Source: Vitreoscilla filiformis
GTDB taxonomy: Bacteria > Pseudomonadota > Gammaproteobacteria > Burkholderiales > Burkholderiaceae_C
Direction: 5' to 3'
Length of the DNA stretch: 64,000 nucleotides
Assembly: GCF_002222655.1 (NCBI RefSeq)
Contig: NZ_CP022423.1
Location: 682,001-746,000 of the forward strand
Shown: positions 1 through 64,000 of the stretch, piece by piece
Layout: every line of letters begins with the position of its first letter
How positions within the stretch are numbered: position 1 is the stretch's first letter
Notes under the pieces: generated by a model
The model's input: only the letters and a program-made list of their open reading frames with translations
The model's database searches: none
What the model was told of the DNA's origin: nothing
Position numbers and translations under genes: made by a program

Positions 1-2
1 CC

Positions 3-659
3 GTGAAGGGGCTCAAAGACATCCCCCGCATCCCGCCGCTGTCCGCTCGCACCACCACCCCGACCGCCGCACGTTTTGCCGAGGCTCCCACCCGCCGGGT
101 GAGTTTTGCTGAGGCCTCATCCACCGCCACCGCACCACGGAGCACCACCATGACCGAAGAAGAAATCGCAGCACTGAAGGCTCAGGCTGCCGCTGACAAA
201 AAGAAGGCCGAAGACGCCGAAGCTGCCCGCATCAAGGCCGAAGCCGATGCCAAGGCCGCCCGCGACGCGAACGCGGCCGTGCTCAAGGCCCAAGCTGAAT
301 CCCGCCATGCCGAGCATGTGAGCTTCGCCGAGGGCATGTGCGGCAAGGGCCAGACCGGTGCCCGCATCAGCCCGGCCGACATGCCCAAGCTGGTGGCTGT
401 GCTGGACGCCCTGGGCGATGCCGCCACCATCAAGCGCGTGAGCTTCGCCGAGGGCGACAAGCGCGTGGAGTTCGACGCGGTGAAGTTCGTGCGCGATGCG
501 TTCGGCGCGCTGCCGGTGCGGGTCAGCTTCGGGGAGTACAAGCCCCAGGGCACGCCCGCCGCCTCGTTCTCCAACGGCGACCCCGGCGGTGACGTGGCCA
601 GCCTGAGCGATGCCGAACTGGATACCCGCATCAAGCAGCACCAGGCGACCCACAAGTGA
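3..659 (+). CDS. C-terminal fragment of a phage protease/scaffold protein from a second phage
   Basis: The open frame runs off the left window edge, so the true start is not seen. It has several VSFAE(G/A) segments, an Ala/Lys/Glu-rich stretch (about residues 50-100) that should form a coiled coil, and an internal ATG at 150 after GGAG, as expected for a protease gene that also encodes a scaffold from an internal start. It differs from the protease gene at 21834. The last three bases, TGA at 657-659, are also the first bases of the Mu-like prophage left end, so the stop is supplied by the inserted element and the gene is probably cut short. Assignment to a phage protease/scaffold rests on composition and architecture, not on a catalytic motif, and is tentative. 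Confidence 0.5.
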   Translation: MKGLKDIPRIPPLSARTTTPTAARFAEAPTRRVSFAEASSTATAPRSTTMTEEEIAALKAQAAADKKKAEDAEAARIKAEADAKAARDANAAVLKAQAESRHAEHVSFAEGMCGKGQTGARISPADMPKLVAVLDALGDAATIKRVSFAEGDKRVEFDAVKFVRDAFGALPVRVSFGEYKPQGTPAASFSNGDPGGDVASLSDAELDTRIKQHQATHK

Positions 660-736
660 AGAGAGATGAGATAAACCACCAAACGGCACGCGATAAATCC
701 GGATGACCTCGGATGAAATTGGCAGTTCTCGGATGG
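657..736. repeat. Prophage left end with transposase-type binding sites
   Basis: The terminus TGAAGAGAGATGA is followed by GATAAACC (670-677) and CGCGATAAATCC (689-700), spaced 22 bp apart. The right end carries the same core twice at 23 bp spacing in inverted orientation. This fits a pair of transposase A sites at each end, as known for Mu. Further in, the core CGGATG occurs three times (700-705, 710-715, 730-735) with 10 and 20 bp spacing, which could be additional binding sites on one helix face. The sites were found by comparing the two ends by eye; binding is inferred. Confidence 0.75.
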
Positions 737-770
737 AGTGTGTGAAATAACTTTCAGCCGGTGAAAATGA

Positions 771-799
771 AAAAGGGCGGCCAACTTTGCCGCCCTTTT
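771..799. terminator. Bidirectional intrinsic terminator after the early operon
   Basis: A perfect 11-bp stem, AAAAGGGCGGC paired with GCCGCCCTTTT, encloses a 7-base loop. It lies about 20 bp beyond the stop of the mor-like gene, the last gene of the leftward early operon. The A/T-rich stem ends give a T-run on both strands, so it could stop early transcripts and also shield the phage end from outside transcription. Confidence 0.85.
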
Positions 800-817
800 G
801 CTTTGCCCGCCTGAGCA

Positions 818-1216
818 TTACAACGGGAACTGCCCTTGCCGTTCATCCATCGGCGGCAATCCTTGCTCTTTGCGCACTGCGTCCATGGTGTCGCTCAGCA
901 GTTCATACAGGTAGGTTTCGGTCAGACCGTACTCTTGTGCCAGCTCTTCGACCCGGCGCGACGAGAACGGGCGAGCGGTAGGGCTTGGTTGACTGTACGC
1001 ATTGAGAATGGCGCGATTCCGTGCGCTGAGAGGCTTGGTCAGGTCGATGGCTGCGGGGATGTACAGGTGAGTGCGAGCGTACATGTTGCACATCCCCACT
1101 GCGATTTCTCGCCCAATGGTCGTAGCAGTGTCTGGCGCCATACCGCGATCAGTCAGTACTCGGGCTGCCACGGCCGTCAAGTTCTCAATGAACAGATACG
1201 GCTTTTTGCGAGTCAT
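818..1216 (-). CDS. mor: Mor-family middle transcription activator
   Basis: The 132-residue product matches the Mor/C activator family in length and layout: an N-terminal helical dimerisation region followed by a C-terminal helix-turn-helix (about residues 85-125, with the segment VEELAQEYGLTETYLYELL). In Mu, Mor switches on middle transcription. Here it is the last gene of the leftward early operon and its ATG overlaps the stop of gemA as ATGA, so it is translationally coupled. No separate C activator was found, so this protein may turn on the rightward late operon directly. A candidate dyad target lies at 13860-13887. Confidence 0.8.
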   Translation of the reverse strand: MTRKKPYLFIENLTAVAARVLTDRGMAPDTATTIGREIAVGMCNMYARTHLYIPAAIDLTKPLSARNRAILNAYSQPSPTARPFSSRRVEELAQEYGLTETYLYELLSDTMDAVRKEQGLPPMDERQGQFPL

Positions 1217-1929
1217 GCCGCCACCTCAATCGGCTTGGCCTTGCGGATGGGCGTTGCCAGTGGCTTAGCAATCGCCTCATCCACCTTGCGCCCCAGCGCT
1301 GCGCTGGCGCTTTGCCATGCGCGCCACCACGGCGCCCAACTGGCGCTGTTAGCCGCACGTTCGGCGAACACCAATGCATCACGGTAGGCGGGAGGGTCTT
1401 GGCGCATCGTCGGGTTTTCCAAGGCGGCACGCATCTTGGCAACATCGGCGCTCATCGGGCGCACAGCCCAGAACTTCAGCGCTTCAATCACGTCGGACTT
1501 TTGCTGTGACGTGAGCCAGTGCAGATCTTCGACCCCGACTTGACGCTTGATGTAATGCGCCAAGGCGCGCTCGCTTGAATCACGCACTTCGCCCAGCACG
1601 TATAAAAACAGCCACAGCGCCCGGATTTTTGTGGACGCTGGCGAGCGCTCCAGCTTGCGCCGCCCGGAGCCTGGCGCTGGGGTGCCCCCCTTGCCCGTGC
1701 GCTTCCACCCCAGCTCACGCTCAAACAACGTGGTCAGCAGGTGGTACTGCTCAGCCCGCGTGAGTTGGGTAGCCGACGTGCGGCCACCAAACATGCGCGC
1801 CATCCGTTGGCGATATTCGGCCTCGGTCATCACGCCCGACGCATCAGCCCAGGTGCGTGCAATGCCCAACAGTTGCGTCAGCGGCGCGGCCTTTGAGGCC
1901 TTGGTTGTAGCTGTGGCTGCGGTTGCCAT
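1213..1929 (-). CDS. gemA: GemA-like regulatory protein (DUF1018)
   Basis: The 238-residue protein resembles Mu GemA (gp16), known to affect host gene expression and DNA topology. Recognisable pieces are the N-terminal LTRAEQYHLL/FERELGWK region and the later LTSQQKSDVIEALKFW segment typical of DUF1018 proteins. The start at 1929 was chosen because its ATG overlaps the upstream stop as TGATG; a longer frame to 1995 exists. The tail of the protein is Ala/Lys-rich. It is coupled to mor downstream (ATGA). Confidence 0.75.
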   Translation of the reverse strand: MATAATATTKASKAAPLTQLLGIARTWADASGVMTEAEYRQRMARMFGGRTSATQLTRAEQYHLLTTLFERELGWKRTGKGGTPAPGSGRRKLERSPASTKIRALWLFLYVLGEVRDSSERALAHYIKRQVGVEDLHWLTSQQKSDVIEALKFWAVRPMSADVAKMRAALENPTMRQDPPAYRDALVFAERAANSASWAPWWRAWQSASAALGRKVDEAIAKPLATPIRKAKPIEVAA

Positions 1930-2600
1930 CACAGTCCTCCCAGGTGAAACACACTGCGCACTGCGCGGATCGGCACCTTGGCTTGCCAGAACCAAGATGG
2001 GATAACGCGATGCACGAATGGGGGTTCATCGGTCTCGTCCAGGGTCATGGTTGAGCGAAAGTCGGAGGGGGGAACCGACCGCAGTGGCGCGGCCACGGCA
2101 GCAGCGGCCGCTCGCGTTTTGACGTTGGACGATAACCAGCGATCTGGCACCAACTGCCACATACCGGACGAATGGAGCGCACACCCCTTGGCACAGGCGC
2201 GGGTCAACTCGCGTTGGACATCGTGACGTGAATGACCAATGGCAGTGTGAATGCGGGCCAATGACGATGTCAGATCAGGGCACCCCATAAGAAACGTCAG
2301 CGCTTTGTCCAACACGCTGCCCTCATGAGTCAGCAGGCAGACGGGCCGGGTTTGAACTGGTGCATCGGCGGCGACCCACACTGATTTTGGTTCGGGTTCT
2401 ATTTGGTAAACCAACTTAGCTGCCAACAGAGGCCGAAAGAGGCAAGCCAGTTGGTGTACGTTGATGGGGGAACCAAGCTCAATCATGCGGGCAATCAGCT
2501 CGCAGGAGTACAGCGGTTTGCCGGCTTGGCGCAGTACCGACAGCACAGATGCGCGTTTGGAGTTGGGCGCCGGGGTGTAGCGGGCAGATGTTGTGTACAT
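1929..2600 (-). CDS. Early phage protein with predicted winged-helix N-terminus
   Basis: I do not recognise this 223-residue protein as a named family. Residues 15-60 (SKRASVLSVLRQAGKPLYSC and following) look like a winged-helix DNA-binding fold. A second part around 100-145 (LARIHTAIGHSRHDVQREL) could be another helix-turn-helix. The start at 2600 is preceded by a G-rich ribosome-binding stretch; an alternative ATG at 2618 overlaps the previous stop. It sits between DUF3164 and gemA in the early operon, so a regulatory role is plausible but unproven. Confidence 0.6.
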   Translation of the reverse strand: MYTTSARYTPAPNSKRASVLSVLRQAGKPLYSCELIARMIELGSPINVHQLACLFRPLLAAKLVYQIEPEPKSVWVAADAPVQTRPVCLLTHEGSVLDKALTFLMGCPDLTSSLARIHTAIGHSRHDVQRELTRACAKGCALHSSGMWQLVPDRWLSSNVKTRAAAAAVAAPLRSVPPSDFRSTMTLDETDEPPFVHRVIPSWFWQAKVPIRAVRSVFHLGGL

Positions 2601-2614
2601 GACAGCCCCCCAGA

Positions 2615-3244
2615 TCAAATGGCCGACCAGTCCAACACGATGGGCACGTATTTGTTCGTGGCCCCCACGCGCTCATAGACCCGGATGTAGCTGCGGCTGC
2701 CCGTGACCATGATGCATTCGGCGATGACATGCATGGCGCGTTGCCAGCGCGGGTCGGGGAAATTGAAGCGGCGCAGGCTCAACACCTTGGCCACCGACAC
2801 CCGCCCCTCTTTGTCCACCTGGAAGGCGTCTTGCGCGATGGCCGCCAGCTCCGGGCGCACGCCCTCAGCGATCCACTCGTCGATGCATTCGCTGATCAGG
2901 TTCTTGGCGACTTGCAGACGCTCATCAAACACGATGCAGTCCTGAATGGCCCGTTCGACTTTGTACTGACCATCGAACGAGCGCAGGCTCACATTGCCCT
3001 TGTTGCCGCCCCAGGTGATCTCGTACTTCTCAGCGCTGATCTCGCAGAACGCCTGAACGGCATCAAACGTCTTGCGTTTTTTGGCTTGGGTCAGGGCTTG
3101 CAGTTCTTTCAACTCGGCCACGATTTCGCGCACCGTTTGATCGCGCAGCTTGTCGATGTCTTCGACCATGGCTTCGGGGATCAGTCGGCCCTGCGGGTCT
3201 TGCATGTAGCCGGCGGGGATGGTGGAGGTTTGTTGCGTGCTCAT
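2615..3244 (-). CDS. DUF3164 family phage protein
   Basis: The 209-residue product has the pattern of DUF3164 proteins common in Mu-like early operons: an N-terminal QDPQGRLIPE segment, a long helix (IDKLRDQTVREIVAELKEL), then a conserved core around WGGNKGNVSLRSFDG, and the ending RFNFPDPRWQRAM. The function is not established; its constant position beside transposition genes suggests a replication-transposition role. The ATG at 3244 starts the conserved region; the frame is open to 3319 without better support. Confidence 0.75.
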   Translation of the reverse strand: MSTQQTSTIPAGYMQDPQGRLIPEAMVEDIDKLRDQTVREIVAELKELQALTQAKKRKTFDAVQAFCEISAEKYEITWGGNKGNVSLRSFDGQYKVERAIQDCIVFDERLQVAKNLISECIDEWIAEGVRPELAAIAQDAFQVDKEGRVSVAKVLSLRRFNFPDPRWQRAMHVIAECIMVTGSRSYIRVYERVGATNKYVPIVLDWSAI

Positions 3245-3315
3245 GATGTTGCGGTTGTTGTCGAGGGAAACTTCGCCGGTAGCCGACCGGCAACGGGGCG
3301 CATGGGCGCCGGGGA

Positions 3316-3555
3316 TCACACGCGCCAGATGCGTCTGAGCCTGGCGCGCAGTCGAGTGCGCTGGATGGTGGTCTCGGACAGCATCTGGGCCAGCTCGATG
3401 CGCAGTGCTGCGCTGTAGTTCAGCTCGGTCTGGATGTGCGTGCGGTACACCGCTTCACGGCGGGCCAGCGTGGCCAGTTGGTGTCGCAGCCACACCACTT
3501 CCAGGCGATACAGCCAGGAGCGCACAGCCCAGGCCAGGGAGGTGGCGGTGTTCAT
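3316..3555 (-). CDS. Small early phage protein
   Basis: This 79-residue protein has one hydrophobic, Trp-containing N-terminal stretch (SLAWAVRSWLYRLEVVWLRH) followed by Arg-rich helices. Its ATG overlaps the stop of the ATPase B gene as ATGA, so it is probably coupled to it. The function is unknown. The operon position and coupling support it as a real gene. Confidence 0.55.
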   Translation of the reverse strand: MNTATSLAWAVRSWLYRLEVVWLRHQLATLARREAVYRTHIQTELNYSAALRIELAQMLSETTIQRTRLRARLRRIWRV

Positions 3556-4781
3556 GCCATCCGCACCACGTCAGCAGTCACCACCGGGGCGCCCAGCTCG
3601 GCGGCCTGATTCAGCGCCCGGTTGGACAAATTGTTGATGGCCAGCGGGTAGATGTCGCCTTGCAGCCGCGTGGCCAGGGCCGCGATAGCGTCCAGCTCGA
3701 ACAGTTCGCCCAACTCCCGACCACAGTAGGCTTTGACGCGGTGGGCCATGTAGGCGGCCAGGTCGCCCGACTTCACACCCAGCGGGCGCAGTTCGACGAT
3801 CTCGGTGCGTTGCAGCACTTCGCGCACATCGTTCTTTTGCAGTTTGTCGGCCAGCTCCTGGTGGCCCACCATCAGGATGCCCAGCAGTGGAGCCCGACCC
3901 ACGCGCATGCGCTCATGCAAACGCTTGAACTGGTTGAGGGTGGTGGAGGGTGAGTCGTGCGCCTCTTCCAGAACCAGTACATGCGCCCAGCCCGCCTTGC
4001 GATGTTCTTCCAGCAGTTTCAACACTTGGCGGGTGCGCGCCTCGGAGGTTTGGGCCACGGTGGCTTTGGGGTCGAGGTCGAGCACGATGGCCGCCAGGAT
4101 GTCGCTGCTCTTGAGCGGCTTGCCCTTGGTGTCTTTGTCGGCCATGCCCACCACGCTGGGGGCGATGATCTTGAGCAGTTTGTTCTCGCGCTGGATGCGC
4201 TCTTTCAGGTCGCCCAGGATGGTGGTCTTGCCTGAGCCACTCTCGCCTACCAGGGCCAACATGCGGGCGTTGAGTGCGGCTTGCCACACCATTTCGCGCA
4301 CGAACCGGATTTCGGCATTGGCGAACAGGTGAGCGTCTTGTGTCACCTCGTCGTCGAACGGGCCGGTGAACAACTTGAAGTGCTTGCGAGCGTCGGTGGT
4401 CAGGCTCTGTTTGGCGATCAGCATGGTGTCTTCCTGGTTGGGTGTGGTGCGGGTGTTGGGGTGGGTGCCAGCCCGATGGGCGCGGCGCAGCGGGGGCAAC
4501 AGAGAGGGCTTGTCGGTGGTGCTGGGGGCGGTTTGGGTGGCATCCGGTAGCGGCTCGAACAGGTGATCAAGCTGCTCGGTTGGCACGCCCAGGTCAGCGA
4601 GCGAGCGGGTGACGGCCTGGCGCAGTTCGGCCTGATCGCGGCGCTTGGGCCACTGCCCATGCAGCGCCAGTTGTGACAAACCTGCCGGTGAAATGCCCGC
4701 CGGTTCAGCCACTTGGCGCAGGCTCAACCGCGAGGCGGTCAGCACGGTGTGCAGGCGCAGGGGGTGGGTGTTGGGGGTCAT
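3552..4781 (-). CDS. Transposition ATPase B (MuB-like AAA protein)
   Basis: The 409-residue protein combines an N-terminal helix-turn-helix (about residues 12-60) with an AAA ATPase core: Walker A GESGSGKTT at 179-187 and Walker B VLVLEEAHD near 268-276. MuB-type ATPases coat target DNA and deliver it to the transposase. The segment at about 81-120 is Pro/Thr-rich and looks like a linker, so the protein is longer than Mu B (312 residues). It follows transposase A in the same operon, the classic A-B order. Confidence 0.9.
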   Translation of the reverse strand: MTPNTHPLRLHTVLTASRLSLRQVAEPAGISPAGLSQLALHGQWPKRRDQAELRQAVTRSLADLGVPTEQLDHLFEPLPDATQTAPSTTDKPSLLPPLRRAHRAGTHPNTRTTPNQEDTMLIAKQSLTTDARKHFKLFTGPFDDEVTQDAHLFANAEIRFVREMVWQAALNARMLALVGESGSGKTTILGDLKERIQRENKLLKIIAPSVVGMADKDTKGKPLKSSDILAAIVLDLDPKATVAQTSEARTRQVLKLLEEHRKAGWAHVLVLEEAHDSPSTTLNQFKRLHERMRVGRAPLLGILMVGHQELADKLQKNDVREVLQRTEIVELRPLGVKSGDLAAYMAHRVKAYCGRELGELFELDAIAALATRLQGDIYPLAINNLSNRALNQAAELGAPVVTADVVRMA

Positions 4782-4793
4782 GACTTGAACCCC

Positions 4794-5096
4794 TCAAACC
4801 TGTGAAAACGTGCGTTTGCGGTAGACGGTTCCCACCAGCACCATTTCCCCAGGCCCCGTGCGCTTGTAGATGGCTGCGCGGCCTTCGTGCTCGCTGGTTT
4901 CAATGAACAAGCTGCGCGGCAGGGCGCGGATTGCATCCTCCAGAGCACCAATCGCGGCCCGCTCTTCTGGGGTGGTTTCGTCGGTCTTGAGGGTCGAAGT
5001 TTGCTGTTCTTCAAACCGCTCCAGCAGCAGCTCAGCCGGCGTTTTACCGGTCGCGGCCTTCACGGCACGGGTAATTTCTTTGATGCTCTTGCTCAT
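4794..5096 (-). CDS. Small early phage protein between transposase A and B
   Basis: The 100-residue protein begins SKSIKEITRAVKAATGKTPA and is mostly helical and acidic in the middle, with a more beta-like C-terminus (EGRAAIYKRTGPGEMVLVGT). The ATG at 5096 overlaps the transposase stop as TGATG. I do not recognise a family. The location between A and B suggests a transposition accessory protein, which is inference only. Confidence 0.6.
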   Translation of the reverse strand: MSKSIKEITRAVKAATGKTPAELLLERFEEQQTSTLKTDETTPEERAAIGALEDAIRALPRSLFIETSEHEGRAAIYKRTGPGEMVLVGTVYRKRTFSQV

Positions 5097-6907
5097 CACA
5101 AACCTCCCACCGCACGCAGCGGCATCGGGGCCACGGGCTGGGCAGCGGGTGCGCTTGGCGCCAGTTGCTCGGCCAGGGTTTCGAGTTGGTCTTCGGGCAC
5201 GCCGTCGGCGCCGAACCGGGCTTGCACCCAGCCGTACACCTGGGGCGTGTAGCGCTCGCCCAGGCGGCGCTTCAGCTCTTGGCACGCCTCGGGCACCGTC
5301 AGGCGGCGGGTGGATACCGCCCGGTCTTCCACCGCCACTTGGTGCCCGCGCTTGGGCATGTAAGTGGGCAGTTGGGCGGCATCCGCCTTGTGCATGGCAA
5401 ACGGGTCAACCTGCCCGGCAAACACAAGGCCACCCTTTTCTTGGCGTTCCTTGGCTTCGTCCAGCGTGTCGCCGCCGTAGGCGGTTTGCACCACCGCATC
5501 CCGGTTCACGTCCAGCAAGCCACGCGGCGCGGCGCGCAGTTCCTGGCCGCGCTGCGGTGCGTCGGTGGCGTATCCGGCACTGGTGAACGTCACCGCCTCG
5601 AACGGCATCCACGCCAGGCGCCCGGTGCTGCCGTCCACATAGCCAACCTCGACGCTGGGCGGGTGGTACGGGTCGGCCACCACCGGCACCATGTCCCCAG
5701 CCTTCACGCCCGGCAAGTGGCGCACGCGGTAGCTGTGGCGGCTCACCTTGCCATCGGCCCCACGCAAGGCGAAGGTGATCTCCAGATTCGTGTCCACCTT
5801 GCGCTTGATCGGGTGCGCCCGCATCAGGCGGCGCATCACATCCGCCGGGGGAGCGATGCGCAGTTGGTCAGCGGTGATCGTCAACCATTGCGCATGGCGC
5901 GGGCGCCCGTAGCGGCTGTGGTTCTTCGTGCCGCAGTACCAGTGGCTCCACAGCAGCGCCTTGTCGTTCAAGTCGTCCAGGCTGGCCACTTTGGCAAAGC
6001 GCAGGCTGGCCAGCTCGAAGTGGATTTCCACCAGGTGGTGGGCCTTCTCCACGCTGCCGTTGGAGCGTGAGCGGTGACGCTCATGCACCAGCACCTTGGA
6101 CTTCAGGCGCTCGCACAGGTTGAGCACCGGCGCCGAGGTGTTGGCCGCACCTGGGTCGAACTCCAGATGCAGCGGCACCCCGTGCATCGGGTGGCGTCCG
6201 CCCTTGTCACCAAACGCCCAGATCAGAAACTCACCCAGGTTGGCCGCTGATTCACTGCCCAGGTAATACCGGGTCAGGAAATCATGGGAGTTCACATCGG
6301 CGGCGGTATACCGAATCAACCGTTCTTCCTGGACGCGGGTGATATTCGCCGGCTTATTCTTGTAGAACTTCTTTTCGTCCATCACCTGCAACCCGGTGGC
6401 GTTGCTGAGGTAATAAACAACGCACACCGATGCATCCACTTGCCAGAACTGGTTCGGGTGCTCCGTGGCCACCTGAATCGCCGGCTCCGGCAGGCGCAAC
6501 TGGTCGGGGTGCAGCCCGGCTTCGCGCAGCAGCACCAGCAGCCTGCTGGTGGAAAGCTGGGTGCTGATGAGCCCCACCGTGTCGTGGCGCAGCAGCTCCA
6601 CCGCGTCATCGGCGGTCATGCGGTTGATGCCTTTGCGTCGGAAGGTGCCCATCAGCGCCGCGCTGATCTTCATCAGCTCATCGTGGGTCACGCCACGCTT
6701 GCCCGCATCGCTGCGGCGCTTGCGCCCCGTGTCCCGGCCGAGCTGCTCGGCCAGTAGGCGGTGGATGGTGCTGCGCGTCACGCCAAGCTGCGCCGCCGCC
6801 TCATCCGCAATGGCGCCGCACTCGCCGTGCGCGGCCTTGTCCAGCCGGGTGCGTACCTCGTGCAGGTACAGCACTTGATCGGCTGAAATTTGATGGCTCG
6901 GAGGCAT
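5096..6907 (-). CDS. Transposase A, DDE type (MuA-like)
   Basis: The 603-residue protein has helix-turn-helix segments in the first 120 residues, then an RNase H-like core with candidate catalytic residues D158 (FWQVDAS), D251 (LEFDPGAAN) and E287 (GSVEKAHH), then a beta-rich C-terminal domain. It carries out strand transfer during integration and replicative transposition, acting on the phage ends at 657 and 39339. The ATG at 6907 is preceded by AAGGAGCG; the frame is open further upstream to 7048 but that part lacks family character. Confidence 0.93.
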   Translation of the reverse strand: MPPSHQISADQVLYLHEVRTRLDKAAHGECGAIADEAAAQLGVTRSTIHRLLAEQLGRDTGRKRRSDAGKRGVTHDELMKISAALMGTFRRKGINRMTADDAVELLRHDTVGLISTQLSTSRLLVLLREAGLHPDQLRLPEPAIQVATEHPNQFWQVDASVCVVYYLSNATGLQVMDEKKFYKNKPANITRVQEERLIRYTAADVNSHDFLTRYYLGSESAANLGEFLIWAFGDKGGRHPMHGVPLHLEFDPGAANTSAPVLNLCERLKSKVLVHERHRSRSNGSVEKAHHLVEIHFELASLRFAKVASLDDLNDKALLWSHWYCGTKNHSRYGRPRHAQWLTITADQLRIAPPADVMRRLMRAHPIKRKVDTNLEITFALRGADGKVSRHSYRVRHLPGVKAGDMVPVVADPYHPPSVEVGYVDGSTGRLAWMPFEAVTFTSAGYATDAPQRGQELRAAPRGLLDVNRDAVVQTAYGGDTLDEAKERQEKGGLVFAGQVDPFAMHKADAAQLPTYMPKRGHQVAVEDRAVSTRRLTVPEACQELKRRLGERYTPQVYGWVQARFGADGVPEDQLETLAEQLAPSAPAAQPVAPMPLRAVGGL

Positions 6908-6930
6908 GGTGCCCGCTCCTTGTGTGGGGG

Positions 6931-7887
6931 TTACGCCTGGGCGGTGGCAGCGGGTTGCCCGATCGCCAACTTGCCGCCCAGGGCGTTCATCAAGTCGGCC
7001 AACATGCGTTGCAGCTCGGCGGTCATCAGCACCGCATCGGTGCGCCAAACCTCCTCGGCGTCAGGCCAGCCGGGGCCGCCCGCCGTCTTGTTCTCTTCCA
7101 GCACCACATCGGTGAGGGCCACGTTCCGCAGCGTCCAGGCATCGGTGAGCACAAAGGTCATCCGGGTATCCCACTCCAACGCCAGTTGCTTGGCGGTGTA
7201 GCCCTCACGCACATGGGCACGCACTTCGTCCGTCACCAGCGAGTGGTTGACGTAGCGCACCTTGGCGCGGGTTTCGTCCTGACGGTGCAGCTCGGCGGAG
7301 CGGCCCAGGCACAGGCCAAACGACCAGGGTGCATCACCGCTGCCCAGCCAGGTGGACATGGCCGCAGCCGGGGAAACCTGCGTCTGCACTGGCGTCACCA
7401 CAAGGCCGGGGATCATCCGCACCAGCGCCGTCACGATGTCCGCGCCGCGCTTGGCGCTGGCGCAGTCCAATGCCAGCCAGCCGTTGTCCGTGTCCAGCCA
7501 CACCAGCGTGGTTTCTTGGAGGGCAAACGCACGGGGCAACAGCTCAAACTTGGCTGCTTCGGCCAAATCCTTGGCAGCCGTCTTGCCGGGGCGGCGCCCG
7601 GTTTCCTTGTAGATGGCCTCGGCCATCTCTGCCACCCGCGCCTTCAGCGCCTGGGTGGGCACCTTCTTGGTTTCGGTCTTGTAGGCCAGCATCCAGCCGT
7701 GGCAGAACAACGGCTGCACCAAAGCGCCTCGGGTCGCGCTCGGGTCGGCCGGATCAACCCAACCAGCCGAATGTTCCTTGGCCGGCTCGCAGGGGCGGAA
7801 CTCCTCGCGCACCAGCGCAGGAATCAGGTCGGCGCACCGGGCAGGGTTGGTGCCGGTGATGGCGTACAAAATCAGGTTCTTGAACAT
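6931..7887 (-). CDS. rdgC: Recombination-associated protein RdgC
   Basis: The 318-residue product starts MFKNLILYAI and shows the RdgC pattern: FRPCEPAKEHSAGWVDP, a lysine-rich KTETKKVP segment, ELLPRAFALQETTLVWLD, and a C-terminal TWEWD-like LEWDTRMTFVLTD region. RdgC is a ring-shaped DNA-binding protein that limits RecA activity. It lies directly upstream of the transposase, transcribed in the same direction, with a good ribosome-binding site (AAGGAA). A phage-borne copy probably adjusts recombination during replicative transposition. Confidence 0.9.
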   Translation of the reverse strand: MFKNLILYAITGTNPARCADLIPALVREEFRPCEPAKEHSAGWVDPADPSATRGALVQPLFCHGWMLAYKTETKKVPTQALKARVAEMAEAIYKETGRRPGKTAAKDLAEAAKFELLPRAFALQETTLVWLDTDNGWLALDCASAKRGADIVTALVRMIPGLVVTPVQTQVSPAAAMSTWLGSGDAPWSFGLCLGRSAELHRQDETRAKVRYVNHSLVTDEVRAHVREGYTAKQLALEWDTRMTFVLTDAWTLRNVALTDVVLEENKTAGGPGWPDAEEVWRTDAVLMTAELQRMLADLMNALGGKLAIGQPAATAQA

Positions 7888-7911
7888 GGTCGTTTCCTTG
7901 GGCGAGGGTTG

Positions 7912-8226
7912 TCAGGCTTGGGCGGGGGTGACGTGGCAGGGCACCCAGGCGCGGCCCTGCTTCAGGGCGCCAATGGCCAGCGCTGCATCCATTCCGGCCT
8001 GGGTCACTTGGTAGAGCAGGCTGTGGTCGTTCAAATACGGCTTGCAGCACATCAGGCCCTTGGCTTCCAGTTGCTGGGCCAACTGCGCATCGGCACCTCC
8101 TTTGCGCACCACAAATGAGTTGCGGTAGGCCGATTGCCGGCGGCTCAGGCCGGTGCAGTCCAGCAGCGCCCGGCGCTGTTGTTCGTTGAGGGAGCGGATG
8201 TCAACGGTGGTGGGGTTCAGGCTCAT
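7912..8226 (-). CDS. Small early phage protein
   Basis: The 104-residue protein begins SLNPTTVDIRSLNEQQRRAL and is likely a small helical DNA-interacting fold: the middle (DAQLAQQLEAKGLM...YQVTQAGMDAALAI) resembles a winged helix with a wing and recognition helix. The start at 8226 has a clear GAGGAG ribosome-binding site 7 bases upstream; an ATGA-coupled ATG at 8241 is the alternative. No named family recognised. Confidence 0.6.
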   Translation of the reverse strand: MSLNPTTVDIRSLNEQQRRALLDCTGLSRRQSAYRNSFVVRKGGADAQLAQQLEAKGLMCCKPYLNDHSLLYQVTQAGMDAALAIGALKQGRAWVPCHVTPAQA

Positions 8227-8237
8227 CGTGGTTCTCC

Positions 8238-9221
8238 TCACGCGGTGGTGTCATCACTGGGTTGCTGCCAGGCGGCGTTCATCCAGGCGGGGCGGGTGCC
8301 CAGGGCGTCGTCGCTCACTTCCACTTCCAGGCCGTGTTCAATCACCACTTCGCGCAGCGTGACCACCACGTAGGTCAGGGCTTGCAGGGCTTTGGTGCGC
8401 AGGGCTTGGTTGGTCTGGTTGGCGCAGATGTCAGCCACCACCACGCCCAGGCGGCGGGCGCTTTGGGCGCTGGCGTCGGCGGCCTTGGCCAGCTCTTCCA
8501 GGGCGGCGTCTTCGGTGGCGCTGCGGGTGCCCAGTTCGGGGTTGGGCGTCCAGGGGCGGGCCAGCTTTTCTTTGGCGGCGTTCAGGTCGGTGCTCACCTG
8601 GGCCAGCACGGCGTCCTTGGCTTGCAGGGTCTTCGTGGCGTCGTCCAGCTTGGCTTCGAGATCCGCCTTTTGCTTGGCGTGTCGTTCCACCAGTTCTTCG
8701 GCCAGGTCGAGGAAGGCGGCTTTGTCACCCGTCTTGGCTGTCTCGATCAGCAGGGTCTTGGCGTCTTCGGGCAGGCGGCGGTACTGCTTCATGTCCCGGT
8801 AGCCGATGCCCATGCGGGACATGCTTTCCAGAGCCTCTTCGCCAAAGCTTTGCAGGTTTTGCAAGTCGAGATCGACCTTGTCTTTGGAATAACCCAACAA
8901 CTCGCAAAACTCCTCCCAAGTTCCGCGTAATGCCGAACCGTTCGGCATTTGCTTCCCCGCAAGTTGTTGATAAAGCTTGTTTTCTCGGACGAATGCCAGC
9001 TTAGTCAGCCGAACCGTTCGGCTAAATTTGGCAATGGCATCCGCCATCTGGGCTTGCCCAAGAAGCTGGTTCAGCAAGTCACGTTCTGCACTGGTGCCGG
9101 CTTGCAACGCGGCCAGCGTGTCGGCGGCGGCGCGGTCGGCATCCAGGGCGCCGGGGGCGAGTTCAACCAGGCGGGTTTCACTGCGGGGGGTAGGGGTGCG
9201 GCTCATCGCAGGGTCTTTCAA
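8238..9221 (-). CDS. Early phage protein with helical DNA-binding-like domain and coiled coil
   Basis: The 327-residue protein has a conserved block at about 105-160 (GTWEEFCELLGYSKDKVDLD, then GIGYRDMKQYRRLPED) seen in phage proteins of unknown role and reminiscent of ParB/KorB-like helix-turn-helix layouts. A coiled coil follows (about 175-225). Its coding sequence contains two near-identical perfect palindromes with core GCCGAAC-N-GTTCGGC, 76 bp apart (8930-8948 and 9007-9023). The same element occurs twice before the tape-measure gene. The ATG at 9221 overlaps the previous stop as ATGA. Function is not known; a site-specific DNA-binding role is a hypothesis. Confidence 0.65.
   Translation of the reverse strand: MKDPAMSRTPTPRSETRLVELAPGALDADRAAADTLAALQAGTSAERDLLNQLLGQAQMADAIAKFSRTVRLTKLAFVRENKLYQQLAGKQMPNGSALRGTWEEFCELLGYSKDKVDLDLQNLQSFGEEALESMSRMGIGYRDMKQYRRLPEDAKTLLIETAKTGDKAAFLDLAEELVERHAKQKADLEAKLDDATKTLQAKDAVLAQVSTDLNAAKEKLARPWTPNPELGTRSATEDAALEELAKAADASAQSARRLGVVVADICANQTNQALRTKALQALTYVVVTLREVVIEHGLEVEVSDDALGTRPAWMNAAWQQPSDDTTA
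8930..9023. repeat. Two 17-19 bp palindromes inside an early phage gene (element A)
   Basis: ATGCCGAACCGTTCGGCAT lies at 8930-8948 and AGCCGAACCGTTCGGCT at 9007-9023; centres are 76 bp apart. Each is a perfect inverted repeat around one central base. The 19-mer is identical, in reverse orientation, to one at 26372-26390. Both are read through in frame by the gene at 8238-9221. Confidence 0.9.
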
Positions 9222-9643
9222 TCAAGGGTGGGAGTGGTTGAAGGGGGAGCGGAAGGCGGCTGCATGCCGCGCATGGCCTCAAGAAAGGAGTCCCCGCCGC
9301 TCCCGGCCCCGTCGTCGAACAGGCGCAGGGTGGTGGCCATGCCCTCCAGTGCTGTCTCGGCCAGGCGGTTGGCGAACACCGTGATGCCCGCCATCACATC
9401 CAGGCAATGCACCTGCTCCTTGCCAAACACCTCCACCGCCCGGTGAGACAGCGCCAAACACAGCAGCGTGGACAGACTCAACTCCAACCGCTGATCGGCC
9501 CGTGGGACTCGGTTGGACATCTCCAGGCTGATGAACGCCAACTGCGCGGCGCCCAGAGGAATCTCTCCCAACGGCTTGGCGCACATGCCGCCAGGCGTTG
9601 GCGAAACGCTGCCGGATGGCAGAGGGAATGCGGGTGTGCTCAC
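9218..9643 (-). CDS. Early phage protein, unknown function
   Basis: The 141-residue frame starts at a GTG at 9643 with AGGAG seven bases upstream and ends with a stop that overlaps the next gene as ATGA. The body (LGAAQLAFISLEMSNRVPRA, then TLLCLALSHRAVEVFGKEQV) looks like a well-formed helical protein, whereas the competing frame of the neighbouring gene is Gly/Arg/His-rich here. The C-terminus is Pro/Ser-rich. No family recognised. Confidence 0.6.
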   Translation of the reverse strand: MSTPAFPLPSGSVSPTPGGMCAKPLGEIPLGAAQLAFISLEMSNRVPRADQRLELSLSTLLCLALSHRAVEVFGKEQVHCLDVMAGITVFANRLAETALEGMATTLRLFDDGAGSGGDSFLEAMRGMQPPSAPPSTTPTLD

Positions 9644-10484
9644 GGTGCGCTCCTTGCAGATGTGGATGGGTATCAGTCGAGACGTGGGGATTGCGGGACG
9701 GGGCAGCCGCAGGGCTTGCCAGTGCCACCGCCCACAGCAGGGCGGCAACACCTTCGAGCAGCGCGCCTTGCAGCAGCGAGCCACCCAACCCGATGACGGC
9801 GGGGCTCCACCCCGTCAGCTCGGCCAGTCGGGCGTCCACCGGGTCGGTGGCTGCCCGCTGGCGTTGCGTGTCAGCGGTTTGGGCGTCGGCTGCGAGTTGG
9901 CGGCGCAGCTCGCCCACGCGCTGGGCTTGTTGCGCCGTCTGCTCAGCCGCTCGCAGGTGGGCCACTGCGGCACTGGCCCCCGTGGCAGCAGCGGTGCAGC
10001 GGCCAGGCGTGGTGCTGTCACACAAGCGTTGGGCCGCTTGGGCACGCTCGGCCTTGGCTTGCGCCTTGGCCAGCGCGTCGCCCGCCTGAGCCAGGGTCGG
10101 CGTGCCAGCCAATGAGGCCAGTTCGTCGCGGGCCACTTGGGCGGATTGGCTGAGCGTTACCTCTGCCGTGGCCCGAGCATCGCCCGCCCGGTGTCCGGCG
10201 CTGGCGTACCAGTGCGCCTGGTTGTAGAGCGTGGCCACCAGACACAGGCCCGCGACCAGCCACGCCATGCGCCAACCTCGCAGGGCCAGCCCAGGCAGCA
10301 GGTTGCAGCCCAGGGCCAACACCGCAGCGGTGACGACGTGCAGGCCCTTGTCCGTCGCGGTGCTGCCGCGTTCGACGGCCGCCAGAGCGGCCATCGTCAG
10401 GCTGGCGCCCGAGGCCATGGTGGCCAGCACCACCAGCGCGGCGCGGCTGGTCGGGGTCATGGGGTGATGAGGGACGGCCATCAT
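9279..10484 (-). CDS. Phage membrane protein with helical linker; 3' part probably spurious
   Basis: The first 280 or so residues look genuine: four likely membrane segments (near residues 16-36, 48-64, 70-90 and 218-245), separated by an Ala/Gln-rich helical region with two Cys (CDSTTPGRC) that could be a periplasmic coiled coil. The ATG at 10484 overlaps the upstream stop as ATGA. From about 9640 onward the frame overlaps the gene at 9218-9643 and becomes Gly/His/Arg-rich, which looks like a shadow. The natural stop may have been lost by a small indel near 9650. The layout resembles Rz/spanin-like or DUF-type membrane proteins only loosely. Confidence 0.5.
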   Translation of the reverse strand: MMAVPHHPMTPTSRAALVVLATMASGASLTMAALAAVERGSTATDKGLHVVTAAVLALGCNLLPGLALRGWRMAWLVAGLCLVATLYNQAHWYASAGHRAGDARATAEVTLSQSAQVARDELASLAGTPTLAQAGDALAKAQAKAERAQAAQRLCDSTTPGRCTAAATGASAAVAHLRAAEQTAQQAQRVGELRRQLAADAQTADTQRQRAATDPVDARLAELTGWSPAVIGLGGSLLQGALLEGVAALLWAVALASPAAAPSRNPHVSTDTHPHLQGAHREHTRIPSAIRQRFANAWRHVRQAVGRDSSGRRAVGVHQPGDVQPSPTGRSAVGVESVHAAVFGAVSPGGGGVWQGAGALPGCDGGHHGVRQPPGRDSTGGHGHHPAPVRRRGRERRGLLS

Positions 10485-10804
10485 TGCGCGCTCCCCAGGT
10501 AACGGCTGGTCAGGCTGTCCAGCTCGGTGCGAGCGCGTTGCAGGTGTTGCGCTGCGGTCAGGCCGATGCGTACCGGGGCCACACCCAGGCGCCAGCGGCC
10601 GGTGTCAGGGATGCGCTCGACCCAGTGCTCGGCTTCGAGGGCCGGCATCACTTGGCTGATCCAGCTCGGCGCCACCTTCAGGCGCTCGGCCAGGTCGGCG
10701 GGAGAGAGGCCATGCACTTCGTGGCCGGCCAGGGCTTGCAGGGCACGCAGGGTTTTATCCACCGAGGTGGGCATGCGAGCGGAGGAGGCAGAGACGGGGC
10801 TCAT
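10481..10804 (-). CDS. Winged-helix DNA-binding protein (IclR/MarR-like fold)
   Basis: The 107-residue protein contains a clear winged helix-turn-helix at about 15-75 (LRALQALAGHEVHGLSPADL, then LKVAPSWISQVMPALE and a wing ending GRWRLGV). It lacks the effector domain of full IclR proteins. The ATG at 10804 overlaps the upstream stop as ATGA. It is probably an early phage regulator or replication helper. Confidence 0.65.
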   Translation of the reverse strand: MSPVSASSARMPTSVDKTLRALQALAGHEVHGLSPADLAERLKVAPSWISQVMPALEAEHWVERIPDTGRWRLGVAPVRIGLTAAQHLQRARTELDSLTSRYLGSAQ

Positions 10805-11211
10805 GCGTCGTCCCTCCCCACGTCGTGCAGCAGCTCGGTGAACATCTGGTGCGTCACGTTGGAGGTGAAGCACAACAGGGCGCGATCCGGGCTGATGAAT
10901 TCCCAAGGGGTGCCGGGTGTACCGACTTCCAGCCAGCAGCGGGTGGGAGACAGCCACGCTGTGCCGTCACCTGCGCGGCGGGTGTGCATGGCACGGGCGT
11001 CTTGCACGTCGCTCAGTTGCAGGGCCCAGCCGGGCACGTTCAGTTGAGCCGCTGCGCGTTGGCGCAGGATCAGCCGGACGGTTTCGGCACTGAAGTTCTC
11101 GTTCAGTTCGGCGAAGGCCCACAAGGTGCGGGCCAGGGGTTCGTCCACGCGATTGACACGAGCGCGCCACAGCACGCTGTAGACGTTGATCGGTTCGGTG
11201 GGGTGGGTCAT
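10801..11211 (-). CDS. Early phage protein, unknown function
   Basis: The 136-residue frame begins THPTEPINVYSVLWRARVNR and has mixed helix/strand character with several Trp residues. Its ATG at 11211 overlaps the KilA-N stop as ATGA and its own stop overlaps the next ATG in the same way, so it is a coupled member of the early operon. I do not recognise it. Confidence 0.55.
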   Translation of the reverse strand: MTHPTEPINVYSVLWRARVNRVDEPLARTLWAFAELNENFSAETVRLILRQRAAAQLNVPGWALQLSDVQDARAMHTRRAGDGTAWLSPTRCWLEVGTPGTPWEFISPDRALLCFTSNVTHQMFTELLHDVGRDDA

Positions 11212-11891
11212 TGCGCCACTCCCCAATTCAGGCACATCTGCTTGTTACCGGCAATCAGGCGCTCGGCGGTTTCAGGGAAGTAGCGCAGGCGGATGAACTC
11301 CACCGGGTTGATGAGGCCCACAGCGATCATTCGGCGGATGGCGTAGCCCACGCTGGTGGCGCTGCGTTTGAGCATCTGCCCCACCTGGGCGTAGGTGTGG
11401 CCGTCGAACACCAGGCGGCGCACGTCTTGCCAGTGCGGGCGGCGGCTGAACCAATACTTCTCGGCTTGCGTCAGTGGCTTGACGTAGTTGCCGGTCATCA
11501 GGGCGTCGTAGGCGCGCACCACCTTGAGGAAGAACTCGGGGCTGATCCACATGGCGTAGCTGTAGACCAGCTCTTTGCACACAAACGTGCCGCGTGACTC
11601 GTATTGCCCACCTCGTTGGTCGCTGATGGGTAAAGCAGGAATTCCTGCTTTACTTTGGAAAGTGACACCCGAAATTTGGGTATCACCTTGCGAAACATCT
11701 TCTGCACGTAAAGCAGGAATTCGGGCTTCACTTTCCAGCACAGCAAGCTGTGCTTTCGTCGCCTTGTTCGCCAGCCACAGCGAAGGGCGATGCCGGTTGT
11801 TGTTGCCTGCCGCCTTGTGCAAGTCGTTCAGGCAGTAGCGCCCGGCGCTATCGCGGCGGATCGCGGTGTTGAGGATGGAGAGGTCGTTCAT
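11208..11891 (-). CDS. KilA-N domain phage regulator
   Basis: The 227-residue product has a KilA-N DNA-binding domain (about residues 6-135: IRRDSAGRYCLNDLHKAAG, later GTFVCKELVYSYAMWISPEF) and a C-terminal helix-turn-helix-like part (GHTYAQVGQMLKRSATSVGY). KilA-N proteins are common in phage early regions and bind DNA. The domain is interrupted by about 40 residues (52-92) in which IPAL occurs twice; the DNA there consists of three consecutive near-perfect palindromes of 24-25 bp. It lies near the start of the leftward early operon. Confidence 0.75.
   Translation of the reverse strand: MNDLSILNTAIRRDSAGRYCLNDLHKAAGNNNRHRPSLWLANKATKAQLAVLESEARIPALRAEDVSQGDTQISGVTFQSKAGIPALPISDQRGGQYESRGTFVCKELVYSYAMWISPEFFLKVVRAYDALMTGNYVKPLTQAEKYWFSRRPHWQDVRRLVFDGHTYAQVGQMLKRSATSVGYAIRRMIAVGLINPVEFIRLRYFPETAERLIAGNKQMCLNWGVAQ
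11630..11731. repeat. Three palindromic inserts inside the KilA-N gene
   Basis: A perfect 24-bp palindrome at 11630-11653 is built on AAAGCAGGAATTCCTGCTTT. A second, imperfect one at 11662-11686 is built on CACCCGAAATTTGGGTA. A diverged direct copy of the first follows at 11708-11731. The spacing of copies one and three (78 bp) is a multiple of three, so the reading frame is kept and IPAL is encoded twice. Confidence 0.85.
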
Positions 11892-11960
11892 GGCATTGGC
11901 TCCAAAAATAACGAATAAATCAGGGGGTTAGGCGCGGCTTCCAGGGCGCCAGCGGCGCGG

Positions 11961-12251
11961 CTACGTCGTGGCTTGGCGGCCCGACGCCGTGGCAGGGCGT
12001 TGGTAGGCCGGGGCGTTGACGGCACACACGCTGCGCGTCAGCTCGCCGGCCTTCATACCCAGCAACACGGCAATGCGGTGGCTTTGGCCCCGGTGGCAGG
12101 GCTTGCGTCCTGCCAGGATTTCGTAAACCAAGCTACGGCTGACTTTGTGCTCAGCAGCCCAGGCGGAAATGGAGACGCCCTTGGCCTCAAATTCGGCGCG
12201 CGCCGCCTGGGGCGGCTTGAGCCATTGGGTGGTTTTGGTGGCGGTGCTCAT
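11961..12251 (-). CDS. BcepMu gp16-like phage regulator (Ner-like role)
   Basis: The 96-residue protein has a helix-turn-helix in the pattern EFEAKGVSISAWAAEHKVSR followed by SLVYEILAGRKPCHRGQSHR, matching the small phage-associated regulators named after BcepMu gp16. The start at 12251 was chosen because the conserved region begins there; the open frame upstream to 12389 runs antisense to another gene. As one of the first genes of the early operon it probably plays a Ner/Cro-like part in the lysis-lysogeny decision. Confidence 0.75.
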   Translation of the reverse strand: MSTATKTTQWLKPPQAARAEFEAKGVSISAWAAEHKVSRSLVYEILAGRKPCHRGQSHRIAVLLGMKAGELTRSVCAVNAPAYQRPATASGRQATT

Positions 12252-12296
12252 GGGTGCAAAATGGTGTGAAGTGGTGTTGTGTCGAAAGGGAGAAAG

Positions 12297-12608
12297 ATGG
12301 AAAACGTTTTTACAGAAGCCGACCGGCGGGCGCTGGTGACTGCGCTGGATGCGATGCAGGCCCAGATTCGTGATCTGGAAACCGACCATGCAGCGCTACA
12401 AGGTGTGTTGACGCTGCTAGTTCGTCTGCTGGGGGCAGAAGGGGTGATCAGCGTCGGCCAGTTGGTTCAGGAGACTCGCCAACTGGCTGAGACCCAGCCG
12501 GGCGAGCCAGAGTGGCAAGAGCGGCTGCAACAACTTGCTGGCGTTCTTGACGTGCTTTCTCCCGCTCTGAAGTCGAAATTGGCACGTAAAGGGGCGCCGG
12601 CCCGTTGA
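12297..12608 (+). CDS. Small helical protein on the opposite strand of the early region
   Basis: The 103-residue frame starts at an ATG preceded by AAGGGAG. It has regular helical heptads (RRALVTALDAMQAQIRDLET, then LLVRLLGAEGVISVGQLVQE) and a basic end. It reads away from the gp16-like gene and overlaps, on the other strand, the 3' half of the frame at 12448-12699. Both frames have plausible codon use and ribosome sites; at least one should be real. Confidence 0.5.
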   Translation: MENVFTEADRRALVTALDAMQAQIRDLETDHAALQGVLTLLVRLLGAEGVISVGQLVQETRQLAETQPGEPEWQERLQQLAGVLDVLSPALKSKLARKGAPAR

Positions 12609-12699
12609 CGGTGTGTTTGGCCCACGCCGCCACCTGGCCGCGTAACCGCAAGTACCTCAGCACCACCTTGGCGGCATAGAGGGAAAGTGTCTTGTGCAT
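12448..12699 (-). CDS. Small basic protein, possible first gene of the early operon
   Basis: The 83-residue frame has an excellent AGGAGAG ribosome site 5 bases before its ATG and lies directly downstream of the candidate leftward promoter at 12759-12787. The N-terminus (KTLSLYAAKVVLRYLRLRGQ) is basic and amphipathic; the C-terminus is Arg/Gln/Pro-rich. The last 161 bp overlap the plus-strand gene at 12297-12608. No family recognised. Confidence 0.5.
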   Translation of the reverse strand: MHKTLSLYAAKVVLRYLRLRGQVAAWAKHTVNGPAPLYVPISTSEREKARQERQQVVAAALATLARPAGSQPVGESPEPTGRR

Positions 12700-12758
12700 G
12701 CGTTCTCTCCTAAGGGCTAACCCGCTTCGCTGGGTGTGCGTTGTGCGGCGTTGGTGTG

Positions 12759-12787
12759 ATTGTGGGGTAGTTAACTACCCTATGCAA
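12759..12787 (-). promoter_or_regulatory. Candidate early leftward promoter with repressor operator in the spacer
   Basis: On the minus strand, TTGCAT and CACAAT are separated by exactly 17 bp. The spacer contains the perfect 16-bp palindrome GGGTAGTTAACTACCC (12765-12780). A repressor dimer bound there would block RNA polymerase. The repressor gene begins 18 bp to the right, so the same site could also control its own synthesis. The -35 match is weak; the palindrome is certain. Confidence 0.6.
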
Positions 12788-12798
12788 GGATTTTTTTG

Positions 12799-13233
12799 AT
12801 GAGTGTTGGAAGTCGTTTGATCGAAGAGCGAAAACGCCTTGGGATGTCTCAAGTAGCGTTTTATGAGGCTTGTGGGGTGTCAAAGAAGGCGCAGTTCAAC
12901 TTTGAGAACGATGACAACCTGCCAGGCGGTGCGTACCTCATCGCAGCAGCGGAGCTTGGTGTCGATGTGCTCTATGTGCTGACAGGGAGGCGAGGAACGC
13001 CATCTGTTGCCGGCCCTGTTCTGCGTGATGGTGAAGCAGAACTGCTTGAGGGTTATAGGGCGCTGGATGCAAGGGGACGATTGAGCGTCAAGGCTTTTAT
13101 TGCAGGAGTTCCATCAGGCGGTATGAGCGGGCAATCTAACGGTGGCCATGTCATCCAAGGGAGTAGCAATGTGGTAATAAGCCATACAGCTCCGACGCCT
13201 ATACGGCGGCGGGCGAAAGTATCTGAAAAATAA
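12799..13233 (+). CDS. Phage repressor (XRE-type helix-turn-helix)
   Basis: The 144-residue protein opens with an XRE/HTH_3 domain (residues 3-60: RLIEERKRLGMSQVAFYEAC, then FNFENDDNLPGGAYLIAAAE), followed by a short linker and a small C-terminal part with Gly/Asn/Ser repeats (GGHVIQGSSNVVIS). It has no S24 protease domain, so it would not be cleaved in a LexA-like way. It is divergent from the early operon, next to the palindrome at 12765-12780, and is the best candidate for the lysogeny repressor. The ATG at 12799 has AAGGA 8 bases upstream. Confidence 0.8.
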   Translation: MSVGSRLIEERKRLGMSQVAFYEACGVSKKAQFNFENDDNLPGGAYLIAAAELGVDVLYVLTGRRGTPSVAGPVLRDGEAELLEGYRALDARGRLSVKAFIAGVPSGGMSGQSNGGHVIQGSSNVVISHTAPTPIRRRAKVSEK

Positions 13234-13234
13234 A

Positions 13235-13822
13235 ATGAGCACATTCGAAAAAACTCTTGTGACGCAGCACTTTGCACGAGCACTAGATCCATGTAAGCGC
13301 CCATACACCAAAAGCACTCTAATTGATCAGTGTGTTTGTGGTATTGCAAGTCGCGGGCGAGATGCCACAATTGATGCTTATATGAAAGGGGTGAGAGGAG
13401 AAAAAGTTAGGAATAGAAGACGTATGTTTCCAGCAGGCCCTTTGGGTGAAATTTTATGGGGAGGAACTAATGGTGAATTGATGTACGTACGATTTCCGGC
13501 TGCCGAAACGTTAGAGGCTCTGGGGGAGCGGCCAAATAAATTACAAGCGCTTGCACAATATTTTTGTGATAAATTAAACCAAAATCATGAAATAAACCCT
13601 CAGCTATCGCATATTATGCAGATCGCCATGGAAATTACCACGGTAAAAATTCATGACAGTGTTATTGAGGTGTTGTGGAAAGAAAGGCAGAGGCAGCCGG
13701 AATTTATGCGAAGCGTTTTTGTATTAATTTTAGAGATAGTGAAAATTGAAGATATTGCAATGCGTAGTCGCTGGAAAGAGTTTGACATCAAAAAACTACG
13801 GGCGACACGAATAAATGATTAG
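13235..13822 (+). CDS. AT-rich cargo gene next to the repressor, unknown function
   Basis: The 195-residue protein starts one base after the repressor stop, so both are probably made from the lysogenic transcript. Its base composition is clearly more AT-rich than the rest of the prophage, with codons such as AAA, ATT and TTA common, pointing to separate acquisition. The protein is helical and basic, with no signal peptide and no clear membrane segment; the RRMFPAGPLGEILWGGTNGE region and a helical C-terminal half are its main features. No family recognised. Position and composition are typical of lysogenic-conversion genes such as superinfection or defence functions, which is inference. Confidence 0.7.
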   Translation: MSTFEKTLVTQHFARALDPCKRPYTKSTLIDQCVCGIASRGRDATIDAYMKGVRGEKVRNRRRMFPAGPLGEILWGGTNGELMYVRFPAAETLEALGERPNKLQALAQYFCDKLNQNHEINPQLSHIMQIAMEITTVKIHDSVIEVLWKERQRQPEFMRSVFVLILEIVKIEDIAMRSRWKEFDIKKLRATRIND

Positions 13823-13859
13823 ACTCGCATCCCCGCCGGGCGGGCTGGGTGGATTCAAA

Positions 13860-13932
13860 GATAGGCAATAAAACTATCAAACCTATCTGAGTAACAACCA
13901 TCTAGCGGCCTCCACCAAAATGGGCCGCTATG
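13860..13932 (+). promoter_or_regulatory. Dyad and hairpin upstream of the late operon
   Basis: GATAGG (13860-13865) and CCTATC (13882-13887) form an inverted repeat with a 16-bp AT-rich centre, a layout like activator sites of the Mor/C type. Just downstream an 8-bp stem, TAGCGGCC (13903-13910) with GGCCGCTA (13923-13930), pairs up to the first base of the holin ATG. The region lies between the lysogenic genes and the first late gene, where an activator-dependent promoter is expected. Binding and folding are inferred. Confidence 0.4.
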
Positions 13933-14355
13933 AATACCGCCGCCACTCCACCAGAAAAACACCTGCCCGATCCGCTGGCCAGTGCCCTGGAGCGCATGAA
14001 TATGCCCGACCAGGACAAGGCCGCTCTGCGCGCAGCGTTGGCTCAGGTGATGACGCCGACACAGGAGCTGCCCGCGTCGGTGGAGGTGGCCGCTGAGCCT
14101 CCCAAATGGTGGATGCAATCGCGCACCATGCTGCTCAATGGTGTGGTGGTTGCCTTGGCCGGAACGGCTGAACTGATGCAGGTCATCGAGCCCAACCTCG
14201 GGCTGCTGCACGACCTGCTGTCCCCATCCAGTTACGCCACAGTGCTGGCGGCTTTGGCCGGCGCCAATGCGCTGCTGCGCTGCGCCACGGCCAGCGGCAT
14301 CACATTCCGCCGCCCCGCCATCCAGCAGGCCAATACCCCCCCTGCGGGAGGGTGA
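13930..14355 (+). CDS. Holin-like membrane protein
   Basis: The 141-residue protein has a soluble N-terminal part of about 58 residues and then the PPKWWMQSRTMLLNGVVVAL motif that opens many phage holins, with two likely membrane segments (about 68-85 and 100-122). It is the first gene of the rightward late operon. A holin would release an endolysin, but no lysozyme or transglycosylase gene was found in the prophage. Confidence 0.6.
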   Translation: MNTAATPPEKHLPDPLASALERMNMPDQDKAALRAALAQVMTPTQELPASVEVAAEPPKWWMQSRTMLLNGVVVALAGTAELMQVIEPNLGLLHDLLSPSSYATVLAALAGANALLRCATASGITFRRPAIQQANTPPAGG

Positions 14356-14358
14356 ACC

Positions 14359-14745
14359 ATGGGCCTGCCCCTTCACACCACCACAGCCCCCAGAGAGCGA
14401 CGCATGGATGATTTCAGCAACCCGAGCTTTTGGCTCAGTGCCGGCTCTACGCTGGTCAGCCTGGCCACTGCGGCGGCGGTGTGGCTGCGCAAACCGGGCG
14501 AACAAGCGCTCGGTGCGCTGGCCGCCTTTGAAACCCGCCACGCCGAACAGCATGTGGCCGCCGACAAAGAACACCGCACCCTCGTGGAACGTGTGGTGGT
14601 GGTTGAGACCAAGCTGGTCAACCTAGCGACCAAGGGGGATGTGGCCGAGGTGCGCGGTGACGTGGATGCCCTGCGCCAGGCGACTGACCGTAATGGTCAG
14701 GTGCTGGCCCGCATCGAGACCTACCTCTTGACCAACCGGGGCTGA
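14359..14745 (+). CDS. DUF2730 family phage protein
   Basis: The 128-residue protein has one membrane segment near the N-terminus (FWLSAGSTLVSLATAAAVWL) and a long C-terminal coiled coil (VVVVETKLVNLATKGDVAEV and following), the usual DUF2730 layout in Mu-like phages between lysis and terminase genes. The role is unknown. A GGGAGG site supports the start at 14359; an ATG at 14404 is an alternative. Confidence 0.75.
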   Translation: MGLPLHTTTAPRERRMDDFSNPSFWLSAGSTLVSLATAAAVWLRKPGEQALGALAAFETRHAEQHVAADKEHRTLVERVVVVETKLVNLATKGDVAEVRGDVDALRQATDRNGQVLARIETYLLTNRG

Positions 14746-14751
14746 ATCGCC

Positions 14752-15051
14752 ATGAAACCCTACGCCCAAGTGCAAACCGAAGACCGCCGCCTGGTGCTGC
14801 TGCGCGCCCTGGCTGCGGCCTCTCAGTACCGCGCCAACGCGCTGCTGCTGCGCCGTTACTGTGACGCGGTGGGACACACCGTCAGCGCCGATGCCGTGGC
14901 CACCGATCTGGCATGGCTGGCTGAGCAAGGCCTGGCCACCACCGAGCAGCCCCAGGGCGTGCTGGTGGCGACACTCACCCAGCGCGGGCTGGATGTGGCC
15001 GAAGGCCGGGCCAAAGTGCCCGGCGTGGCCGCACCAATGCCGGGGGCGTGA
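14752..15051 (+). CDS. Small winged-helix phage protein (VpaChn25_0724-like)
   Basis: The 99-residue protein has a winged-helix pattern (LLLRRYCDAVGHTVSADAVA, then LAWLAEQGLATTEQPQGVLV and LTQRGLDVAEGR). Proteins of this type sit at the same place, just before the small terminase gene, in many Mu-like prophages. It probably binds DNA; its exact role is unknown. Confidence 0.75.
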   Translation: MKPYAQVQTEDRRLVLLRALAAASQYRANALLLRRYCDAVGHTVSADAVATDLAWLAEQGLATTEQPQGVLVATLTQRGLDVAEGRAKVPGVAAPMPGA

Positions 15052-15054
15052 GCC

Positions 15055-15639
15055 ATGCCGCCCGTGGGGAAGATTGCCAAGCTGCCCGGTGACATCCGCA
15101 AGTGGCTGCACCAGACGCTGGTGGATCGCGCCTTTGGCGACATCACCGGCGTGACCGATGAGCTGCGCGATATGCTCAAGCAGGCCGGCATCAGCATGAG
15201 CATCGGCCGCAGCACAGTGGGGGATGAAAGCGCCCGGATCAAGCGAGCTGCCGAGGCCATCAAGGCCGCCACCGAAGCCACCCGGCTGATTGCAGAGACG
15301 GCCCGTGATGACGAGGACACGCGCTCAGAGGCTGCGTTGGCACTGGTGCAAACCGATGTCTTTGAAACGTTGATGGTTGTGCGCGAAAGCGAAGCCGAGA
15401 AAGACCCAGCGGCCCGGCTCAAGCTGTTGGACAAAGCGGCGTTGACGCTCACGCGCACAAGCCGTGCACGGGTAGCGCAGGCCCGCTGGCGGCAGGAGGT
15501 TGAAGAGCGCGCCAAGGCCGCCGCCGATGCCGTGGCCAAGATCACCAAGACCGGTGGGCTGACGCCGGAGCAGCAAAACGAGATCCGCGCCCGCATCCTG
15601 GGCATCACCAAAGTGCCGGCCAAGACGGCTGGGGCGTGA
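15055..15639 (+). CDS. Small terminase subunit (DUF3486, Mu gp27-like)
   Basis: The 194-residue protein begins with a helix-turn-helix region (KIAKLPGDIRKWLHQTLVDR, GVTDELRDMLKQAGISMS) followed by long charged helices, the DUF3486 layout. Small terminase recognises phage DNA for packaging. It precedes the large terminase with one short gene between. Confidence 0.8.
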   Translation: MPPVGKIAKLPGDIRKWLHQTLVDRAFGDITGVTDELRDMLKQAGISMSIGRSTVGDESARIKRAAEAIKAATEATRLIAETARDDEDTRSEAALALVQTDVFETLMVVRESEAEKDPAARLKLLDKAALTLTRTSRARVAQARWRQEVEERAKAAADAVAKITKTGGLTPEQQNEIRARILGITKVPAKTAGA

Positions 15640-15646
15640 GGCATCC

Positions 15647-15988
15647 ATGAGCGGCGACGCCTGGAACTTGAGGGAGTACTCGACCCAGCAGTTGATCGAG
15701 GAGCTTGCCCGGCGCGCCAATGAACAACCGACGAACAAGCCGGAGCATTGGTGCCATGAATGCACTCACTTTGTGACGTGGTACGACCAGCACCCCATGC
15801 CGCGCAAAGAGTGCCCCGACACCTACAACCCATGCACCAAAGGCCACGCCATGAAGTTCTTGCCGCCGGAAGATTACGACGACGAGTACGGCTTTTACCT
15901 CCCGGTGTGTGTTGACCGAGATTTGCAGCATGACCCATCCCGCCCAGATCCCCGCCCCGCTGTCCCTGCTCGCCCCCGGCGCCGCTGA
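15647..15988 (+). CDS. Small cysteine-rich protein, possible zinc binder
   Basis: The 113-residue protein carries Cys and His residues in the order HWCHECTHF, then KECPDTYNPCTKGHAMKF and PVCVD, a pattern that could bind one or two zinc ions. Its last 59 bp overlap the start of the large terminase in another frame. No family recognised; position suggests a packaging accessory role. Confidence 0.6.
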   Translation: MSGDAWNLREYSTQQLIEELARRANEQPTNKPEHWCHECTHFVTWYDQHPMPRKECPDTYNPCTKGHAMKFLPPEDYDDEYGFYLPVCVDRDLQHDPSRPDPRPAVPARPRRR

Positions 15989-17612
15989 TGATGCCCCACC
16001 ACCCGTGCTGCTGGCCTACCAGCAGCGCTGGCTGGAAGACTCGGCGCAGCTCAAGGTCATGGAGAAAAGCCGCCGCACGGGGATGACCTGGGCAGAAGCG
16101 GCCGACAACGTGCTGATTGCTGCCAGCGAGGGGGGGAGCAACGTGTTTTACATCTCCGCCAACCACGACATGGCGCGGGAGTACATCGAAGCCGTGGCCA
16201 TGTGGGCCAAGGCGTTCAGCTATGTGGCCAGCCAAATCGGCGAGGGCATCTTTGACGACGGCAAAGACCCCACTTCCGGCCAGCAGCGACTGATCAAAAC
16301 CTATGAGGTGAGCTTCCCGGCCACCGGGCGGCGCATCGTGGCGCTGTCCAGCCGCCCCAACAACCTACGCGGTAAGCAGGGCGTGATCGTCATCGATGAG
16401 GCCGCATTTGCCCCCGACCTGGCCGCACTGCTCAAAGCCGCGCTGGCCATGCTGTTGTGGGGCGATAAGGTGCGCATCATCAGCACGCATGACGGGGCAG
16501 ATAACCCGTTCAACGAGTTGATCCAAGACATCCGCGCGGGCAAGCGTGGGCCCCCCACACAAGCCAATGTCCACCGCGTCACGTTTGACGAGGCAGTGGA
16601 AGCGGGCCTATACAAGCGCGTGTGCCTGCGCAAAGGCCTGACCTACACCCCAGAGGCCGAAAAGGCGTGGGCCGATGGAGCCCGCAAGCTGTACGGCGAT
16701 GGCGCCGCCGAGGAGCTGGACGTGATCCCCAGCAACAGCGGCAGCCGCTACCTCAGTCTGGAACTCATCAGCCAGCGCATGACCGCACCGTGGCCCGCTG
16801 CGCCCACCGGCCCGGTGATCATCCGCAAACGCTGGGGCGATGGGTTTGCCTTCCTCCCCGAGGATGTGCGCACCCACGCAGTGGCCGGCTGGCTGGCCGA
16901 GTTTGTCACCCCGCACCTACGCCGCCTGAATCCGCAACGCCCCCATGCCCTGGGGCAAGACTTTGCGCGCAGTGGTCACTTGAGCGTCATCGCGGTGGGT
17001 GAAGAGGGCGCCGACCTCATCAAGCGCGTGCGCCTGGTGCTGGAGCTGGGCAACGCGCCGTTTTCGGTGCAACGGCAAATCCTCTGGCACATCATCGACC
17101 ACCTGCCGCGCTGGCGCGGTGCGGCGCTGGATGCCTCGGGCAACGGCTCGGAGCACGCCGAGGCCGCTGCGCAGCGTTACGGCGCCATGTTGGTGGAGGG
17201 TGTGAAGTTCACCGCCCAGTTCTACCTGGCCAACATGCCTAAGCTCAAAGCGGGCCTGGAGGATGGGACGCTGGACGGCATCCCCCGCGATGAGCACCTG
17301 CGCGATGACCTGCGCAGCTTCGCGCTGGACAAACGCGGCGTGCCCGTGTTGCCCGAGGAAACGATGCAAAGCGCCGGCGCCCGCGCCGCTGCGGCCGAAG
17401 GCGGTGGCAAGGGCCAAAAGCGTCACGGCGACTTTGCCATTGCGCTGCTGCTGCTGGTGTACGCCTTTGCCCGCGAGGTGGGCGAGATCGACTTCATCCC
17501 GCTGCCGGCTACCGCTAGCGCCTGGGCAGAACAGCCCGAAGAGCGCCGCCGCGATGGCCCAGGCAATGAAGACGACTGGCACGCCTTTGATCTTGACCGA
17601 GAGCGGATTTAG
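15930..17612 (+). CDS. Large terminase subunit (Mu gp28-like)
   Basis: The 560-residue protein has the terminase ATPase signals: an arginine-rich Walker A variant EKSRRTGMT (about 45-53) and Walker B GVIVIDEAAF (151-160, acidic pair D156-E157). A C-terminal RNase H-like nuclease follows (ALGQDFARSGHLSVIAVGEE near 340). It cuts and pumps phage DNA into the head. The ATG at 15930 is preferred over the TTG at 15909. Confidence 0.92.
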   Translation: MTHPAQIPAPLSLLAPGAADDAPPPVLLAYQQRWLEDSAQLKVMEKSRRTGMTWAEAADNVLIAASEGGSNVFYISANHDMAREYIEAVAMWAKAFSYVASQIGEGIFDDGKDPTSGQQRLIKTYEVSFPATGRRIVALSSRPNNLRGKQGVIVIDEAAFAPDLAALLKAALAMLLWGDKVRIISTHDGADNPFNELIQDIRAGKRGPPTQANVHRVTFDEAVEAGLYKRVCLRKGLTYTPEAEKAWADGARKLYGDGAAEELDVIPSNSGSRYLSLELISQRMTAPWPAAPTGPVIIRKRWGDGFAFLPEDVRTHAVAGWLAEFVTPHLRRLNPQRPHALGQDFARSGHLSVIAVGEEGADLIKRVRLVLELGNAPFSVQRQILWHIIDHLPRWRGAALDASGNGSEHAEAAAQRYGAMLVEGVKFTAQFYLANMPKLKAGLEDGTLDGIPRDEHLRDDLRSFALDKRGVPVLPEETMQSAGARAAAAEGGGKGQKRHGDFAIALLLLVYAFAREVGEIDFIPLPATASAWAEQPEERRRDGPGNEDDWHAFDLDRERI

Positions 17613-17769
17613 CCCGCTCCCTCCACAACACCCGCCGCCGCATCCCAATCGTGCGCCGCAATAGCCCGCCTAAACTGTTTATAAACGTTTACAGGCCGTT
17701 GTCAGGCGCGCGGCAGGGGGTTGGAGGCACCAGCCCTGCCAATGGGCTTAAAACCGCGAAAGCCTGACC

Positions 17770-19380
17770 ATGCCTGCCAGCACCATCGTTGATCAGCACG
17801 GCCGCCCGTTTGAGGTGGCTCCGATGCAAGAGCAGCAGACCGCCCGCGTGGCGATGTTGCAGCGCGACTGGGCCACCCACCCGGCCAAAGGGCTGACCCC
17901 AGCACGACTGGCCAGCATCCTGCAAGACGCCGAGCAGGGTCAGCCAATGGCCCAGCTCGACCTGGCCGACGACATGCTGGAGCGCGATGGCCACGTTTAT
18001 GCCGAGCTGGACAAGCGCGCTGCCGTGGTGGTGGCCACGCCGCACCAGATCGCCCCGCCACCCAACGCCAGCGCTGCCGAGAAAGCGTTGGCCGAGGAAG
18101 TGGCTGAATGGGTGGAGGAGCTGCCGCTGGCGCAGATCAAGAAAGCGGCGATGGATGCCGTTTTGAAGAGTGTTTCAGCCCAGGAAATCCGCTGGGAGAT
18201 GCAAGGCGGGGCGCTGCTGCCCGTCAGCTTTGAAGCGCGTCCCACGCGCTGGCTGTGCCCGGACGAGCGCGGCACCCGCTGGAACCTGCGCGATGGTTCC
18301 AGCGCCTACGGCCAACCGTTGCTGCCGGGTTGTTGGCTGCTGCACCGTCACCGCAGCTTGAACGGCTACATGACCCGTGACGGGCTGGTGCGGGTGCTGG
18401 CCTGGCCGCATCTTTTCAAATGGGCCAGTGACACCGACCTGATGGAGATTTTGGAAATTCTGGGTATTCCCATGCGCATCGGCACCTTTCCGGTGGGTGC
18501 GAGCGACACGGAGAAAAGCCGCCTGATGCAGGCTGTGGTGAGCCTGGGGCGCAATGCGGCGGGGATCATGCCTGCTGGCATGAAGATCGATCTCATCAAG
18601 GGGGCTGAGGGCACCGAGGGGCCCTACCTGTCGATGGCGCAGCGCATGGACGCGGTGCAAAGTAAAGTGATCGTGGGGCAAACGCTCACCAGTGGCGAGG
18701 GCCAGCACGGCACCCAGGCGCTGGGCAATGTGCACAACGAGGTGCGCATGGACATCCGCGATGCCGATCTGGCCCAGCTCGCCACCACGCTGACCCAGCA
18801 GTTGCTCTGGCCGATGGTCGCGCTCAACAAACCCGGTGTTGACCCACGCCGCGCCCCGCGCTGGAAGTGGCTCACCGACCAGGCCGAAGACCTGAAGACG
18901 TTTGCCGAAAACCTGCCGAAGCTGGCCGCCGGGGGAATGCGCATTGCCGTGTCGTGGGCGCACGATCGGCTCAAAATTCCGATGGCGGCGGAAGGTCAGG
19001 CGGTGTTGGGTGCTCCCGCCCCCGCACCGTTGCTCGTTCCGCCCCCGCAGCCGGCGCCTGCCCCGGCCCCCAAGGCCGCTGCCGCACGCGGTGCCCTGCC
19101 GCCCACCCCAGCCCATGGGCCGCATGATGTGCTGGATGATGTGATCGAGGCCGAGCTGACGCACTGGAAGCCGCTCATGGCGCCGCTGGTGCAGCCGCTG
19201 CTGGATGAGATTGACAAAGCGGCGGCATCGGGCGAATCGTTGGAGAGCTTGCGGGCACGTATGGCGCAAATGGCTGCGCGCATGGATACACGTCCCCTGG
19301 GTGAGGCCATTGCTCGTGCGGGGCAGAAGGGCGCTGTGTTGGGAGCAGCGGATGTCAATCTGACCCAACCGGGGGTGTGA
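17770..19380 (+). CDS. Portal protein (DUF935, Mu gp29-like)
   Basis: The 536-residue protein matches DUF935 portals: ATRLASILQDAEQG-like start (here LTPARLASILQDAEQGQPMA), the DMLERDGHVYAELDKRAAVV segment, and KVIVGQTLTSGEGQHGTQAL in the middle. A Pro/Ala-rich linker (about 415-445) precedes a helical C-terminal part. The portal forms the ring through which DNA enters the head. A 157-bp gap before it holds no evident gene. Confidence 0.9.
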   Translation: MPASTIVDQHGRPFEVAPMQEQQTARVAMLQRDWATHPAKGLTPARLASILQDAEQGQPMAQLDLADDMLERDGHVYAELDKRAAVVVATPHQIAPPPNASAAEKALAEEVAEWVEELPLAQIKKAAMDAVLKSVSAQEIRWEMQGGALLPVSFEARPTRWLCPDERGTRWNLRDGSSAYGQPLLPGCWLLHRHRSLNGYMTRDGLVRVLAWPHLFKWASDTDLMEILEILGIPMRIGTFPVGASDTEKSRLMQAVVSLGRNAAGIMPAGMKIDLIKGAEGTEGPYLSMAQRMDAVQSKVIVGQTLTSGEGQHGTQALGNVHNEVRMDIRDADLAQLATTLTQQLLWPMVALNKPGVDPRRAPRWKWLTDQAEDLKTFAENLPKLAAGGMRIAVSWAHDRLKIPMAAEGQAVLGAPAPAPLLVPPPQPAPAPAPKAAAARGALPPTPAHGPHDVLDDVIEAELTHWKPLMAPLVQPLLDEIDKAAASGESLESLRARMAQMAARMDTRPLGEAIARAGQKGAVLGAADVNLTQPGV

Positions 19381-19381
19381 C

Positions 19382-21043
19382 ATGCCCATGCTGAACCTGG
19401 GCCAGATGACACCCCGCGATGCCGTGCGTGTGTTTGCAGAGCGCGGCGATCTGCTGCCGTCGTTCCGATGGCAGGATGTGTTCCAGGACGAACACGCGCG
19501 CGGCGTGGCCGTGGCTGGCGTAGCGCGGCTGGACATCCTGAACTTGTTCCAGGGCACGCTCGACCAGGCCATCCAGGAGGGGCGGGGCGACAAATGGTTC
19601 CGCGAGGCCATGCGGGGCGAGCTGGTGGCCAAGGGATGGTGGGGTGACATCGAGATCACCGACCCTGAAACGGGGGAGGTTCGCACGACGCGGTTTGATG
19701 ACCGTCGCCTGAACCTCATCCTCGACACCAACACCCGCATGACCCATGCGGCGGCGCGCTGGCAGCGCATGGAACAGCAGAAGGCCCGCAAGCCCCTGGG
19801 GCTGTACCAGACGATGCACGATGGGCGGGTGAGTGCCCAGCATGCGTTGTATGACGGGGTCTGCCTGCCGTTGGACGACCCATGGTGGAACACACACTAC
19901 CCACCGTGCCGCTACCGCTGCCGCTGCCAGGCGTTTTCACTCGACGAAAAAGAGTTGCAAAGGCGCCAGGATGCCGGGCAAACGATCAAGCGGACTGCGC
20001 CGGCTGAGCCCGACATCGAGTACATCCACCCCGGCACAGGCGAGGTGATGCAAGTGCCCATCGGCGTGCACCCGAACTTTGCCTACAACCCTGGCAGGGC
20101 TGGGATGCGGGACAAGGGGCTGGTGGATGCCATCAAAGCCACGGCGCCACTGTTGCCTCCCCAGGTGGCGCAGGTGGTATTGGCTGACATCGTGCGCGCC
20201 ATGCCCGACTTGGCGCCTCAGCTCAGCACGCCACTGACGCCGCACCAGTTTGCTCAGGGGCTGAAGGATGCGCGGCTGGAGCCCTACGAAATCACCCCTG
20301 CCCAACTGCATGCCCTCACAGACGGGCGACTGGATCCGCAGGCCCTGGTGCGCGCCATCACTGGCACAGATCAATTGCCACCACCTGTGATGGGTGGGGA
20401 AAACGCATCGTGGATGGTGGTGATGAAAGAGCGCAATGGGCCGGGTGTGACGGTGCGCGGGCACAACGTGCCAATGCCAGGCGGGACAGCCACGATGCTC
20501 ACGCAGACGTTCGACTTCAACACGGGCACGGCCCGGCTGGATTTGCTGGAACTGCCCGAGGCCATGCAAGGCGCAGGTGTTGTCAAGCGGTTGATGTCGG
20601 CGTTGGTGCCCGAGTACCAGCGCATGGGGATGCGGCGCATCGAGTTGATTGCCAACCTGGACGTGGGCGGCTACGCCTGGGCACGCTACGGGTTCGCCCC
20701 CGTGCCCAAGACGGGCACGTTTGCCTATTCACGAGGGGTTGATCCGCTGGCCCTGTTGGCACAGCAGACGCTGCCTGCTGTGGCGCGCCAAGAGCTGGCC
20801 GACTTCCAGAGCGCGTTTGACGCGCTGCAAGACGACAATCGCTGGGTGCGCGACCTGCTGTCAGTGGACACGCCTGCGCTGAATGTCATCCTGGCGGGTG
20901 TGCCGGAATACGCCCACATGCCGGGGGGTGTCACACTCATGAAGGCTCTGCTGATGGGCAGCGCCTGGGAGGGCATGCTGCCCTTTGATGATGCGCTGGC
21001 GATGCGCCACTTCTGGAGTTATGTCCATGCCTCTACCAAGTGA
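19382..21043 (+). CDS. Minor head protein (Mu gpF-like) fused to a GNAT-like domain
   Basis: Residues 1 to about 250 form the Mu F/SPP1 gp7-type minor head domain (MTHAAARWQRMEQQKARKPL, then WNTHYPPCRYRCRCQAF). The remainder, to 553 residues, is unusual. Residues about 345-455 read like an acetyltransferase: a beta segment FNTGTARLDLLELPEAMQ, the acetyl-CoA-loop-like GAGVVKRLMSALVPEYQRMG, then RRIELIANLDVGGYAWARYG and F. This is the GNAT order beta4, loop/alpha3, beta5, alpha4. Minor head proteins of this family often carry enzyme domains that enter the virion. The GNAT call is by pattern only. Confidence 0.8.
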   Translation: MPMLNLGQMTPRDAVRVFAERGDLLPSFRWQDVFQDEHARGVAVAGVARLDILNLFQGTLDQAIQEGRGDKWFREAMRGELVAKGWWGDIEITDPETGEVRTTRFDDRRLNLILDTNTRMTHAAARWQRMEQQKARKPLGLYQTMHDGRVSAQHALYDGVCLPLDDPWWNTHYPPCRYRCRCQAFSLDEKELQRRQDAGQTIKRTAPAEPDIEYIHPGTGEVMQVPIGVHPNFAYNPGRAGMRDKGLVDAIKATAPLLPPQVAQVVLADIVRAMPDLAPQLSTPLTPHQFAQGLKDARLEPYEITPAQLHALTDGRLDPQALVRAITGTDQLPPPVMGGENASWMVVMKERNGPGVTVRGHNVPMPGGTATMLTQTFDFNTGTARLDLLELPEAMQGAGVVKRLMSALVPEYQRMGMRRIELIANLDVGGYAWARYGFAPVPKTGTFAYSRGVDPLALLAQQTLPAVARQELADFQSAFDALQDDNRWVRDLLSVDTPALNVILAGVPEYAHMPGGVTLMKALLMGSAWEGMLPFDDALAMRHFWSYVHASTK

Positions 21044-21260
21044 CTTTGACCCGTTTGCAGGCGATGCCCTGCGGCCTCGCGGTGATGCCATGTACCAAAT
21101 GGTGGGAGGTAGGCCGACCAATGCGGCGCTGCACCACTCCATCCTCGACGGCGGCCCCGCTGAGGTCGATGAGGAGTTGATGGCGGCAAACCGCGCCCGT
21201 GCGATTGACGGGGGCGTACCGGTGGATGTAGCGGAGCGGTTGTTCAAGGTTAAAAAATGA
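21021..21260 (+). CDS. Small protein between minor head and morphogenesis genes
   Basis: The 79-residue frame starts inside the end of the minor head gene (ATG at 21021) and its stop overlaps the next ATG as ATGA. It is acidic in the first half and helical, ending PVDVAERLFKVKK. Such short coupled genes occur here in Mu-like phages. Function unknown. Confidence 0.55.
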   Translation: MSMPLPSDFDPFAGDALRPRGDAMYQMVGGRPTNAALHHSILDGGPAEVDEELMAANRARAIDGGVPVDVAERLFKVKK

Positions 21261-21802
21261 GCAACGACGCCGGATTGGTCGGGGATTTGATTGGTGAAGA
21301 GCGGCTGCTGGCGCTGTTGCGCCAAGCGGTTCAGCGACTGGACAACCTCCAACCGATGTTGGAAAACATCGGAGCAGACTGGGAAGGGCGCATCCGAGAG
21401 CGGTTCAGCACCAAGCAAGCGCCAGACGGCAGTGCGTGGACGGGGTTGTCCCCCGCTACGCAGAAGCGGTACGACGCTGAAGATAAGGGCCGCAGCCAGG
21501 GCACTTTGCTGGAACGCACGGGGACGATGCGGGACTCGTTGGCGTCTCAAGTGGATAACCGCGACAAGACCGCACCGACGCTGGAGGTGCTCATGTCCCG
21601 TCGGTCACACGGCGGAAAGACGGGGCCACTGGGCGGTGAGTGGAGCATCCCCCTGTTGCACGAATACGGCACCCACCGCATGCCGCGACGTGGGTTGTTC
21701 ACTGCTGACCCGGAGCAGGGTGAGCTGGCGCCGGTAGATCGGGACGCTATTTCGGATGAGGTGGCGCACTGGCTTGCGGCCTCATTTACCAATCCAACCT
21801 GA
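21257..21802 (+). CDS. Phage virion morphogenesis protein (Mu gpG-like)
   Basis: The 181-residue protein has the family signature FSTKQAPDGSAWTGLSPATQ near the middle and LLHEYGTHRMPRRGLF later, as in Mu gpG and P2 gpS-type morphogenesis proteins. These proteins work at the head-tail interface. It is coupled to the preceding small gene (ATGA). Confidence 0.88.
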   Translation: MSNDAGLVGDLIGEERLLALLRQAVQRLDNLQPMLENIGADWEGRIRERFSTKQAPDGSAWTGLSPATQKRYDAEDKGRSQGTLLERTGTMRDSLASQVDNRDKTAPTLEVLMSRRSHGGKTGPLGGEWSIPLLHEYGTHRMPRRGLFTADPEQGELAPVDRDAISDEVAHWLAASFTNPT

Positions 21803-21833
21803 GATATGAGCTTTCAGGCGCTGGCCCGAGCAT

Positions 21834-22973
21834 GTGGCCATGCGCTACTTGCTCGCCCTCCTCTCCTCCACCCTGGCCCTGTCGGGCAGTGCTGATACCT
21901 CCCAGGTGCAGGTGCTGCCGTTTGGCGAGTTTGCTGCGCGTGACGGCAGGCCAGGCCCAGGCAAGACCTGGAAGCTCACCGACGCTCAGGGCCGCGCCCT
22001 GGCTGCCAAGCTGAACGCCACGGCGGCCAAGACGCCGCTGGTAATCGACTACGAACACCAAACCCTCCAAGCCGAGGAAAACGGCAAGCCGGCCCCTGCT
22101 GCGGGCTGGATGAAGGCCTTCGCCTGGCGCGATAGGCAAGGCCTGTGGGCCACCACTGACTGGACGGAGGCCGCCAAGGGGTACATCGCAGCGCGCGAGT
22201 ACCTCTACATCAGCCCCGTGCTGCGCTACGACCCGGCCACCGGCGACGTGGTGGGCCTGGAGATGGCCGCCCTCACCAATTACCCCGCACTGCTGGGCAT
22301 GGCTGCCGTTGAGGCACGCCTGCGCGCCCAGCTCCACCCCCAGGAGCCCACCGACATGGATTTGCTCAAGCTGCTGCAAGCCCTGTTCAACCTGCCCCAG
22401 GCCACGGCCGAGCAGATGCACAGCCACATCACCACCCTGAAAGCCAAAGCCGAGCAAGACGCCGCCACGGCCACTGCTGCCGCTGCGCTCAAGACGGCGC
22501 TGACCCAGCTCAAGACCGACCTGGGCCTGCCAACCGAAGGCGACATCACCGCCCCGCTGGCGGCGCTCAAGACCAAGCTGAATGGCGGCACGGGCGATGC
22601 CGCCGGCATGGAGGCCCTGCGCGGCATGTTGGCCACGACCCAGAGCGAGCTGGCCACGCTCAAGGCAAGCGCCCAACAGCGGGAGCTGGATGAACTGCTG
22701 GCCGCTGCCATCCCCACCAAGTTCGTACCGGCCATGCGCGCCGCGCTGGAAAAGCTGGGCAAGACGGACATCGCCCAACTGCGCGCGATGGTGGAGGCCC
22801 AGCCTGCGATGAACGCCCCGCTGCTGGATGGCCAGAACGGCGGCAAGAGCCCGCCGCCGGGCGACCCCAATGCTGAGCTGAATGCGACCGAGCTGGGCGT
22901 GTGCCGCGCGATGGGTCTCACCCCCGAGGCCTACAAGAAGCAAAAAGTGGCGATGGCTGCGGCCAACGCCTGA
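21834..22973 (+). CDS. Head maturation protease with scaffold domain (Mu gpI-like)
   Basis: The 379-residue protein begins (GTG at 21834 or ATG at 21840) with the protease domain, marked by TPLVIDYEHQTLQAEENGKP and YISPVLRYDP. From about residue 175 it becomes a helical, Ala/Lys-rich scaffold region and ends with a PNAELNATELGVCRAMGL motif. In Mu, gene I encodes the protease and, from an internal start, the scaffold Z. The same arrangement is seen here (start at 22356). Confidence 0.88.
   Translation: MAMRYLLALLSSTLALSGSADTSQVQVLPFGEFAARDGRPGPGKTWKLTDAQGRALAAKLNATAAKTPLVIDYEHQTLQAEENGKPAPAAGWMKAFAWRDRQGLWATTDWTEAAKGYIAAREYLYISPVLRYDPATGDVVGLEMAALTNYPALLGMAAVEARLRAQLHPQEPTDMDLLKLLQALFNLPQATAEQMHSHITTLKAKAEQDAATATAAAALKTALTQLKTDLGLPTEGDITAPLAALKTKLNGGTGDAAGMEALRGMLATTQSELATLKASAQQRELDELLAAAIPTKFVPAMRAALEKLGKTDIAQLRAMVEAQPAMNAPLLDGQNGGKSPPPGDPNAELNATELGVCRAMGLTPEAYKKQKVAMAAANA
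22356..22973 (+). CDS. Internal scaffold protein start (Mu gpZ-like), in frame within the protease gene
   Basis: An in-frame ATG at 22356 is preceded by CAGGAG at 9 bases. Translation from it would give a 205-residue, mostly helical protein, exactly the scaffold part of the larger protein. This mirrors Mu, where the scaffold is made from an internal start of the protease gene. The start is inferred from the ribosome site and position. Confidence 0.6.
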   Translation: MDLLKLLQALFNLPQATAEQMHSHITTLKAKAEQDAATATAAAALKTALTQLKTDLGLPTEGDITAPLAALKTKLNGGTGDAAGMEALRGMLATTQSELATLKASAQQRELDELLAAAIPTKFVPAMRAALEKLGKTDIAQLRAMVEAQPAMNAPLLDGQNGGKSPPPGDPNAELNATELGVCRAMGLTPEAYKKQKVAMAAANA

Positions 22974-23004
22974 CCCACCCTCCTGACCGCACCGAGGCGC
23001 ACCC

Positions 23005-23433
23005 ATGACTGCTCTCACCTCTGATCGCAACGTCCGCACGAAGGGCTGTGGCCCGCGTGTGTTCCCCGTCGGCGCCAGCATGTTGCTGTACGCCGGCGCG
23101 CTGGCCGCCATAAATGCCAGCGGCTACCTCGTCAAGGGCAGCACCAGCACCACGCTGCGCGGCGTGGGCGTCATCACCCGCCGCGTGGACAACTCCACCG
23201 GTGCCAATGGCGATGTGAAGGCCGAGGTGTCGGCGGGCTGCTGGCCGTTCAAGAACAGCACCAGCACCGACCAGATCACCCGCGCCCACATCGGCATGAC
23301 GCCCTACATCGTGGATGACCAGACCGTGGCCCTGACCTCGGGCAGCTCCACCCGCAGCACCACGGGCGGCCAGATCTGGGATGTGGACGACGACGGCACC
23401 GTCTGGATCTTCTGGGGCGGCGACGAGTGCTGA
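23005..23433 (+). CDS. Probable head decoration or structural protein
   Basis: The 142-residue protein is beta-rich with a central GDVKAEVSAGCWPFKNS and a C-terminal IGMTPYIVDDQTVALTSG / WDVDDDGTVWIF pattern found in Mu-type head proteins encoded just before the capsid. It most likely sits on the capsid surface. The family call is from position and pattern. Confidence 0.65.
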   Translation: MTALTSDRNVRTKGCGPRVFPVGASMLLYAGALAAINASGYLVKGSTSTTLRGVGVITRRVDNSTGANGDVKAEVSAGCWPFKNSTSTDQITRAHIGMTPYIVDDQTVALTSGSSTRSTTGGQIWDVDDDGTVWIFWGGDEC

Positions 23434-23480
23434 TGCAGCACTGAAGCCACGCAACCAACAGTCTCAAGGACACACGCACC

Positions 23481-24371
23481 ATGCAAGTCACCACCCACAA
23501 CCTGCGCACGCTCAACGTGGGCTACAGCGCGGCGTTTGCCGAAGGCCTGGGCGCTGCCCCGGCGATGGGTTTGCAGTTCGCCACCCCGGTGCCCAGCACC
23601 ACAGCCGAAGAGGAATACGCCTGGCTGGGCTCGACCACGAGTTTCCGGGAATGGCTGGGTTCCCGGCAGTACCAAAGCCTGGAAGAGCACGGCTACACGA
23701 TCAAAAACAAGGAGTTTGAAAACTCGTTCAAGGTCAAGCGCACGGCCATCGAAGATGACCAGCACGGTGTTTACGCCCCGGTGTCGCGCCAGCTCGGCCA
23801 AGATGCTGCGCTGCACCCGGATGAACTGCTGTTTGGCCTGCTGCAATCTGGGTTCGACACCAAGTGTTTTGATGGCCAGTACTTTTTCGACACCGATCAC
23901 CCGGTGGGTTTGGCCGGCAACCAGTCCAGTTTCTCGAACTACGACGGCGGCTCGGGCACGGCGTGGTATTTGCTGGACACCTCGCGCTACATCAAGCCGC
24001 TCGTGTTTCAAAAGCGCCGGGACTACGCCTTCAACGCGATCACCAACATCAACAGCGAGCGCGTTTTCGAAATGAACGAGTTCGTTTGGGGCGCTGATGC
24101 ACGGGTGAATGTGGGTTTTGGCCTGTGGCAACTGGCCCGTGCCAGCCGCCAGACGCTGGACGTGAGCAACTACGCCGCCAGCCGCGCCGCAATGATGAAT
24201 GTGCGCAGTGACGCCGGGAAACCCCTGGTGGTGCGCCCCTCCGTGTTGCTGGTGCCTCCCTCGCTGGAGCGCCAAGCGCTGGACATCCTCACCGCCGAGC
24301 GTCTGGCCAACGGCCAGAGCAACACCATGCGGGACACCGCCAAGGTGGTGGTTTGCCCCTGGCTGTCCTGA
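23481..24371 (+). CDS. Major capsid protein (Mu gpT-like)
   Basis: The 296-residue protein matches Mu-like major head subunits: N-terminal FAEGLGAAPAMGLQFATPVP, the EEYAWLGSTTSFREWLGSRQ block, and a C-terminal VVRPSVLLVPPSLERQALDI. It forms the icosahedral shell after scaffold-guided assembly. Its length is about the usual 300 residues. Confidence 0.93.
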   Translation: MQVTTHNLRTLNVGYSAAFAEGLGAAPAMGLQFATPVPSTTAEEEYAWLGSTTSFREWLGSRQYQSLEEHGYTIKNKEFENSFKVKRTAIEDDQHGVYAPVSRQLGQDAALHPDELLFGLLQSGFDTKCFDGQYFFDTDHPVGLAGNQSSFSNYDGGSGTAWYLLDTSRYIKPLVFQKRRDYAFNAITNINSERVFEMNEFVWGADARVNVGFGLWQLARASRQTLDVSNYAASRAAMMNVRSDAGKPLVVRPSVLLVPPSLERQALDILTAERLANGQSNTMRDTAKVVVCPWLS

Positions 24372-24405
24372 GCCGGCCTTTACTGAACATCAAGGAAACC
24401 ACGTC

Positions 24406-24711
24406 ATGGGTATCAAGCAAGTGCAGGCGCTGGCGATTGCGGCCACGTCTGAAAAGGGTTTTCGCCGCGCCGGTCGTTTCTGGGGGCCGGGCACCCAAAA
24501 GGTGCCGGTGGGTGAATTCACCGAAGCGCAACTGGCCGCCCTGCGCGATGAAGCCGGCAAGGGTTTGGTGGTGGTGGACACCACGATGGAAATCGAGGTG
24601 CCCGATGCTGCCAAAGCCCCGGCTGAATCCCCCGCTGCTGCATCGGCTGCTGGTGCCGCACCGCCCGCTGAAGATCCCGCGCCGGCCAAGCCCGCCAAGG
24701 GCAGCAAGTAA
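24406..24711 (+). CDS. FluMu-type head protein
   Basis: The 101-residue protein starts with a conserved GFRRAGRFWGPGTQKVPVGE / FTEAQLAALRDEAGKGLVVV unit, as in the small FluMu protein that follows the capsid gene, and ends in a disordered Ala/Pro/Lys tail. The role is probably structural. AAGGA precedes the ATG at 24406. Confidence 0.75.
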   Translation: MGIKQVQALAIAATSEKGFRRAGRFWGPGTQKVPVGEFTEAQLAALRDEAGKGLVVVDTTMEIEVPDAAKAPAESPAAASAAGAAPPAEDPAPAKPAKGSK

Positions 24712-24748
24712 CCGCGCTCCCTGAGCGCAGCCGAAGGGAGCCCGCCCC

Positions 24749-25168
24749 ATGAGCTACATCACCCCAGCGGATTTGTTGGCCGAGTTTGGCGAGGACGAGA
24801 TGATCGACCTCACCGACCGCGCCACGCCCCGCACCCACGCTGTGGATACCGCTGTGGCCCAACGCGCTTGCGACCGGGCCAATTCGGAGGTGGATGCGGT
24901 GCTGATGGGGCGCTACACGCTGCCACTCTCATCGGTGCCGGTGCTGCTGCGCTACATCGCGCAGGATCTGGCGTATTTCTATTTGCACCTGGGCACGCCG
25001 CCCGAGCACATCAAAACCCGCTACGACACGGCGCAAAAGAACCTGGGTTTCATCCGCCGAGGTGAATTGCAATTGGGTGTCGATGCAGTGGGTGCGCCGC
25101 TGGTGGATACCAGCAGCAATTTGCCAGCCGTGGTTTCTGACGGGCGCAACTTCAAACGGGGTTATTGA
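24749..25168 (+). CDS. Head-tail connector (DUF1320, Mu gp36-like)
   Basis: The 139-residue protein begins SYITPADLLAEFGEDEMIDL and contains VDAVLMGRYTLPLSSVPVLL and YDTAQKNLGFIRRGELQLGV, the DUF1320 signature. These proteins lie at the head-tail joint. Its stop overlaps the next start (TGATG). Confidence 0.88.
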   Translation: MSYITPADLLAEFGEDEMIDLTDRATPRTHAVDTAVAQRACDRANSEVDAVLMGRYTLPLSSVPVLLRYIAQDLAYFYLHLGTPPEHIKTRYDTAQKNLGFIRRGELQLGVDAVGAPLVDTSSNLPAVVSDGRNFKRGY

Positions 25169-25623
25169 TGGGCGCCCCGAACAACTCGGCATGGGCGGCG
25201 GACTTCCTTTTTGTAGGACGTGCCATGGCGGCGCGGCTGGCTGCGAGTGTCCCTGCGCTGCGTGAGAGTTTGATGGTGGATGAAATCGAACCGACAGCCA
25301 CCAGGACGCGCCAAGTTCCTGCGGCTTTGGTGATGCTGCATGACCAATCCCCAGACGGCGGGGGGGATGGGTATTCGGACGTGTCTGTGGTCAGGCAGCA
25401 ATGGCTGGTGTTCCTGGTCGATAAAACCGGGCGCAATACCGCTGACCGAGGTGGTGAAAAGGTGGGGCCGTTGCTGCCGCAAATTGTCCAATGCCTGCAC
25501 GGATGGCGTGTGCCTGGCACAAGCCGCAATCTGGCATGGGCGCCTGGTGCCCCCACACCGAAGTATTTCCAAGATGGCACCGTGATGTTTCCGCTGCTGT
25601 TTTCAACTCAGTTTTCAGTTTGA
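25168..25623 (+). CDS. Tail terminator-like protein (Mu gp37-like)
   Basis: The 151-residue protein follows the gp36-like connector and has a mixed alpha/beta fold with QQWLVFLVDKTGRNTADRGG and a C-terminal YFQDGTVMFPLLFSTQF ending typical of tail terminators. The terminator caps the tail tube and joins it to the head. Assignment relies on order and overall pattern. Confidence 0.65.
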   Translation: MGAPNNSAWAADFLFVGRAMAARLAASVPALRESLMVDEIEPTATRTRQVPAALVMLHDQSPDGGGDGYSDVSVVRQQWLVFLVDKTGRNTADRGGEKVGPLLPQIVQCLHGWRVPGTSRNLAWAPGAPTPKYFQDGTVMFPLLFSTQFSV

Positions 25624-25643
25624 TTCGCTGAGAAAGGCTTCCC

Positions 25644-26372
25644 ATGAACTCGAAATCATTGCTCCTGGTTGGCAGTCTGTACGCCCGCGCGGTGGGTACC
25701 ACGGGCGCCTTCTTCCCTTTGCTGAATGGCAAGGCGGAAATTACCCACAGCCTGGACACCCAGGACGTACCGAACTACGGCCGCACAGGCGGTGGCAAGG
25801 ATCAAATCCTCTCCCGCGTGAAAGACGTCAAGGTGGAGCTGGAGCTGTGGCGTTGGGACAAGCGGAACTGGGCGCTGGCGTTGGGGGCGCCGGAAAGCGC
25901 CATCGTGGACACCGCCCCGGTGGTCGATGAGGCCCATGTTGCGTATGTGGGCGGCATGGTGCGGTTGAACCATGTCGCGTCGGCGATCACCGGTGTCAAG
26001 GATGCATCCAATGCTGCGTGCATTGAAGGGACGGACTACAAGCTGGTGCCGGGTGGCCTGATCCCCTTGGAAGGCGGCAGCATTGCCGATGGGGAGGCCA
26101 TCAAGGTCAGTTACACCAAGGCCGCGTACATCAACTACCAGGCCTGCACGCGCTTGGATGCCGAGCTGGAGTGCTTTTACGTCGGCGAAAACGAGAACGA
26201 TGGCAACAAGTTGGTGACGGCTGACTTCCATCGCTTGTACGTGCCGCCGACCGACAAGATTGCACTGATGGGCGAAAAGCTGCAAAGCCTGAAGCTCAAA
26301 GCCGAACTGCTGGCCGACACAACGAAGGGCCAAGGCCTCAGCGCGTTCTACAGCCTGCGCGCCCAGGTGTGA
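25644..26372 (+). CDS. Tail tube protein
   Basis: The 242-residue protein has the pattern of siphovirus-type tube proteins: beta-rich, with KDVKVELELWRWDKRNWALA and YINYQACTRLDAELECFYVG, ending LLADTTKGQGLSAFYSL. There is no sheath gene nearby, so the tail should be non-contractile. The stop codon is directly followed by the first palindrome of a palindromic region. Confidence 0.75.
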   Translation: MNSKSLLLVGSLYARAVGTTGAFFPLLNGKAEITHSLDTQDVPNYGRTGGGKDQILSRVKDVKVELELWRWDKRNWALALGAPESAIVDTAPVVDEAHVAYVGGMVRLNHVASAITGVKDASNAACIEGTDYKLVPGGLIPLEGGSIADGEAIKVSYTKAAYINYQACTRLDAELECFYVGENENDGNKLVTADFHRLYVPPTDKIALMGEKLQSLKLKAELLADTTKGQGLSAFYSLRAQV

Positions 26373-26495
26373 TGCCGAACGGTTCGGCATTCTGGGCAGT
26401 GATACCGCACCGTGCGGTGTGACTGCCTATATAAATCAATAACTTAGCTTTGTTTTTACTCCGCACCGTGCGGAGGAATGCCGAACGGTTCGGCA
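26372..26495. repeat. Nested palindrome array A-B-B-A before the tape-measure gene
   Basis: Four perfect inverted repeats lie in 124 bp: A1 ATGCCGAACGGTTCGGCAT (26372-26390), B1 ACCGCACCGTGCGGT (26404-26418), B2 CTCCGCACCGTGCGGAG (26459-26475), and A2 TGCCGAACGGTTCGGCA (26479-26495). Each has one central unpaired base. The 40 bp between B1 and B2 are AT-rich with TATATAAAT and no long frame. A2 ends at the ribosome site (AAGGA) of the tape-measure gene. Element A also occurs twice inside the gene at 8238-9221. Confidence 0.95.
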
Positions 26496-26508
26496 AAAAG
26501 GACGCTGC

Positions 26509-29297
26509 ATGGCAGGCCCCATTGACATCATCCTGAGACTGCGCCTCCTGGCTGACGGTGTGATGTCCGGCCTGAGTGGCATTGGCGCGAAAGTGACGGC
26601 GGTGGCGGCAGCAGTCACCACGTACTTTACGAGCAAGCTGTTTGCCGGCGCGGTGAGCAGCGCGGCCGATTTGGAGGCCAAACTCTCCGAGGTCAAGGCG
26701 GTATCGGGTGCCAGCGCCCAGGAAATGCAGGCCCTGCGCAAAGCGGCTGAGGATGCGGGTGCAACCACCAAATACTCGGCAACTGAAGCGGCCACAGCGC
26801 TGGGTAACCTGACCCGTGCGGGGCTGAGCGCCGATCAGGCAATGCAGGCCCTGCCTGCCACGTTGCAGTTGGCGCAAGCGGGTGGCGTGGATCTGGGTCA
26901 AGCCGCCGAGTTCATCACCAAGGCGGTGATGGGGATGGGGCTGGCGTTTGGCGATGCGGGCCGCGTGGCTGATGTACTGGCCAAAGGCGCCAACGCCAGC
27001 AACACCAGTGTGACGGGGTTGGCTGAGGCGCTGAGCTACACAGCCCCCATTGCCAAGTCGGTGGGTCTGAGCCTGGAACAGACCGTCGCCATCATTGGCA
27101 AGTTCGCCGATGCGGGGATCGATGCCAGCCGGGCGGGCACGGCACTGAATGCGATCCTGAGCCAGTTCAGCGACCCGGCCAGCAAGTTCCGCACGGAGCT
27201 GGGCACGATCGGGATCATCACCAACGACTTCGGCGAGGCGCTGCGCCAGTTGGGCACCAAGGGCGCCGTGGGTGAGCGCGCCATCTTGGCGGTTGGGACG
27301 GAGGCGGGGCCGGCGCTGCGGTCACTGTTGAATCAGGGCATCGGGGCACTGGATGAGCTGACGGGGAAGCTCAAAAATGCCAAAGGCAGCGCCGCCGAGA
27401 CGGCTGCTGTGATGGGCGACAACCTGCGCGGGGCGCTGGGTGGGTTGAGCAGCGCGTGGGAAACGGTGATGAATGCCCTGGGCACACCGACGCTGCCCAT
27501 CCTGAAAGACGGTGTGAACCAACTGGCTGCGGCGCTGTCTGCGGCGGTCAGTAATGGGACGGTGGGGAAGTTCGGGGATGCCTTGGCTGCTGCGTTCAAG
27601 GCGGCCATTGAGTGGGGCACCCGGTTTGTAGGCGCGGTGGATTTTGAGGCCGTGTCGGTGCAGTTGCAGACGTTTGCCACCAACCTATCGGTGACTCTGG
27701 ACGACCTCGGCGCCAAAGCCAAGAACGCCGGCAACGTGGTGCAGACCGCGTATGGGGTGATGAGCGCCGGGGGCAACACAGTACTGGCGGGCGTGTATGT
27801 GCTGGGTGCGGGGTTCTCCAGCTTGGTTCAGTCGGCGCAGGCCTGGTACGCGTTGTACCTGGACATGATGTCCAAGGTGACATTTGGCGAAGTCAGTGCC
27901 CGGTACAAACTGGCGGCCGACGAGGTGCGCGTCAGTGCAGCGGCCTCTGGGGCGGCCACGGATGCATTCATGGCCAAGGCCCGCCAGGCAATGGATGACG
28001 CTGCCACAGCGGCTGAGAGTGCCCAATCGGGTTGGGATGGTCTGACGCAATCGCAGACGCAGGCTGCGGCCCAGGCACCGAAGGTGGTGCAGGCGCAGGC
28101 TGATGTGAAGGCGGCGGTGGAGGCCACCAGCTCGGCGGCAAGCGCTGCGGGTGCAGCGGCCAGTGCGGCGGGCGAAGCAGCCAAGACTGGATCGCAGGCC
28201 CAACAAGCGGCGGCGGAGGCGGCGCGCGAAAAGGTGGCCACGTTGCGGGCCGAGTACGAAAAGGCTGTGGACGCGGGCGAATGGCAGCGGGCGGCGGAAA
28301 TTCAGCGGCAGTTGACAGCGGCGCTGCAAGGGACGACAGCAGCCACGAAAGAGAGTGCCGCAGCGGCCAAGGTGGTTGAAGGGGCGTTTGAGCGCCTGGG
28401 GATCACGAGCGTCGATCGGCTCACGATGATGGCGGATGCGGCCAAGCGGGATTACCAAATCATCCGCGATGCGGGCACCACAGCAGCACGAGACAAGCAA
28501 GCTGCGTTTGAGAAATATGCGTCGGCGGCCATCGCTGCCAATGGTGGTGTGGTCACCGCTGAACTGCGGGCGCAGGCTGCGGCGCAGGGGATGGGTGTTG
28601 CAGTGGATGAGGCGGGGCACGCTGTGGTCAAGTCGCTGTCGGCCATTCCCGCCGCTGCTGATGCCGCGACTGAGGCAATGCGGAAGACCCGTGAAGAAGC
28701 TGAGAAAACCGCCTCAGCAGTGGTCGCTGTGGTGAAAAACAGTGCTGTGGAGAAACGCAACGGTGAAGTGAAGTCACTGTTCGATGACGATTACCGCAAG
28801 CGCACCGGAGACGGCACCACCGCTGGCGGCAACACGCTGATGAGCGTGATCAATGACCTCAAGGGCTATGGCTTGGACGACGAAGCGGCGCAGCAGATCG
28901 CCCGCGAGTTTGTGGATGCAAGCGGCAACGTCCCCTACATGAACAACCCCGGCCAACGGAAGTACGGCGGGCCGGGGGGGGGACGCTGTCGTCAGCCCTG
29001 CAAACTGCCGCCAGTCAGTACCTCTACGGCAAGGACGGCCACGGCGGCGAAATGGCCCGGCGTGCCGCTGCCGCTGCGGCCCCCGCACCAGCGCCCGCAG
29101 CGTCGGGCCAGGTGGCGGCGCCTGCGCCTGCGCCATCTGCTGCGCCCACCACATCGCGCACGGTGTACGCCGTGGCCATCACGATCAATCGGGGCCGCGA
29201 AGAGGCCGTGGAGATGGCCTCGCAGGATGACGCTCAGGCCCTGGTGGCGATGCTGCGCCGCCTCGAATCTGACGCCGCACGAGTAGGAGGAGGTTGA
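26509..29297 (+). CDS. Tape measure protein, frame shifted at a G9 run
   Basis: The frame from 26509 shows the TP901-type tape-measure core (SSAADLEAKLSEVKAVSGAS, TKYSATEAATALGNLTRAGL) and long helical Ala-rich regions, about 925 residues. At 28974-28982 nine G bases occur. After them the original frame turns Arg/Pro-rich and ends at 29286, whereas the -1 frame continues sensibly (GKDGHGGEMARR, then TVYAVAITINRGREE) and ends at 29297, just before the next start. So the intact product needs ten G in the gene or a -1 slip on the run. The protein sets tail length and lines the tube. Confidence 0.85.
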
Positions 29298-29299
29298 GC

Positions 29300-29701
29300 A
29301 TGATCCAGTTGAGTGCCAATGGCCTGGTGGTGGTGTTCGGCTCGGGCTGTGCCTGGAGCGATGAGCACAGTTGGAGCCCTGTGGGGCAGACCGTCGAGCG
29401 GTCATTGACCGGGGCGCTGATCGTGCAATCGGCCAGCGCGCCCGCCGAAGCGGGCCGACCGGTGACCCTGCAAGGTGTCGAGCAGGGCGCCGGGCTGGTC
29501 AGCCTGACCGACGTGCAGACGCTGCGCGGATGGGCCGCAGAGCCCGGCCAGGTCATGACGCTGACCACCCCGGACGGGGTGCGCGAGGTGATCTGGCGCC
29601 ACCACGACGCCCCGGCGATCACGGCCGATCCCTATACGTTTTACGACGATCAGCAGGCTGGCGACATGTATGTCGTGACGGCCAAGCTCATGGTCATTTA
29701 A
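29300..29701 (+). CDS. Tail protein, unknown role
   Basis: The 133-residue protein is beta-rich (IQLSANGLVVVFGSG; WRHHDAPAITADPYTFYDDQ; MYVVTAKLMVI). It follows the tape-measure gene with an AGGAGG site 8 bases before the ATG, so it is expressed strongly with the tail genes. Proteins at this place usually join the distal tail to the tip. No family recognised. Confidence 0.65.
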   Translation: MIQLSANGLVVVFGSGCAWSDEHSWSPVGQTVERSLTGALIVQSASAPAEAGRPVTLQGVEQGAGLVSLTDVQTLRGWAAEPGQVMTLTTPDGVREVIWRHHDAPAITADPYTFYDDQQAGDMYVVTAKLMVI

Positions 29702-29715
29702 AGGAGAGACACCAC

Positions 29716-32700
29716 ATGCCCATCCTCTCAGGCGACGTGGTATTGCTGGCATCGGCGGTCATGGCTGATGTGGCCGAAGGCGGCGGTGCTCCCACGGGGA
29801 CGGTGATCAGCGATGCTGAAAACGCGCTGTTCCCGGATATTTCAGAGTTGGATCGTGCAGGGGGGCGGGTCAATCTGCGCAAAACGTTTGTGGCGATCCG
29901 CTCTGACGACACCGACACCTACTTCGGCTCCAACGTGATCGTGGCGCAGCCACCCACGGACGCCAATACGGCCGTCACGCTGTTTGCCCGCGACGCGACG
30001 TTCGACACGCGGTCGGAGGCGCAATCACGCGTGGAGGCGTACCTCAACAAGGGGCCGCTGTGGCCGGGGTATCTGTACGAGGGCCACATCACCGGGCAAC
30101 GTGTGGTGCAACTGTTTCAACGTCCGTCCGAGGCCCCGCCCACGGTGGGGCAGACGTTGGTGTTGGTCAAAGACGAGGGCCTGTCCACGCAGGTGGAGCA
30201 GTACATCCGCGCCATCACGGTGTCCAGCGTCACCCGCACCTTCACCGCCGGCGATGGGTCGGAGTACCAAGCGGCTATCGTGTCCGTTTTCCTGAGCGAT
30301 GCCCTGCGGTTCGATTGCCCCGGCAGCCCCGCCTCCGAGACGTTCGCCCGCCTCAGCACCGCTGCTGCGGTGCGCGATACCGTGGTGGCCGATGCGGGCA
30401 CCTACGCTGGGGTGTCGCCCCTGGCCGAGTCGGTCAGCATGGGGGCGATGAAGATCAAGGCAGAGTCGATCTACTCGCAACTGGTGCCCAGCGCCCAGAC
30501 CGAGGCGCCGCTGTCGGTCATGCCGCCCTATGCGGCTGCTGGGCTGCCGATCCCGGGCGCGGGCAGTGTCACCTACACCGCCACCCATGCGTGGACACCC
30601 ACCACCAAGCTGGCTCTGCCGGGAGGGTGCCTTCCAGGATCACTGTCGATCCAAGTGGCCGGTGTCACGATCACCGACGCTGGCGGGATGTTGCGATCAG
30701 CCGGGGCCGATGTGGGCACCATCGACTACGCCAACGGGCTGCTGACATCCGCCGCAGGGGACTACTCGGCCAGCAAGGTCATCACCTACACCCCCGCAGC
30801 GCAGGTGCTGCGGGTTCCGCAGAGCGCCGAAATCGAGATCACGGCGGCGTCCCGCAGTCAGTCCTACGTGGGGGTGATCGATCCTCAGCCCCAGCCCGGC
30901 ACGCTCTCGGCCAGCTACCGCGCGGGCGGGCGGTGGTATGTGCTGTCGGACGATGGCACCGGCGCGCTCAAGGGCAGCGATGCCAGCTACGGCGCCGGCA
31001 CGTTCAACCCCGCGACGGGCGGCTACATCCTGACGCTGGGTGTGCTGCCGGATGTGGGTAGTTCGGTCATCCTGAGCTGGGGCGCACCGACGCAAGAGAC
31101 CCGGCACCCCACCGCTGTGACGCTCAAGGCGACGCAGACGATCGCGTTGGCGCCGCCGGCTGGAACATCGGTACAGCCGGGCTCAGTGACGGTGTCTTGG
31201 CTGCAAGCGGGCGTGTCCAAGAGCGCCACCGCTGGCGCGGATGGGGTGCTGTCCGGCCATGCCACGGGCACGGTGCGCGTGGCGCAGGGGGTGATCGAGG
31301 CGTTCGCGCCCGCGACCCTGCCCGCCGTAGGGGCGCAGTTGACGATCGGCTATGTGGCCGGCCCCAAGACGTCCGACGCATTTGCACATCCGTCGCGGCA
31401 GGGCGATGGGCGGCTGGCGGTGACAGCTTCGGCGGCCATCACGCCGGGGAGCTTGGAGGTTGAGTGGAACACCGTCACAGACACTGCTGTGCTGGGCACC
31501 TATACCCTGGGCCAGTTGACCGAAATGGGCGTTTCGACGTGGGTCGATCCGACGCAATATGCGCGGGACGACGGCGGCGGAAAAATCATGCGGGAAGGTG
31601 TGCAAATTGGCACAGTGACGTATGCGACGGGAGCGATTACCTGGAATCCAGATGTCACGATCAAATTACCGAGGCCGAAATACAGCGCCGCATTGGACGA
31701 CGATTTATACCGCTGGCGCTTGACCTATACCGGGCTGGAGTATGTGGATGCGCCGTCCATTTACCCAGCCGATGAATCCGGGGCGGTGACCCTGCGGTAC
31801 AACTCGCCCGGCTCGACGAGCACCCGCACCGAGACGGTGACGTTCACCCCGAAGGTGCAACTGGTGCCGGGCGTTGTGGCGCCAGTGGTGCCTGGCACGG
31901 TGGTGCTGACGATCCCCGGATCGCAGCCGTGGGGGGACAGTGGCACGGGTGTGCTGCGCGAAAACACCGTGGCGTCTGGCTGGCTGACGCGGGGCACCAT
32001 CGACTACACCACGGGCGTCATTGCCCTGTCGTCCTGGGCCACGGGGGCGACCAATGCACTCAGCCGGGTGTCGTGCGTCACCACCTTGGGCAATGCGCTG
32101 TCCAGCGAGTTTGTGTTCAGGGCTTCCTCGGCGCCCTTGCGACCGGGATCGCTGTCGATCCAGTGGACGCGCACGACCGGGGGCCCCAAATCGGTCACGG
32201 CGGGGGTGGATGGCGTGATCAGTGGCACCGGCGTGGCGGGCAGCGTGGATTACGAGACCGGGCTGGTGCGGGTGCGGTTCGGGGCGATGGTCACGGCGGC
32301 GGGAAATGAATCCCAGCCGTGGTATTCGGCCAGCCGGGTGGAGTCGGATGGGCGCATCTGGCGGCCCGATCCGATCGTCATGACCACGCTGCGCTACAGC
32401 GCGGTGGCCTACAGCTACCTGCCGCTCGATGCCAGCATCCTGGGCATGGATCCCGTGCGGCTTCCAAGTGACGGGCGGGTGCCGATTTTCAGAGCGGGTG
32501 GGTTCGTTGTGGTCGGTGCCAAAACAGCCGTCACGGCCACCGTGGCCAATGGGCAGACGGTGTTTGCTGGGCGCGAGCGGCTGTCTCGATTGCGCGTGGT
32601 GGGGGCCAACGGTGCGGTGATCAGCACCGGCTACACCACCGATTTGGACGCTGGGACGGCAACCTTCAGCGACGTTTCGGCCTACGCCCAGCCCGTGCGA

Positions 32701-33282
32701 ATCGAAGGGCGCGTGGAAGACATGGCGATGATCCGCGACGTGCAGATCAATGGGGAGATCGGGCTGTCTCGGCCCATCACCCACGACTACTCGGCGCCTG
32801 GAAGTTACGTCTCGACGGCGCTGGTGCTCGGGGATCTGTTTGCCCGCGTGGAGCGCGTGTTTGACCAATCGAGTTGGTTCGGCGCGTGGTCTGACAGCCC
32901 CGAACCGGGTTCAAGCACCCTGGCGGCCTACAACAACGCCGACCATCCCATCCTGATCACAAACCGGGGGGGCATCACGGAGCGCTGGATTGCCCGGTTC
33001 ACCACGACGACGAGCTACGAGCTGATTGGCGAGCATGTGGGTGTCGTGGCCGTGGGTAACACCGGCCAGGACTTCGAGCCGCTCGGGCCATCTGGGGCGC
33101 CCTATATGCACATTCCAGCGGCTGGCTGGGGCGGCGGTGGGTGGTCGGTGGGCGCGATCCTGCGGATCAACACCATCGGTGCGATGGCACCGATTTGGGT
33201 CGTTCGCACGATCAATCCGGGCGCAGCGTATGACACACCGGATCAATTTGAACTGTCGCTGCGTGGCGACGTGGACGCTTAA
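29716..33282 (+). CDS. Large tail/baseplate protein with repeated beta modules
   Basis: The 1188-residue protein starts MPILSGDVVLLASAVMADV after AAGGAGAG. After an N-terminal part of about 280 residues it repeats a module whose hallmark is PGSLxI/V... followed by G(T/S)(I/V)xYxxG: GTIDYANGLL, GTVTYATGAI, GTIDYTTGVI, GSVDYETGLV, and the related TFNPATGGYIL. Such repeats suggest stacked beta domains at the tail tip. A DUF-type or carbohydrate-binding identity cannot be given. The last 150 residues contain a different, less repetitive domain. Confidence 0.75.
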   Translation: MPILSGDVVLLASAVMADVAEGGGAPTGTVISDAENALFPDISELDRAGGRVNLRKTFVAIRSDDTDTYFGSNVIVAQPPTDANTAVTLFARDATFDTRSEAQSRVEAYLNKGPLWPGYLYEGHITGQRVVQLFQRPSEAPPTVGQTLVLVKDEGLSTQVEQYIRAITVSSVTRTFTAGDGSEYQAAIVSVFLSDALRFDCPGSPASETFARLSTAAAVRDTVVADAGTYAGVSPLAESVSMGAMKIKAESIYSQLVPSAQTEAPLSVMPPYAAAGLPIPGAGSVTYTATHAWTPTTKLALPGGCLPGSLSIQVAGVTITDAGGMLRSAGADVGTIDYANGLLTSAAGDYSASKVITYTPAAQVLRVPQSAEIEITAASRSQSYVGVIDPQPQPGTLSASYRAGGRWYVLSDDGTGALKGSDASYGAGTFNPATGGYILTLGVLPDVGSSVILSWGAPTQETRHPTAVTLKATQTIALAPPAGTSVQPGSVTVSWLQAGVSKSATAGADGVLSGHATGTVRVAQGVIEAFAPATLPAVGAQLTIGYVAGPKTSDAFAHPSRQGDGRLAVTASAAITPGSLEVEWNTVTDTAVLGTYTLGQLTEMGVSTWVDPTQYARDDGGGKIMREGVQIGTVTYATGAITWNPDVTIKLPRPKYSAALDDDLYRWRLTYTGLEYVDAPSIYPADESGAVTLRYNSPGSTSTRTETVTFTPKVQLVPGVVAPVVPGTVVLTIPGSQPWGDSGTGVLRENTVASGWLTRGTIDYTTGVIALSSWATGATNALSRVSCVTTLGNALSSEFVFRASSAPLRPGSLSIQWTRTTGGPKSVTAGVDGVISGTGVAGSVDYETGLVRVRFGAMVTAAGNESQPWYSASRVESDGRIWRPDPIVMTTLRYSAVAYSYLPLDASILGMDPVRLPSDGRVPIFRAGGFVVVGAKTAVTATVANGQTVFAGRERLSRLRVVGANGAVISTGYTTDLDAGTATFSDVSAYAQPVRIEGRVEDMAMIRDVQINGEIGLSRPITHDYSAPGSYVSTALVLGDLFARVERVFDQSSWFGAWSDSPEPGSSTLAAYNNADHPILITNRGGITERWIARFTTTTSYELIGEHVGVVAVGNTGQDFEPLGPSGAPYMHIPAAGWGGGGWSVGAILRINTIGAMAPIWVVRTINPGAAYDTPDQFELSLRGDVDA

Positions 33283-33296
33283 ATTGAGGAGATCAC

Positions 33297-34554
33297 ATGG
33301 CCGCATCGGTTTTTTTGGCATGCGAACTACTTGGCAGGGGCGCCGCAGCTCACCAACGCCTGGGGGAGTTTGACGGCGCTGTTGGACGCCTGCTTGGTCA
33401 ATGGGTACGGGGTCAAGACGATCGCCACGCTGACATCGACCGTCGCGGGGGTGGCCACGGCCACGGTCACCGGCGGGCATGCATTCGTGGCCGGGCAGGT
33501 CGTGGAGATTGCCGGCTGCGCGCAGGCCAACTACAACGGCCGCTGGACGGTGCTGAGCGCGCAGGCCACGAGTTTTACTTTTCAGCTCGACGATCCGGGG
33601 TCGATCCGCACGGCGACCACCACCACATCGATCACCGCCAAAACGCCCAGCCTGGGGTGGAGCAAGCCCAACACGGGTACAAACCGGGGCGCCTACCGGG
33701 CCCCCACGGGTAACCGCAACCTGCTGGTGGTGGACAACTCCCAGCGGGCGGGGTACGACTCAGCGTGGGCCAAATGGGCGTCAGTGGGGATCGCATCGGC
33801 GATCAGCGGGATCAATCCGATCGTGGTCACGGGCATCCAAGCGCCGTATGACCCCACCAACCCTGCGCGCAACTGGACGACGGCGGGCACCGGTGGGGAT
33901 TGGGGGTGGGCGAAGTGGATTCACGCGCGGCAGTACGGGTGGCTGAATGAGGGGGACGGCGGCGCCGGTAATCGGGATTGGCTGCTGGTCGGTGATGGCG
34001 TGATGTTCTACCTGTGGGTCAAGGTGTCAACGGGCTGGGGTGGGTTCGCGCAGTACGCGTTTGGGGATGTGTCGTCTTACGTGGCCGCAGGTGACGCGAC
34101 GGGGACGGTGCTGGTGGCAACTGAGAGCGCCAACGAGGATCAGCCCGGTTCCGGCAACAGCTTTGGCCTGGGCGAGTCGCTGGCCTATGCCGGCAAATGG
34201 CTGCTGCGCAACCACACGCAACAGGGGCTCCCCGTCAAGTGCGCGGCCACGCCGGCACTGCACATGGCCAATGGGGTGCTGACATCGGGGCGAGGGCCAA
34301 TGCAGTACCCACACGGCCCGGACAACGGGCTGTGGCTGACGCCGACGCTGTGCGTGCAAGAGGGGATGAACTCCGTCAGGGGGACGTTCCGGGGGTTGTA
34401 TTGGATGCCTCAATACAAGCCGGTCGGGCACGGCGCTGTGTTCGACCAGGTCGTCAGAAACACCACCCGCCGGATGATGGCGGTGGCGTGGCAGGGGTAC
34501 AGCGAGGGTGACGGCGTGACCATGGCCATTGATCTGACGGGGCCGTGGACATGA
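33297..34554 (+). CDS. Tail protein, frame shifted at a T7 run near the start
   Basis: The ATG at 33297 has a GAGGAG site 5 bases upstream, but its frame leads to unlikely sequence after the seven T bases at 33310-33316. With one T fewer the frame reads MAASVFWHANYLAGAPQLTN and joins the long frame that ends at 34554 (about 418 residues). That long frame is rich in beta structure and aromatic residues (GGDWGWAKWIHARQYGWLNE). Homologous phage tail proteins commonly start with a VFWHA/KFW-like segment. Either the run is a sequencing error or the gene is inactive as it stands. Confidence 0.7.
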
Positions 34555-35336
34555 GTGCCCATCGTTGGTGGCGATGCAGGTGCATCGCCACGCTGAGCGG
34601 CCAGGTCTTGGTGGGCGAGCTGCAATTTCGCAGCGCGGCGGGTAGCAATTTGGTCGCGGGTGGCACGGCGATTGCGTCGTCGCAGTACGTCGACAACGCC
34701 CCAGAACGTGCATACGACGGCGCCGCCGCCACCTATTGGCAGGCCTACATGTACGAAGGGCACGCCCCGGATCGATGGATCGGCTACCAGTGGCCCGCAG
34801 CGGTCGATGTCGCGCAGATTGCTGTGCAGCAGCTTCCGGGTGGCGGCGATCACTATTGGATCGGAGCCCTCGTGGAGTGGTCGGACGACGGCACGACATG
34901 GGTGCAGTACGGCTACGCCGCGCTCCCGTCACCCACATCCAGCACAGATTTGGCGTGGAAGGTCGGCATCATCGTCCCGGTCAGGTCAGTGCTGTACGAC
35001 CTGACGCGCGGCCTGACAGCCAGCGGTGCGCCCGGCGGTGCGGTGGCATCGGTGTTGCCTGATTTGGCGCCATCGGCCCGAGACATTGATGGTGGGCCCG
35101 GCGTGATCGCGGGTTCCGTGGCCGTGCTGGGGCCGCCAGTGACACCGCTGGCGCGGCGGGTGCTGCTGATCTCGGAGCGGCTGAGGCGCGTGGTGCGTGA
35201 GACGTGGTCGGGCACGGATGGGCTGTACCGGTTCGATGGGCTCTCCGTGGCCGACACGTACTCGGTGGTGTGCCACGACAACGCCGGGACGTACCGCGCC
35301 CTGATCGCCGACGGGCTCGCGCCCACCTTGGAGTAA
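34551..35336 (+). CDS. Tail protein with discoidin-like domain
   Basis: The 261-residue protein contains a stretch resembling F5/8 type C (discoidin) domains: SSQYVDNAPERAYDGAAATY, then HAPDRWIGYQWPAAVDVAQI and WSDDGTTWVQYG. Such domains bind sugars. The C-terminal part (RRVRETWSGTDGLYRFDGLS-like) is a small beta domain. The ATG overlaps the previous stop (ATGA). A role in host-surface binding is inferred. Confidence 0.65.
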   Translation: MSAHRWWRCRCIATLSGQVLVGELQFRSAAGSNLVAGGTAIASSQYVDNAPERAYDGAAATYWQAYMYEGHAPDRWIGYQWPAAVDVAQIAVQQLPGGGDHYWIGALVEWSDDGTTWVQYGYAALPSPTSSTDLAWKVGIIVPVRSVLYDLTRGLTASGAPGGAVASVLPDLAPSARDIDGGPGVIAGSVAVLGPPVTPLARRVLLISERLRRVVRETWSGTDGLYRFDGLSVADTYSVVCHDNAGTYRALIADGLAPTLE

Positions 35337-35338
35337 CC

Positions 35339-35725
35339 ATGGCCAATCAATCAGACGTTCTCATTGCGGCGCGGGCAGAAGCCCTGCGCTCGCTGCTCAC
35401 CGCCGGCCCAGCTCGGCTCAAAATTTACACGGGCGCCGCACCGGCAACGCCCCAGACGGCGGCCACGGGCACGCTGCTGGCTGATCTGGTGATGTCGGCC
35501 ACCGTGGCGGCGCCAGTGGCGGGCGTGTTGACGGTCTCTGCAACGGCTGATGCGACGGTGGCCGCGTCGGGCACGGCGGGATGGGCGCGGCTGTCCACGT
35601 CAGCGGGCGCGGCCCTGTTGGACATGTCCGTCGGGATCGCTGGGAGTGGACATGAAGTCATCCTGTCGGCGGTGGCGCTGTATGCCGGCGGTTTTGTCCG
35701 CCTGACCAGCCTGACGCTGACGTAA
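35339..35725 (+). CDS. Small tail protein
   Basis: The 128-residue protein begins ANQSDVLIAARAEALRSLLT and is then an Ala/Thr/Val-rich beta structure (GVLTVSATADATVAASGTAG). It lies between the discoidin-like protein and the large tail-tip protein. No function recognised. Confidence 0.6.
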   Translation: MANQSDVLIAARAEALRSLLTAGPARLKIYTGAAPATPQTAATGTLLADLVMSATVAAPVAGVLTVSATADATVAASGTAGWARLSTSAGAALLDMSVGIAGSGHEVILSAVALYAGGFVRLTSLTLT

Positions 35726-35732
35726 GCCGCTC

Positions 35733-37868
35733 GTGGCCACCACCGACCTGCGATTTGCGGCGGGGTTGCCCGCATCGTCGGCGCTGCTGTTCGGCGACGA
35801 CGGCACCGCGCCGGTGTTTGCGGCGCAGATGGCGGTGGGGTTGCCGGGGGTGACGCTGACCGCAGGGGTCACGTACGAGGCGCTGGGGCGGCTGGCGCAA
35901 GTCGCCGTGACGCTGCCGGCGGTCACGCCTGCGGGTGCGGTAGTGCTTGGTGTGGCGGCGCAGGCGGCGGTGATCCTTCCGCGTGTCGTGCCTGCCGGCG
36001 CGGGCGTTGTTGGGGTGGCTGTTCAAGCAGCGGTGACGCTGCCAACGGTTGCGCCTGCGGGTGCGGCGGTGCTGGGTGTCGCGGTGCAGGCGGCAGTGAC
36101 GCTGCCGAGTGTGGTGCCCGTGGCCACCTTGCAGGCCAATGCCGTGACCGCCGTGGCTGCCGTGCAAGTGGGCGGGCCTGTCGTGCCGGCTGGGGTGGGG
36201 GTGTACGACGCCGATGTGTCGCGGGGGCCGGCCCGTGATATCGGCGTAAGCCACCAGCGCGCCGTGACACTGGATGCGGCTGTGGTGGCTGTGATGGCCC
36301 CATCCGCCCCGGTGGCCGTGCAAGCAGCGGTGACGTATGCGCCGCTTCGAACCATGCACCAAGGTGCCCGCCTGATGCAGGTCGATACCGCCCGCCTCGG
36401 CAGCACAGCCACGATGCGACAAATAGACGCCCGGCGGCTGTCCGCTGGTGCGCGGTACAGGCACCGGGATCACCAACGCTGCCAGGTGGCGGCGCAGGTG
36501 ACGCACGCGGATGCACGGCAGATGGGCAGCGGCGCGGCCTTCAAACAGCGTGATTTGCTGCGCACAGCCCGCCCGTGGTTGGACGTTCGAGCGCGCCCGG
36601 CCGCGCCGCGACATACCGCGCGACCGGATCAGTGGCAGGTGGCGACCCCGATGCCGCTGGTGTGGCAGGCGTCGAGCCGGGATGCGGTCAGGCCACCGCC
36701 TGGCGTCAGCGTGATGCCGGGGTCGGTGATCCCCGTCAACACCTGCTGCGGGCCGCGCACGCCTGACCTGCGGTTTTTTGTTCCAGCGCCGGCCAGTCCG
36801 CATCTGATTTTCCGCTGTGATCGACAGCTATTGCCAGGGATCATCGTCCCGGCGCGGAGGGTGTACCTCGTGATCAATGACGTTCAACTGGTTCGGGCGG
36901 ACGACGGCACCGCCATCAACTGCACCTCACTGACCCTCAGTGCGGATGTAGATAGCTGGGCATGGCGCTGGAGCGCGTCGATTGCGGCCAGCGATCAGGC
37001 CAAACTGGCGCCGGCAGCAGGCGCAGCGGCCTGCGAACTGCTGGCACATGTCAATGGGCAGGTGTGGCGGGTGATCGTGGAGTCGGCGCAGCGCGACCGT
37101 GAGTGGAGCAAGTCGTCGCTGTCGATCGGTGGGCGCAGCGCCTCGGCCATTTGGGACGCTCCTTATGCAGCCAAGCGCACGTTCAACAACGCCGTCGTGG
37201 CGGCAATGACGCAACAGTTGGCGCTCGACACACTGGCCACCAATGGCGTGCCAAGCGACTGGGCCATTGATTGGCAGGTGCCAGATTGGCTGGTTCCAGC
37301 AGGCGTGTGGAGCCACCAAGGCACGCCGATCAGTGCGATCTGTCGCATTGCCGAGGCGGCGGGTGGGTATGTCCAATCTTCCCCCGCCGGGAACGAATTG
37401 ATGGTTCTGCCGCGCTACCTGGCTGCGCCATGGGCCTGGGACAGCCTGGTGCCTGACATCGAGCTGCCTGCCGCCGTGGTGCGCCAAGAGGGGATCGAGT
37501 GGACGTCGAAGGCCATCTACAGCCGGGTGTTTGTCTCAGGGACTACGGCGGGGGGCGTTCTCGGGCGCGTCACCCGTGGCGGCACGGCGGGCGATTTGGT
37601 GGCGCCGATGATCACGGACGCTCTGTGTACGGATGTGCAGGCAGCCCGTGCCAGGGCGTTGCCGGTGCTGTCGGACGTGGGGCGACAAGCGCTGGTGCAA
37701 CTTCGTCTGCCGGTACTCGCCCAAACCGGCGCCATCGTCCCCGGCAAGCTGGTGCAGTACGTGGACGGCGATTTGACTCGCCTGGGGATGACGCGCAGCT
37801 TGTCAATTCAAGCTGGGCGGGCCAGCGTGTGGCAGACGATTGGAGTGCAGACCTATGAGCAGCCCTAA
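35733..37868 (+). CDS. Tail tip/hub protein with tandem 21-residue repeats
   Basis: The 711-residue protein starts at GTG 35733. Residues 58-131 consist of three and a half copies of a 21-residue unit (AVTLPxVxPAGAxVLGVAxQA). The part from about 380 (VYLVINDVQLVRADDG, SWAWRWSASIAASDQAKLAP, WSHQGTPISAICRIAEAAGG, ELMVLPRYLAAPWAWD) looks like the central hub of siphovirus-type transposable phages such as D3112 relatives. It would close the tail and act in adsorption. The start is a GTG without a strong ribosome site. Confidence 0.65.
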   Translation: MATTDLRFAAGLPASSALLFGDDGTAPVFAAQMAVGLPGVTLTAGVTYEALGRLAQVAVTLPAVTPAGAVVLGVAAQAAVILPRVVPAGAGVVGVAVQAAVTLPTVAPAGAAVLGVAVQAAVTLPSVVPVATLQANAVTAVAAVQVGGPVVPAGVGVYDADVSRGPARDIGVSHQRAVTLDAAVVAVMAPSAPVAVQAAVTYAPLRTMHQGARLMQVDTARLGSTATMRQIDARRLSAGARYRHRDHQRCQVAAQVTHADARQMGSGAAFKQRDLLRTARPWLDVRARPAAPRHTARPDQWQVATPMPLVWQASSRDAVRPPPGVSVMPGSVIPVNTCCGPRTPDLRFFVPAPASPHLIFRCDRQLLPGIIVPARRVYLVINDVQLVRADDGTAINCTSLTLSADVDSWAWRWSASIAASDQAKLAPAAGAAACELLAHVNGQVWRVIVESAQRDREWSKSSLSIGGRSASAIWDAPYAAKRTFNNAVVAAMTQQLALDTLATNGVPSDWAIDWQVPDWLVPAGVWSHQGTPISAICRIAEAAGGYVQSSPAGNELMVLPRYLAAPWAWDSLVPDIELPAAVVRQEGIEWTSKAIYSRVFVSGTTAGGVLGRVTRGGTAGDLVAPMITDALCTDVQAARARALPVLSDVGRQALVQLRLPVLAQTGAIVPGKLVQYVDGDLTRLGMTRSLSIQAGRASVWQTIGVQTYEQP
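35904..36125 (+). repeat. 63-bp tandem repeat in the tail hub gene
   Basis: Three full 63-bp units (35904-35966, 35967-36029, 36030-36092) and a partial fourth encode the 21-residue motif AVTLPxVxPAGAxVLG plus five residues. The period is a multiple of three, so copy number can change without breaking the frame. Confidence 0.8.
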
Positions 37869-38088
37869 CCTGTATCGCGCCCTGCGCGACGCGCTGGGAC
37901 TGGATGTGCCGGTGCAAGTGGGTACGGTGGTCAGCGTGAGCCAAGGTGTGGCCGTGGTGGAGCTGCCTGGCGGCGATCGGATCACGGCCCGAGGCGATGC
38001 GCCTGCTGCCGGCGCTACGGTGTTCGTGCGCGCCGGCGTCATCGAAGGCAGCGCGCCAGGGATGACCTACGTCGAAATCGACATTTAA
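37855..38088 (+). CDS. Small beta-barrel-like tail protein
   Basis: The 77-residue protein (SSPNLYRALRDALGLDVPVQ, then GTVVSVSQGVAVVELPGGDR and TVFVRAGVIEG) resembles an OB-like or SH3-like barrel, often found at the tail spike base in phages. It overlaps the end of the hub gene by 14 bp and is the last tail gene. Confidence 0.65.
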   Translation: MSSPNLYRALRDALGLDVPVQVGTVVSVSQGVAVVELPGGDRITARGDAPAAGATVFVRAGVIEGSAPGMTYVEIDI

Positions 38089-38102
38089 AGAGTGGGGCGA
38101 CT

Positions 38103-38128
38103 GCCACCGGTGCTGGAGCACCGGTGGC
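38103..38128 (+). terminator. Strong hairpin between tail and com genes
   Basis: A perfect 11-bp stem, GCCACCGGTGC with GCACCGGTGGC, encloses the loop TGGA. There is no T-run after it, so it may slow or attenuate transcription rather than end it. It separates the late tail genes from the Com-methyltransferase module. Confidence 0.55.
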
Positions 38129-38228
38129 GGCCCCGTCATGCAGAAGGAGCTGCAAGCCGGCCAAGGCCCCACTACTGCGCGCGCAGCAGGTGGAGCCTAC
38201 GTGGCAGAAATTGCAACAGGCTTGCAAA

Positions 38229-38438
38229 ATGAATGAGGAAATCAGGTGCGGCTGTAACAAGCTGCTGGCGCGTGCACGGTTTATCGGCCGAGTGCAAATC
38301 AAATGCCCGCGATGCGGCACCATGTGCGACGTGACCAGGGACACGATCCCGCAATCCCCCGATCGCCACAGAGCGACTCATCAACGAGGACGGCTCTGTG
38401 AACCAGACGACAACCAAACCGGCCAGCTTGGCCGCTGA
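38229..38438 (+). CDS. com: Com-family zinc-finger translational activator
   Basis: The 69-residue protein begins NEEIRCGCNKLLARARFIGR and has the four-cysteine zinc site C-x-C ... CPRCGTMC of Mu Com. In Mu, Com binds the mom messenger and lets it be translated. Here the frame overlaps the start of the methyltransferase gene by 41 bp, so Com probably controls that gene instead of mom. Confidence 0.85.
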   Translation: MNEEIRCGCNKLLARARFIGRVQIKCPRCGTMCDVTRDTIPQSPDRHRATHQRGRLCEPDDNQTGQLGR

Positions 38439-39253
38439 TGGCCCCAAGCGGGCGGTGCTGCGCTACTTTGGAGGCAAGTGGGCGATTGCCCCGTGGGTGC
38501 TTCGGCACCTTCCACCCCACCGCATTTACGTCGAGCCGTTTGGTGGCGCGGCCAGCGTGCTGATGCGCAAGACCCGCAGCGAGATTGAGGTCTACAACGA
38601 CCTCGACAGTGAGATCGTGTCGCTGTTCCGCGTCATCCAAGACCCGATGCAATGCGCAGCGCTGATGCGCAAGCTGCGCCGCACACCCTACGCCCGCGCC
38701 GAGTTTGACCAGGCGTTTCATGTCGTCTACCGATCCGGTGGTGACGGCTCAGCGCACGATCATTCGCGCCTATTTGTCGTTTCACCACGCATCGGTGTTC
38801 GATCCGCGCAAGCGGTCGTTTGCCGACGCGCGGCACCGCACGGGGTCAGGCAGGGGCAAGGCCGGCGAATGGGTCACGTACCCGCGCAGCTTGGTGGCTG
38901 TCCGGCGTCGGCTGCAAGGCGTGGTGATCGAGTGCCGTGATGCGCTGGCCGTGATCAAAGCCCAGGACACGCCCCAGACGCTGCATTTCGTCGATCCCCC
39001 CTACGTCCCCTCCACTCGATCCGACACAGGCTACCGGCATGAGCTGACCACGCAACAGCATGTCGAGCTGCTGGAGGTGCTACTGGGCTGCAAGGGGATG
39101 GTGGTGCTGGCCGGATACCCGTCCGCGCTGTACGACGAGATGCTGGTGGGGTGGCGGCGGGTGGAGCGGGCGCATTTTGCTGTGGGAGTTTTGCGACAAC
39201 CACGCACCGAGGTGCTGTGGATTTCCCCGCGTGCGGCGGATGCGCTGCCGTAG
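38398..39253 (+). pseudogene. dam: DNA adenine methyltransferase (D12/Dam class), frame shifted
   Basis: The frame from GTG 38398 (ACGAGGA upstream) shows the AdoMet motif RYFGGKWAIAPWVLRHLPPH and VEPFGGAASVLMRK. It loses sense after EFDQAF near 38720. A second frame continues with MSSTDPVVTAQRTIIRAYLS and holds the catalytic motif FVDPPY, ending at 39253. Removing one T from TTT at 38716-38718 joins them into a protein of about 284 residues. Such enzymes protect phage DNA from restriction. As written the gene is broken. Confidence 0.85.
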
Positions 39254-39289
39254 CTCTGCAAATCTATTGCACAGGCTGCAACTACTCTG

Positions 39290-39339
39290 GCCTGTTATTT
39301 ATCGCGCGCGGTGGGCTGGATTTATCGCGCGCGGCTTCA
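39290..39339. repeat. Prophage right end with two transposase-type sites
   Basis: The sequence ATTTATCGCGCGCGG occurs at 39297-39311 and, after 23 bp, at 39320-39334 in inverted orientation relative to the left-end sites. The element stops at CTTCA (39335-39339), the mirror of the left TGAAG. The methyltransferase ends at 39253, so about 85 bp of non-coding phage DNA remain. Confidence 0.8.
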
Positions 39340-39382
39340 ACACTCGCACCGACAGCCGCGCTGGCCTCAGCGCGGGGCGGTG

Positions 39383-40222
39383 TCAGATGGCCAGTGCGTT
39401 GCGCCGGACGTGGCCCCGGTGCAGCACAGTGTCCGTGGGCAGCAATTCGCCTGGGGCCAGTTCGGGCTGCGTTTGAGCGGCGGCGTAAAACGGCGCAAAG
39501 TCGGTGTGCGCCAGGGCCAGCAGCTCGTCCAGATCGTTCAGCACGAAATAGGCGGCTTGAACATCGTCGATGCGGTAGCGTGTGCGCAGCACGCGGGGCA
39601 GCTCAAAGCGCAGGCGGTGCGGCGCGGGGTCATCCAAGCAGTACACCGTTTCCGTCGCCGAAGACGCAATGCCCGCGCCAAACAGCCGCAGCCCATCCGC
39701 CTGCTGCACCAGCCCGAATTCCACCGTGTACCAGTACACCCGCGCCAGCATCGGCAAGCAGCCCAGGCGTTGGGCGCGCAAGCCGCCTTCGCCATACGCT
39801 TGGATGAAGTCGGCCATCACCGGATGCATCAGCATGGGCAGGTGGCCGAACACGTCGTGGAACACATCGGGCGCTTCGAGGTAGTCGAGCTGGTGCGGTT
39901 CGCGGATGAAGTGCCCCGCCGGAAAGCGCCGCGCCGCCAGATGCGCGAAGAACACCTCATCACTCACCAAACCGGGCACCGCCACCACCTCCCAGCCGGT
40001 GCGCGGGCGCAGCACACGGTTGAGCTGCGCGAAGTCGGGGATGTGTTCGGCGCTGAGGGGCAGCCGGGCCAGGCCGTCCAGAAACGCATCGCACGCACGG
40101 CCTTGCAGCAAGCGTGTTTGGCGTTCGAACAGCGTGCGCCAGGTGGCATGTTCGATGGCGCTGTAATCGGCCCAACGCTGTTCAATCAGCCCATCGGGCC
40201 CAGGTGGGGGGCTTGTGCGCAT
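39383..40222 (-). CDS. phhA: Phenylalanine 4-hydroxylase
   Basis: The 279-residue protein has the bacterial phenylalanine hydroxylase signature: FHDVFGHLP with iron ligands H122 and H127, and the third ligand E168 in WYTVEFGL. It converts phenylalanine to tyrosine with tetrahydrobiopterin or a related pterin. It is transcribed with hppD, the second step after transamination of tyrosine, so the pair serves phenylalanine/tyrosine breakdown. Its stop lies only 44 bp from the prophage end; the coding part looks complete. Confidence 0.97.
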   Translation of the reverse strand: MRTSPPPGPDGLIEQRWADYSAIEHATWRTLFERQTRLLQGRACDAFLDGLARLPLSAEHIPDFAQLNRVLRPRTGWEVVAVPGLVSDEVFFAHLAARRFPAGHFIREPHQLDYLEAPDVFHDVFGHLPMLMHPVMADFIQAYGEGGLRAQRLGCLPMLARVYWYTVEFGLVQQADGLRLFGAGIASSATETVYCLDDPAPHRLRFELPRVLRTRYRIDDVQAAYFVLNDLDELLALAHTDFAPFYAAAQTQPELAPGELLPTDTVLHRGHVRRNALAI

Positions 40223-40239
40223 GGGGCACCTCCTGTGGG

Positions 40240-41316
40240 TCAGGCATTTTGCAGGGCGCCTCGGCGCACCTGGTCTCTCTCCATTGACTCAAACAGGGCC
40301 TTGAAGTTGCCCTCCCCAAAGCCCTGATCGCCCCGGCGCTGGATGAACTCGAAGAACACCGGCCCGAGCAGCGTTTGGCTGAAAATTTGCAGCAGCAAGC
40401 GCGGTTGGCCGTCTTGCGTGCTGCCATCGAGCAGGATGCCGCGTGTTTGCAATTCCGCCACCGGCTGGCCGTGGCCGGGCAGACGTTCGGCGAGCATGTC
40501 GTAATACACGTCATTGGGCGCCGTCATGAGGGGGACGCCGGCCAGTTGCAGTTTGTCCACCGCCGCCAGCAGGTCATCACACAGCAGCGCCACGTGTTGG
40601 ATGCCTTCGCCGTTGAACTGCATCAGGAATTCTTCGATCTGCCCACCGCCTTGTTTGGCCTCCTCGTTCAGCGGGATGCGGATCAGGCCATCCGGCGCCG
40701 TCATCGCTTTGGAGGCCAAGCCGGTGTACTCGCCCTGGATGTCAAAGTAACGCAGCTCGCGGAAGCCGAAGATGCGCTCATAAAACTGCGCCCAGTAGTG
40801 CATGCGGCCCCGGTAGACGTTGTGCGTCAGGTGGTCGATGGTGGTGAAGCCGTGGCCGACGGGGTGGCGTTCCACGCCGGGGAGGAATTCAAAATCGATG
40901 TCGTAGATGGAGGCGCCGTCTTCAAAGCGGTCGATGAGGTAGAGCGGGGCGCCACCGATGCCTTTGATGGCCGGCAGGCGCAGCTCCATCGGGCCGGTGG
41001 GCATCTCGATGGGTTGTGCGCCCAGCGCCAGGGCACGGTAGTAGGCTTGGTGGGCATCTTTCACCCGGAAAGCCAAGCCGCAGGCGCAGGGGCCGTGTTC
41101 GGCGGCAAAGTAGGCAGCGGGGCTTTTGGGCTCGCGGTTGACGATGAAATTGATGCCGCCTTGGCGGTAGAGCAGCACGTCCTTGGAGCGGTGCTTGGCC
41201 ACGAGGGTGAAGCCCAGTTGGGCCAGCAGCGGTTCGACGATGCCAGCCGTGGGCGAGGCAAACTCGACAAACTCGAAGCCGGTGAGGCCCATGGGGTTGT
41301 CAAACAGGTCGGCCAT
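40240..41316 (-). CDS. hppD: 4-Hydroxyphenylpyruvate dioxygenase
   Basis: The 358-residue protein is a typical HPPD. The two vicinal-oxygen-chelate domains carry the iron ligands H162 (TIDHLTHNV), H241 ([11 protein letters not shown]) and E323 ([19 protein letters not shown]). It turns 4-hydroxyphenylpyruvate into homogentisate. It lies 17 bp upstream of phhA in the same direction and is divergent from a LysR regulator. Confidence 0.97.
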
Positions 41317-41414
41317 GTCGATGTCTCCAGTCTTGTGGTGTGTGGGGAGGACGATAGGCCGTCGTTTCCACCTTGGCGAGTGAGGAAATTTCGGGGGAGG
41401 ATGAGGGGGGGCTC

Positions 41415-42407
41415 ATGTCCCGCTGCTTGTTCCCGATGACTCGACCTTGCCTGGCCATGAATGTCCCCCGCGATTGCCTCGACCGTTTTTTCGACGCCAC
41501 GCTGCGCCTGTCGCACCTGCGCACCTTGGCTGCGTTGGCGCGGCTGGGCCAGGTGAGGCGTGTGGCGGAGGCGTTTTGTGTCACCCAGTCGGCCATCTCC
41601 AAGCAGTTGGCGGAAATTGAAGCGGGTTTGGGTCAGGCCGTGGTGCGGCGCGAGGGCAACGCGGTGGTGTTCACCGCCATTGGTGCGTGTTTGGCCCAGC
41701 GTGCCCAAGAGGTGCTGCACCAACTCGACCGCACCCGCCACGACATCGCGCTGCTGCGGGATGGCCTGTGCGGGCGTGTGGTGCTGGGTTCGGTGACGGC
41801 GGCCAATGCCATGCTGGTGCCCGAGGCGCTGGGGGGGTTGCGCCAGCGGGCGCCGCAGCTCAGTGTCGCGCTGGAGGAAGACACCGCCGACCGCTTGCTG
41901 CCCGGTGTGCTCGATGGCCGGCTGGACGCGGCGGTGGTGCGCATGTGGCAGCCGCTGGCGCATCAGGGGCTGGCGCAGCGGGTGTTGATGGAGGAGCCGA
42001 TGGTGATTGTCGTGGGGGCGCGCCATCCCTTGGCGCGACGGCGGCGCCTGGCTTGGGCGGAGGCCATGGCGTTTCCGTGGATCGTGCCGCGTGCGGGTTC
42101 ACCGGCGCATGGGGCGTTGGAGGCGCTGCTGGCGCGACATGGTTGCAGCGTGCCGCCGGGGGCGGTGGAGTCGATTTCGTTGGCGCTGAATTTGGCGCTG
42201 TTGACGCGCCAATCCTTCATCGGACTGTTGCCGCGTGATTTTGCGCGGCAGTGTGTGAACGAAGGACGTGTGGCGGTGTTGCCACTGGACACGGCCAATT
42301 TGCTGGCCGAGATCCGGGTGTTTTGGCGCGAAGAAGAGGTGCATCCGGCGCGGGACGTGCTGTTGGACTGTCTGGCTCAAGCCGCCGCTGGACAATCCAC
42401 CCCATGA
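41415..42407 (+). CDS. LysR-family regulator divergent from hppD-phhA
   Basis: The 330-residue product has the LysR helix-turn-helix (LRTLAALARLGQVRRVAEAF and CVTQSAISKQLAEIE) and a C-terminal substrate-binding-like domain. Divergent placement, 98 bp from hppD, suggests it controls hppD and phhA. The start at 41415 is preceded by a G-rich ribosome stretch; in-frame ATGs at 41436 and 41457 are alternatives. Its stop overlaps the next start as ATGA. Confidence 0.88.
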   Translation: MSRCLFPMTRPCLAMNVPRDCLDRFFDATLRLSHLRTLAALARLGQVRRVAEAFCVTQSAISKQLAEIEAGLGQAVVRREGNAVVFTAIGACLAQRAQEVLHQLDRTRHDIALLRDGLCGRVVLGSVTAANAMLVPEALGGLRQRAPQLSVALEEDTADRLLPGVLDGRLDAAVVRMWQPLAHQGLAQRVLMEEPMVIVVGARHPLARRRRLAWAEAMAFPWIVPRAGSPAHGALEALLARHGCSVPPGAVESISLALNLALLTRQSFIGLLPRDFARQCVNEGRVAVLPLDTANLLAEIRVFWREEEVHPARDVLLDCLAQAAAGQSTP

Positions 42408-42913
42408 CATTGACCGATGCCCCCACCGTGCCCGAAGCGGTGATTGACACCCAATCTGTGCTGGATTGGCTTTATTTCCACGATCCTGCGTGTGCTGGCT
42501 GGGAAGCGGCTCGCCAAGCGGGTCAGTGGCGTGGCGTGGCCAGCGCGGCGATGCGTGCCGAGCTGGCGCATGTTTTAGGGCGGATGTTTTTGCCCGACAG
42601 CAGCGCCGAACGCAACGCGCAGGTGCTGGCCGATTTTGATGCCCGCATCATCGTGGTGGATGCGCCCGAAGCGGGCAGCGTGGGTGCGCCGCGTTGCCGG
42701 GATCGGGACGACCAGAAGTTCATCGAATTGGCGGTGGCCCGGCGGGTGCGCTGGCTGGTCAGCCGGGACAAGATGGTGCTGAAGCTGCGCAGCCGGTTGC
42801 GGGCGTTGGCGGGGGTGGGGGTGTTGGGGGCGCAGGGGTGGAATATCGAGTTGCATGTGGGAAAGTGTTCGTATTTAGCGCCCCCGCCACAGAATTTAAA
42901 GTCAACGTTTTGA
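42404..42913 (+). CDS. PIN-domain protein, putative toxin family (COG1569-like)
   Basis: The 169-residue protein begins with a PIN-type acidic site (PEAVIDTQSVLDWLYF) and has later acidic residues in RDRDDQKFIELAVARRVRWL and LVSRDKMVLK. PIN domains are RNA-cutting nucleases, often toxins. No antitoxin-like small gene stands beside it; it is coupled to the LysR gene (ATGA), which is unusual for a classical toxin-antitoxin pair. Confidence 0.75.
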   Translation: MTLTDAPTVPEAVIDTQSVLDWLYFHDPACAGWEAARQAGQWRGVASAAMRAELAHVLGRMFLPDSSAERNAQVLADFDARIIVVDAPEAGSVGAPRCRDRDDQKFIELAVARRVRWLVSRDKMVLKLRSRLRALAGVGVLGAQGWNIELHVGKCSYLAPPPQNLKSTF

Positions 42914-42970
42914 CAGTGTGAACCACAAAGCTGCCTTACGTTAGTTGCTCCGCGTTGAGGAGTGGCTCAG

Positions 42971-43047
42971 CCCGCAGCCCGCAGCCCGCAGCCCGCAGCC
43001 CGCAGCCCGCAGCCCGCAGCCCGCAGCCCGCAGCCCGCAGCCCGCAG
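42971..43047. repeat. Heptamer tandem repeat CCCGCAG x11
   Basis: Eleven perfect copies of CCCGCAG follow one another, with related partial sequence on both sides (GCTCAG before, GCAGCC after). The unit is 7 bp, so any frame through it changes phase. It stands at the border between high-GC host DNA and the lower-GC sugar island. Confidence 0.97.
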
Positions 43048-43518
43048 GCTTGCAGCCGCTGCAGCCCGCCCTAGCCGGTGCCGAAGGAGACTCTTCAAAA
43101 TCTCATGCGACCACACATTGCCACGGATAAGAACAATACAAATCAACAACTTAGTGATAGGCCATCGAATACTGCTATCTGTGATGATCTCCGTCTGTCG
43201 GGACGCTCGCAGCGTACAACTCTGGGTGCCGTATGCCTGCACCTTGGTTTGCGTGAGGTCATGCTGAGTGGGGCCCTCCTGGGCCCAAGTTGACCGTGCG
43301 GTACCCCATTAGGTAACCACACTGGCCCGTTCCATGGCCTTCCGGGTTCTCTAAAAGCATCTTCAGGTAACTAACGATCGCATCACTGGCTGGGGGCTGG
43401 GATACGTGGCGGTGGAGTGCCCTAGCGCAAGTGTGCTAACCTTATCGACTGGCTAAACGTACACCTAAATCTAAGGGGGCGCTCCTGCTGTGAGTGCCAA
43501 GGCAGCAGGAGGTTCATC
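43048..43518. other. Non-coding border region before gmd
   Basis: I see no convincing gene here. The stretch shifts from GC-rich to average composition and probably holds the promoter of the gmd-fcl genes. An AGGAGG site at 43507-43512 serves the TTG start of gmd. A sequence GGCGGTGGAGTG near 43410 is similar to, but not the same as, the ops element of RfaH-type regulation. Confidence 0.5.
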
Positions 43519-44640
43519 TTGACCAAGCGAGCATTGATCACTGGTATTACTGGGCAGGACGGCTCTTATTTAGCAGAATTCTTGCTAGAAAAAGGGTATC
43601 AGGTGCATGGTATTAAGCGCCGTACCTCCGGATTTAATACGGCTCGCATAGATCATATTTACCAAGACCCTCATCAGCCACACGCTCGGTTTAAACTTCA
43701 TTACGGTGATTTAACGGACGCATCCAATCTTATTCGTACGCTTGCAGAAGTACAGCCTGACGAAGTTTATAACTTAGGGGCACAAAGCCATGTCGCTGTG
43801 AGCTTTGCTTCGCCAGATTACACAGCCGATGTCTGTGCATTAGGTACGCTGCGCCTGCTAGAAGGGATTCGATTCTTGGGTCTCAGCAACAAGACGCGGT
43901 TTTACCAAGCGTCTACTTCTGAGCTGTATGGGTTGGTGCAAGAGACTCCACAAAAAGAAAGCACCCCCTTTTATCCACGCAGCCCTTACGCTGTGGCCAA
44001 ACTCTACGCTTACTGGATCACAGTTAACTATCGCGAGGTCTATGGCATGTACGCTTGTAACGGCGTATTGTTTAACCATGAATCTGCCCGCCGGGGGGAG
44101 ACTTTTGTTACACGCAAGATTACGCGCGGTCTGGCTAATATTGCCGTTGGCCTAGAAGAGTGCCTTTATTTAGGTAATATGAGTGCTTTGCGCGATTGGG
44201 GCCATGCCAAAGACTATGTGCGCATGCAGTGGATGATGTTGCAACAGGATCGCCCTGAAGACTATGTAATTGCGACTGGTGTGCAGTATTCTGTACGCGA
44301 TTTTGTGCGCATGAGTGCGGCTGAGTTAGGTATCTCCCTAGAGTTTAAAGGGCAAGGTGCAGACGAAGTTGCTGTGGTAGCCGACGTGTGTGGCAACAAA
44401 GCGCCGGCTATTAAGCTCGGTCAAGTGGTGGTGAGGGTCGATCCACGGTATTACCGTCCCACTGAAGTAGATACTCTATTGGGAGATCCTACGAAAGCAC
44501 GTGAAAATCTGGGTTGGATCCCTCAGATTACCTTGGCTAGTATGGTGAATGAAATGGTGGCGGCCGATCTGGAGATCGCTCGCCGCGAAGCACTTTTGCG
44601 CCAGCATGGCTACGCTACGCCTGTACCCAAGGAGATTTAG
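43519..44640 (+). CDS. gmd: GDP-mannose 4,6-dehydratase
   Basis: The 373-residue enzyme shows the nucleotide-binding motif [13 protein letters not shown] and the catalytic Tyr-Lys pair in [15 protein letters not shown], with the family [16 protein letters not shown] segment. It converts GDP-mannose to GDP-4-keto-6-deoxymannose, the first step to GDP-L-fucose. It starts with TTG after a strong AGGAGG. Its GC content is lower than that of the flanking host genes. Confidence 0.97.
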
Positions 44641-44643
44641 CCC

Positions 44644-45624
44644 ATGAGTGTTGATATTCGTCATCAGCGTATCTTCGTGGCTGGTCACCGCGGGATGGTA
44701 GGGCAAGCCATCGTGCGTCGGCTGCAAAAAATGGGCTACACGCAAGTAGTTACTCGCAGCCATGCTGAGCTGGATTTGACTCGTCAAGCTGAAGTGGAGT
44801 CTTTTTTTGCCCAAGAGCATATTCAAGCTGTCATATTAGCAGCAGCAAAAGTGGGTGGGATTTATGCCAACGCCACTTATCCAGCAGAATTCATACTGCA
44901 AAATCTCCAAATTGCATGCAATGTGGTATCTGCTTCGCACCAAGCAGGTGTGCAACGATTGCTTTTTCTCGGTTCTTCTTGTATTTACCCTAAAATAGCG
45001 CAGCAACCTCTCACTGAAGCAGCGCTGCTTACTGGAGTTTTGGAGCCGACTAACGAGCCTTATGCGATGGCTAAGATAGCTGGTATCAAGCTGTGCGAAA
45101 GCTTCAACCGGCAGTATGGACGTGATTACCGCAGCGTCATGCCCACCAATCTCTATGGACCGGGCGATAACTTTCACCCTGATAATTCGCACGTCGTCCC
45201 GGCGCTATTAAGGCGTTTTCACGATGCCGTTCAAGCCGGCGATGCCCAGGTGGTCGTGTGGGGGAGCGGAACCCCAAAGCGCGAGTTCTTGCATGTAGAC
45301 GATATGGCCGCCGCCAGTGTGTTCGTTCACGAGCTTGATGGGGTTACTTACCGTGCCAACACCACACCTATGCTTTCGCATATCAACGTGGGTATCGGTG
45401 TAGATTGTACGATTCGCGAATTAGCGCTCACCGTAGCCAAAGTCACCGGCTTCCAGGGTGAAGTGGTGTTTGATGTTACTAAACCTGATGGCACGCCACG
45501 CAAGCTGATGGATGTCTCCCGTCTAACCGCTATGGGGTGGCAGGCAAGCATCGGCCTAGAAGATGGTTTGCGTGATACCTACGCGTGGTTTCTGGCCCAT
45601 CAGGGTAAATTTAGAAGTAAGTGA
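44644..45624 (+). CDS. fcl: GDP-L-fucose synthase
   Basis: The 326-residue enzyme has the NADP motif [14 protein letters not shown], the SSCIYP segment and the Tyr-Lys pair [16 protein letters not shown]. It completes GDP-L-fucose synthesis (epimerisation and reduction). It lies 3 bp after gmd, so the two are one operon. Confidence 0.97.
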
Positions 45625-45900
45625 AATAATATCTGATATGCTAGATCAATGGCCTAGCATTCACTCCACCACCAATATGGTATTTGCTGAAATTTATGAG
45701 TGATGCTCTGAAAAGCTCCCGCTTCAGCAGAACATCCAAAGTAAGTATATAGTATTAAATTTAACGATCAGCTATTGGAGTAAGTAGTACAGCTTGGCGT
45801 TGTTGCGCCAATACAAAACTGTTCGGTGCATCTTAAAAAAACCAGCAGTAGTATTAAATCTTCCAAAGTTGGTTGAGTTGAGCGATCCTAATAAACTAAT
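45625..45900. other. AT-rich intergenic stretch with a hairpin
   Basis: ATGCTAG (45638-45644) pairs with CTAGCAT (45654-45660), a possible weak terminator for gmd-fcl. The rest is AT-rich, holds no gene, and probably contains the promoter of the following glycosyltransferase gene. A GCGTTGTTGCGCCAATA sequence near 45797 looks like the end of a lost insertion sequence, but nothing more of it remains. Confidence 0.4.
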
Positions 45901-47835
45901 ATGACCATTCGTGTAGCGCATCTAACCCACAACGCGCAAGGTGGTGCCGGACGTGCGGCCTTGCGCGCTCGCGACGCTTGCCGGGCCGCTGGCATGGTAA
46001 GCGAGGTTTTCTGTGTAGACGGTGCTGAAAAGAACCCGGAATTGATTCAGCCGAAGTGGCTGCGCAACAGTCCTGATTCGACCAGCCGCTACCAAGATTT
46101 CATGTTTAACCAAGTGCAGTGGGGTGACATTGCTGCACACCGGCGTGGCACTTCGAACACATTACTGTCGCAGCCGTATCCGGGCATGGATGTGTTGTCG
46201 CTCAACGCGCTCAACACTTTTGATGTGTTGCACATGCACTGGACGACTTGGACGGTCACGCCGCCCGACATTCGCCGATGGCTAGATGCTGGGCGCGCCC
46301 TGGTGTGGACTCTGCATGATGCCTGGCCCATGACTGGTGGTTGCCACTACCCCTCGGGTTGCAAGCAATACCTGAGTGAATGCATTGTTTGTCCGCAGCT
46401 TAGCGATGCCTACAGTGTAGTGCCCAACGCCTTTGCTGATAAGCTTCACCAGTACGGTAACGATCCACGTTTGCAGATCATTGCTCCATCTCAATGGTTG
46501 GCTGACGAAGCCCGACACAGCCGTATTTTCGCTCAAACACCGGTTCACCACATCGAAAATCCCATCGAGTTAGATGTATTTGTTCCCCGTGATAATCGAT
46601 CCCAACTGCGGGCTGAGCTGGGATTTACCGATGCCGATGTTGTACTGCTGTTTGGCAATCATCTGAACGAAGAAATCCGCAAAGGTGGGGACGTGCTGCG
46701 CAAAGCGTTGGCCGAGCTGCTGGAATCAGAGGAGGTTATGGCGCGTTGGCGGGCTCGGGGACTGCAACCAGCCATGCTGACCTTTGGCACGCCGATTGAT
46801 TTGGGTGTCGCCACTCACAGCATTAAAACGATGTCGCTTGATAGCGTGCGTGATGATAAGGTGCTGGTTGACTTGTTTAACGTGGCTGATGTGCTGTGCT
46901 TTCCTTCGTTGGAAGACAACTATCCCAACACGGTGGTGGAAGCTGCCGCTTGTGGCACACCCTCCATCGTGTTTCGAACGGGTGGTATGGCTGCTATGGT
47001 GGAGCATGGTCGCACTGGTCTGGTGGTCGACCAGGTGGGTGATGCTCGTGCGCTTGCCGCAGCCATCGACCATTTCGTTGAGAACCACTTTTCCGACGTT
47101 GGCATGCGCCAGAGCTGTCGTGCGCAGTGCGAATTGCGTAATGCACCAGTTACGGTGGGTAGGCGATTTGGCATCGTCTACGAGCAAGCATTGGCGGCAA
47201 AGGGTATTGCTCCGTCGCCGCTGATTACGCCCCAAGGCACTTCATCTACCGGGGGCATCAGTGCTACGGCCAAGGCCGTGTATCAGCTTTCTACCGTTCG
47301 TGTCAGTCCTCAAGTAGGCGCCGACTTCTTGCGCCACCCGCTCAACCGCCGAATAGCTCAGTTGGCACAAGTCGAGCAGGCTACCGCGGATGTGGTGCTG
47401 GCCACCACCCAGAAGATGGCACCTTCGCCAACCCGCGAAGGTAGAGTCTCGGTGGCACTGGCATCATCGTTGCATGCTCACCATGCTGGGTATGCTGGGC
47501 CTTATCAGTTTGCGCGGCACCTGGATTGTGAGCGTTTTGAGTTGCGGCACTACCGTACGCCATTGGGCGATGGCCTCGTGGGCTCGAACTCTGCGGCTGA
47601 GCGAGCGCGCAAGTTTGGTCACATATTGGGCTTAGAAGGCTACGCCAATCAACCCAATGCAATGCTCACTGAATTCGACATGCTGGTTGACTTGCTGAGT
47701 ACGCGTTACGATGTAGTCCACTTCCTTGATGGTGAGTTGTGTGGTTGGCTGCTACCACGCGCAGCGCGGCAACTGCTGGGCGATAAAGCTCCGGCTGTAG
47801 TGATGAGCCTCTGCATCAACCGCCTGATTTGCTGA
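45901..47835 (+). CDS. Glycosyltransferase, first part of a frameshifted double enzyme
   Basis: Residues 1 to about 430 are a complete GT4-type (GT-B) enzyme with the WcaC-like WTLHDAWPMTGGCHYPSGCK segment, a second Cys pair (CIVCPQL) and the FPSLEDNYPNTVVEAAACGT nucleotide-sugar loop. From about 505 a second GT-B N-terminal domain begins (REGRVSVALASSLHAHHAGY). The frame stops at 47835 in the middle of this domain; the -1 frame continues as HQPPDLLSRMITLERLADID. A one-base loss near 47805 explains the break. The intact protein would have about 880 residues. Confidence 0.85.
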   Translation: MTIRVAHLTHNAQGGAGRAALRARDACRAAGMVSEVFCVDGAEKNPELIQPKWLRNSPDSTSRYQDFMFNQVQWGDIAAHRRGTSNTLLSQPYPGMDVLSLNALNTFDVLHMHWTTWTVTPPDIRRWLDAGRALVWTLHDAWPMTGGCHYPSGCKQYLSECIVCPQLSDAYSVVPNAFADKLHQYGNDPRLQIIAPSQWLADEARHSRIFAQTPVHHIENPIELDVFVPRDNRSQLRAELGFTDADVVLLFGNHLNEEIRKGGDVLRKALAELLESEEVMARWRARGLQPAMLTFGTPIDLGVATHSIKTMSLDSVRDDKVLVDLFNVADVLCFPSLEDNYPNTVVEAAACGTPSIVFRTGGMAAMVEHGRTGLVVDQVGDARALAAAIDHFVENHFSDVGMRQSCRAQCELRNAPVTVGRRFGIVYEQALAAKGIAPSPLITPQGTSSTGGISATAKAVYQLSTVRVSPQVGADFLRHPLNRRIAQLAQVEQATADVVLATTQKMAPSPTREGRVSVALASSLHAHHAGYAGPYQFARHLDCERFELRHYRTPLGDGLVGSNSAAERARKFGHILGLEGYANQPNAMLTEFDMLVDLLSTRYDVVHFLDGELCGWLLPRAARQLLGDKAPAVVMSLCINRLIC

Positions 47836-48554
47836 GTCGCATGATTACCTTAGAGCGCTTAGCAGATATTGACATAGTGCTGGCTTTGTGCGACGACCAA
47901 GCCAATTTTTTGCGTGAATATGCTCCTAGCGTGCAGGTACGGATAGTGCCTCACGGCGTTTCCACTGAATTCTTCACACCCGAATTGGCACGTGCCCGCG
48001 AATTTCTCACACCGAATGAGCGCCCCTTCCGACTGTTGGGGGTAGGCCATTGGTTGCGTGACTATCCCATGGCTTTGAAGGCGGTTGCACAGCTTAATGC
48101 TTTGGGCATGCCTTGTGAGTACACGATCATTTGCCACAACTTCCCGGCTGGACTGGAACTGCCTTCCAATGTGCGAGTGGTGTCGGGTCTTTCGGACGAT
48201 GCGTTGCTGGCCAGTTACCATCAGGCCGATGCGCTGCTGCTGCCTATGCGCAGTGCTACTGCCAACAACGCAGTTTTAGAATCCATGGCTTCAGGACTGC
48301 CGGTTTTTACCACCGATGTGGGTGGTATTGCAGAAATGACAGATGGTGCTGCCTTTTTGGCGCCTGCGGGTGATGCCCAGGCCCTGGCTTTGGGTATCCA
48401 TCATGCAGCTTACCATCCGAAAATCCGCCAAGAAATGATACAGGCTGGTTTGAAGCGTGCTCAGAGTTTGAACTGGAGCAGGGTAGCCCGTCAGCTCGAG
48501 GCCGTCTATCACGAGGCAATCACTTGCAAGGAGCGCCGCCATGCTGGACGTTGA
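47829..48554 (+). CDS. Glycosyltransferase, second part of the frameshifted double enzyme
   Basis: This 241-residue frame is the C-terminal half of a GT4-type enzyme: donor-site segments LLGVGHWLRDYPMALKAVAQ, and SATANNAVLESMASGLPVFT with the acidic EX7E-like loop. It has no N-terminal acceptor domain of its own; that lies in the preceding frame. It could still be made by reinitiation at ATG 47841, but a truncated GT-B half is unlikely to work alone. Confidence 0.8.
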   Translation: MLSRMITLERLADIDIVLALCDDQANFLREYAPSVQVRIVPHGVSTEFFTPELARAREFLTPNERPFRLLGVGHWLRDYPMALKAVAQLNALGMPCEYTIICHNFPAGLELPSNVRVVSGLSDDALLASYHQADALLLPMRSATANNAVLESMASGLPVFTTDVGGIAEMTDGAAFLAPAGDAQALALGIHHAAYHPKIRQEMIQAGLKRAQSLNWSRVARQLEAVYHEAITCKERRHAGR

Positions 48555-49146
48555 TTCATTGACGCTGCTTCTAGCTGATACTGATTGGACTGCGTCTCCC
48601 TCTTGCGAAGACACTTGGCAGATTGATCTCGGTTCTGCTTTGGCTCGGTTGCCTACCGGCCAGCGTCTGCGACTGAGTTTACTTGGTGGTATTCAGCGCT
48701 TGAGCTGGAGTTCGGCCAGTACCCATGGTGAACTGACTCAATGGTCCGGAATCCAAATGCTCCAAGGTTCGATTCCACTGGAGCCGAGTTCAGGAACTCC
48801 GGTGATACTTGTGCTGAGGGTAAAAGCTAAGAATCCGCCGCTAGTTACTTATGTGCATGTTGTACGTGGTGGTCACGGTGTTAGTAGCGAGACCTTGCCA
48901 TGCGCTCGGCGATCGACAGCGGCAGTTGTGTCGTCACCATTGAGCGTTGATGACCTTCTCGCGATGACTCTCGATGCCTCTGATCCCGCATTAATAGAGA
49001 ACATTGCCCGGGCACTGTTAGTTAACGATTCTTCTAACGTTTGCCGCTTACAGATACTACAGTTGCTCGCTCGAGTAGCCTACAACTGTACACCTGATGG
49101 GTTGATTGATCTCATGGCGCATCTTGGTTCTGGCAGTAGAAACTAA
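48541..49146 (+). CDS. Unknown protein of the sugar island
   Basis: The 201-residue frame begins LDVDSLTLLLADTDWTASPS after an AAGGAG site and overlaps the previous gene by 14 bp. The first 110 residues are beta-rich (LRLSLLGGIQRLSWSSASTH), the rest helical (LLAMTLDASDPALIENIARA). No signal peptide or membrane segment. I do not recognise it; the position suggests a helper for the neighbouring glycosyltransferases. Confidence 0.6.
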   Translation: MLDVDSLTLLLADTDWTASPSCEDTWQIDLGSALARLPTGQRLRLSLLGGIQRLSWSSASTHGELTQWSGIQMLQGSIPLEPSSGTPVILVLRVKAKNPPLVTYVHVVRGGHGVSSETLPCARRSTAAVVSSPLSVDDLLAMTLDASDPALIENIARALLVNDSSNVCRLQILQLLARVAYNCTPDGLIDLMAHLGSGSRN

Positions 49147-49150
49147 TATT

Positions 49151-51727
49151 ATGAAACTTGTCATTTGTGATCCTAATCTTGAAAGTACCAGTGGGCATCA
49201 TTGGTTTTTCGATTTATCTATTGCTGAAGGGGCAGCAGCACGTGGCATCCAGGTCACTATTCTAGCAAACTACAAGTTTCAAGCTGGACGCGTTGGGTCC
49301 GCTGAAGTAATTAATATATTCCACCACAGTTGCTACGAGCGCCGTTCGTGTGATCCTGTGAGCGGTGAGCACGATGACTTTTGTTACTTCAACGATTCGT
49401 TGTACGAAGATCTTCTACAGCTGCCACTTGCACTTTTTGGCACTGACACGTTAGTGCTTTTTCCTACCATCAACCAGCGGCATCTGTACGGGGCTGTTCG
49501 GTGGATGAAAGATTTTCCAGCAGAGCAGGCCCCCACCTTTGTTGTGTACTTAATGCTGCCTTCTGGTATTGAGCTGAAGGCATTTGATGCTGACGATTTC
49601 GATGTAATCGATGCAATGACTGCATTGCAGTATCGCTTGGCTTTCGATTTGGCTCGTCAAGCTGGTTCACGTATTCATTTTTTTGGTACTGGGTTGAGTC
49701 ACTCTCGCGAGTTCAGTTTGCTATCGCGCCAGACAATCGACGCCCACCCTGTGGTACTCAGTGGAATGACTGAGTTAGACAAAAAAAATGAGCGTGCTGC
49801 TGGTGAATTCCGTACGGCGTTGCTCTTTATGGGTGATGCCAAAGAGGACAAGGGATTTCACTATTTGCCGGCATTGGTAGAGGCGCTGACGCGGAAGTAT
49901 CCCGACTGGCACTTTGTTGTTCACGCTAATTGTCAGCGAGCTTGGGGTATTTGCTTAGATATTCACAAGGTATTGGTGGGGCTGAATAACTCACTAGAAA
50001 ACTTCGAGCTGCACGATAAATTCGTGACTTCTGATGAGTATGCGGAGTTGTTATCTCAGGCTGATTTGGTGGTTGCACCTTATTCGCCCCAGGAGTACTG
50101 GCGTAAGTCTTCTGGCGTGGTTTGGGAAGCCATCTGGTGTGGCGTCCCTGTGGTTGTTCCTAGAAAAACGTGGCTGGAATTAGAGTTGGGTCTTTGGGAC
50201 GGGGATGGTGAATGCTACGACGAATGGACGGCCTCTGATATCGAAGATGCCGTTCATCGTCTTGTTAACCGTTTGGATTTTGCAACCCACAATGCAGAAG
50301 TCGCTAGTAAGGCATTCCGCCGTCGCAATACGCTGCGCTTGTTGATTAATCAACTCAGCGATGTATGGATGAGGCGTATGTCGCTGAGTATGGTATCAAA
50401 AACATTTGCTACCGAAGTGGTTGTGCCTCTGGATACCCATCTAAACAGTAACGGCTGGCATCCTTATGAGTCTTACGAGGGAACCATCGTACGCTGGACA
50501 CAACAGCAGATTGTGTCAGATGTTAGATTGGATCCTAACGCTTCTTGGCGGTTTACGTTTGAGGGCTTGAGTATGATGGGTGACGACCAGATTACTCGTG
50601 CTTCAATCACCGGAGATGGGCGGACGGTAAGTGAGCTGGTGGCACAATTGATGCCGGCTGGCAGTAATCCGCGCTGGCGAATCCAGGGTTTGCTGGGGCC
50701 ATCTCGTACATCTAGTGCAACTACCCGGATAGTAATGAAGCTTCCCTACGTTCGTCGTCCGGATGGAGGAGTGGACGTTCGCGAATTGGGTGTCCTATTC
50801 AGTGCTCCAATGCGCTTTATGCGTAGCGCTGAAGGTTCTTCGCGGATAGTGGTGGGGCATCCTTTGGTGGAATTCGTGGATGGCGGCACCTTGCGCACTG
50901 TGGATCAGGCGGATGTAGGCTATACGGTGAAGGAGTGGGCTGCAGCCAACGTTGCGGTGGATCCTACTCGTGCGCTGCATGTGTGTGCGGAAGTCAGTGT
51001 CAGTGCGTCGTCGGTGCGATCGTTGCAATGCAGCGTGAATGGCGTACAGGCAGCCCAGAGTGTTAGTGCCCTTAGCCCTGAGCGTTTGCTGGTGGTGTGG
51101 CATGTGCCGGCCACTGTGGTGCGCAGTGGTGGTCACCGAGCTACCCTGGTTTTCGTTCACTTAACACCGGATGAAAATGGCATCACATTGTATGGCCCGC
51201 CCTATGCTTGCCCAGTTCTAGAATCTGATATTACAATCGATTCAACCGTGGCGGCACTAGGTTCTGCTTTTACTGTTCCCGAGGCGGTTCGTGCACCAGA
51301 GAATGGAATTATTAAATTTACTGGTAGCGATGCACGACCCTACATGAAGGATGGTTGGAGTTACGACGAACCGGATCATGTGTGGATGCTGGGCCCTAAG
51401 GCTACTCTAGCTGTTAACATGGCTAGTTTTCAAGGGGTTTCTGCTATTCAGCTGAAATTGGATGTACTTACACTGGGTGATGTCGAGGTGCGCAACGGCA
51501 GGCTCGCAGTTCTCATCAATGAAATATCGATTGGTGAGATTCAACTTAGTACATTGCGCGCCGAGCATATCTTGGAGTTTAGTCCTGAGCTGCTAGATTC
51601 AGCAGGTAGTGCGTTGATCACCTTCATTTCGAGCATTAGCGTGCAGCCCGAACGAGATCAGAGAGTACTGGCGGCATCGTTCTACTCAGTGACATTGCTT
51701 GCTGATAAGGGTTTGGCAGCACAGTAG
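49151..51727 (+). CDS. Large glycosyltransferase with C-terminal beta domains
   Basis: The 858-residue protein starts KLVICDPNLESTSGHHWFFD, a GT-B-like N-terminus, and has a donor-binding half around residues 215-370 with LLFMGDAKEDKGFHYLPALV, FVTSDEYAELLSQADLVVAP and YSPQEYWRKSSGVVWEAIWC. About 450 further residues form beta-rich domains without a recognisable family. The fusion is unusual; the extra part may bind the growing polysaccharide. Acceptor and sugar are unknown. Confidence 0.75.
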   Translation: MKLVICDPNLESTSGHHWFFDLSIAEGAAARGIQVTILANYKFQAGRVGSAEVINIFHHSCYERRSCDPVSGEHDDFCYFNDSLYEDLLQLPLALFGTDTLVLFPTINQRHLYGAVRWMKDFPAEQAPTFVVYLMLPSGIELKAFDADDFDVIDAMTALQYRLAFDLARQAGSRIHFFGTGLSHSREFSLLSRQTIDAHPVVLSGMTELDKKNERAAGEFRTALLFMGDAKEDKGFHYLPALVEALTRKYPDWHFVVHANCQRAWGICLDIHKVLVGLNNSLENFELHDKFVTSDEYAELLSQADLVVAPYSPQEYWRKSSGVVWEAIWCGVPVVVPRKTWLELELGLWDGDGECYDEWTASDIEDAVHRLVNRLDFATHNAEVASKAFRRRNTLRLLINQLSDVWMRRMSLSMVSKTFATEVVVPLDTHLNSNGWHPYESYEGTIVRWTQQQIVSDVRLDPNASWRFTFEGLSMMGDDQITRASITGDGRTVSELVAQLMPAGSNPRWRIQGLLGPSRTSSATTRIVMKLPYVRRPDGGVDVRELGVLFSAPMRFMRSAEGSSRIVVGHPLVEFVDGGTLRTVDQADVGYTVKEWAAANVAVDPTRALHVCAEVSVSASSVRSLQCSVNGVQAAQSVSALSPERLLVVWHVPATVVRSGGHRATLVFVHLTPDENGITLYGPPYACPVLESDITIDSTVAALGSAFTVPEAVRAPENGIIKFTGSDARPYMKDGWSYDEPDHVWMLGPKATLAVNMASFQGVSAIQLKLDVLTLGDVEVRNGRLAVLINEISIGEIQLSTLRAEHILEFSPELLDSAGSALITFISSISVQPERDQRVLAASFYSVTLLADKGLAAQ

Positions 51728-51755
51728 CACGGTCCACCCGTCGATTACGCCATTG

Positions 51756-51822
51756 GGGGCATAGCTAATGCCCCTCGTCAATGCAGGATGCAGGATGCAG
51801 GAAAAGGGGGTTCCCCCCTTCT
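51756..51822. terminator. Two hairpins and a short ATGCAGG repeat
   Basis: GGGGCAT (51756-51762) pairs with ATGCCCC (51768-51774), just after the glycosyltransferase stop. Three ATGCAGG units follow (51781-51801), then AAGGGGG-TT-CCCCCCTT, another short hairpin. This marks the right edge of the lower-GC island and the end of its rightward transcription; the sulfotransferase on the other side reads toward it. Confidence 0.55.
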
Positions 51823-51910
51823 CTGTGTGGAGATAATAAGACTCGGGATAGCGAAAAGCGCGAGATAGCGGAAGGCACTTCTAGTGCGGCTTGTACGCGG
51901 CACCGGCAGC

Positions 51911-52699
51911 TCAAAACACCCGGCCAAGTTCGGCTACCAGCTCGTCCACCATGGTCTGCATCTCGGCGTAGTTGGTCACCAGCGTGCGCTTGTCGCCCTG
52001 GTTATTGTTGATGCTTGGTTTCACGGTTTGGGTGGGCTCTAGCGCTGGGAAGCGCTGGGCCAGCCACTGTATCAAGGGCTGTTGAACCGAGCCCTGTTCA
52101 TCAAACAAGTCTTCGTAGCTCACCGGATAGACCGGGGTACTGGGCAAAAAAGCGTTGTAGAGGTGGCGCTCACCCAGCAGGATGTTACGTGCCTGCTCCC
52201 GCACCTCAATCCAGTTGGTAGTGATGGCCTCTGGCAGATCCTGGATCTCCAAGTCGTGCCACTTCTGAGTGTGCTGGGCGATCTGTCCGCTGAGCACCTG
52301 CTCAAGCAGATTGCGACGGCTCAAGAATACAAACGCGGCGCCGCGCTGCTCCAGCATGCGCATGAAAAATGGGGCCTCGTGCGCATAGCGCCAGAACGGC
52401 CCCAGCACCTGCCAGGAGTTGAGCTTGACATCAATCAAGGCGTAGCGCTCACCTGCGAGCTGGTCAAGGTCGTTGAGGTAACGCTCGGCCAAGCCGACCG
52501 CGCCAGCGTCGGTGGACATGGCCTGGATGTCAATCACGTTGGTTTTGCACCAGGGCAAAAATGCGCCATTAATCTGCGGGTTGGGCGTGGTGTGAAAGAT
52601 CTCGCTGAAGTTATAAAACACCCCGGTGTCGCTCAAGGCCGTCTGCAAAGCTGTGGTGCCGGAACGTTGGGAGCCGATGATGCACAAGAGTTTTTTCAT
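51911..52699 (-). CDS. Sulfotransferase (PAPS-dependent, Stf0/sulfotransf family)
   Basis: The 262-residue protein starts with the phosphosulfate loop KKLLCIIGSQRSGTTALQTA and has the second PAPS site in FVFLSRRNLLEQVLSGQIAQ. It would transfer sulfate from PAPS to a sugar or lipid. In this locus a sulfated polysaccharide is the likely product. It is transcribed away from the glycosyltransferases to its right. Confidence 0.82.
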   Translation of the reverse strand: MKKLLCIIGSQRSGTTALQTALSDTGVFYNFSEIFHTTPNPQINGAFLPWCKTNVIDIQAMSTDAGAVGLAERYLNDLDQLAGERYALIDVKLNSWQVLGPFWRYAHEAPFFMRMLEQRGAAFVFLSRRNLLEQVLSGQIAQHTQKWHDLEIQDLPEAITTNWIEVREQARNILLGERHLYNAFLPSTPVYPVSYEDLFDEQGSVQQPLIQWLAQRFPALEPTQTVKPSINNNQGDKRTLVTNYAEMQTMVDELVAELGRVF

Positions 52700-52779
52700 A
52701 TCGGGGCGACACCACGTGTCACAACATAAGGAAGAAGTGTGGATTTTATGAAATGGCGCTTAATCCGTCCGTACCTCAT

Positions 52780-53289
52780 TCACGTGGCGTCCCTACGCGG
52801 CTTGACCTGCGCCGGCACCCCCACCGCGATGTGATTCGCCGGCACATCCCGCACCACCACAGCGTTGGCGCCGATGAGCACGTTGTCCCCAATCGTGATG
52901 CGACCCAGCAGCGTGGCACCGGTGCCGATGTCCACGTTGTTGCCGATCACTGGCGCAATTGGGTCTTCAACGCGGCTCAAGCCTACTACCACACCATTAC
53001 GGATGCGGCAGTTGTCCCCGAACCGAGCATAGCCACTTATGACGATGCCGCCAAAGTGATCGATGACGAAATTGCGCCCAATCACCGCTTCGCATGGCAG
53101 CTCAATGCCGGTGAGGATCTGCACCAGCTTGTAGGCCACCCGGTACAGCACCGACAACGGCTTGCGCAACCACGGCGAACGGATGCCATAACGCCAGCGC
53201 CCAAAGCGGTACACCACCAAGGCCCAAAACCCCTGGGCGCCCCAATGACCACCGTGGGCGCGTAAGTCGGCACGAATGTTCTCGAACAT
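52780..53289 (-). CDS. Serine acetyltransferase-like hexapeptide acetyltransferase
   Basis: The 169-residue protein has a short helical N-terminus and a left-handed beta helix of hexapeptide repeats (IGRNFVIDHFGGIVISGYAR, IGNNVDIGTGATLLGRITIG), like SAT-type acetyltransferases found in exopolysaccharide loci. It lacks the long N-terminal domain of true CysE, so it probably acetylates a sugar rather than serine. The ATG at 53289 is chosen; another lies at 53295. Confidence 0.8.
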   Translation of the reverse strand: MFENIRADLRAHGGHWGAQGFWALVVYRFGRWRYGIRSPWLRKPLSVLYRVAYKLVQILTGIELPCEAVIGRNFVIDHFGGIVISGYARFGDNCRIRNGVVVGLSRVEDPIAPVIGNNVDIGTGATLLGRITIGDNVLIGANAVVVRDVPANHIAVGVPAQVKPRRDAT

Positions 53290-53313
53290 GGTCAACCTCC
53301 CCTTCTGCTTTTG

Positions 53314-54309
53314 TCACAGCGTGGGCTGCGTGCCCAACTTGGTGCGCCACAGCAAACGCCATGCCAGTGCGTGTAGACGGAGGGTGTGCTGGATCGCCGC
53401 CCAGCCACGCCCGCGCAGCGCCGCTTTGAGCGCCAGCAGACCGGCTGCCGCCCCATCCAAACCAAGATGCAGCACCAGCCCGCCCAAGCCGTGGTGCTTG
53501 CGGAAGTACAGCAGCGCACTCTCAATTTGGAGCGCTTCCACCTGCCGGCTGGTGCTGCTGATCGGCCCGTCACTGCGCGCACTCTCGCCACCGATGTGAA
53601 CCACCGACGTGCGTGGGCTGTAATCGATCGTCCATCCCGCTGCTTGCACCCGTCGGCAGTGATCGACCTCCTCAAAGTACAAAAAGAAGCGCGGATCGAA
53701 CAACCCCACTTGTTGCAGCACCTCGCGGCGCACCAAGTAAAAGCAGCCCGGTACCCAATCGCAACGGCGTTCGCTGGCGTGATCCCAGGCCATGTCGTCC
53801 ACGGGGCGGCCCCACAGGTGCGCCAGAGGCCAACGGTAGGCGCCCGTGCGCTCGGCAAACTGGTTCGCCGGGGTCGGAAAATAGCGGCAACTGGGCTGCA
53901 ACGTGCCATCTCGACCGACCAAACGCACGCCCAGCACCCCGCAGCGTGGGTGCGCGGCCATGTGATCCAGCGCCACCCGAATCGATTCGGGCGCCAAAAA
54001 CGCATCGGTGTTGATGAGCAGGAGAAACTCACTGTCCACCTGCGGCAGCGCCAAGTTATTGGCTCGCCCGAAGCCGACGTTGCGCGGCGACGTCAGCAGC
54101 AGCACCTCCGGGTGGTGGGCGCGCAGGTGTGCCACCGAGTCATCACGCGAGGCGTTATCGACCGCGATGATGCGGGTGTCCGCAGCGTCTGGGGTCTGGG
54201 CCAGGGCCTGGTGCAGTTTGGCCAGGCACTCGTCCAGCAAGTGGCAGGTGTTGTAGCTCACCAGCAGGACGCTCAGGCGGCGGCGGACGGTGTCGCAAAG
54301 AGGCATCAT
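53314..54309 (-). CDS. Family 2 glycosyltransferase (rhamnosyltransferase-like)
   Basis: The protein (about 331 residues) has the GT2 order: LSVLLVSYNTCHLLDECLAK, the metal-binding IIAVDNASRDDSVAHL, GFGRANNLALPQVDSEFLLL with LINTDAF, and FDPRFFLYFEEVDHCRRVQA. This is the WbbL/RfbF-type layout. It adds a sugar to the repeat unit. The start is uncertain (54309, 54306 or 54354). Confidence 0.85.
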   Translation of the reverse strand: MMPLCDTVRRRLSVLLVSYNTCHLLDECLAKLHQALAQTPDAADTRIIAVDNASRDDSVAHLRAHHPEVLLLTSPRNVGFGRANNLALPQVDSEFLLLINTDAFLAPESIRVALDHMAAHPRCGVLGVRLVGRDGTLQPSCRYFPTPANQFAERTGAYRWPLAHLWGRPVDDMAWDHASERRCDWVPGCFYLVRREVLQQVGLFDPRFFLYFEEVDHCRRVQAAGWTIDYSPRTSVVHIGGESARSDGPISSTSRQVEALQIESALLYFRKHHGLGGLVLHLGLDGAAAGLLALKAALRGRGWAAIQHTLRLHALAWRLLWRTKLGTQPTL

Positions 54310-54412
54310 GTGTGGGAGAGGCGGCGAGTCGGGTCTCAGACACGGGGTGTTCATCGTACATGCCCTGCTATGCTGAACCGTTCACCATGTTGCCTGTTGC
54401 CGAGACATCCGC

Positions 54413-55672
54413 TTGCGCGTTGCCTACCTCATCAACCAATACCCGAAGGTGAGCCACACCTTCATCCGGCGCGAAATTGCCGCGCTGGAGCGTCAAGGTC
54501 TCACCGTCGATCGTTACGCCCTGCGCGGCTGGGACGACGCACCGGCCGACCCCCTCGACCTCGCCGAACAAGCCCGCACCCGCTACTTGGTGCAAGGGGG
54601 CGTGGTCGCTTTGTTGCAGGCCGGCTGGGCGGTGCTTCGCCGCCGGCCTGGAGCGTGGTGGCACGCCTTGCAGCAGGCGGTGCGCCTGGGGCGGCGGGCG
54701 GATCGGCCTCTGCCGCTGCACATCGTTTACTTCCTTGAAGCCTGCCAGTTGTGGCTGTGGTTGCAAGAGGCGCCGGTGGCCCATGTCCACGCGCACTTTG
54801 GCACCAACGCCACCGAAGTCGCGCTGCTGCTGCACGCGCTGGGTGGGCCGGGTTATTCCTTCACCGTGCATGGGCCCGAGGAGTTCGACAAACCCGAAGC
54901 CCTGCACCTGGCCGACAAAATCGCTGCCGCCCGCGCTGTGGTGGCCATCAGCAGTTTTGGCCGTTCGCAGTTGTGGCGCTGGGTGCCGCTGGCGCATTGG
55001 CCCAAGGTGGTCGAGGTGCATTGCGGCTTGGATGCCGAGTTTTTCGACGTGCCGCGCCAGCCCGTGCCCGATGTGCCGCGCTTGGTGTGCGTCGGGCGGC
55101 TGTGTGAACAAAAGGGACAGTTGCTGCTGGTGCAAGCCGCTGCCGCGCTCAAGGCCCAGGGCTTGGCGTTCGAGCTGATTTTGGCGGGTGACGGGCCGAT
55201 GCGGGCCGATGTCGAACGCGCCATCGCGGCCTTGGGGGTGGCGGATTGCGTGCGCATCACGGGATGGATCAGCGGCACCCAGGTGCGCGATTGGATCGAC
55301 GCCAGCCGCGCTCTGGTGCTGCCGAGTTTTGCCGAAGGTCTGCCCGTGGTGGTCATGGAAGCCATGGCCCGTGGCCGGCCCGTGATCACCACAGCGGTGG
55401 CGGGCATTCCTGAGCTGGTGCGCCACGGCCAAGATGGCTGGTTGTTGACGGCGGGTTCGGTCGAAGCCGTGCGCGATGCCATGGCCGCTTGCCTCAACAC
55501 CCCAGCGGCTGAATTGGCGCGCATGAGTGAGGGGGCGGCCCAGCGGGTGCGGGTGCGCCACGATGCGGATCATGAAGCCGCCCGGCTGGCGACGCTGTTC
55601 CGCGAATGTGGGGCCGCCGATTCGGCAGGACACGCAAAGACCTTGACGCTGGGAGGGCGGGAGTGGTGCTGA
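54413..55672 (+). CDS. Family 4 glycosyltransferase
   Basis: The 419-residue protein begins RVAYLINQYPKVSHTFIRRE (TTG start) and has AHVHAHFGTNATEVALLLHA, FTVHGPEEFDKPEALHLADK, and the donor loop LPSFAEGLPVVVMEAMARGR followed by PVITTAVAGIPELV. This is the colanic-acid-type GT4 layout. It is followed by a GT2 gene with a short overlap. Confidence 0.9.
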   Translation: MRVAYLINQYPKVSHTFIRREIAALERQGLTVDRYALRGWDDAPADPLDLAEQARTRYLVQGGVVALLQAGWAVLRRRPGAWWHALQQAVRLGRRADRPLPLHIVYFLEACQLWLWLQEAPVAHVHAHFGTNATEVALLLHALGGPGYSFTVHGPEEFDKPEALHLADKIAAARAVVAISSFGRSQLWRWVPLAHWPKVVEVHCGLDAEFFDVPRQPVPDVPRLVCVGRLCEQKGQLLLVQAAAALKAQGLAFELILAGDGPMRADVERAIAALGVADCVRITGWISGTQVRDWIDASRALVLPSFAEGLPVVVMEAMARGRPVITTAVAGIPELVRHGQDGWLLTAGSVEAVRDAMAACLNTPAAELARMSEGAAQRVRVRHDADHEAARLATLFRECGAADSAGHAKTLTLGGREWC

Positions 55673-56889
55673 CGATGCTGTTCGGACTGCTGTCTGTGCT
55701 GGTGCTGCTGGGCGTGCTGGCCTTGGCCGTACCGGCGTGGGTGCTGTGGCGGCAGGTGCATGCAGCCTGCCAAGGGCGTGACACACTGCCGTCCCCCACC
55801 GATGACGCCGCGCCGCGTGAGCCCGTGGCGGTGCTGATTCCAGCGCACAACGAATCGGCGGTGATCGAATCAACGCTGCGCAGCCTGATGCCACAACTGC
55901 GGCCCGGTGATGTCGTCTGGGTGGTGGCAGACAACTGCACCGACGACACCGCCGCCCTGGCCCGCGCTTGCGGCGCCCAGGTCACCGAGCGATTCGACAC
56001 GGTGCGCCGAGGCAAGAGTTTCGCTCTGGCCCACGGTGTGGCGCTGCTGCGAGCGCAGCCGGTGCCCCCGCGCTGGGTGGTGTTCTTCGATGCCGATTGC
56101 CAAGTGCATCCCCACACCCTGGATCGTCTGGCCCAAGCGTGCCAGCGCGAGCAGCGGCCCGTGCAGGCGCTGTACCTGATGCAACAGCCGCCCGCCGCGC
56201 CCGGTCAGGCCCACGGCTGGCGCCCGCATCTGGCCGAATTTGCGTGGCGGGTGCGCAATTGGGTGCGTCCGCTGGGGGCGCAGCGTTTGGGTTGGCCGTG
56301 TCAGCTCATGGGCACGGGCATGGCGTTCCCGCTCGCGCTGCTGGACGATGCCCTGCTGGCCCACGGCCACATCACCGAAGACATGAAACTGGGCATCGAT
56401 TTGGCCCTGGCCGGCCACGCCCCGCTGTTCTTACCGACCGCGCTGGTGACCAGCACCTTCCCCACCACGCAAGCGGCCACACGCACCCAGCGCACACGCT
56501 GGGAGCATGGTCACTTGGACATGCTGTTGCATCAAGCCCCCGCACTGTGGCGCGAAGGCTGGCGCCGCAGAGATCGGGCGGCCATGGGGTTGGCACTCGA
56601 TCTGTGCGTGCCGCCATTGGCGTTGTTCACTGCCTTGCTGGGGCTGGGCTGGTGGGTGGCGCTGGCCCTGGGGTGGCTGGGTGGATCGTGGTTGCCACTG
56701 GGCGTGGCCACCGTGAGCCTGATCGGCTTGCTGACCGCCATCACCCGGGCCTGGCGGGGCTGGGGGCGCGAGGTCATGGCTGGGCGAGAGCTGCTGCTGG
56801 TGCCGCTGTTCATCCTGGCCAAAGTCCCCATCTACTTGGGCTTTGTGCTGCGGCGGCAAACCCGCTGGATTCGCACCGACCGCCGTTGA
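55663..56889 (+). CDS. Membrane family 2 glycosyltransferase
   Basis: The protein (about 408 residues) has an N-terminal membrane segment (MLFGLLSVLVLLGVLALAVP), a GT2 core (PVAVLIPAHNESAVIESTLR, VVADNCTDDTAALARACGAQ, WVVFFDADCQVHP, ITEDMKLGIDLA, the TQRTRWEHGHLD loop) and two to three C-terminal membrane segments. It resembles processive or polyprenyl-linked GT2 enzymes. GTG 55663 or ATG 55675 can start it. Confidence 0.85.
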   Translation: MVLTMLFGLLSVLVLLGVLALAVPAWVLWRQVHAACQGRDTLPSPTDDAAPREPVAVLIPAHNESAVIESTLRSLMPQLRPGDVVWVVADNCTDDTAALARACGAQVTERFDTVRRGKSFALAHGVALLRAQPVPPRWVVFFDADCQVHPHTLDRLAQACQREQRPVQALYLMQQPPAAPGQAHGWRPHLAEFAWRVRNWVRPLGAQRLGWPCQLMGTGMAFPLALLDDALLAHGHITEDMKLGIDLALAGHAPLFLPTALVTSTFPTTQAATRTQRTRWEHGHLDMLLHQAPALWREGWRRRDRAAMGLALDLCVPPLALFTALLGLGWWVALALGWLGGSWLPLGVATVSLIGLLTAITRAWRGWGREVMAGRELLLVPLFILAKVPIYLGFVLRRQTRWIRTDRR

Positions 56890-56901
56890 GGGCGCACCGC
56901 G

Positions 56902-57702
56902 TCAGGCCAGCGGGTCGCGGTAACGGCCCCGGCGGTCTTGCCACATCAGGTGGAGAAACTCGGTGTTGCGCACGTAGCGCATGAGGTAGCGCCTCGGTTC
57001 GCTCAACACCCGGTAGAGCCATTCCATGCGCATTTGGCGCATCCACACGGGGGCCCGCACCACTTCGCCGGCTTCGTAGTCGATGGTGGCGCCCACCCCC
57101 ATCAGCAGCTTGACGTCAGGCAGCGCCTCGCGCCAGCGCGCCAACCAGATTTCCTGCTTGGGCGCGCCCAGCCCCACCATCAGCGCGTTGGCGCCGCTGT
57201 CGCGGATCAAGCGCAGGGCGTGGGCGGTTTCCTCGGCATCGCGGATGAAGTTCATCGATGGCCCGAACGCGCCAACCACCAAACGCTTGCCGTGCCGGGC
57301 GTTGATGCGTTCCAGCGCCCGCTGGGCCACGCCCGGTTGGGCACCCAGCAGGAAGACTCGCAAATCCACGTCATGCGTGCTGGCGTGCGCGATGAGCCGG
57401 GGCACCAAGTCCGAGCCGGTGATGTGGTGGTGGATGGGCCGGCCCATGCGGTTAAGCGCCATGCGCACGTAATGGCTGTCCACCGTGATCACATCGGCCT
57501 GGCGGTAGGCGCGCAAGAACTCGCGGTTGCGTTGCAGGTGGTACAGGTGATCGGGGTTGATGGTGAACACCAGACCGCCTTGGTGGCACAGATGATCGAG
57601 CAGCGCGCCGGGCTCGGGATCGTCGGCCCAGACGTTGAGCAGCGGATGGCGTGGCCACGCAGCCGGCGGTGCGGGGATGTGGAACGGCGTCGTCATGCGC
57701 AT
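56902..57702 (-). CDS. WecB/TagA/CpsF-family glycosyltransferase
   Basis: The 266-residue protein shows the family landmarks FTINPDHLYHLQRNREFLRA, ADVITVDSHYVRMALNRMG, GANALMVGLGAPKQEIWLAR and LLMGVGATIDYEAGEVVRAP. Members transfer N-acetylmannosamine or related sugars to lipid carriers. It ends the leftward eps operon; its ATG overlaps the epsI stop (TAATG). Confidence 0.92.
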   Translation of the reverse strand: MRMTTPFHIPAPPAAWPRHPLLNVWADDPEPGALLDHLCHQGGLVFTINPDHLYHLQRNREFLRAYRQADVITVDSHYVRMALNRMGRPIHHHITGSDLVPRLIAHASTHDVDLRVFLLGAQPGVAQRALERINARHGKRLVVGAFGPSMNFIRDAEETAHALRLIRDSGANALMVGLGAPKQEIWLARWREALPDVKLLMGVGATIDYEAGEVVRAPVWMRQMRMEWLYRVLSEPRRYLMRYVRNTEFLHLMWQDRRGRYRDPLA

Positions 57703-58388
57703 TAAAACCCCGTCAAACGGTGGCGGAAGGCGGGGGCCAGGGCGGCCACCAAATCGGTGATAAAACGGTCTTGCAGGGCGAAAGCGGCGGCGCTGTCCGT
57801 GTTGATCGACGACACGCGGATCAGCACGCCATCGACGATTTCACCGCGCAGCCCGTGGCGCAACTCCGCCAACCGCTTGGCGAACAGATCCAAGGATTGC
57901 ATGTCGCCCATCATCGTCCAGTAGGTGACGGGCTCAAACCGCTGATTGGCGTATTGGGTTTCAACCCGTTTGACGTGCAACCGACCCGGCGGCAGCGCGA
58001 TCCAGCCTTCGTGCATCCGCTCGACCTTGAAGCCTTGCGCCGGATAGCACACTTCGGGATAGTGGAGCTGCACGCTCGGGTCGGACTGATCCGCCCCGTA
58101 GGCCATGGACAGCATGATGCGTTGGCCCTTCGAATTGACGTAGGTGCGCTCCAGGATTTCGGTGTACAGCCGATCCAGCAAGGCTTGGGTCTGTGGGTTG
58201 ACCAGCACCCCGGCGGCAGCGGTGTCCACGCGCCAATCGGCAAAACTCAGCGGGGTGTTGCGCTTCAGCTCGATCGGGCCGCGCAGCTCGGACAGGCGTT
58301 TGGTCGGCACCAAGGCCTGGCCACCCACGGCAGCCAGCCCCATGGCCGCCGCAGCCAGCCAGGCCCGACGGCGTTCAAGATCACTCAT
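57702..58388 (-). CDS. epsI: EpsI, exosortase B-associated protein
   Basis: The 228-residue protein has an N-terminal membrane segment and the EpsI core VQLHYPEVCYPAQGFKVERM. EpsI-type proteins accompany exosortases, either fused or as neighbours. Its start overlaps the exosortase gene by 8 bp. Confidence 0.9.
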   Translation of the reverse strand: MSDLERRRAWLAAAAMGLAAVGGQALVPTKRLSELRGPIELKRNTPLSFADWRVDTAAAGVLVNPQTQALLDRLYTEILERTYVNSKGQRIMLSMAYGADQSDPSVQLHYPEVCYPAQGFKVERMHEGWIALPPGRLHVKRVETQYANQRFEPVTYWTMMGDMQSLDLFAKRLAELRHGLRGEIVDGVLIRVSSINTDSAAAFALQDRFITDLVAALAPAFRHRLTGF

Positions 58389-59310
58389 GGGACGCTTTCT
58401 CAGAATCGGTCGAGGGAGAGGCCGGGGATGCGGCTTGGCCGAAGCGGCGATCCAGCCAATGCAGCGTGCCGTCCAAGCTCATGATGAGCAGCAGCGCCGT
58501 CATGAACAGCACCATGCCAGCAAAGCCGTGCAGGAAGCCTTGGCCTGCCGCGTCCCCCAAGTAGAACGTGATGAGGGCCAGCACGATCACCCGAATCACG
58601 TTGACCACAAACGAGATCGGCACGATCAAGATGGCCAAGGTGATGTTGCGGAACGCCGAGGCCGAGCGCACCACGTTCAGGTAGAGCAAACCCATCGCTT
58701 CCAGTGTGAACAAGGTGTGCAAGCCCGCGCAGGCGTCGGCCACCAGCAATTGGTACGGGCCCAGTTGCAGGATCACCCCGCTGCGGGCGATCGGGTAATT
58801 CGCCATGTCCAGCACCGTCATGGCCACGGAGGACACGGCCAGTTTCATCGGCTGTGTCACCGTGTCCACCAAGATGGCGGGCAGCGGCACCATGAAAATC
58901 ATGAAAAACAACGGGAACCAGGCCGCACGCAACGCCCCGCGTCCCCTCAGCAAAAACAGGCAGGCACTGAGGGTGCCAATGCTAGAGAGCACTTGCAGGC
59001 TTTGCACACGCTGCGAGCGGGCGAACACGTAAACCAAGAGGCTCAGGCCCAACAACACCCAGCCCCAGGTGGCGCGGCGGGGTGGGGTGTGGGTGGCAGC
59101 GGTGATGTGCGGCCAGTCGCGCCACAGCAACCACACGCTGATGGCCAACACAATGGGGCCGTGGCCTTGTTCGTCGGTGGCCCACACGGTGCGGAACAAG
59201 TCGATCAGCGTCGGGATGTACAGCGCAGCCATGCCGGCCACGACGATCCACCAAAGGGTGTGATGGGGGGCAAACCGTGGGTGCCAGCGGGCAGCGGTGG
59301 GATCGGTCAT
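58381..59310 (-). CDS. xrtB: Exosortase B
   Basis: The 309-residue protein is a polytopic membrane enzyme with about eight segments and the exosortase triad: C194 (VADACAGLHTLFTLEAMGL), R240 (FVVNVIRVIVLA) and H261 (FLHGFAGM). Exosortases process PEP-CTERM proteins at the membrane and are linked to exopolysaccharide. The eps context (epsD-G upstream, epsI downstream) points to the XrtB type. Confidence 0.93.
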   Translation of the reverse strand: MTDPTAARWHPRFAPHHTLWWIVVAGMAALYIPTLIDLFRTVWATDEQGHGPIVLAISVWLLWRDWPHITAATHTPPRRATWGWVLLGLSLLVYVFARSQRVQSLQVLSSIGTLSACLFLLRGRGALRAAWFPLFFMIFMVPLPAILVDTVTQPMKLAVSSVAMTVLDMANYPIARSGVILQLGPYQLLVADACAGLHTLFTLEAMGLLYLNVVRSASAFRNITLAILIVPISFVVNVIRVIVLALITFYLGDAAGQGFLHGFAGMVLFMTALLLIMSLDGTLHWLDRRFGQAASPASPSTDSEKASHE

Positions 59311-59324
59311 GGCGAGGCGGGGTT

Positions 59325-60215
59325 TCAGTGATCGTTGAGGACGACGCCGACAGTGTCCACTTGCGCGGCTTTGAGGGCGGCGCTCAGGTCTTGCAGGTCG
59401 CTGGTTTTGTTGGCACCACAGCGCGAGACGATCAAGGCCGAGCCGCAGCGGGCCGCCGTGACGATGGCGTCCATGCCCATGGCACAGGCGGGGGTGTCGA
59501 CCAGCACATGGTCAAAGCGTTCGTTGGCTTCTTGCAGCAGCCGTGCGAACGTTGGACTTTCGATCAATTCTGCGGGGTTGGGTGGGGTCGGGCCCACGGG
59601 CACAACGAACAGTTGCGCCCAGCCTGGTGCCGCTTGCACCACGCGCCGGTGATGGCGACCCGCCAGCACATCCGACAAGCCGGTGTGATCGCTGACCGCC
59701 AGCACCTCGTGCAGCCGGGGGCGGCGCAGGTTGGCGTCGATCAACAGCACCCGGCCATCGAGCTGGGCCAGCGAAGCCGCCAGGTTGGCACAAAAGAACG
59801 AGCGCCCATCCTGAACATCGGGGCTGACCACGGCCAATGGCCGGCGCCCACCACGCTGCCGAACGTGGAGCAAATAATGGCTGCGCACTCGGCGGAACGC
59901 TTCAGCTTGCGGCCCTTGGGGTTGGGTGCGCATCACCCAATCCGCGTGGGGGCGCTGGGCAGCAACCTGCCAATGGGCGTGGCGCTGTTGCCACGCTTGG
60001 ACTTGCAGCGCCTCTTCAGGGCGGATCAGCCCGAGGGCCAGGGCCGCCGCTTCTGGTGTGCTGTCGTGGGCCTGCCGGTGTTGGCGAATGTGGGCCCACT
60101 GGGTTGGCGACAGGGCGCAAACCTCCTGGAGAAGCGCCTCCGCTGCCAGTCCCGGTTCTGCGGCATCGCGCTCAGGCTCGGACAGCAGCACCAAGGGCTG
60201 AGGCGCTGAACTCAT
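59325..60215 (-). CDS. epsG: EpsG, chain-length tyrosine kinase homologue with degenerate P-loop
   Basis: The 296-residue protein has the BY-kinase layout: a helical N-terminal part, then VVSPDVQDGRSFFCANLAAS, Walker A'-like VLLIDANLRRPRLHEVLA, and Walker B HVLVDTPACAMG. The P-loop lacks the usual Gly-Lys-Ser/Thr and the A' motif has Asn for the second Asp, so ATP use may be weak. There is no Tyr-rich C-terminal tail. Its start overlaps epsF (ATGA). Confidence 0.88.
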   Translation of the reverse strand: MSSAPQPLVLLSEPERDAAEPGLAAEALLQEVCALSPTQWAHIRQHRQAHDSTPEAAALALGLIRPEEALQVQAWQQRHAHWQVAAQRPHADWVMRTQPQGPQAEAFRRVRSHYLLHVRQRGGRRPLAVVSPDVQDGRSFFCANLAASLAQLDGRVLLIDANLRRPRLHEVLAVSDHTGLSDVLAGRHHRRVVQAAPGWAQLFVVPVGPTPPNPAELIESPTFARLLQEANERFDHVLVDTPACAMGMDAIVTAARCGSALIVSRCGANKTSDLQDLSAALKAAQVDTVGVVLNDH

Positions 60216-61633
60216 CCGGGCCTCTGCGGGTCATCGGGCGGTGGGGGGGGCGAGGTGGGGCCAGTCAGCCGCTGGTACCACTGCGCCCGGGGCACAGCCG
60301 AGGGAATCAGTCCGACCACGGGCAGCCCCAGATCGAAAATCACGTCCGACGTAGTGCGTAGCCGCCGGTCGTAGTACTCCATCAGCAGAATGAGGAACAG
60401 CCCGCAACTCAGACCGACCGCCACCCCTTTGACCAACGTTTTGGTCGGCTTGACCGGCACCGGAGAAGGCGTGGCTTCGGTCAGGAAGGTGACGGTGCTG
60501 AGCTGGTTTTTGCTCTCCAATTCGTTTTGCCGGGTGCGGTTGAACAAAGCGTCGTAACTGCGCTGGGCGTTTTCGACATCACGCGCCAGCACCGAGCCTT
60601 CGTCACGCACCTCTTTGAGTTGCATGACGCGCTGGCGCTGGGCCTCCAGTTGGGCGCGCACTTCGGCTTCGCGTGACGCTTGCACCGCCACGTTGCTGCT
60701 GAGCGTGCCCGCGACGTTGCGGCTCTCGGTCTCCAGACGCTTACGCAGATCACGCACGGTGGCGCGGGCTTCTTGGAGTTGCGGGTAGTTTTCGCCGTAA
60801 CGCTGGGTCAGCTCGTTGACGCGGGCCTCGGCTTGGTTCAGTTGGGTTTTGAGCGAGGACACCAGCCCGTTGTTCTGCACGTCCTGCGAGTGGGCGGTGT
60901 TGTTGAACGCCTGGTTTTCCCGGCTCATCGAGTCGGTGCGGGCGGTTTGGATGCTGGCCAATTCCTGGCCCAACGAGGTCAGGCGGGCGGTTTCCACGTC
61001 CATGCGTTCGTCGGTGAACACCAAGCCTTTTTCTTGCTGGAAGCGGGAGAGTCGCGCTTGGGCCTGTTCCAGGGTGCTGCGGGCGTCGTTCAGTTGGGCG
61101 GTGAAAAAACGGCTGTACTGGTTGGCGGGTTCGATCTTGAGTTCGATCGAGGTTTCCATGTAGGCCCGCACGAAGGCGTTGGCCACCTGGGCGGCAAACT
61201 TCGGATCGCCAGCGGTGTAGCTGATGTTGATGATGTTGCTGGTGGTCGTCTTCGGCGGGACGATCTCCAGGCCCACGCGCAGGAAATTGGCGATCCACAC
61301 CTCGGGCGGCACGGTGGCAGCGCTGGGGTCGTTCTGCCAGATTTGGCGCAACCCACTTTCGGTGAGTTTCAGGTTCCTCACCACACGCTGGGCGACTTTG
61401 TCACTGCCGAGGATGTCCAGTTCGACCGTGAAAATGTTGGGCCCGCCGCCAGTCAGCATGGCGACCGGGTCTTGGCGACCATTGATGATGATGGAGGCTG
61501 TGGCCTTGTAGATGGGCTGGCGCGTCGCGACCACAGCGGCCGTGACGCACAGCGCTGCCACCAGGGGCAGCACCAGCAGCACCCAACGGGCTCGCAGCAC
61601 GGCGAGCAGACGGGGCAAGTTCACCAGGGACAT
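60212..61633 (-). CDS. epsF: EpsF, chain-length determinant protein
   Basis: The 473-residue protein is a Wzz/GumC-type polysaccharide co-polymerase: N-terminal membrane segment (RWVLLVLPLVAALCVTAAVV), a long periplasmic coiled coil (about 175-395), and a C-terminal Pro-rich membrane segment (PVPVKPTKTLVKGVAVGLSC). It sets chain length and links the kinase homologue to the export machinery. Confidence 0.93.
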   Translation of the reverse strand: MSLVNLPRLLAVLRARWVLLVLPLVAALCVTAAVVATRQPIYKATASIIINGRQDPVAMLTGGGPNIFTVELDILGSDKVAQRVVRNLKLTESGLRQIWQNDPSAATVPPEVWIANFLRVGLEIVPPKTTTSNIINISYTAGDPKFAAQVANAFVRAYMETSIELKIEPANQYSRFFTAQLNDARSTLEQAQARLSRFQQEKGLVFTDERMDVETARLTSLGQELASIQTARTDSMSRENQAFNNTAHSQDVQNNGLVSSLKTQLNQAEARVNELTQRYGENYPQLQEARATVRDLRKRLETESRNVAGTLSSNVAVQASREAEVRAQLEAQRQRVMQLKEVRDEGSVLARDVENAQRSYDALFNRTRQNELESKNQLSTVTFLTEATPSPVPVKPTKTLVKGVAVGLSCGLFLILLMEYYDRRLRTTSDVIFDLGLPVVGLIPSAVPRAQWYQRLTGPTSPPPPPDDPQRPG

Positions 61634-61637
61634 GGCG

Positions 61638-62540
61638 TCAGAACAGGCTCTCTTGAATGACGATCACGTCGCCATCCTGTGGCAACTCGTCCATGGAGGG
61701 GTTGGTGAGGGTGATGGTTCCCTGTGGCGTGGTGCGGTGGATGGTCAAGCCACGCAGCGTGCCCCGTTGGGTGATACCGCCACCGGCGGCCAGCGCGTGA
61801 CGCAGGGTCATGTTGCGGGTCAGGCGCAGGGGGCCGGGGCGCCCGATCTCCCCGGTCAGGTACAACTGGGGCGCCCGATCCACCCAAACGACATCCCCCG
61901 GCATGATCTCTGGATCTTGCGGCAGGCCGACACCTGAAAACAACGTCGGCACGTCGATTTCTTGGCGCTGAAGCTGGCCGTTGCGTTTGCCCAGCAACAC
62001 CAGGGTGTCACTGCCGCTTTCCAGCACCCCGCCGACCAAGGCGAGCACCTCGGTCAGACGCATGCCGGCGACGTCCAGCGGGTAGCGCCCTGGCCGCCCG
62101 ACCATGCCCAGCACGTTGACTTGGTTGGCACGCACCTGGGTCACCAGGATCGACACCTGGGGGTTACGCAGCAGTCCGCCCTGTTGCAGAGCCTTGCTGA
62201 GGCGGGTTTCGGCTTCCGGCAGGGTGAGCCCGCCCAAGTGAACCGTGCCCAGCAGCGGATAGGAAATGGTGCCCGCCTCGGTGAGCCGGGTCTCCAGCGA
62301 CAAGTCGGTGCTTTGGTAGACGGTGATGCGGATCATGTCGCCAGCGCCGAGGCGGTAACCCTCGGTGCCAGCCAGGGTGGCTGGCGCGGGGGCGGCAGCC
62401 GGCAAAGCCGTCCCTGCCGCCCAGGCGGAGGTGGCCCACCCGCCAGACAAGGCCAGGCCCAGCAGCCCGGCGCCCAGCAAGGGCCGGAGCCGGGGGACGA
62501 CGCGGGAGGGGAAAGGGGAACGGCAGGGGTTCATGGGCAT
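61638..62540 (-). CDS. epsE: EpsE, polysaccharide export protein
   Basis: The 300-residue protein has a signal peptide (LLGAGLLGLALSGGWATSAWA) and the Wza-type export domains: YRLGAGDMIRITVYQSTDLS and two SLBB units (NVLGMVGRPGRYPLDVAGMR, YLTGEIGRPGPLRLTRNMTL). It lies in the outer membrane/periplasm and forms the export channel. No lipobox Cys is seen in the signal peptide. Confidence 0.93.
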   Translation of the reverse strand: MPMNPCRSPFPSRVVPRLRPLLGAGLLGLALSGGWATSAWAAGTALPAAAPAPATLAGTEGYRLGAGDMIRITVYQSTDLSLETRLTEAGTISYPLLGTVHLGGLTLPEAETRLSKALQQGGLLRNPQVSILVTQVRANQVNVLGMVGRPGRYPLDVAGMRLTEVLALVGGVLESGSDTLVLLGKRNGQLQRQEIDVPTLFSGVGLPQDPEIMPGDVVWVDRAPQLYLTGEIGRPGPLRLTRNMTLRHALAAGGGITQRGTLRGLTIHRTTPQGTITLTNPSMDELPQDGDVIVIQESLF

Positions 62541-62560
62541 TCAGGGCTGGAAGAAGTGGA

Positions 62561-63613
62561 TCACTTCTGCGGCTGTGAGGCCACGTCCGGCAAAGACACT
62601 TGGATGCTGGGGCTGGTCTGCCCGGGCAGGCTGACGGTGGTGCCCCCCGTGGTGGGGTTGGACAGTTGCACTTGGGAAGCGGCTTCCGTGGTGGGTTGCA
62701 GCGTCACGCCAGAGGCGGGGGACGACGCGGATTCCACCTGGAATTTCATGCCCGAAAACTTGCCTTGGTATTCGACCTTGGCCGATTCGCGCAGCAGGCG
62801 CAGGTCGTTGTTCAGGGTGTCCCGGCGGGCCATGTTGACCAAGAACTGCTCGACGGCGGGGCGTGCGCGCTCGAAGTCCACCGGGTCGGGGCGGCTGGCC
62901 GAACGGAACAGGATGCGCATGGCCGGGCCCTTGTCCTGCACGACCAGGGCCGAGCCATCGCCGAGGGCGGCCAGTTTGGTCAGCAGATCCATGGGGATTT
63001 GTTCGGCGGGTCGCTGGGCGGCGCTGCTGTTGGCCCGCAGATCCGAGGATTTCACCCAGTTGGCGAACTCACTGGGGGATTTGGCGCTGAGCGCTTGCCG
63101 GCGCACTTCCTCGATTTTTTCCTGCGGAACGTTGGGCAGCACAAACTCTTGCAACAAATAAATCTGACGCTTAGAGAACAGCTCAGGATGGTCTTGATAA
63201 TACTGCTTGATTTGATTTTCCTGCGGGCGCAGCGGATTGGCCGTCACCTGCTCGACATACGCTCGTGCCAGCACCTCGCGCCGGGCTGCTTCCAGGGCTT
63301 GTAAAACACGCGGGGTTTTATCGAGTTTTTGATCCAGGGCTTTTTGCACCACCAGCTCTTGGTCGATGAGCTGATTCAGGAACACTTTGCTGGCCTCTTC
63401 GGTATCTTCGGGGCGCAGGCGGGCCTGTTGCAGCCGGAAATTCAGTTGGTGAACGGTGACGTCTTGGCCGTTGACCCGGGCAGCGACTTGGGTGGGATCA
63501 TTTTTCTCTTCCCCGCCGCCACAGCCTGTCAGGGCAAAAGTGGTGGCCAGCAGCACGGTGGTGGCCCACATCCCGGAGATCCGCCCGTTGTGCCGTGAAG
63601 ATTGCTGTTGCAT
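62561..63613 (-). CDS. epsD: EpsD, peptidyl-prolyl isomerase-type lipoprotein
   Basis: The 350-residue protein starts at ATG 63613 (GAGGA upstream) with a lipoprotein signal ending LTGC (Cys31). It has a SurA/PpiD-like helical part (VARVNGQDVTV-type start, NQLIDQELVVQKALDQKLDK) and an EpsD-type core without a full parvulin active site. It is the first gene of the epsD-E-F-G-xrtB-epsI operon. Confidence 0.92.
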   Translation of the reverse strand: MQQQSSRHNGRISGMWATTVLLATTFALTGCGGGEEKNDPTQVAARVNGQDVTVHQLNFRLQQARLRPEDTEEASKVFLNQLIDQELVVQKALDQKLDKTPRVLQALEAARREVLARAYVEQVTANPLRPQENQIKQYYQDHPELFSKRQIYLLQEFVLPNVPQEKIEEVRRQALSAKSPSEFANWVKSSDLRANSSAAQRPAEQIPMDLLTKLAALGDGSALVVQDKGPAMRILFRSASRPDPVDFERARPAVEQFLVNMARRDTLNNDLRLLRESAKVEYQGKFSGMKFQVESASSPASGVTLQPTTEAASQVQLSNPTTGGTTVSLPGQTSPSIQVSLPDVASQPQK

Positions 63614-63719
63614 GAGTATTCCTCGTTGAGGTGAATGAGCGATTTTTTCGGCGCCGTGATCCACGGGCATGGCTGGAAAAATTGTAGCCACGTGGCTCGG
63701 ATATTTCTGCCATTTGGAT

Positions 63720-64000
63720 TCAGAAATCATGGATCACCGTCCCTAACATCAAAGTGCCGCTGTGGCGCAAGGCGTCGATCAGCGCCCGGGCATGGCGGGT
63801 GCGGGTGTGCTGCGGGCGCACCACCAACAGCGAAGCCTGGCAGCGTGCGCAGATGGCCAGCACGTCGGAGCCGGTGGTGTAGGCGGGGGTGTCCAACACG
63901 ATGTGGTCGAAGCGTTGACTCAGCTCGGCCAACAGGGCCGTGAAACCCGGACTCTCCAGCAGCTCCAACGGATGAACAGGCACCGTGCCACTGGGCAGGA
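63720..64000 (-). CDS. Second chain-length kinase homologue, C-terminal part only
   Basis: The frame runs off the right window edge. The visible 93 residues (LPSGTVPVHPLELLESPGFT, FDHIVLDTPAYTTGSDVLAI, HSGTLMLGTVIHDF) match the C-terminal half of EpsG-type BY-kinases, with the Walker B VLDTPA. It lies upstream of epsD on the same strand. So the locus has two EpsG-like genes. Confidence 0.85.
   Translation of the reverse strand, partial: LPSGTVPVHPLELLESPGFTALLAELSQRFDHIVLDTPAYTTGSDVLAICARCQASLLVVRPQHTRTRHARALIDALRHSGTLMLGTVIHDF

What the first reader, a model, noticed from the sequence alone, without database searches (positions are those of the whole stretch)
26372..26495. Nested palindrome array A-B-B-A in front of the tape-measure gene
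Two different perfect palindromes (core GCCGAAC-N-GTTCGGC and CCGCAC-C-GTGCGG) are arranged in mirror order within 124 bp around an AT-rich centre, and the last one abuts the ribosome site of the tape-measure gene. The spacing is ordered (A-B centres 30 and 20 bp, B-B 56 bp). This looks like a designed protein-binding or RNA-folding element, not chance. It could act as a late-gene switch, a partition-like site, or a packaging/topology site.
Basis: partly seen in the sequence, partly recalled or inferred. Interest (0 to 1): 0.85.

Follow-up and report, generated by a model that had tools for sequence, protein, structure and literature searches.

The report
Own and rival phage tag array
A virus that jumps around bacterial chromosomes carries, beside a tail gene, four short DNA tags: two match the tag that its own DNA-binding protein appears to read, and two match the tag of other, rival viruses, a form of DNA mimicry that would matter for how viruses sharing a cell tell their own DNA from others'.

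Summary
The A-B-B-A array is real, exact and beyond chance. It lies in a B3-like transposable prophage (window 657-39339; four near-identical complete copies in this genome). A also occurs twice inside an early gene (8238-9221, minus strand) upstream of the transposase gene. In 155 of 163 homologous loci the same two positions are 76 bp apart. They carry palindromes NNNN-AC-n-GT-NNNN, whose four outer bases differ between phages (22 classes) but agree between both sites in 112 of 119 unique pairs. They covary with residues 113, 114 and 118 of the predicted recognition helix of the protein that the gene encodes. So the protein very probably reads palindromes written into its own gene. A is this phage's own class. 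B (CCGCAC) is the class of other phages. Three other viral contigs hold mixed-class arrays, one with two captured pieces of such genes. I read the array as own plus forged rival "address tags". Binding and effect are not shown; marking DNA as own in transposition is my favoured guess, with decoy, roadblock and RNA-hairpin rivals.

The parts
26372..26390 (.). A1: own-class palindrome (CCGAAC class)
   Evidence: class defined
26404..26418 (.). B1: foreign-class palindrome (CCGCAC class), with an outer stem 26395-26400 / 26422-26427
   Evidence: class found in 23 other loci
26459..26475 (.). B2: foreign-class palindrome (CCGCAC class)
26479..26495 (.). A2: own-class palindrome, abutting the likely ribosome site of the tape-measure gene
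8238..9221 (-). P0001 gene (phrog_4623, no known function), the probable reader of A; first ATG at 9206
9007..9023 (.). gene site 1, own class, around codon 69
8929..8949 (.). gene site 2, own class, around codon 95, 76 bp from site 1
8859..8885 (-). codons 113-121: predicted recognition helix of P0001
   Evidence: structure model; covariation
5096..7048 (-). transposase A gene, downstream of P0001 (an RdgC-like gene, 6931-7887, lies between)
3552..4781 (-). transposition protein B (AAA ATPase)
25644..26372 (+). major tail protein gene, ends where A1 begins
26509..29286 (+). tape-measure gene, downstream of the array
657..39339 (.). B3-like transposable prophage that holds all of the above
   Evidence: ends from four copies; relatives

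Best explanation
The array is a set of binding sites ('address tags') for one family of phage proteins, whose member here is P0001. P0001 reads palindromes NNNN-AC-n-GT-NNNN, its recognition helix setting the outer bases. A phage of this family normally has just two such sites, both inside the P0001 gene, upstream of the transposase gene. This phage has, in its late operon, two more own-class sites (A) and two sites of a class read by rival phages (B). Inferred: a pair of sites makes DNA count as 'own' for whichever phage makes the matching protein, most likely in transposition (sparing it from insertion, or helping to build the transposition complex), and the B pair is a forged rival tag. Shown from sequence: the sites, pairing, classes, covariation of helix and site, and other mixed arrays. 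Not shown: binding and any effect. I hold the identification of the sites at about 0.9 and the self-mark function at about 0.35; the figure below is for the whole.
For: Both sites of a gene share the class in 112 of 119 unique pairs (shuffled mean 15, maximum 27). The outer bases are best predicted by residues 113, 114 and 118, which lie in the predicted recognition helix, and this holds in phylogenetically independent pairs with none contrary. Whole records hold two own-class sites in 23 of 24 CCGAAC-class and 14 of 15 CCGCAC-class records, one in the other two, more in none. B is the class of 23 other loci, 21 of them with helix RSVDQVDRDI, while P0001 here has L118. Mixed-class arrays in L214, L321 and L417, the last with captured site-bearing gene pieces. 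In 11 of 14 class occurrences (perfect sites) in the four elements a class is present twice or more. A transposase A homolog follows the gene in 152 of 163 loci.
Against: No binding or function test. Only four arrays, three of them in unnamed contigs. The array is absent from the other phages looked at, so it is not essential to the family. In L417 two perfect classes are single and others are imperfect. How two sites would mark a 38-kb genome is not known. P0001 has no recognised domain and no informative fold match.
Confidence: 0.5

Rival explanations
1. Decoy (sponge): foreign-class sites titrate the P0001-like protein of an incoming or co-resident phage and so hinder it; classes diversify to escape decoys.
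For: Mixed arrays of several rivals' classes and captured gene pieces; the class changed at least 78 times on a quick tree of 126 rows.
Against: This phage also carries its own class in the array, which would titrate its own protein. Sites mostly come in pairs, which a sponge does not need. Few sites per element.
Confidence: 0.2
2. Transcriptional roadblock or autoregulator: P0001 bound in its own gene stops RNA polymerase and limits the early (transposase) operon; the array does the same between the major tail and tape-measure genes.
For: Sites lie inside the gene, upstream of the transposase gene. Early transcripts of Fc02, which has a homolog, dwindle distally (PMC9936078, section 3.2 read).
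Against: It does not explain foreign-class sites in other elements. No promoter-like site found near either place.
Confidence: 0.25
3. RNA hairpin element: the palindromes act in mRNA at the tail junction as attenuator or stabiliser.
For: Strong folding of either strand (z -7.0 and -6.4). Structured junctions in three of four relatives folded at the junction: L054 z -2.4, L055 -3.0, L056 -3.5, but L053 +0.75.
Against: Any nested palindromes fold well. The sequences are exact members of two site classes. No terminator-like tail. The sites inside the P0001 gene and the other arrays are not at this junction.
Confidence: 0.15
4. Partition-like or DNA-bridging site: P0001 clusters phage copies in the cell.
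For: Predicted helix-turn-helix plus a long helical tail; sites in the protein's own gene; paired sites.
Against: No ParB-type domain in P0001 and no ParA-type gene recognised among the early genes scanned.
Confidence: 0.12
5. Chance or host repeat.
For: B alone with mismatches is at chance level.
Against: Shuffles; in the genome, A pairs lie only in prophage copies.
Confidence: 0.01

Closest known systems
ParB-parS partition systems (recalled)
   Same: A DNA-binding protein with short palindromic sites in or near its own gene.
   Different: No ParB domain found; the sites vary between close relatives together with the recognition helix; foreign sites are collected.
Stoperators of cluster A mycobacteriophages (recalled; PMC6550527 and PMC9283540 seen in the listing only)
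   Same: Phage-encoded protein, sites inside the phage genome, specificity that diversifies between phages.
   Different: By the listed abstract those sites are numerous, asymmetric and bound by the immunity repressor; here two palindromes per phage and an early gene that is not the recognised repressor.
Mu transposition enhancer and Mu genome immunity (recalled; PMC2837660 abstract, PMC5977238 passages)
   Same: Internal sites or proteins of a transposable phage that act in transposition or guard against self-insertion.
   Different: Mu immunity uses MuB; no counterpart of P0001 or of class-variable palindromes is named in what I read.
Mimicry of helper cos or pac sites by phage satellites (recalled, no call)
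   Same: An element carries copies of another phage's recognition site.
   Different: Here several rivals' classes stand in one array, mostly as pairs, and this phage carries its own class too.

Membership tests
P0001 family site system (defined here) | Gene carries two AC-n-GT palindromes of one class 76 bp apart | tested here: met
   window 8929-8949 and 9007-9023
P0001 family site system (defined here) | Array sites belong to classes of the family | tested here: met
   A = CCGAAC (37 loci, own class), B = CCGCAC (23 loci)
P0001 family site system (defined here) | Protein binds the sites | not testable with these tools
   covariation only
ParB-parS | ParB-type domain in the binding protein | tested here: not met
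   no such Pfam match for P0001 or among the families shown for 33 relatives
ParB-parS | ParA-type ATPase beside it | tested here: inconclusive
   none recognised among the 15 early-region proteins scanned, not all small genes scanned
Mycobacteriophage stoperators | Many copies spread over the phage genome | tested here: not met
   two sites in most records; six here, in two places
Intrinsic terminator | G+C-rich hairpin followed by a run of T | tested here: not met
   none found in 26250-26620
Mu-type transposition enhancer | Sites bound by the transposase or a partner and needed for transposition | not testable with these tools
   needs a transposition assay; the transposase gave no solved-structure match
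Host repeat (REP-like) | Many copies across the host chromosome outside prophages | tested here: not met
   18 of 22 exact A cores in prophage copies, 4 singles elsewhere; reversed control pattern 2

The most novel reading that the evidence does not exclude
B3-like phages carry a self-written, hypervariable address: a protein and the two DNA tags that it reads are encoded within about 170 bp, so specificity can be exchanged as one unit. Rivals collect these addresses in arrays, even by capturing pieces of the gene, so that the rival's protein treats their DNA as its own (for example spares it from insertion) or is disarmed: a DNA-address arms race between phages.
Probability: 0.45. Interest if true: 0.95.

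Novelty: categorically new. Interest (0 to 1): 0.86.

Why it matters
If true, it gives a natural catalogue of protein-DNA specificities in which each protein's gene carries its own target, so a helix-turn-helix recognition code can be read from genomes and tested. It also points to a new kind of conflict between phages, in which elements store rivals' DNA tags, and makes testable how transposable phages that share a cell tell own DNA from other DNA.

Tried and rejected
Host repeat: rejected. Terminator or promoter at the array or at the gene sites: none found by simple scans.

Search for more arrays: three pattern scans of viral contigs, seeded with CCGAAC, CCGCAC or GGTAAC and a second site within 34 bp (87, 73 and 90 stretches), plus one A-B scan; arrays of other classes or wider spacing are not covered. 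One search printed 16 loci with two or more perfect sites close together: two strong arrays (L214, L321); four pairs of two different known classes (L221, L251, L272, L294), set aside because L221 and L272, which I read, lie in long open frames, while L251 and L294 were not read; and ten with an unknown class or one class only. One search added L417 (kept) and L389 and L398, repeats of one class (not counted). Eighty tape-measure relatives of L417 gave no array but its own record. Single foreign-class hits in G307 and G322 were read and not counted. Array DNA of L214 and L321 in phage and plasmid records: no match.

Eleven distant homologs (L034, L047-L050, L112, L115, L117, L118, L120, L125) lack the standard pair; seven of them carry one palindrome with a CGAC half-site some 90-110 bp after position 1. 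One search stopped with an error and was redone. In one search my coordinates for L379 missed the junction; its hairpin was read by eye only.

Full report
Observation. The four palindromes are exact and at the stated places. In 200 dinucleotide shuffles of the 38,683-bp prophage no 124-bp stretch held more than two perfect AC-n-GT palindromes; the array has four. B alone, with mismatches, is not above chance. Both strands fold strongly as RNA (z -7.0 and -6.4), as nested palindromes must.

Where it is. Comparison with other stretches of the genome gives a prophage at 657-39339 with three further complete copies (aligned pieces 99.95-100% identical) and a 9-kb partial copy at the start of contig C1; the array region is 100% identical in the four. 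Mor, GemA, DUF3164, transposase A, an AAA transposition protein, major tail and tape-measure genes, and protein matches to Beetrevirus JBD67 and other Pseudomonas phages, make it a B3-like transposable phage.

The lead. Palindrome A also occurs twice, 76 bp apart, inside an early gene on the minus strand. Its protein, P0001, matches phrog_4623, of no known function; no Pfam or NCBIfam family reached its cut-off. JBD67, JD18, Komp_PAO1_1, JBD25 and SS2019XII carry palindromes at the same two positions: two with the CCGAAC core as here besides this phage, three with other cores. I collected 163 loci with homologs (this phage, 6 phage records, 2 G-handle genomes, the rest genome contigs and IMG/VR contigs; some are the same phage twice). 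In 155 of 163 the positions are 76 bp apart (6 at 82, 1 at 88, 1 at 73). The usual site is NNNN-AC-n-GT-NNNN, with 22 classes of outer bases among 128 distinct genes. Of 125 unique pairs with spacing 76, 119 have the AC core at both sites, and in 112 of these the two 6-base half-sites are identical; 1000 shuffles gave 15 on average and 27 at most. In some members the centre has 0 or 2 bases instead of 1. The two sites lie in different reading frames, so the likeness is at the DNA level. Eleven distant homologs lack the standard pair.

Who reads the site. Outside the codons that overlap the sites, the outer bases are best predicted by residue 113 (n1, 0.75 bits), 114 (n2, 0.50; n3, 1.19) and 118 (n4, 1.17); the best of 115 columns away from the helix-turn-helix reached 0.15, 0.34, 0.62 and 0.24 (for n2 and n3 this is A64, next to site 1). 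Arg113 goes with G at n1 in 30 of 30, Asp114 with G at n3 in 63 of 64, Glu118 with G at n4 in 30 of 31 and Arg118 with C at n4 in 23 of 24 genes (sums). The fit for n2 is weak. Among pairs 90% or more identical elsewhere, the helix is 47% identical if the class differs (160 pairs) and 95% if it agrees (63 pairs). On a tree made without sites and helix, supported independent pairs go the same way in 7.7 of 8, 8.8 of 9, 6.0 of 7 and 11.5 of 12 on average (for R113/n1 G, E118/n4 G, R118/n4 C, D114/n3 G), the other way in none; sign test p about 0.008, 0.004, 0.03 and 0.0005. The class changed at least 78 times among 126 rows (128 columns, quick tree). A structure model of the core puts helices at residues 102-108 and 113-121, in blocks of mean pLDDT 91-95, and long helices on either side. 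So the gene very probably encodes the reader of the sites inside it. Sites and recognition helix lie within about 170 bp, so that one exchange of DNA could move them together (inference).

How many sites a phage has. Whole records: two own-class sites in 23 of 24 CCGAAC-class and 14 of 15 CCGCAC-class records, one in the other two. Of 6 records of other classes one held a single CCGAAC site, and of 15 CCGAAC-class records searched for CCGCAC one held a single site; these two stand alone. Many records are fragments. Other classes were only checked within the loci held: one extra own-class site (L130) was seen. A transposase A homolog lies downstream on the same strand in 152 of 163 loci, in 149 within 1.5 kb; in 11 none was found, for some because the contig ends.

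What the array is. A is this phage's own class. B, CCGCAC, is the class of 23 other loci, 21 with helix RSVDQVDRDI. P0001 here has L118, which goes with A at n4, so B should be foreign to it. All five P0001-family matches in this genome are copies of this gene, one 98% identical in the partial prophage, so no B-class reader was found here; six single CCGCAC sites elsewhere in the genome are scattered (14 in all, 8 in array copies; control 4). At this junction JBD67 has chaperone genes; no AC-n-GT palindrome lies near it in six IMG/VR tape-measure relatives or in the stretches held of five genomes with related tape-measure DNA. A next to B was found only here among 399 genomes of the order.

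Other mixed arrays. L214: nine perfect sites of four classes in 220 bp (CCGAAC, CCGCAC, GCTGAC, CCAAAC in a 110-bp repeat), upstream of a Mor-like gene. L321: nine perfect sites of five known classes in 577 bp, including CGCGAC-CCGCAC-CCGCAC-CGCGAC, the same mirror order as here, plus one site of an unlisted class, downstream of a tape-measure gene. L417: perfect GGTAAC and GCGAAC sites plus three imperfect ones just after its tape-measure gene, and two pieces of P0001-like genes (about residues 58-112 and 48-95) that keep little but the site pair, CAAGAC twice (perfect) and A/G-GAAAC twice (one mismatch each), 76 bp apart; no whole gene in the record. Of 14 class occurrences (perfect sites) in the four elements, 11 are twice or more. 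Background: 40 perfect palindromes in 1.14 Mb of 80 tape-measure loci, 7 of known class, 4 of these in L417's own record.

Mechanism. From sequence: variable self-embedded sites, a matching reader, mixed arrays. I favour transposition because the gene precedes the transposase gene; because transposable phages need self-protection (Mu: PMC2837660, abstract; Ab30 of the D3112 group, 0.4% of insertions in itself: PMC5977238, passages); and because mixed arrays in pairs look like forged marks. A sponge explains foreign but not own sites; a roadblock explains gene sites but not foreign ones; an RNA hairpin may be a second role at this junction, where three of four relatives folded there are structured. 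Dwindling early transcripts in Fc02, which has a homolog, fit a roadblock without proving it (PMC9936078: abstract, passages and section 3.2).

Limits. No binding test; four arrays; L214 and L321 are short fragments; the survey for arrays was seeded with three classes; literature limited to open-licence papers.

Noticed in passing
G000 C1:1-9000 (L016): A partial fifth copy of the prophage (99.99% identical over 9 kb) ends at the start of contig C1, perhaps an assembly break in a repeated prophage.
   Followed up: no
window 6931-7887: An RdgC-like gene stands between P0001 and the transposase gene, where most relatives have none (distance 1966 bp here, median 638 bp).
   Followed up: partly
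window 26373-26508: No tail-assembly chaperone gene between major tail and tape-measure genes, unlike JBD67 and JD18.
   Followed up: partly
L214 3162-6611: Two neighbouring genes both match head protease/major head families (phrog_29592, phrog_4523), an odd duplication.
   Followed up: no
L221 2780-3080: Several CGAAC-n-GTTCG-like palindromes inside one long open frame (2645-3886, minus strand); possibly another self-embedded site family, possibly codon use.
   Followed up: no
L389 7334-7400: Four GGTAAC palindromes 18 bp apart in a tandem repeat of a viral contig.
   Followed up: no
L034, L112, L117, L118, L125 (and L115, L120): Distant P0001 homologs carry a single CGAC-core palindrome about 90-110 bp after position 1, perhaps an older one-site form.
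   Followed up: partly
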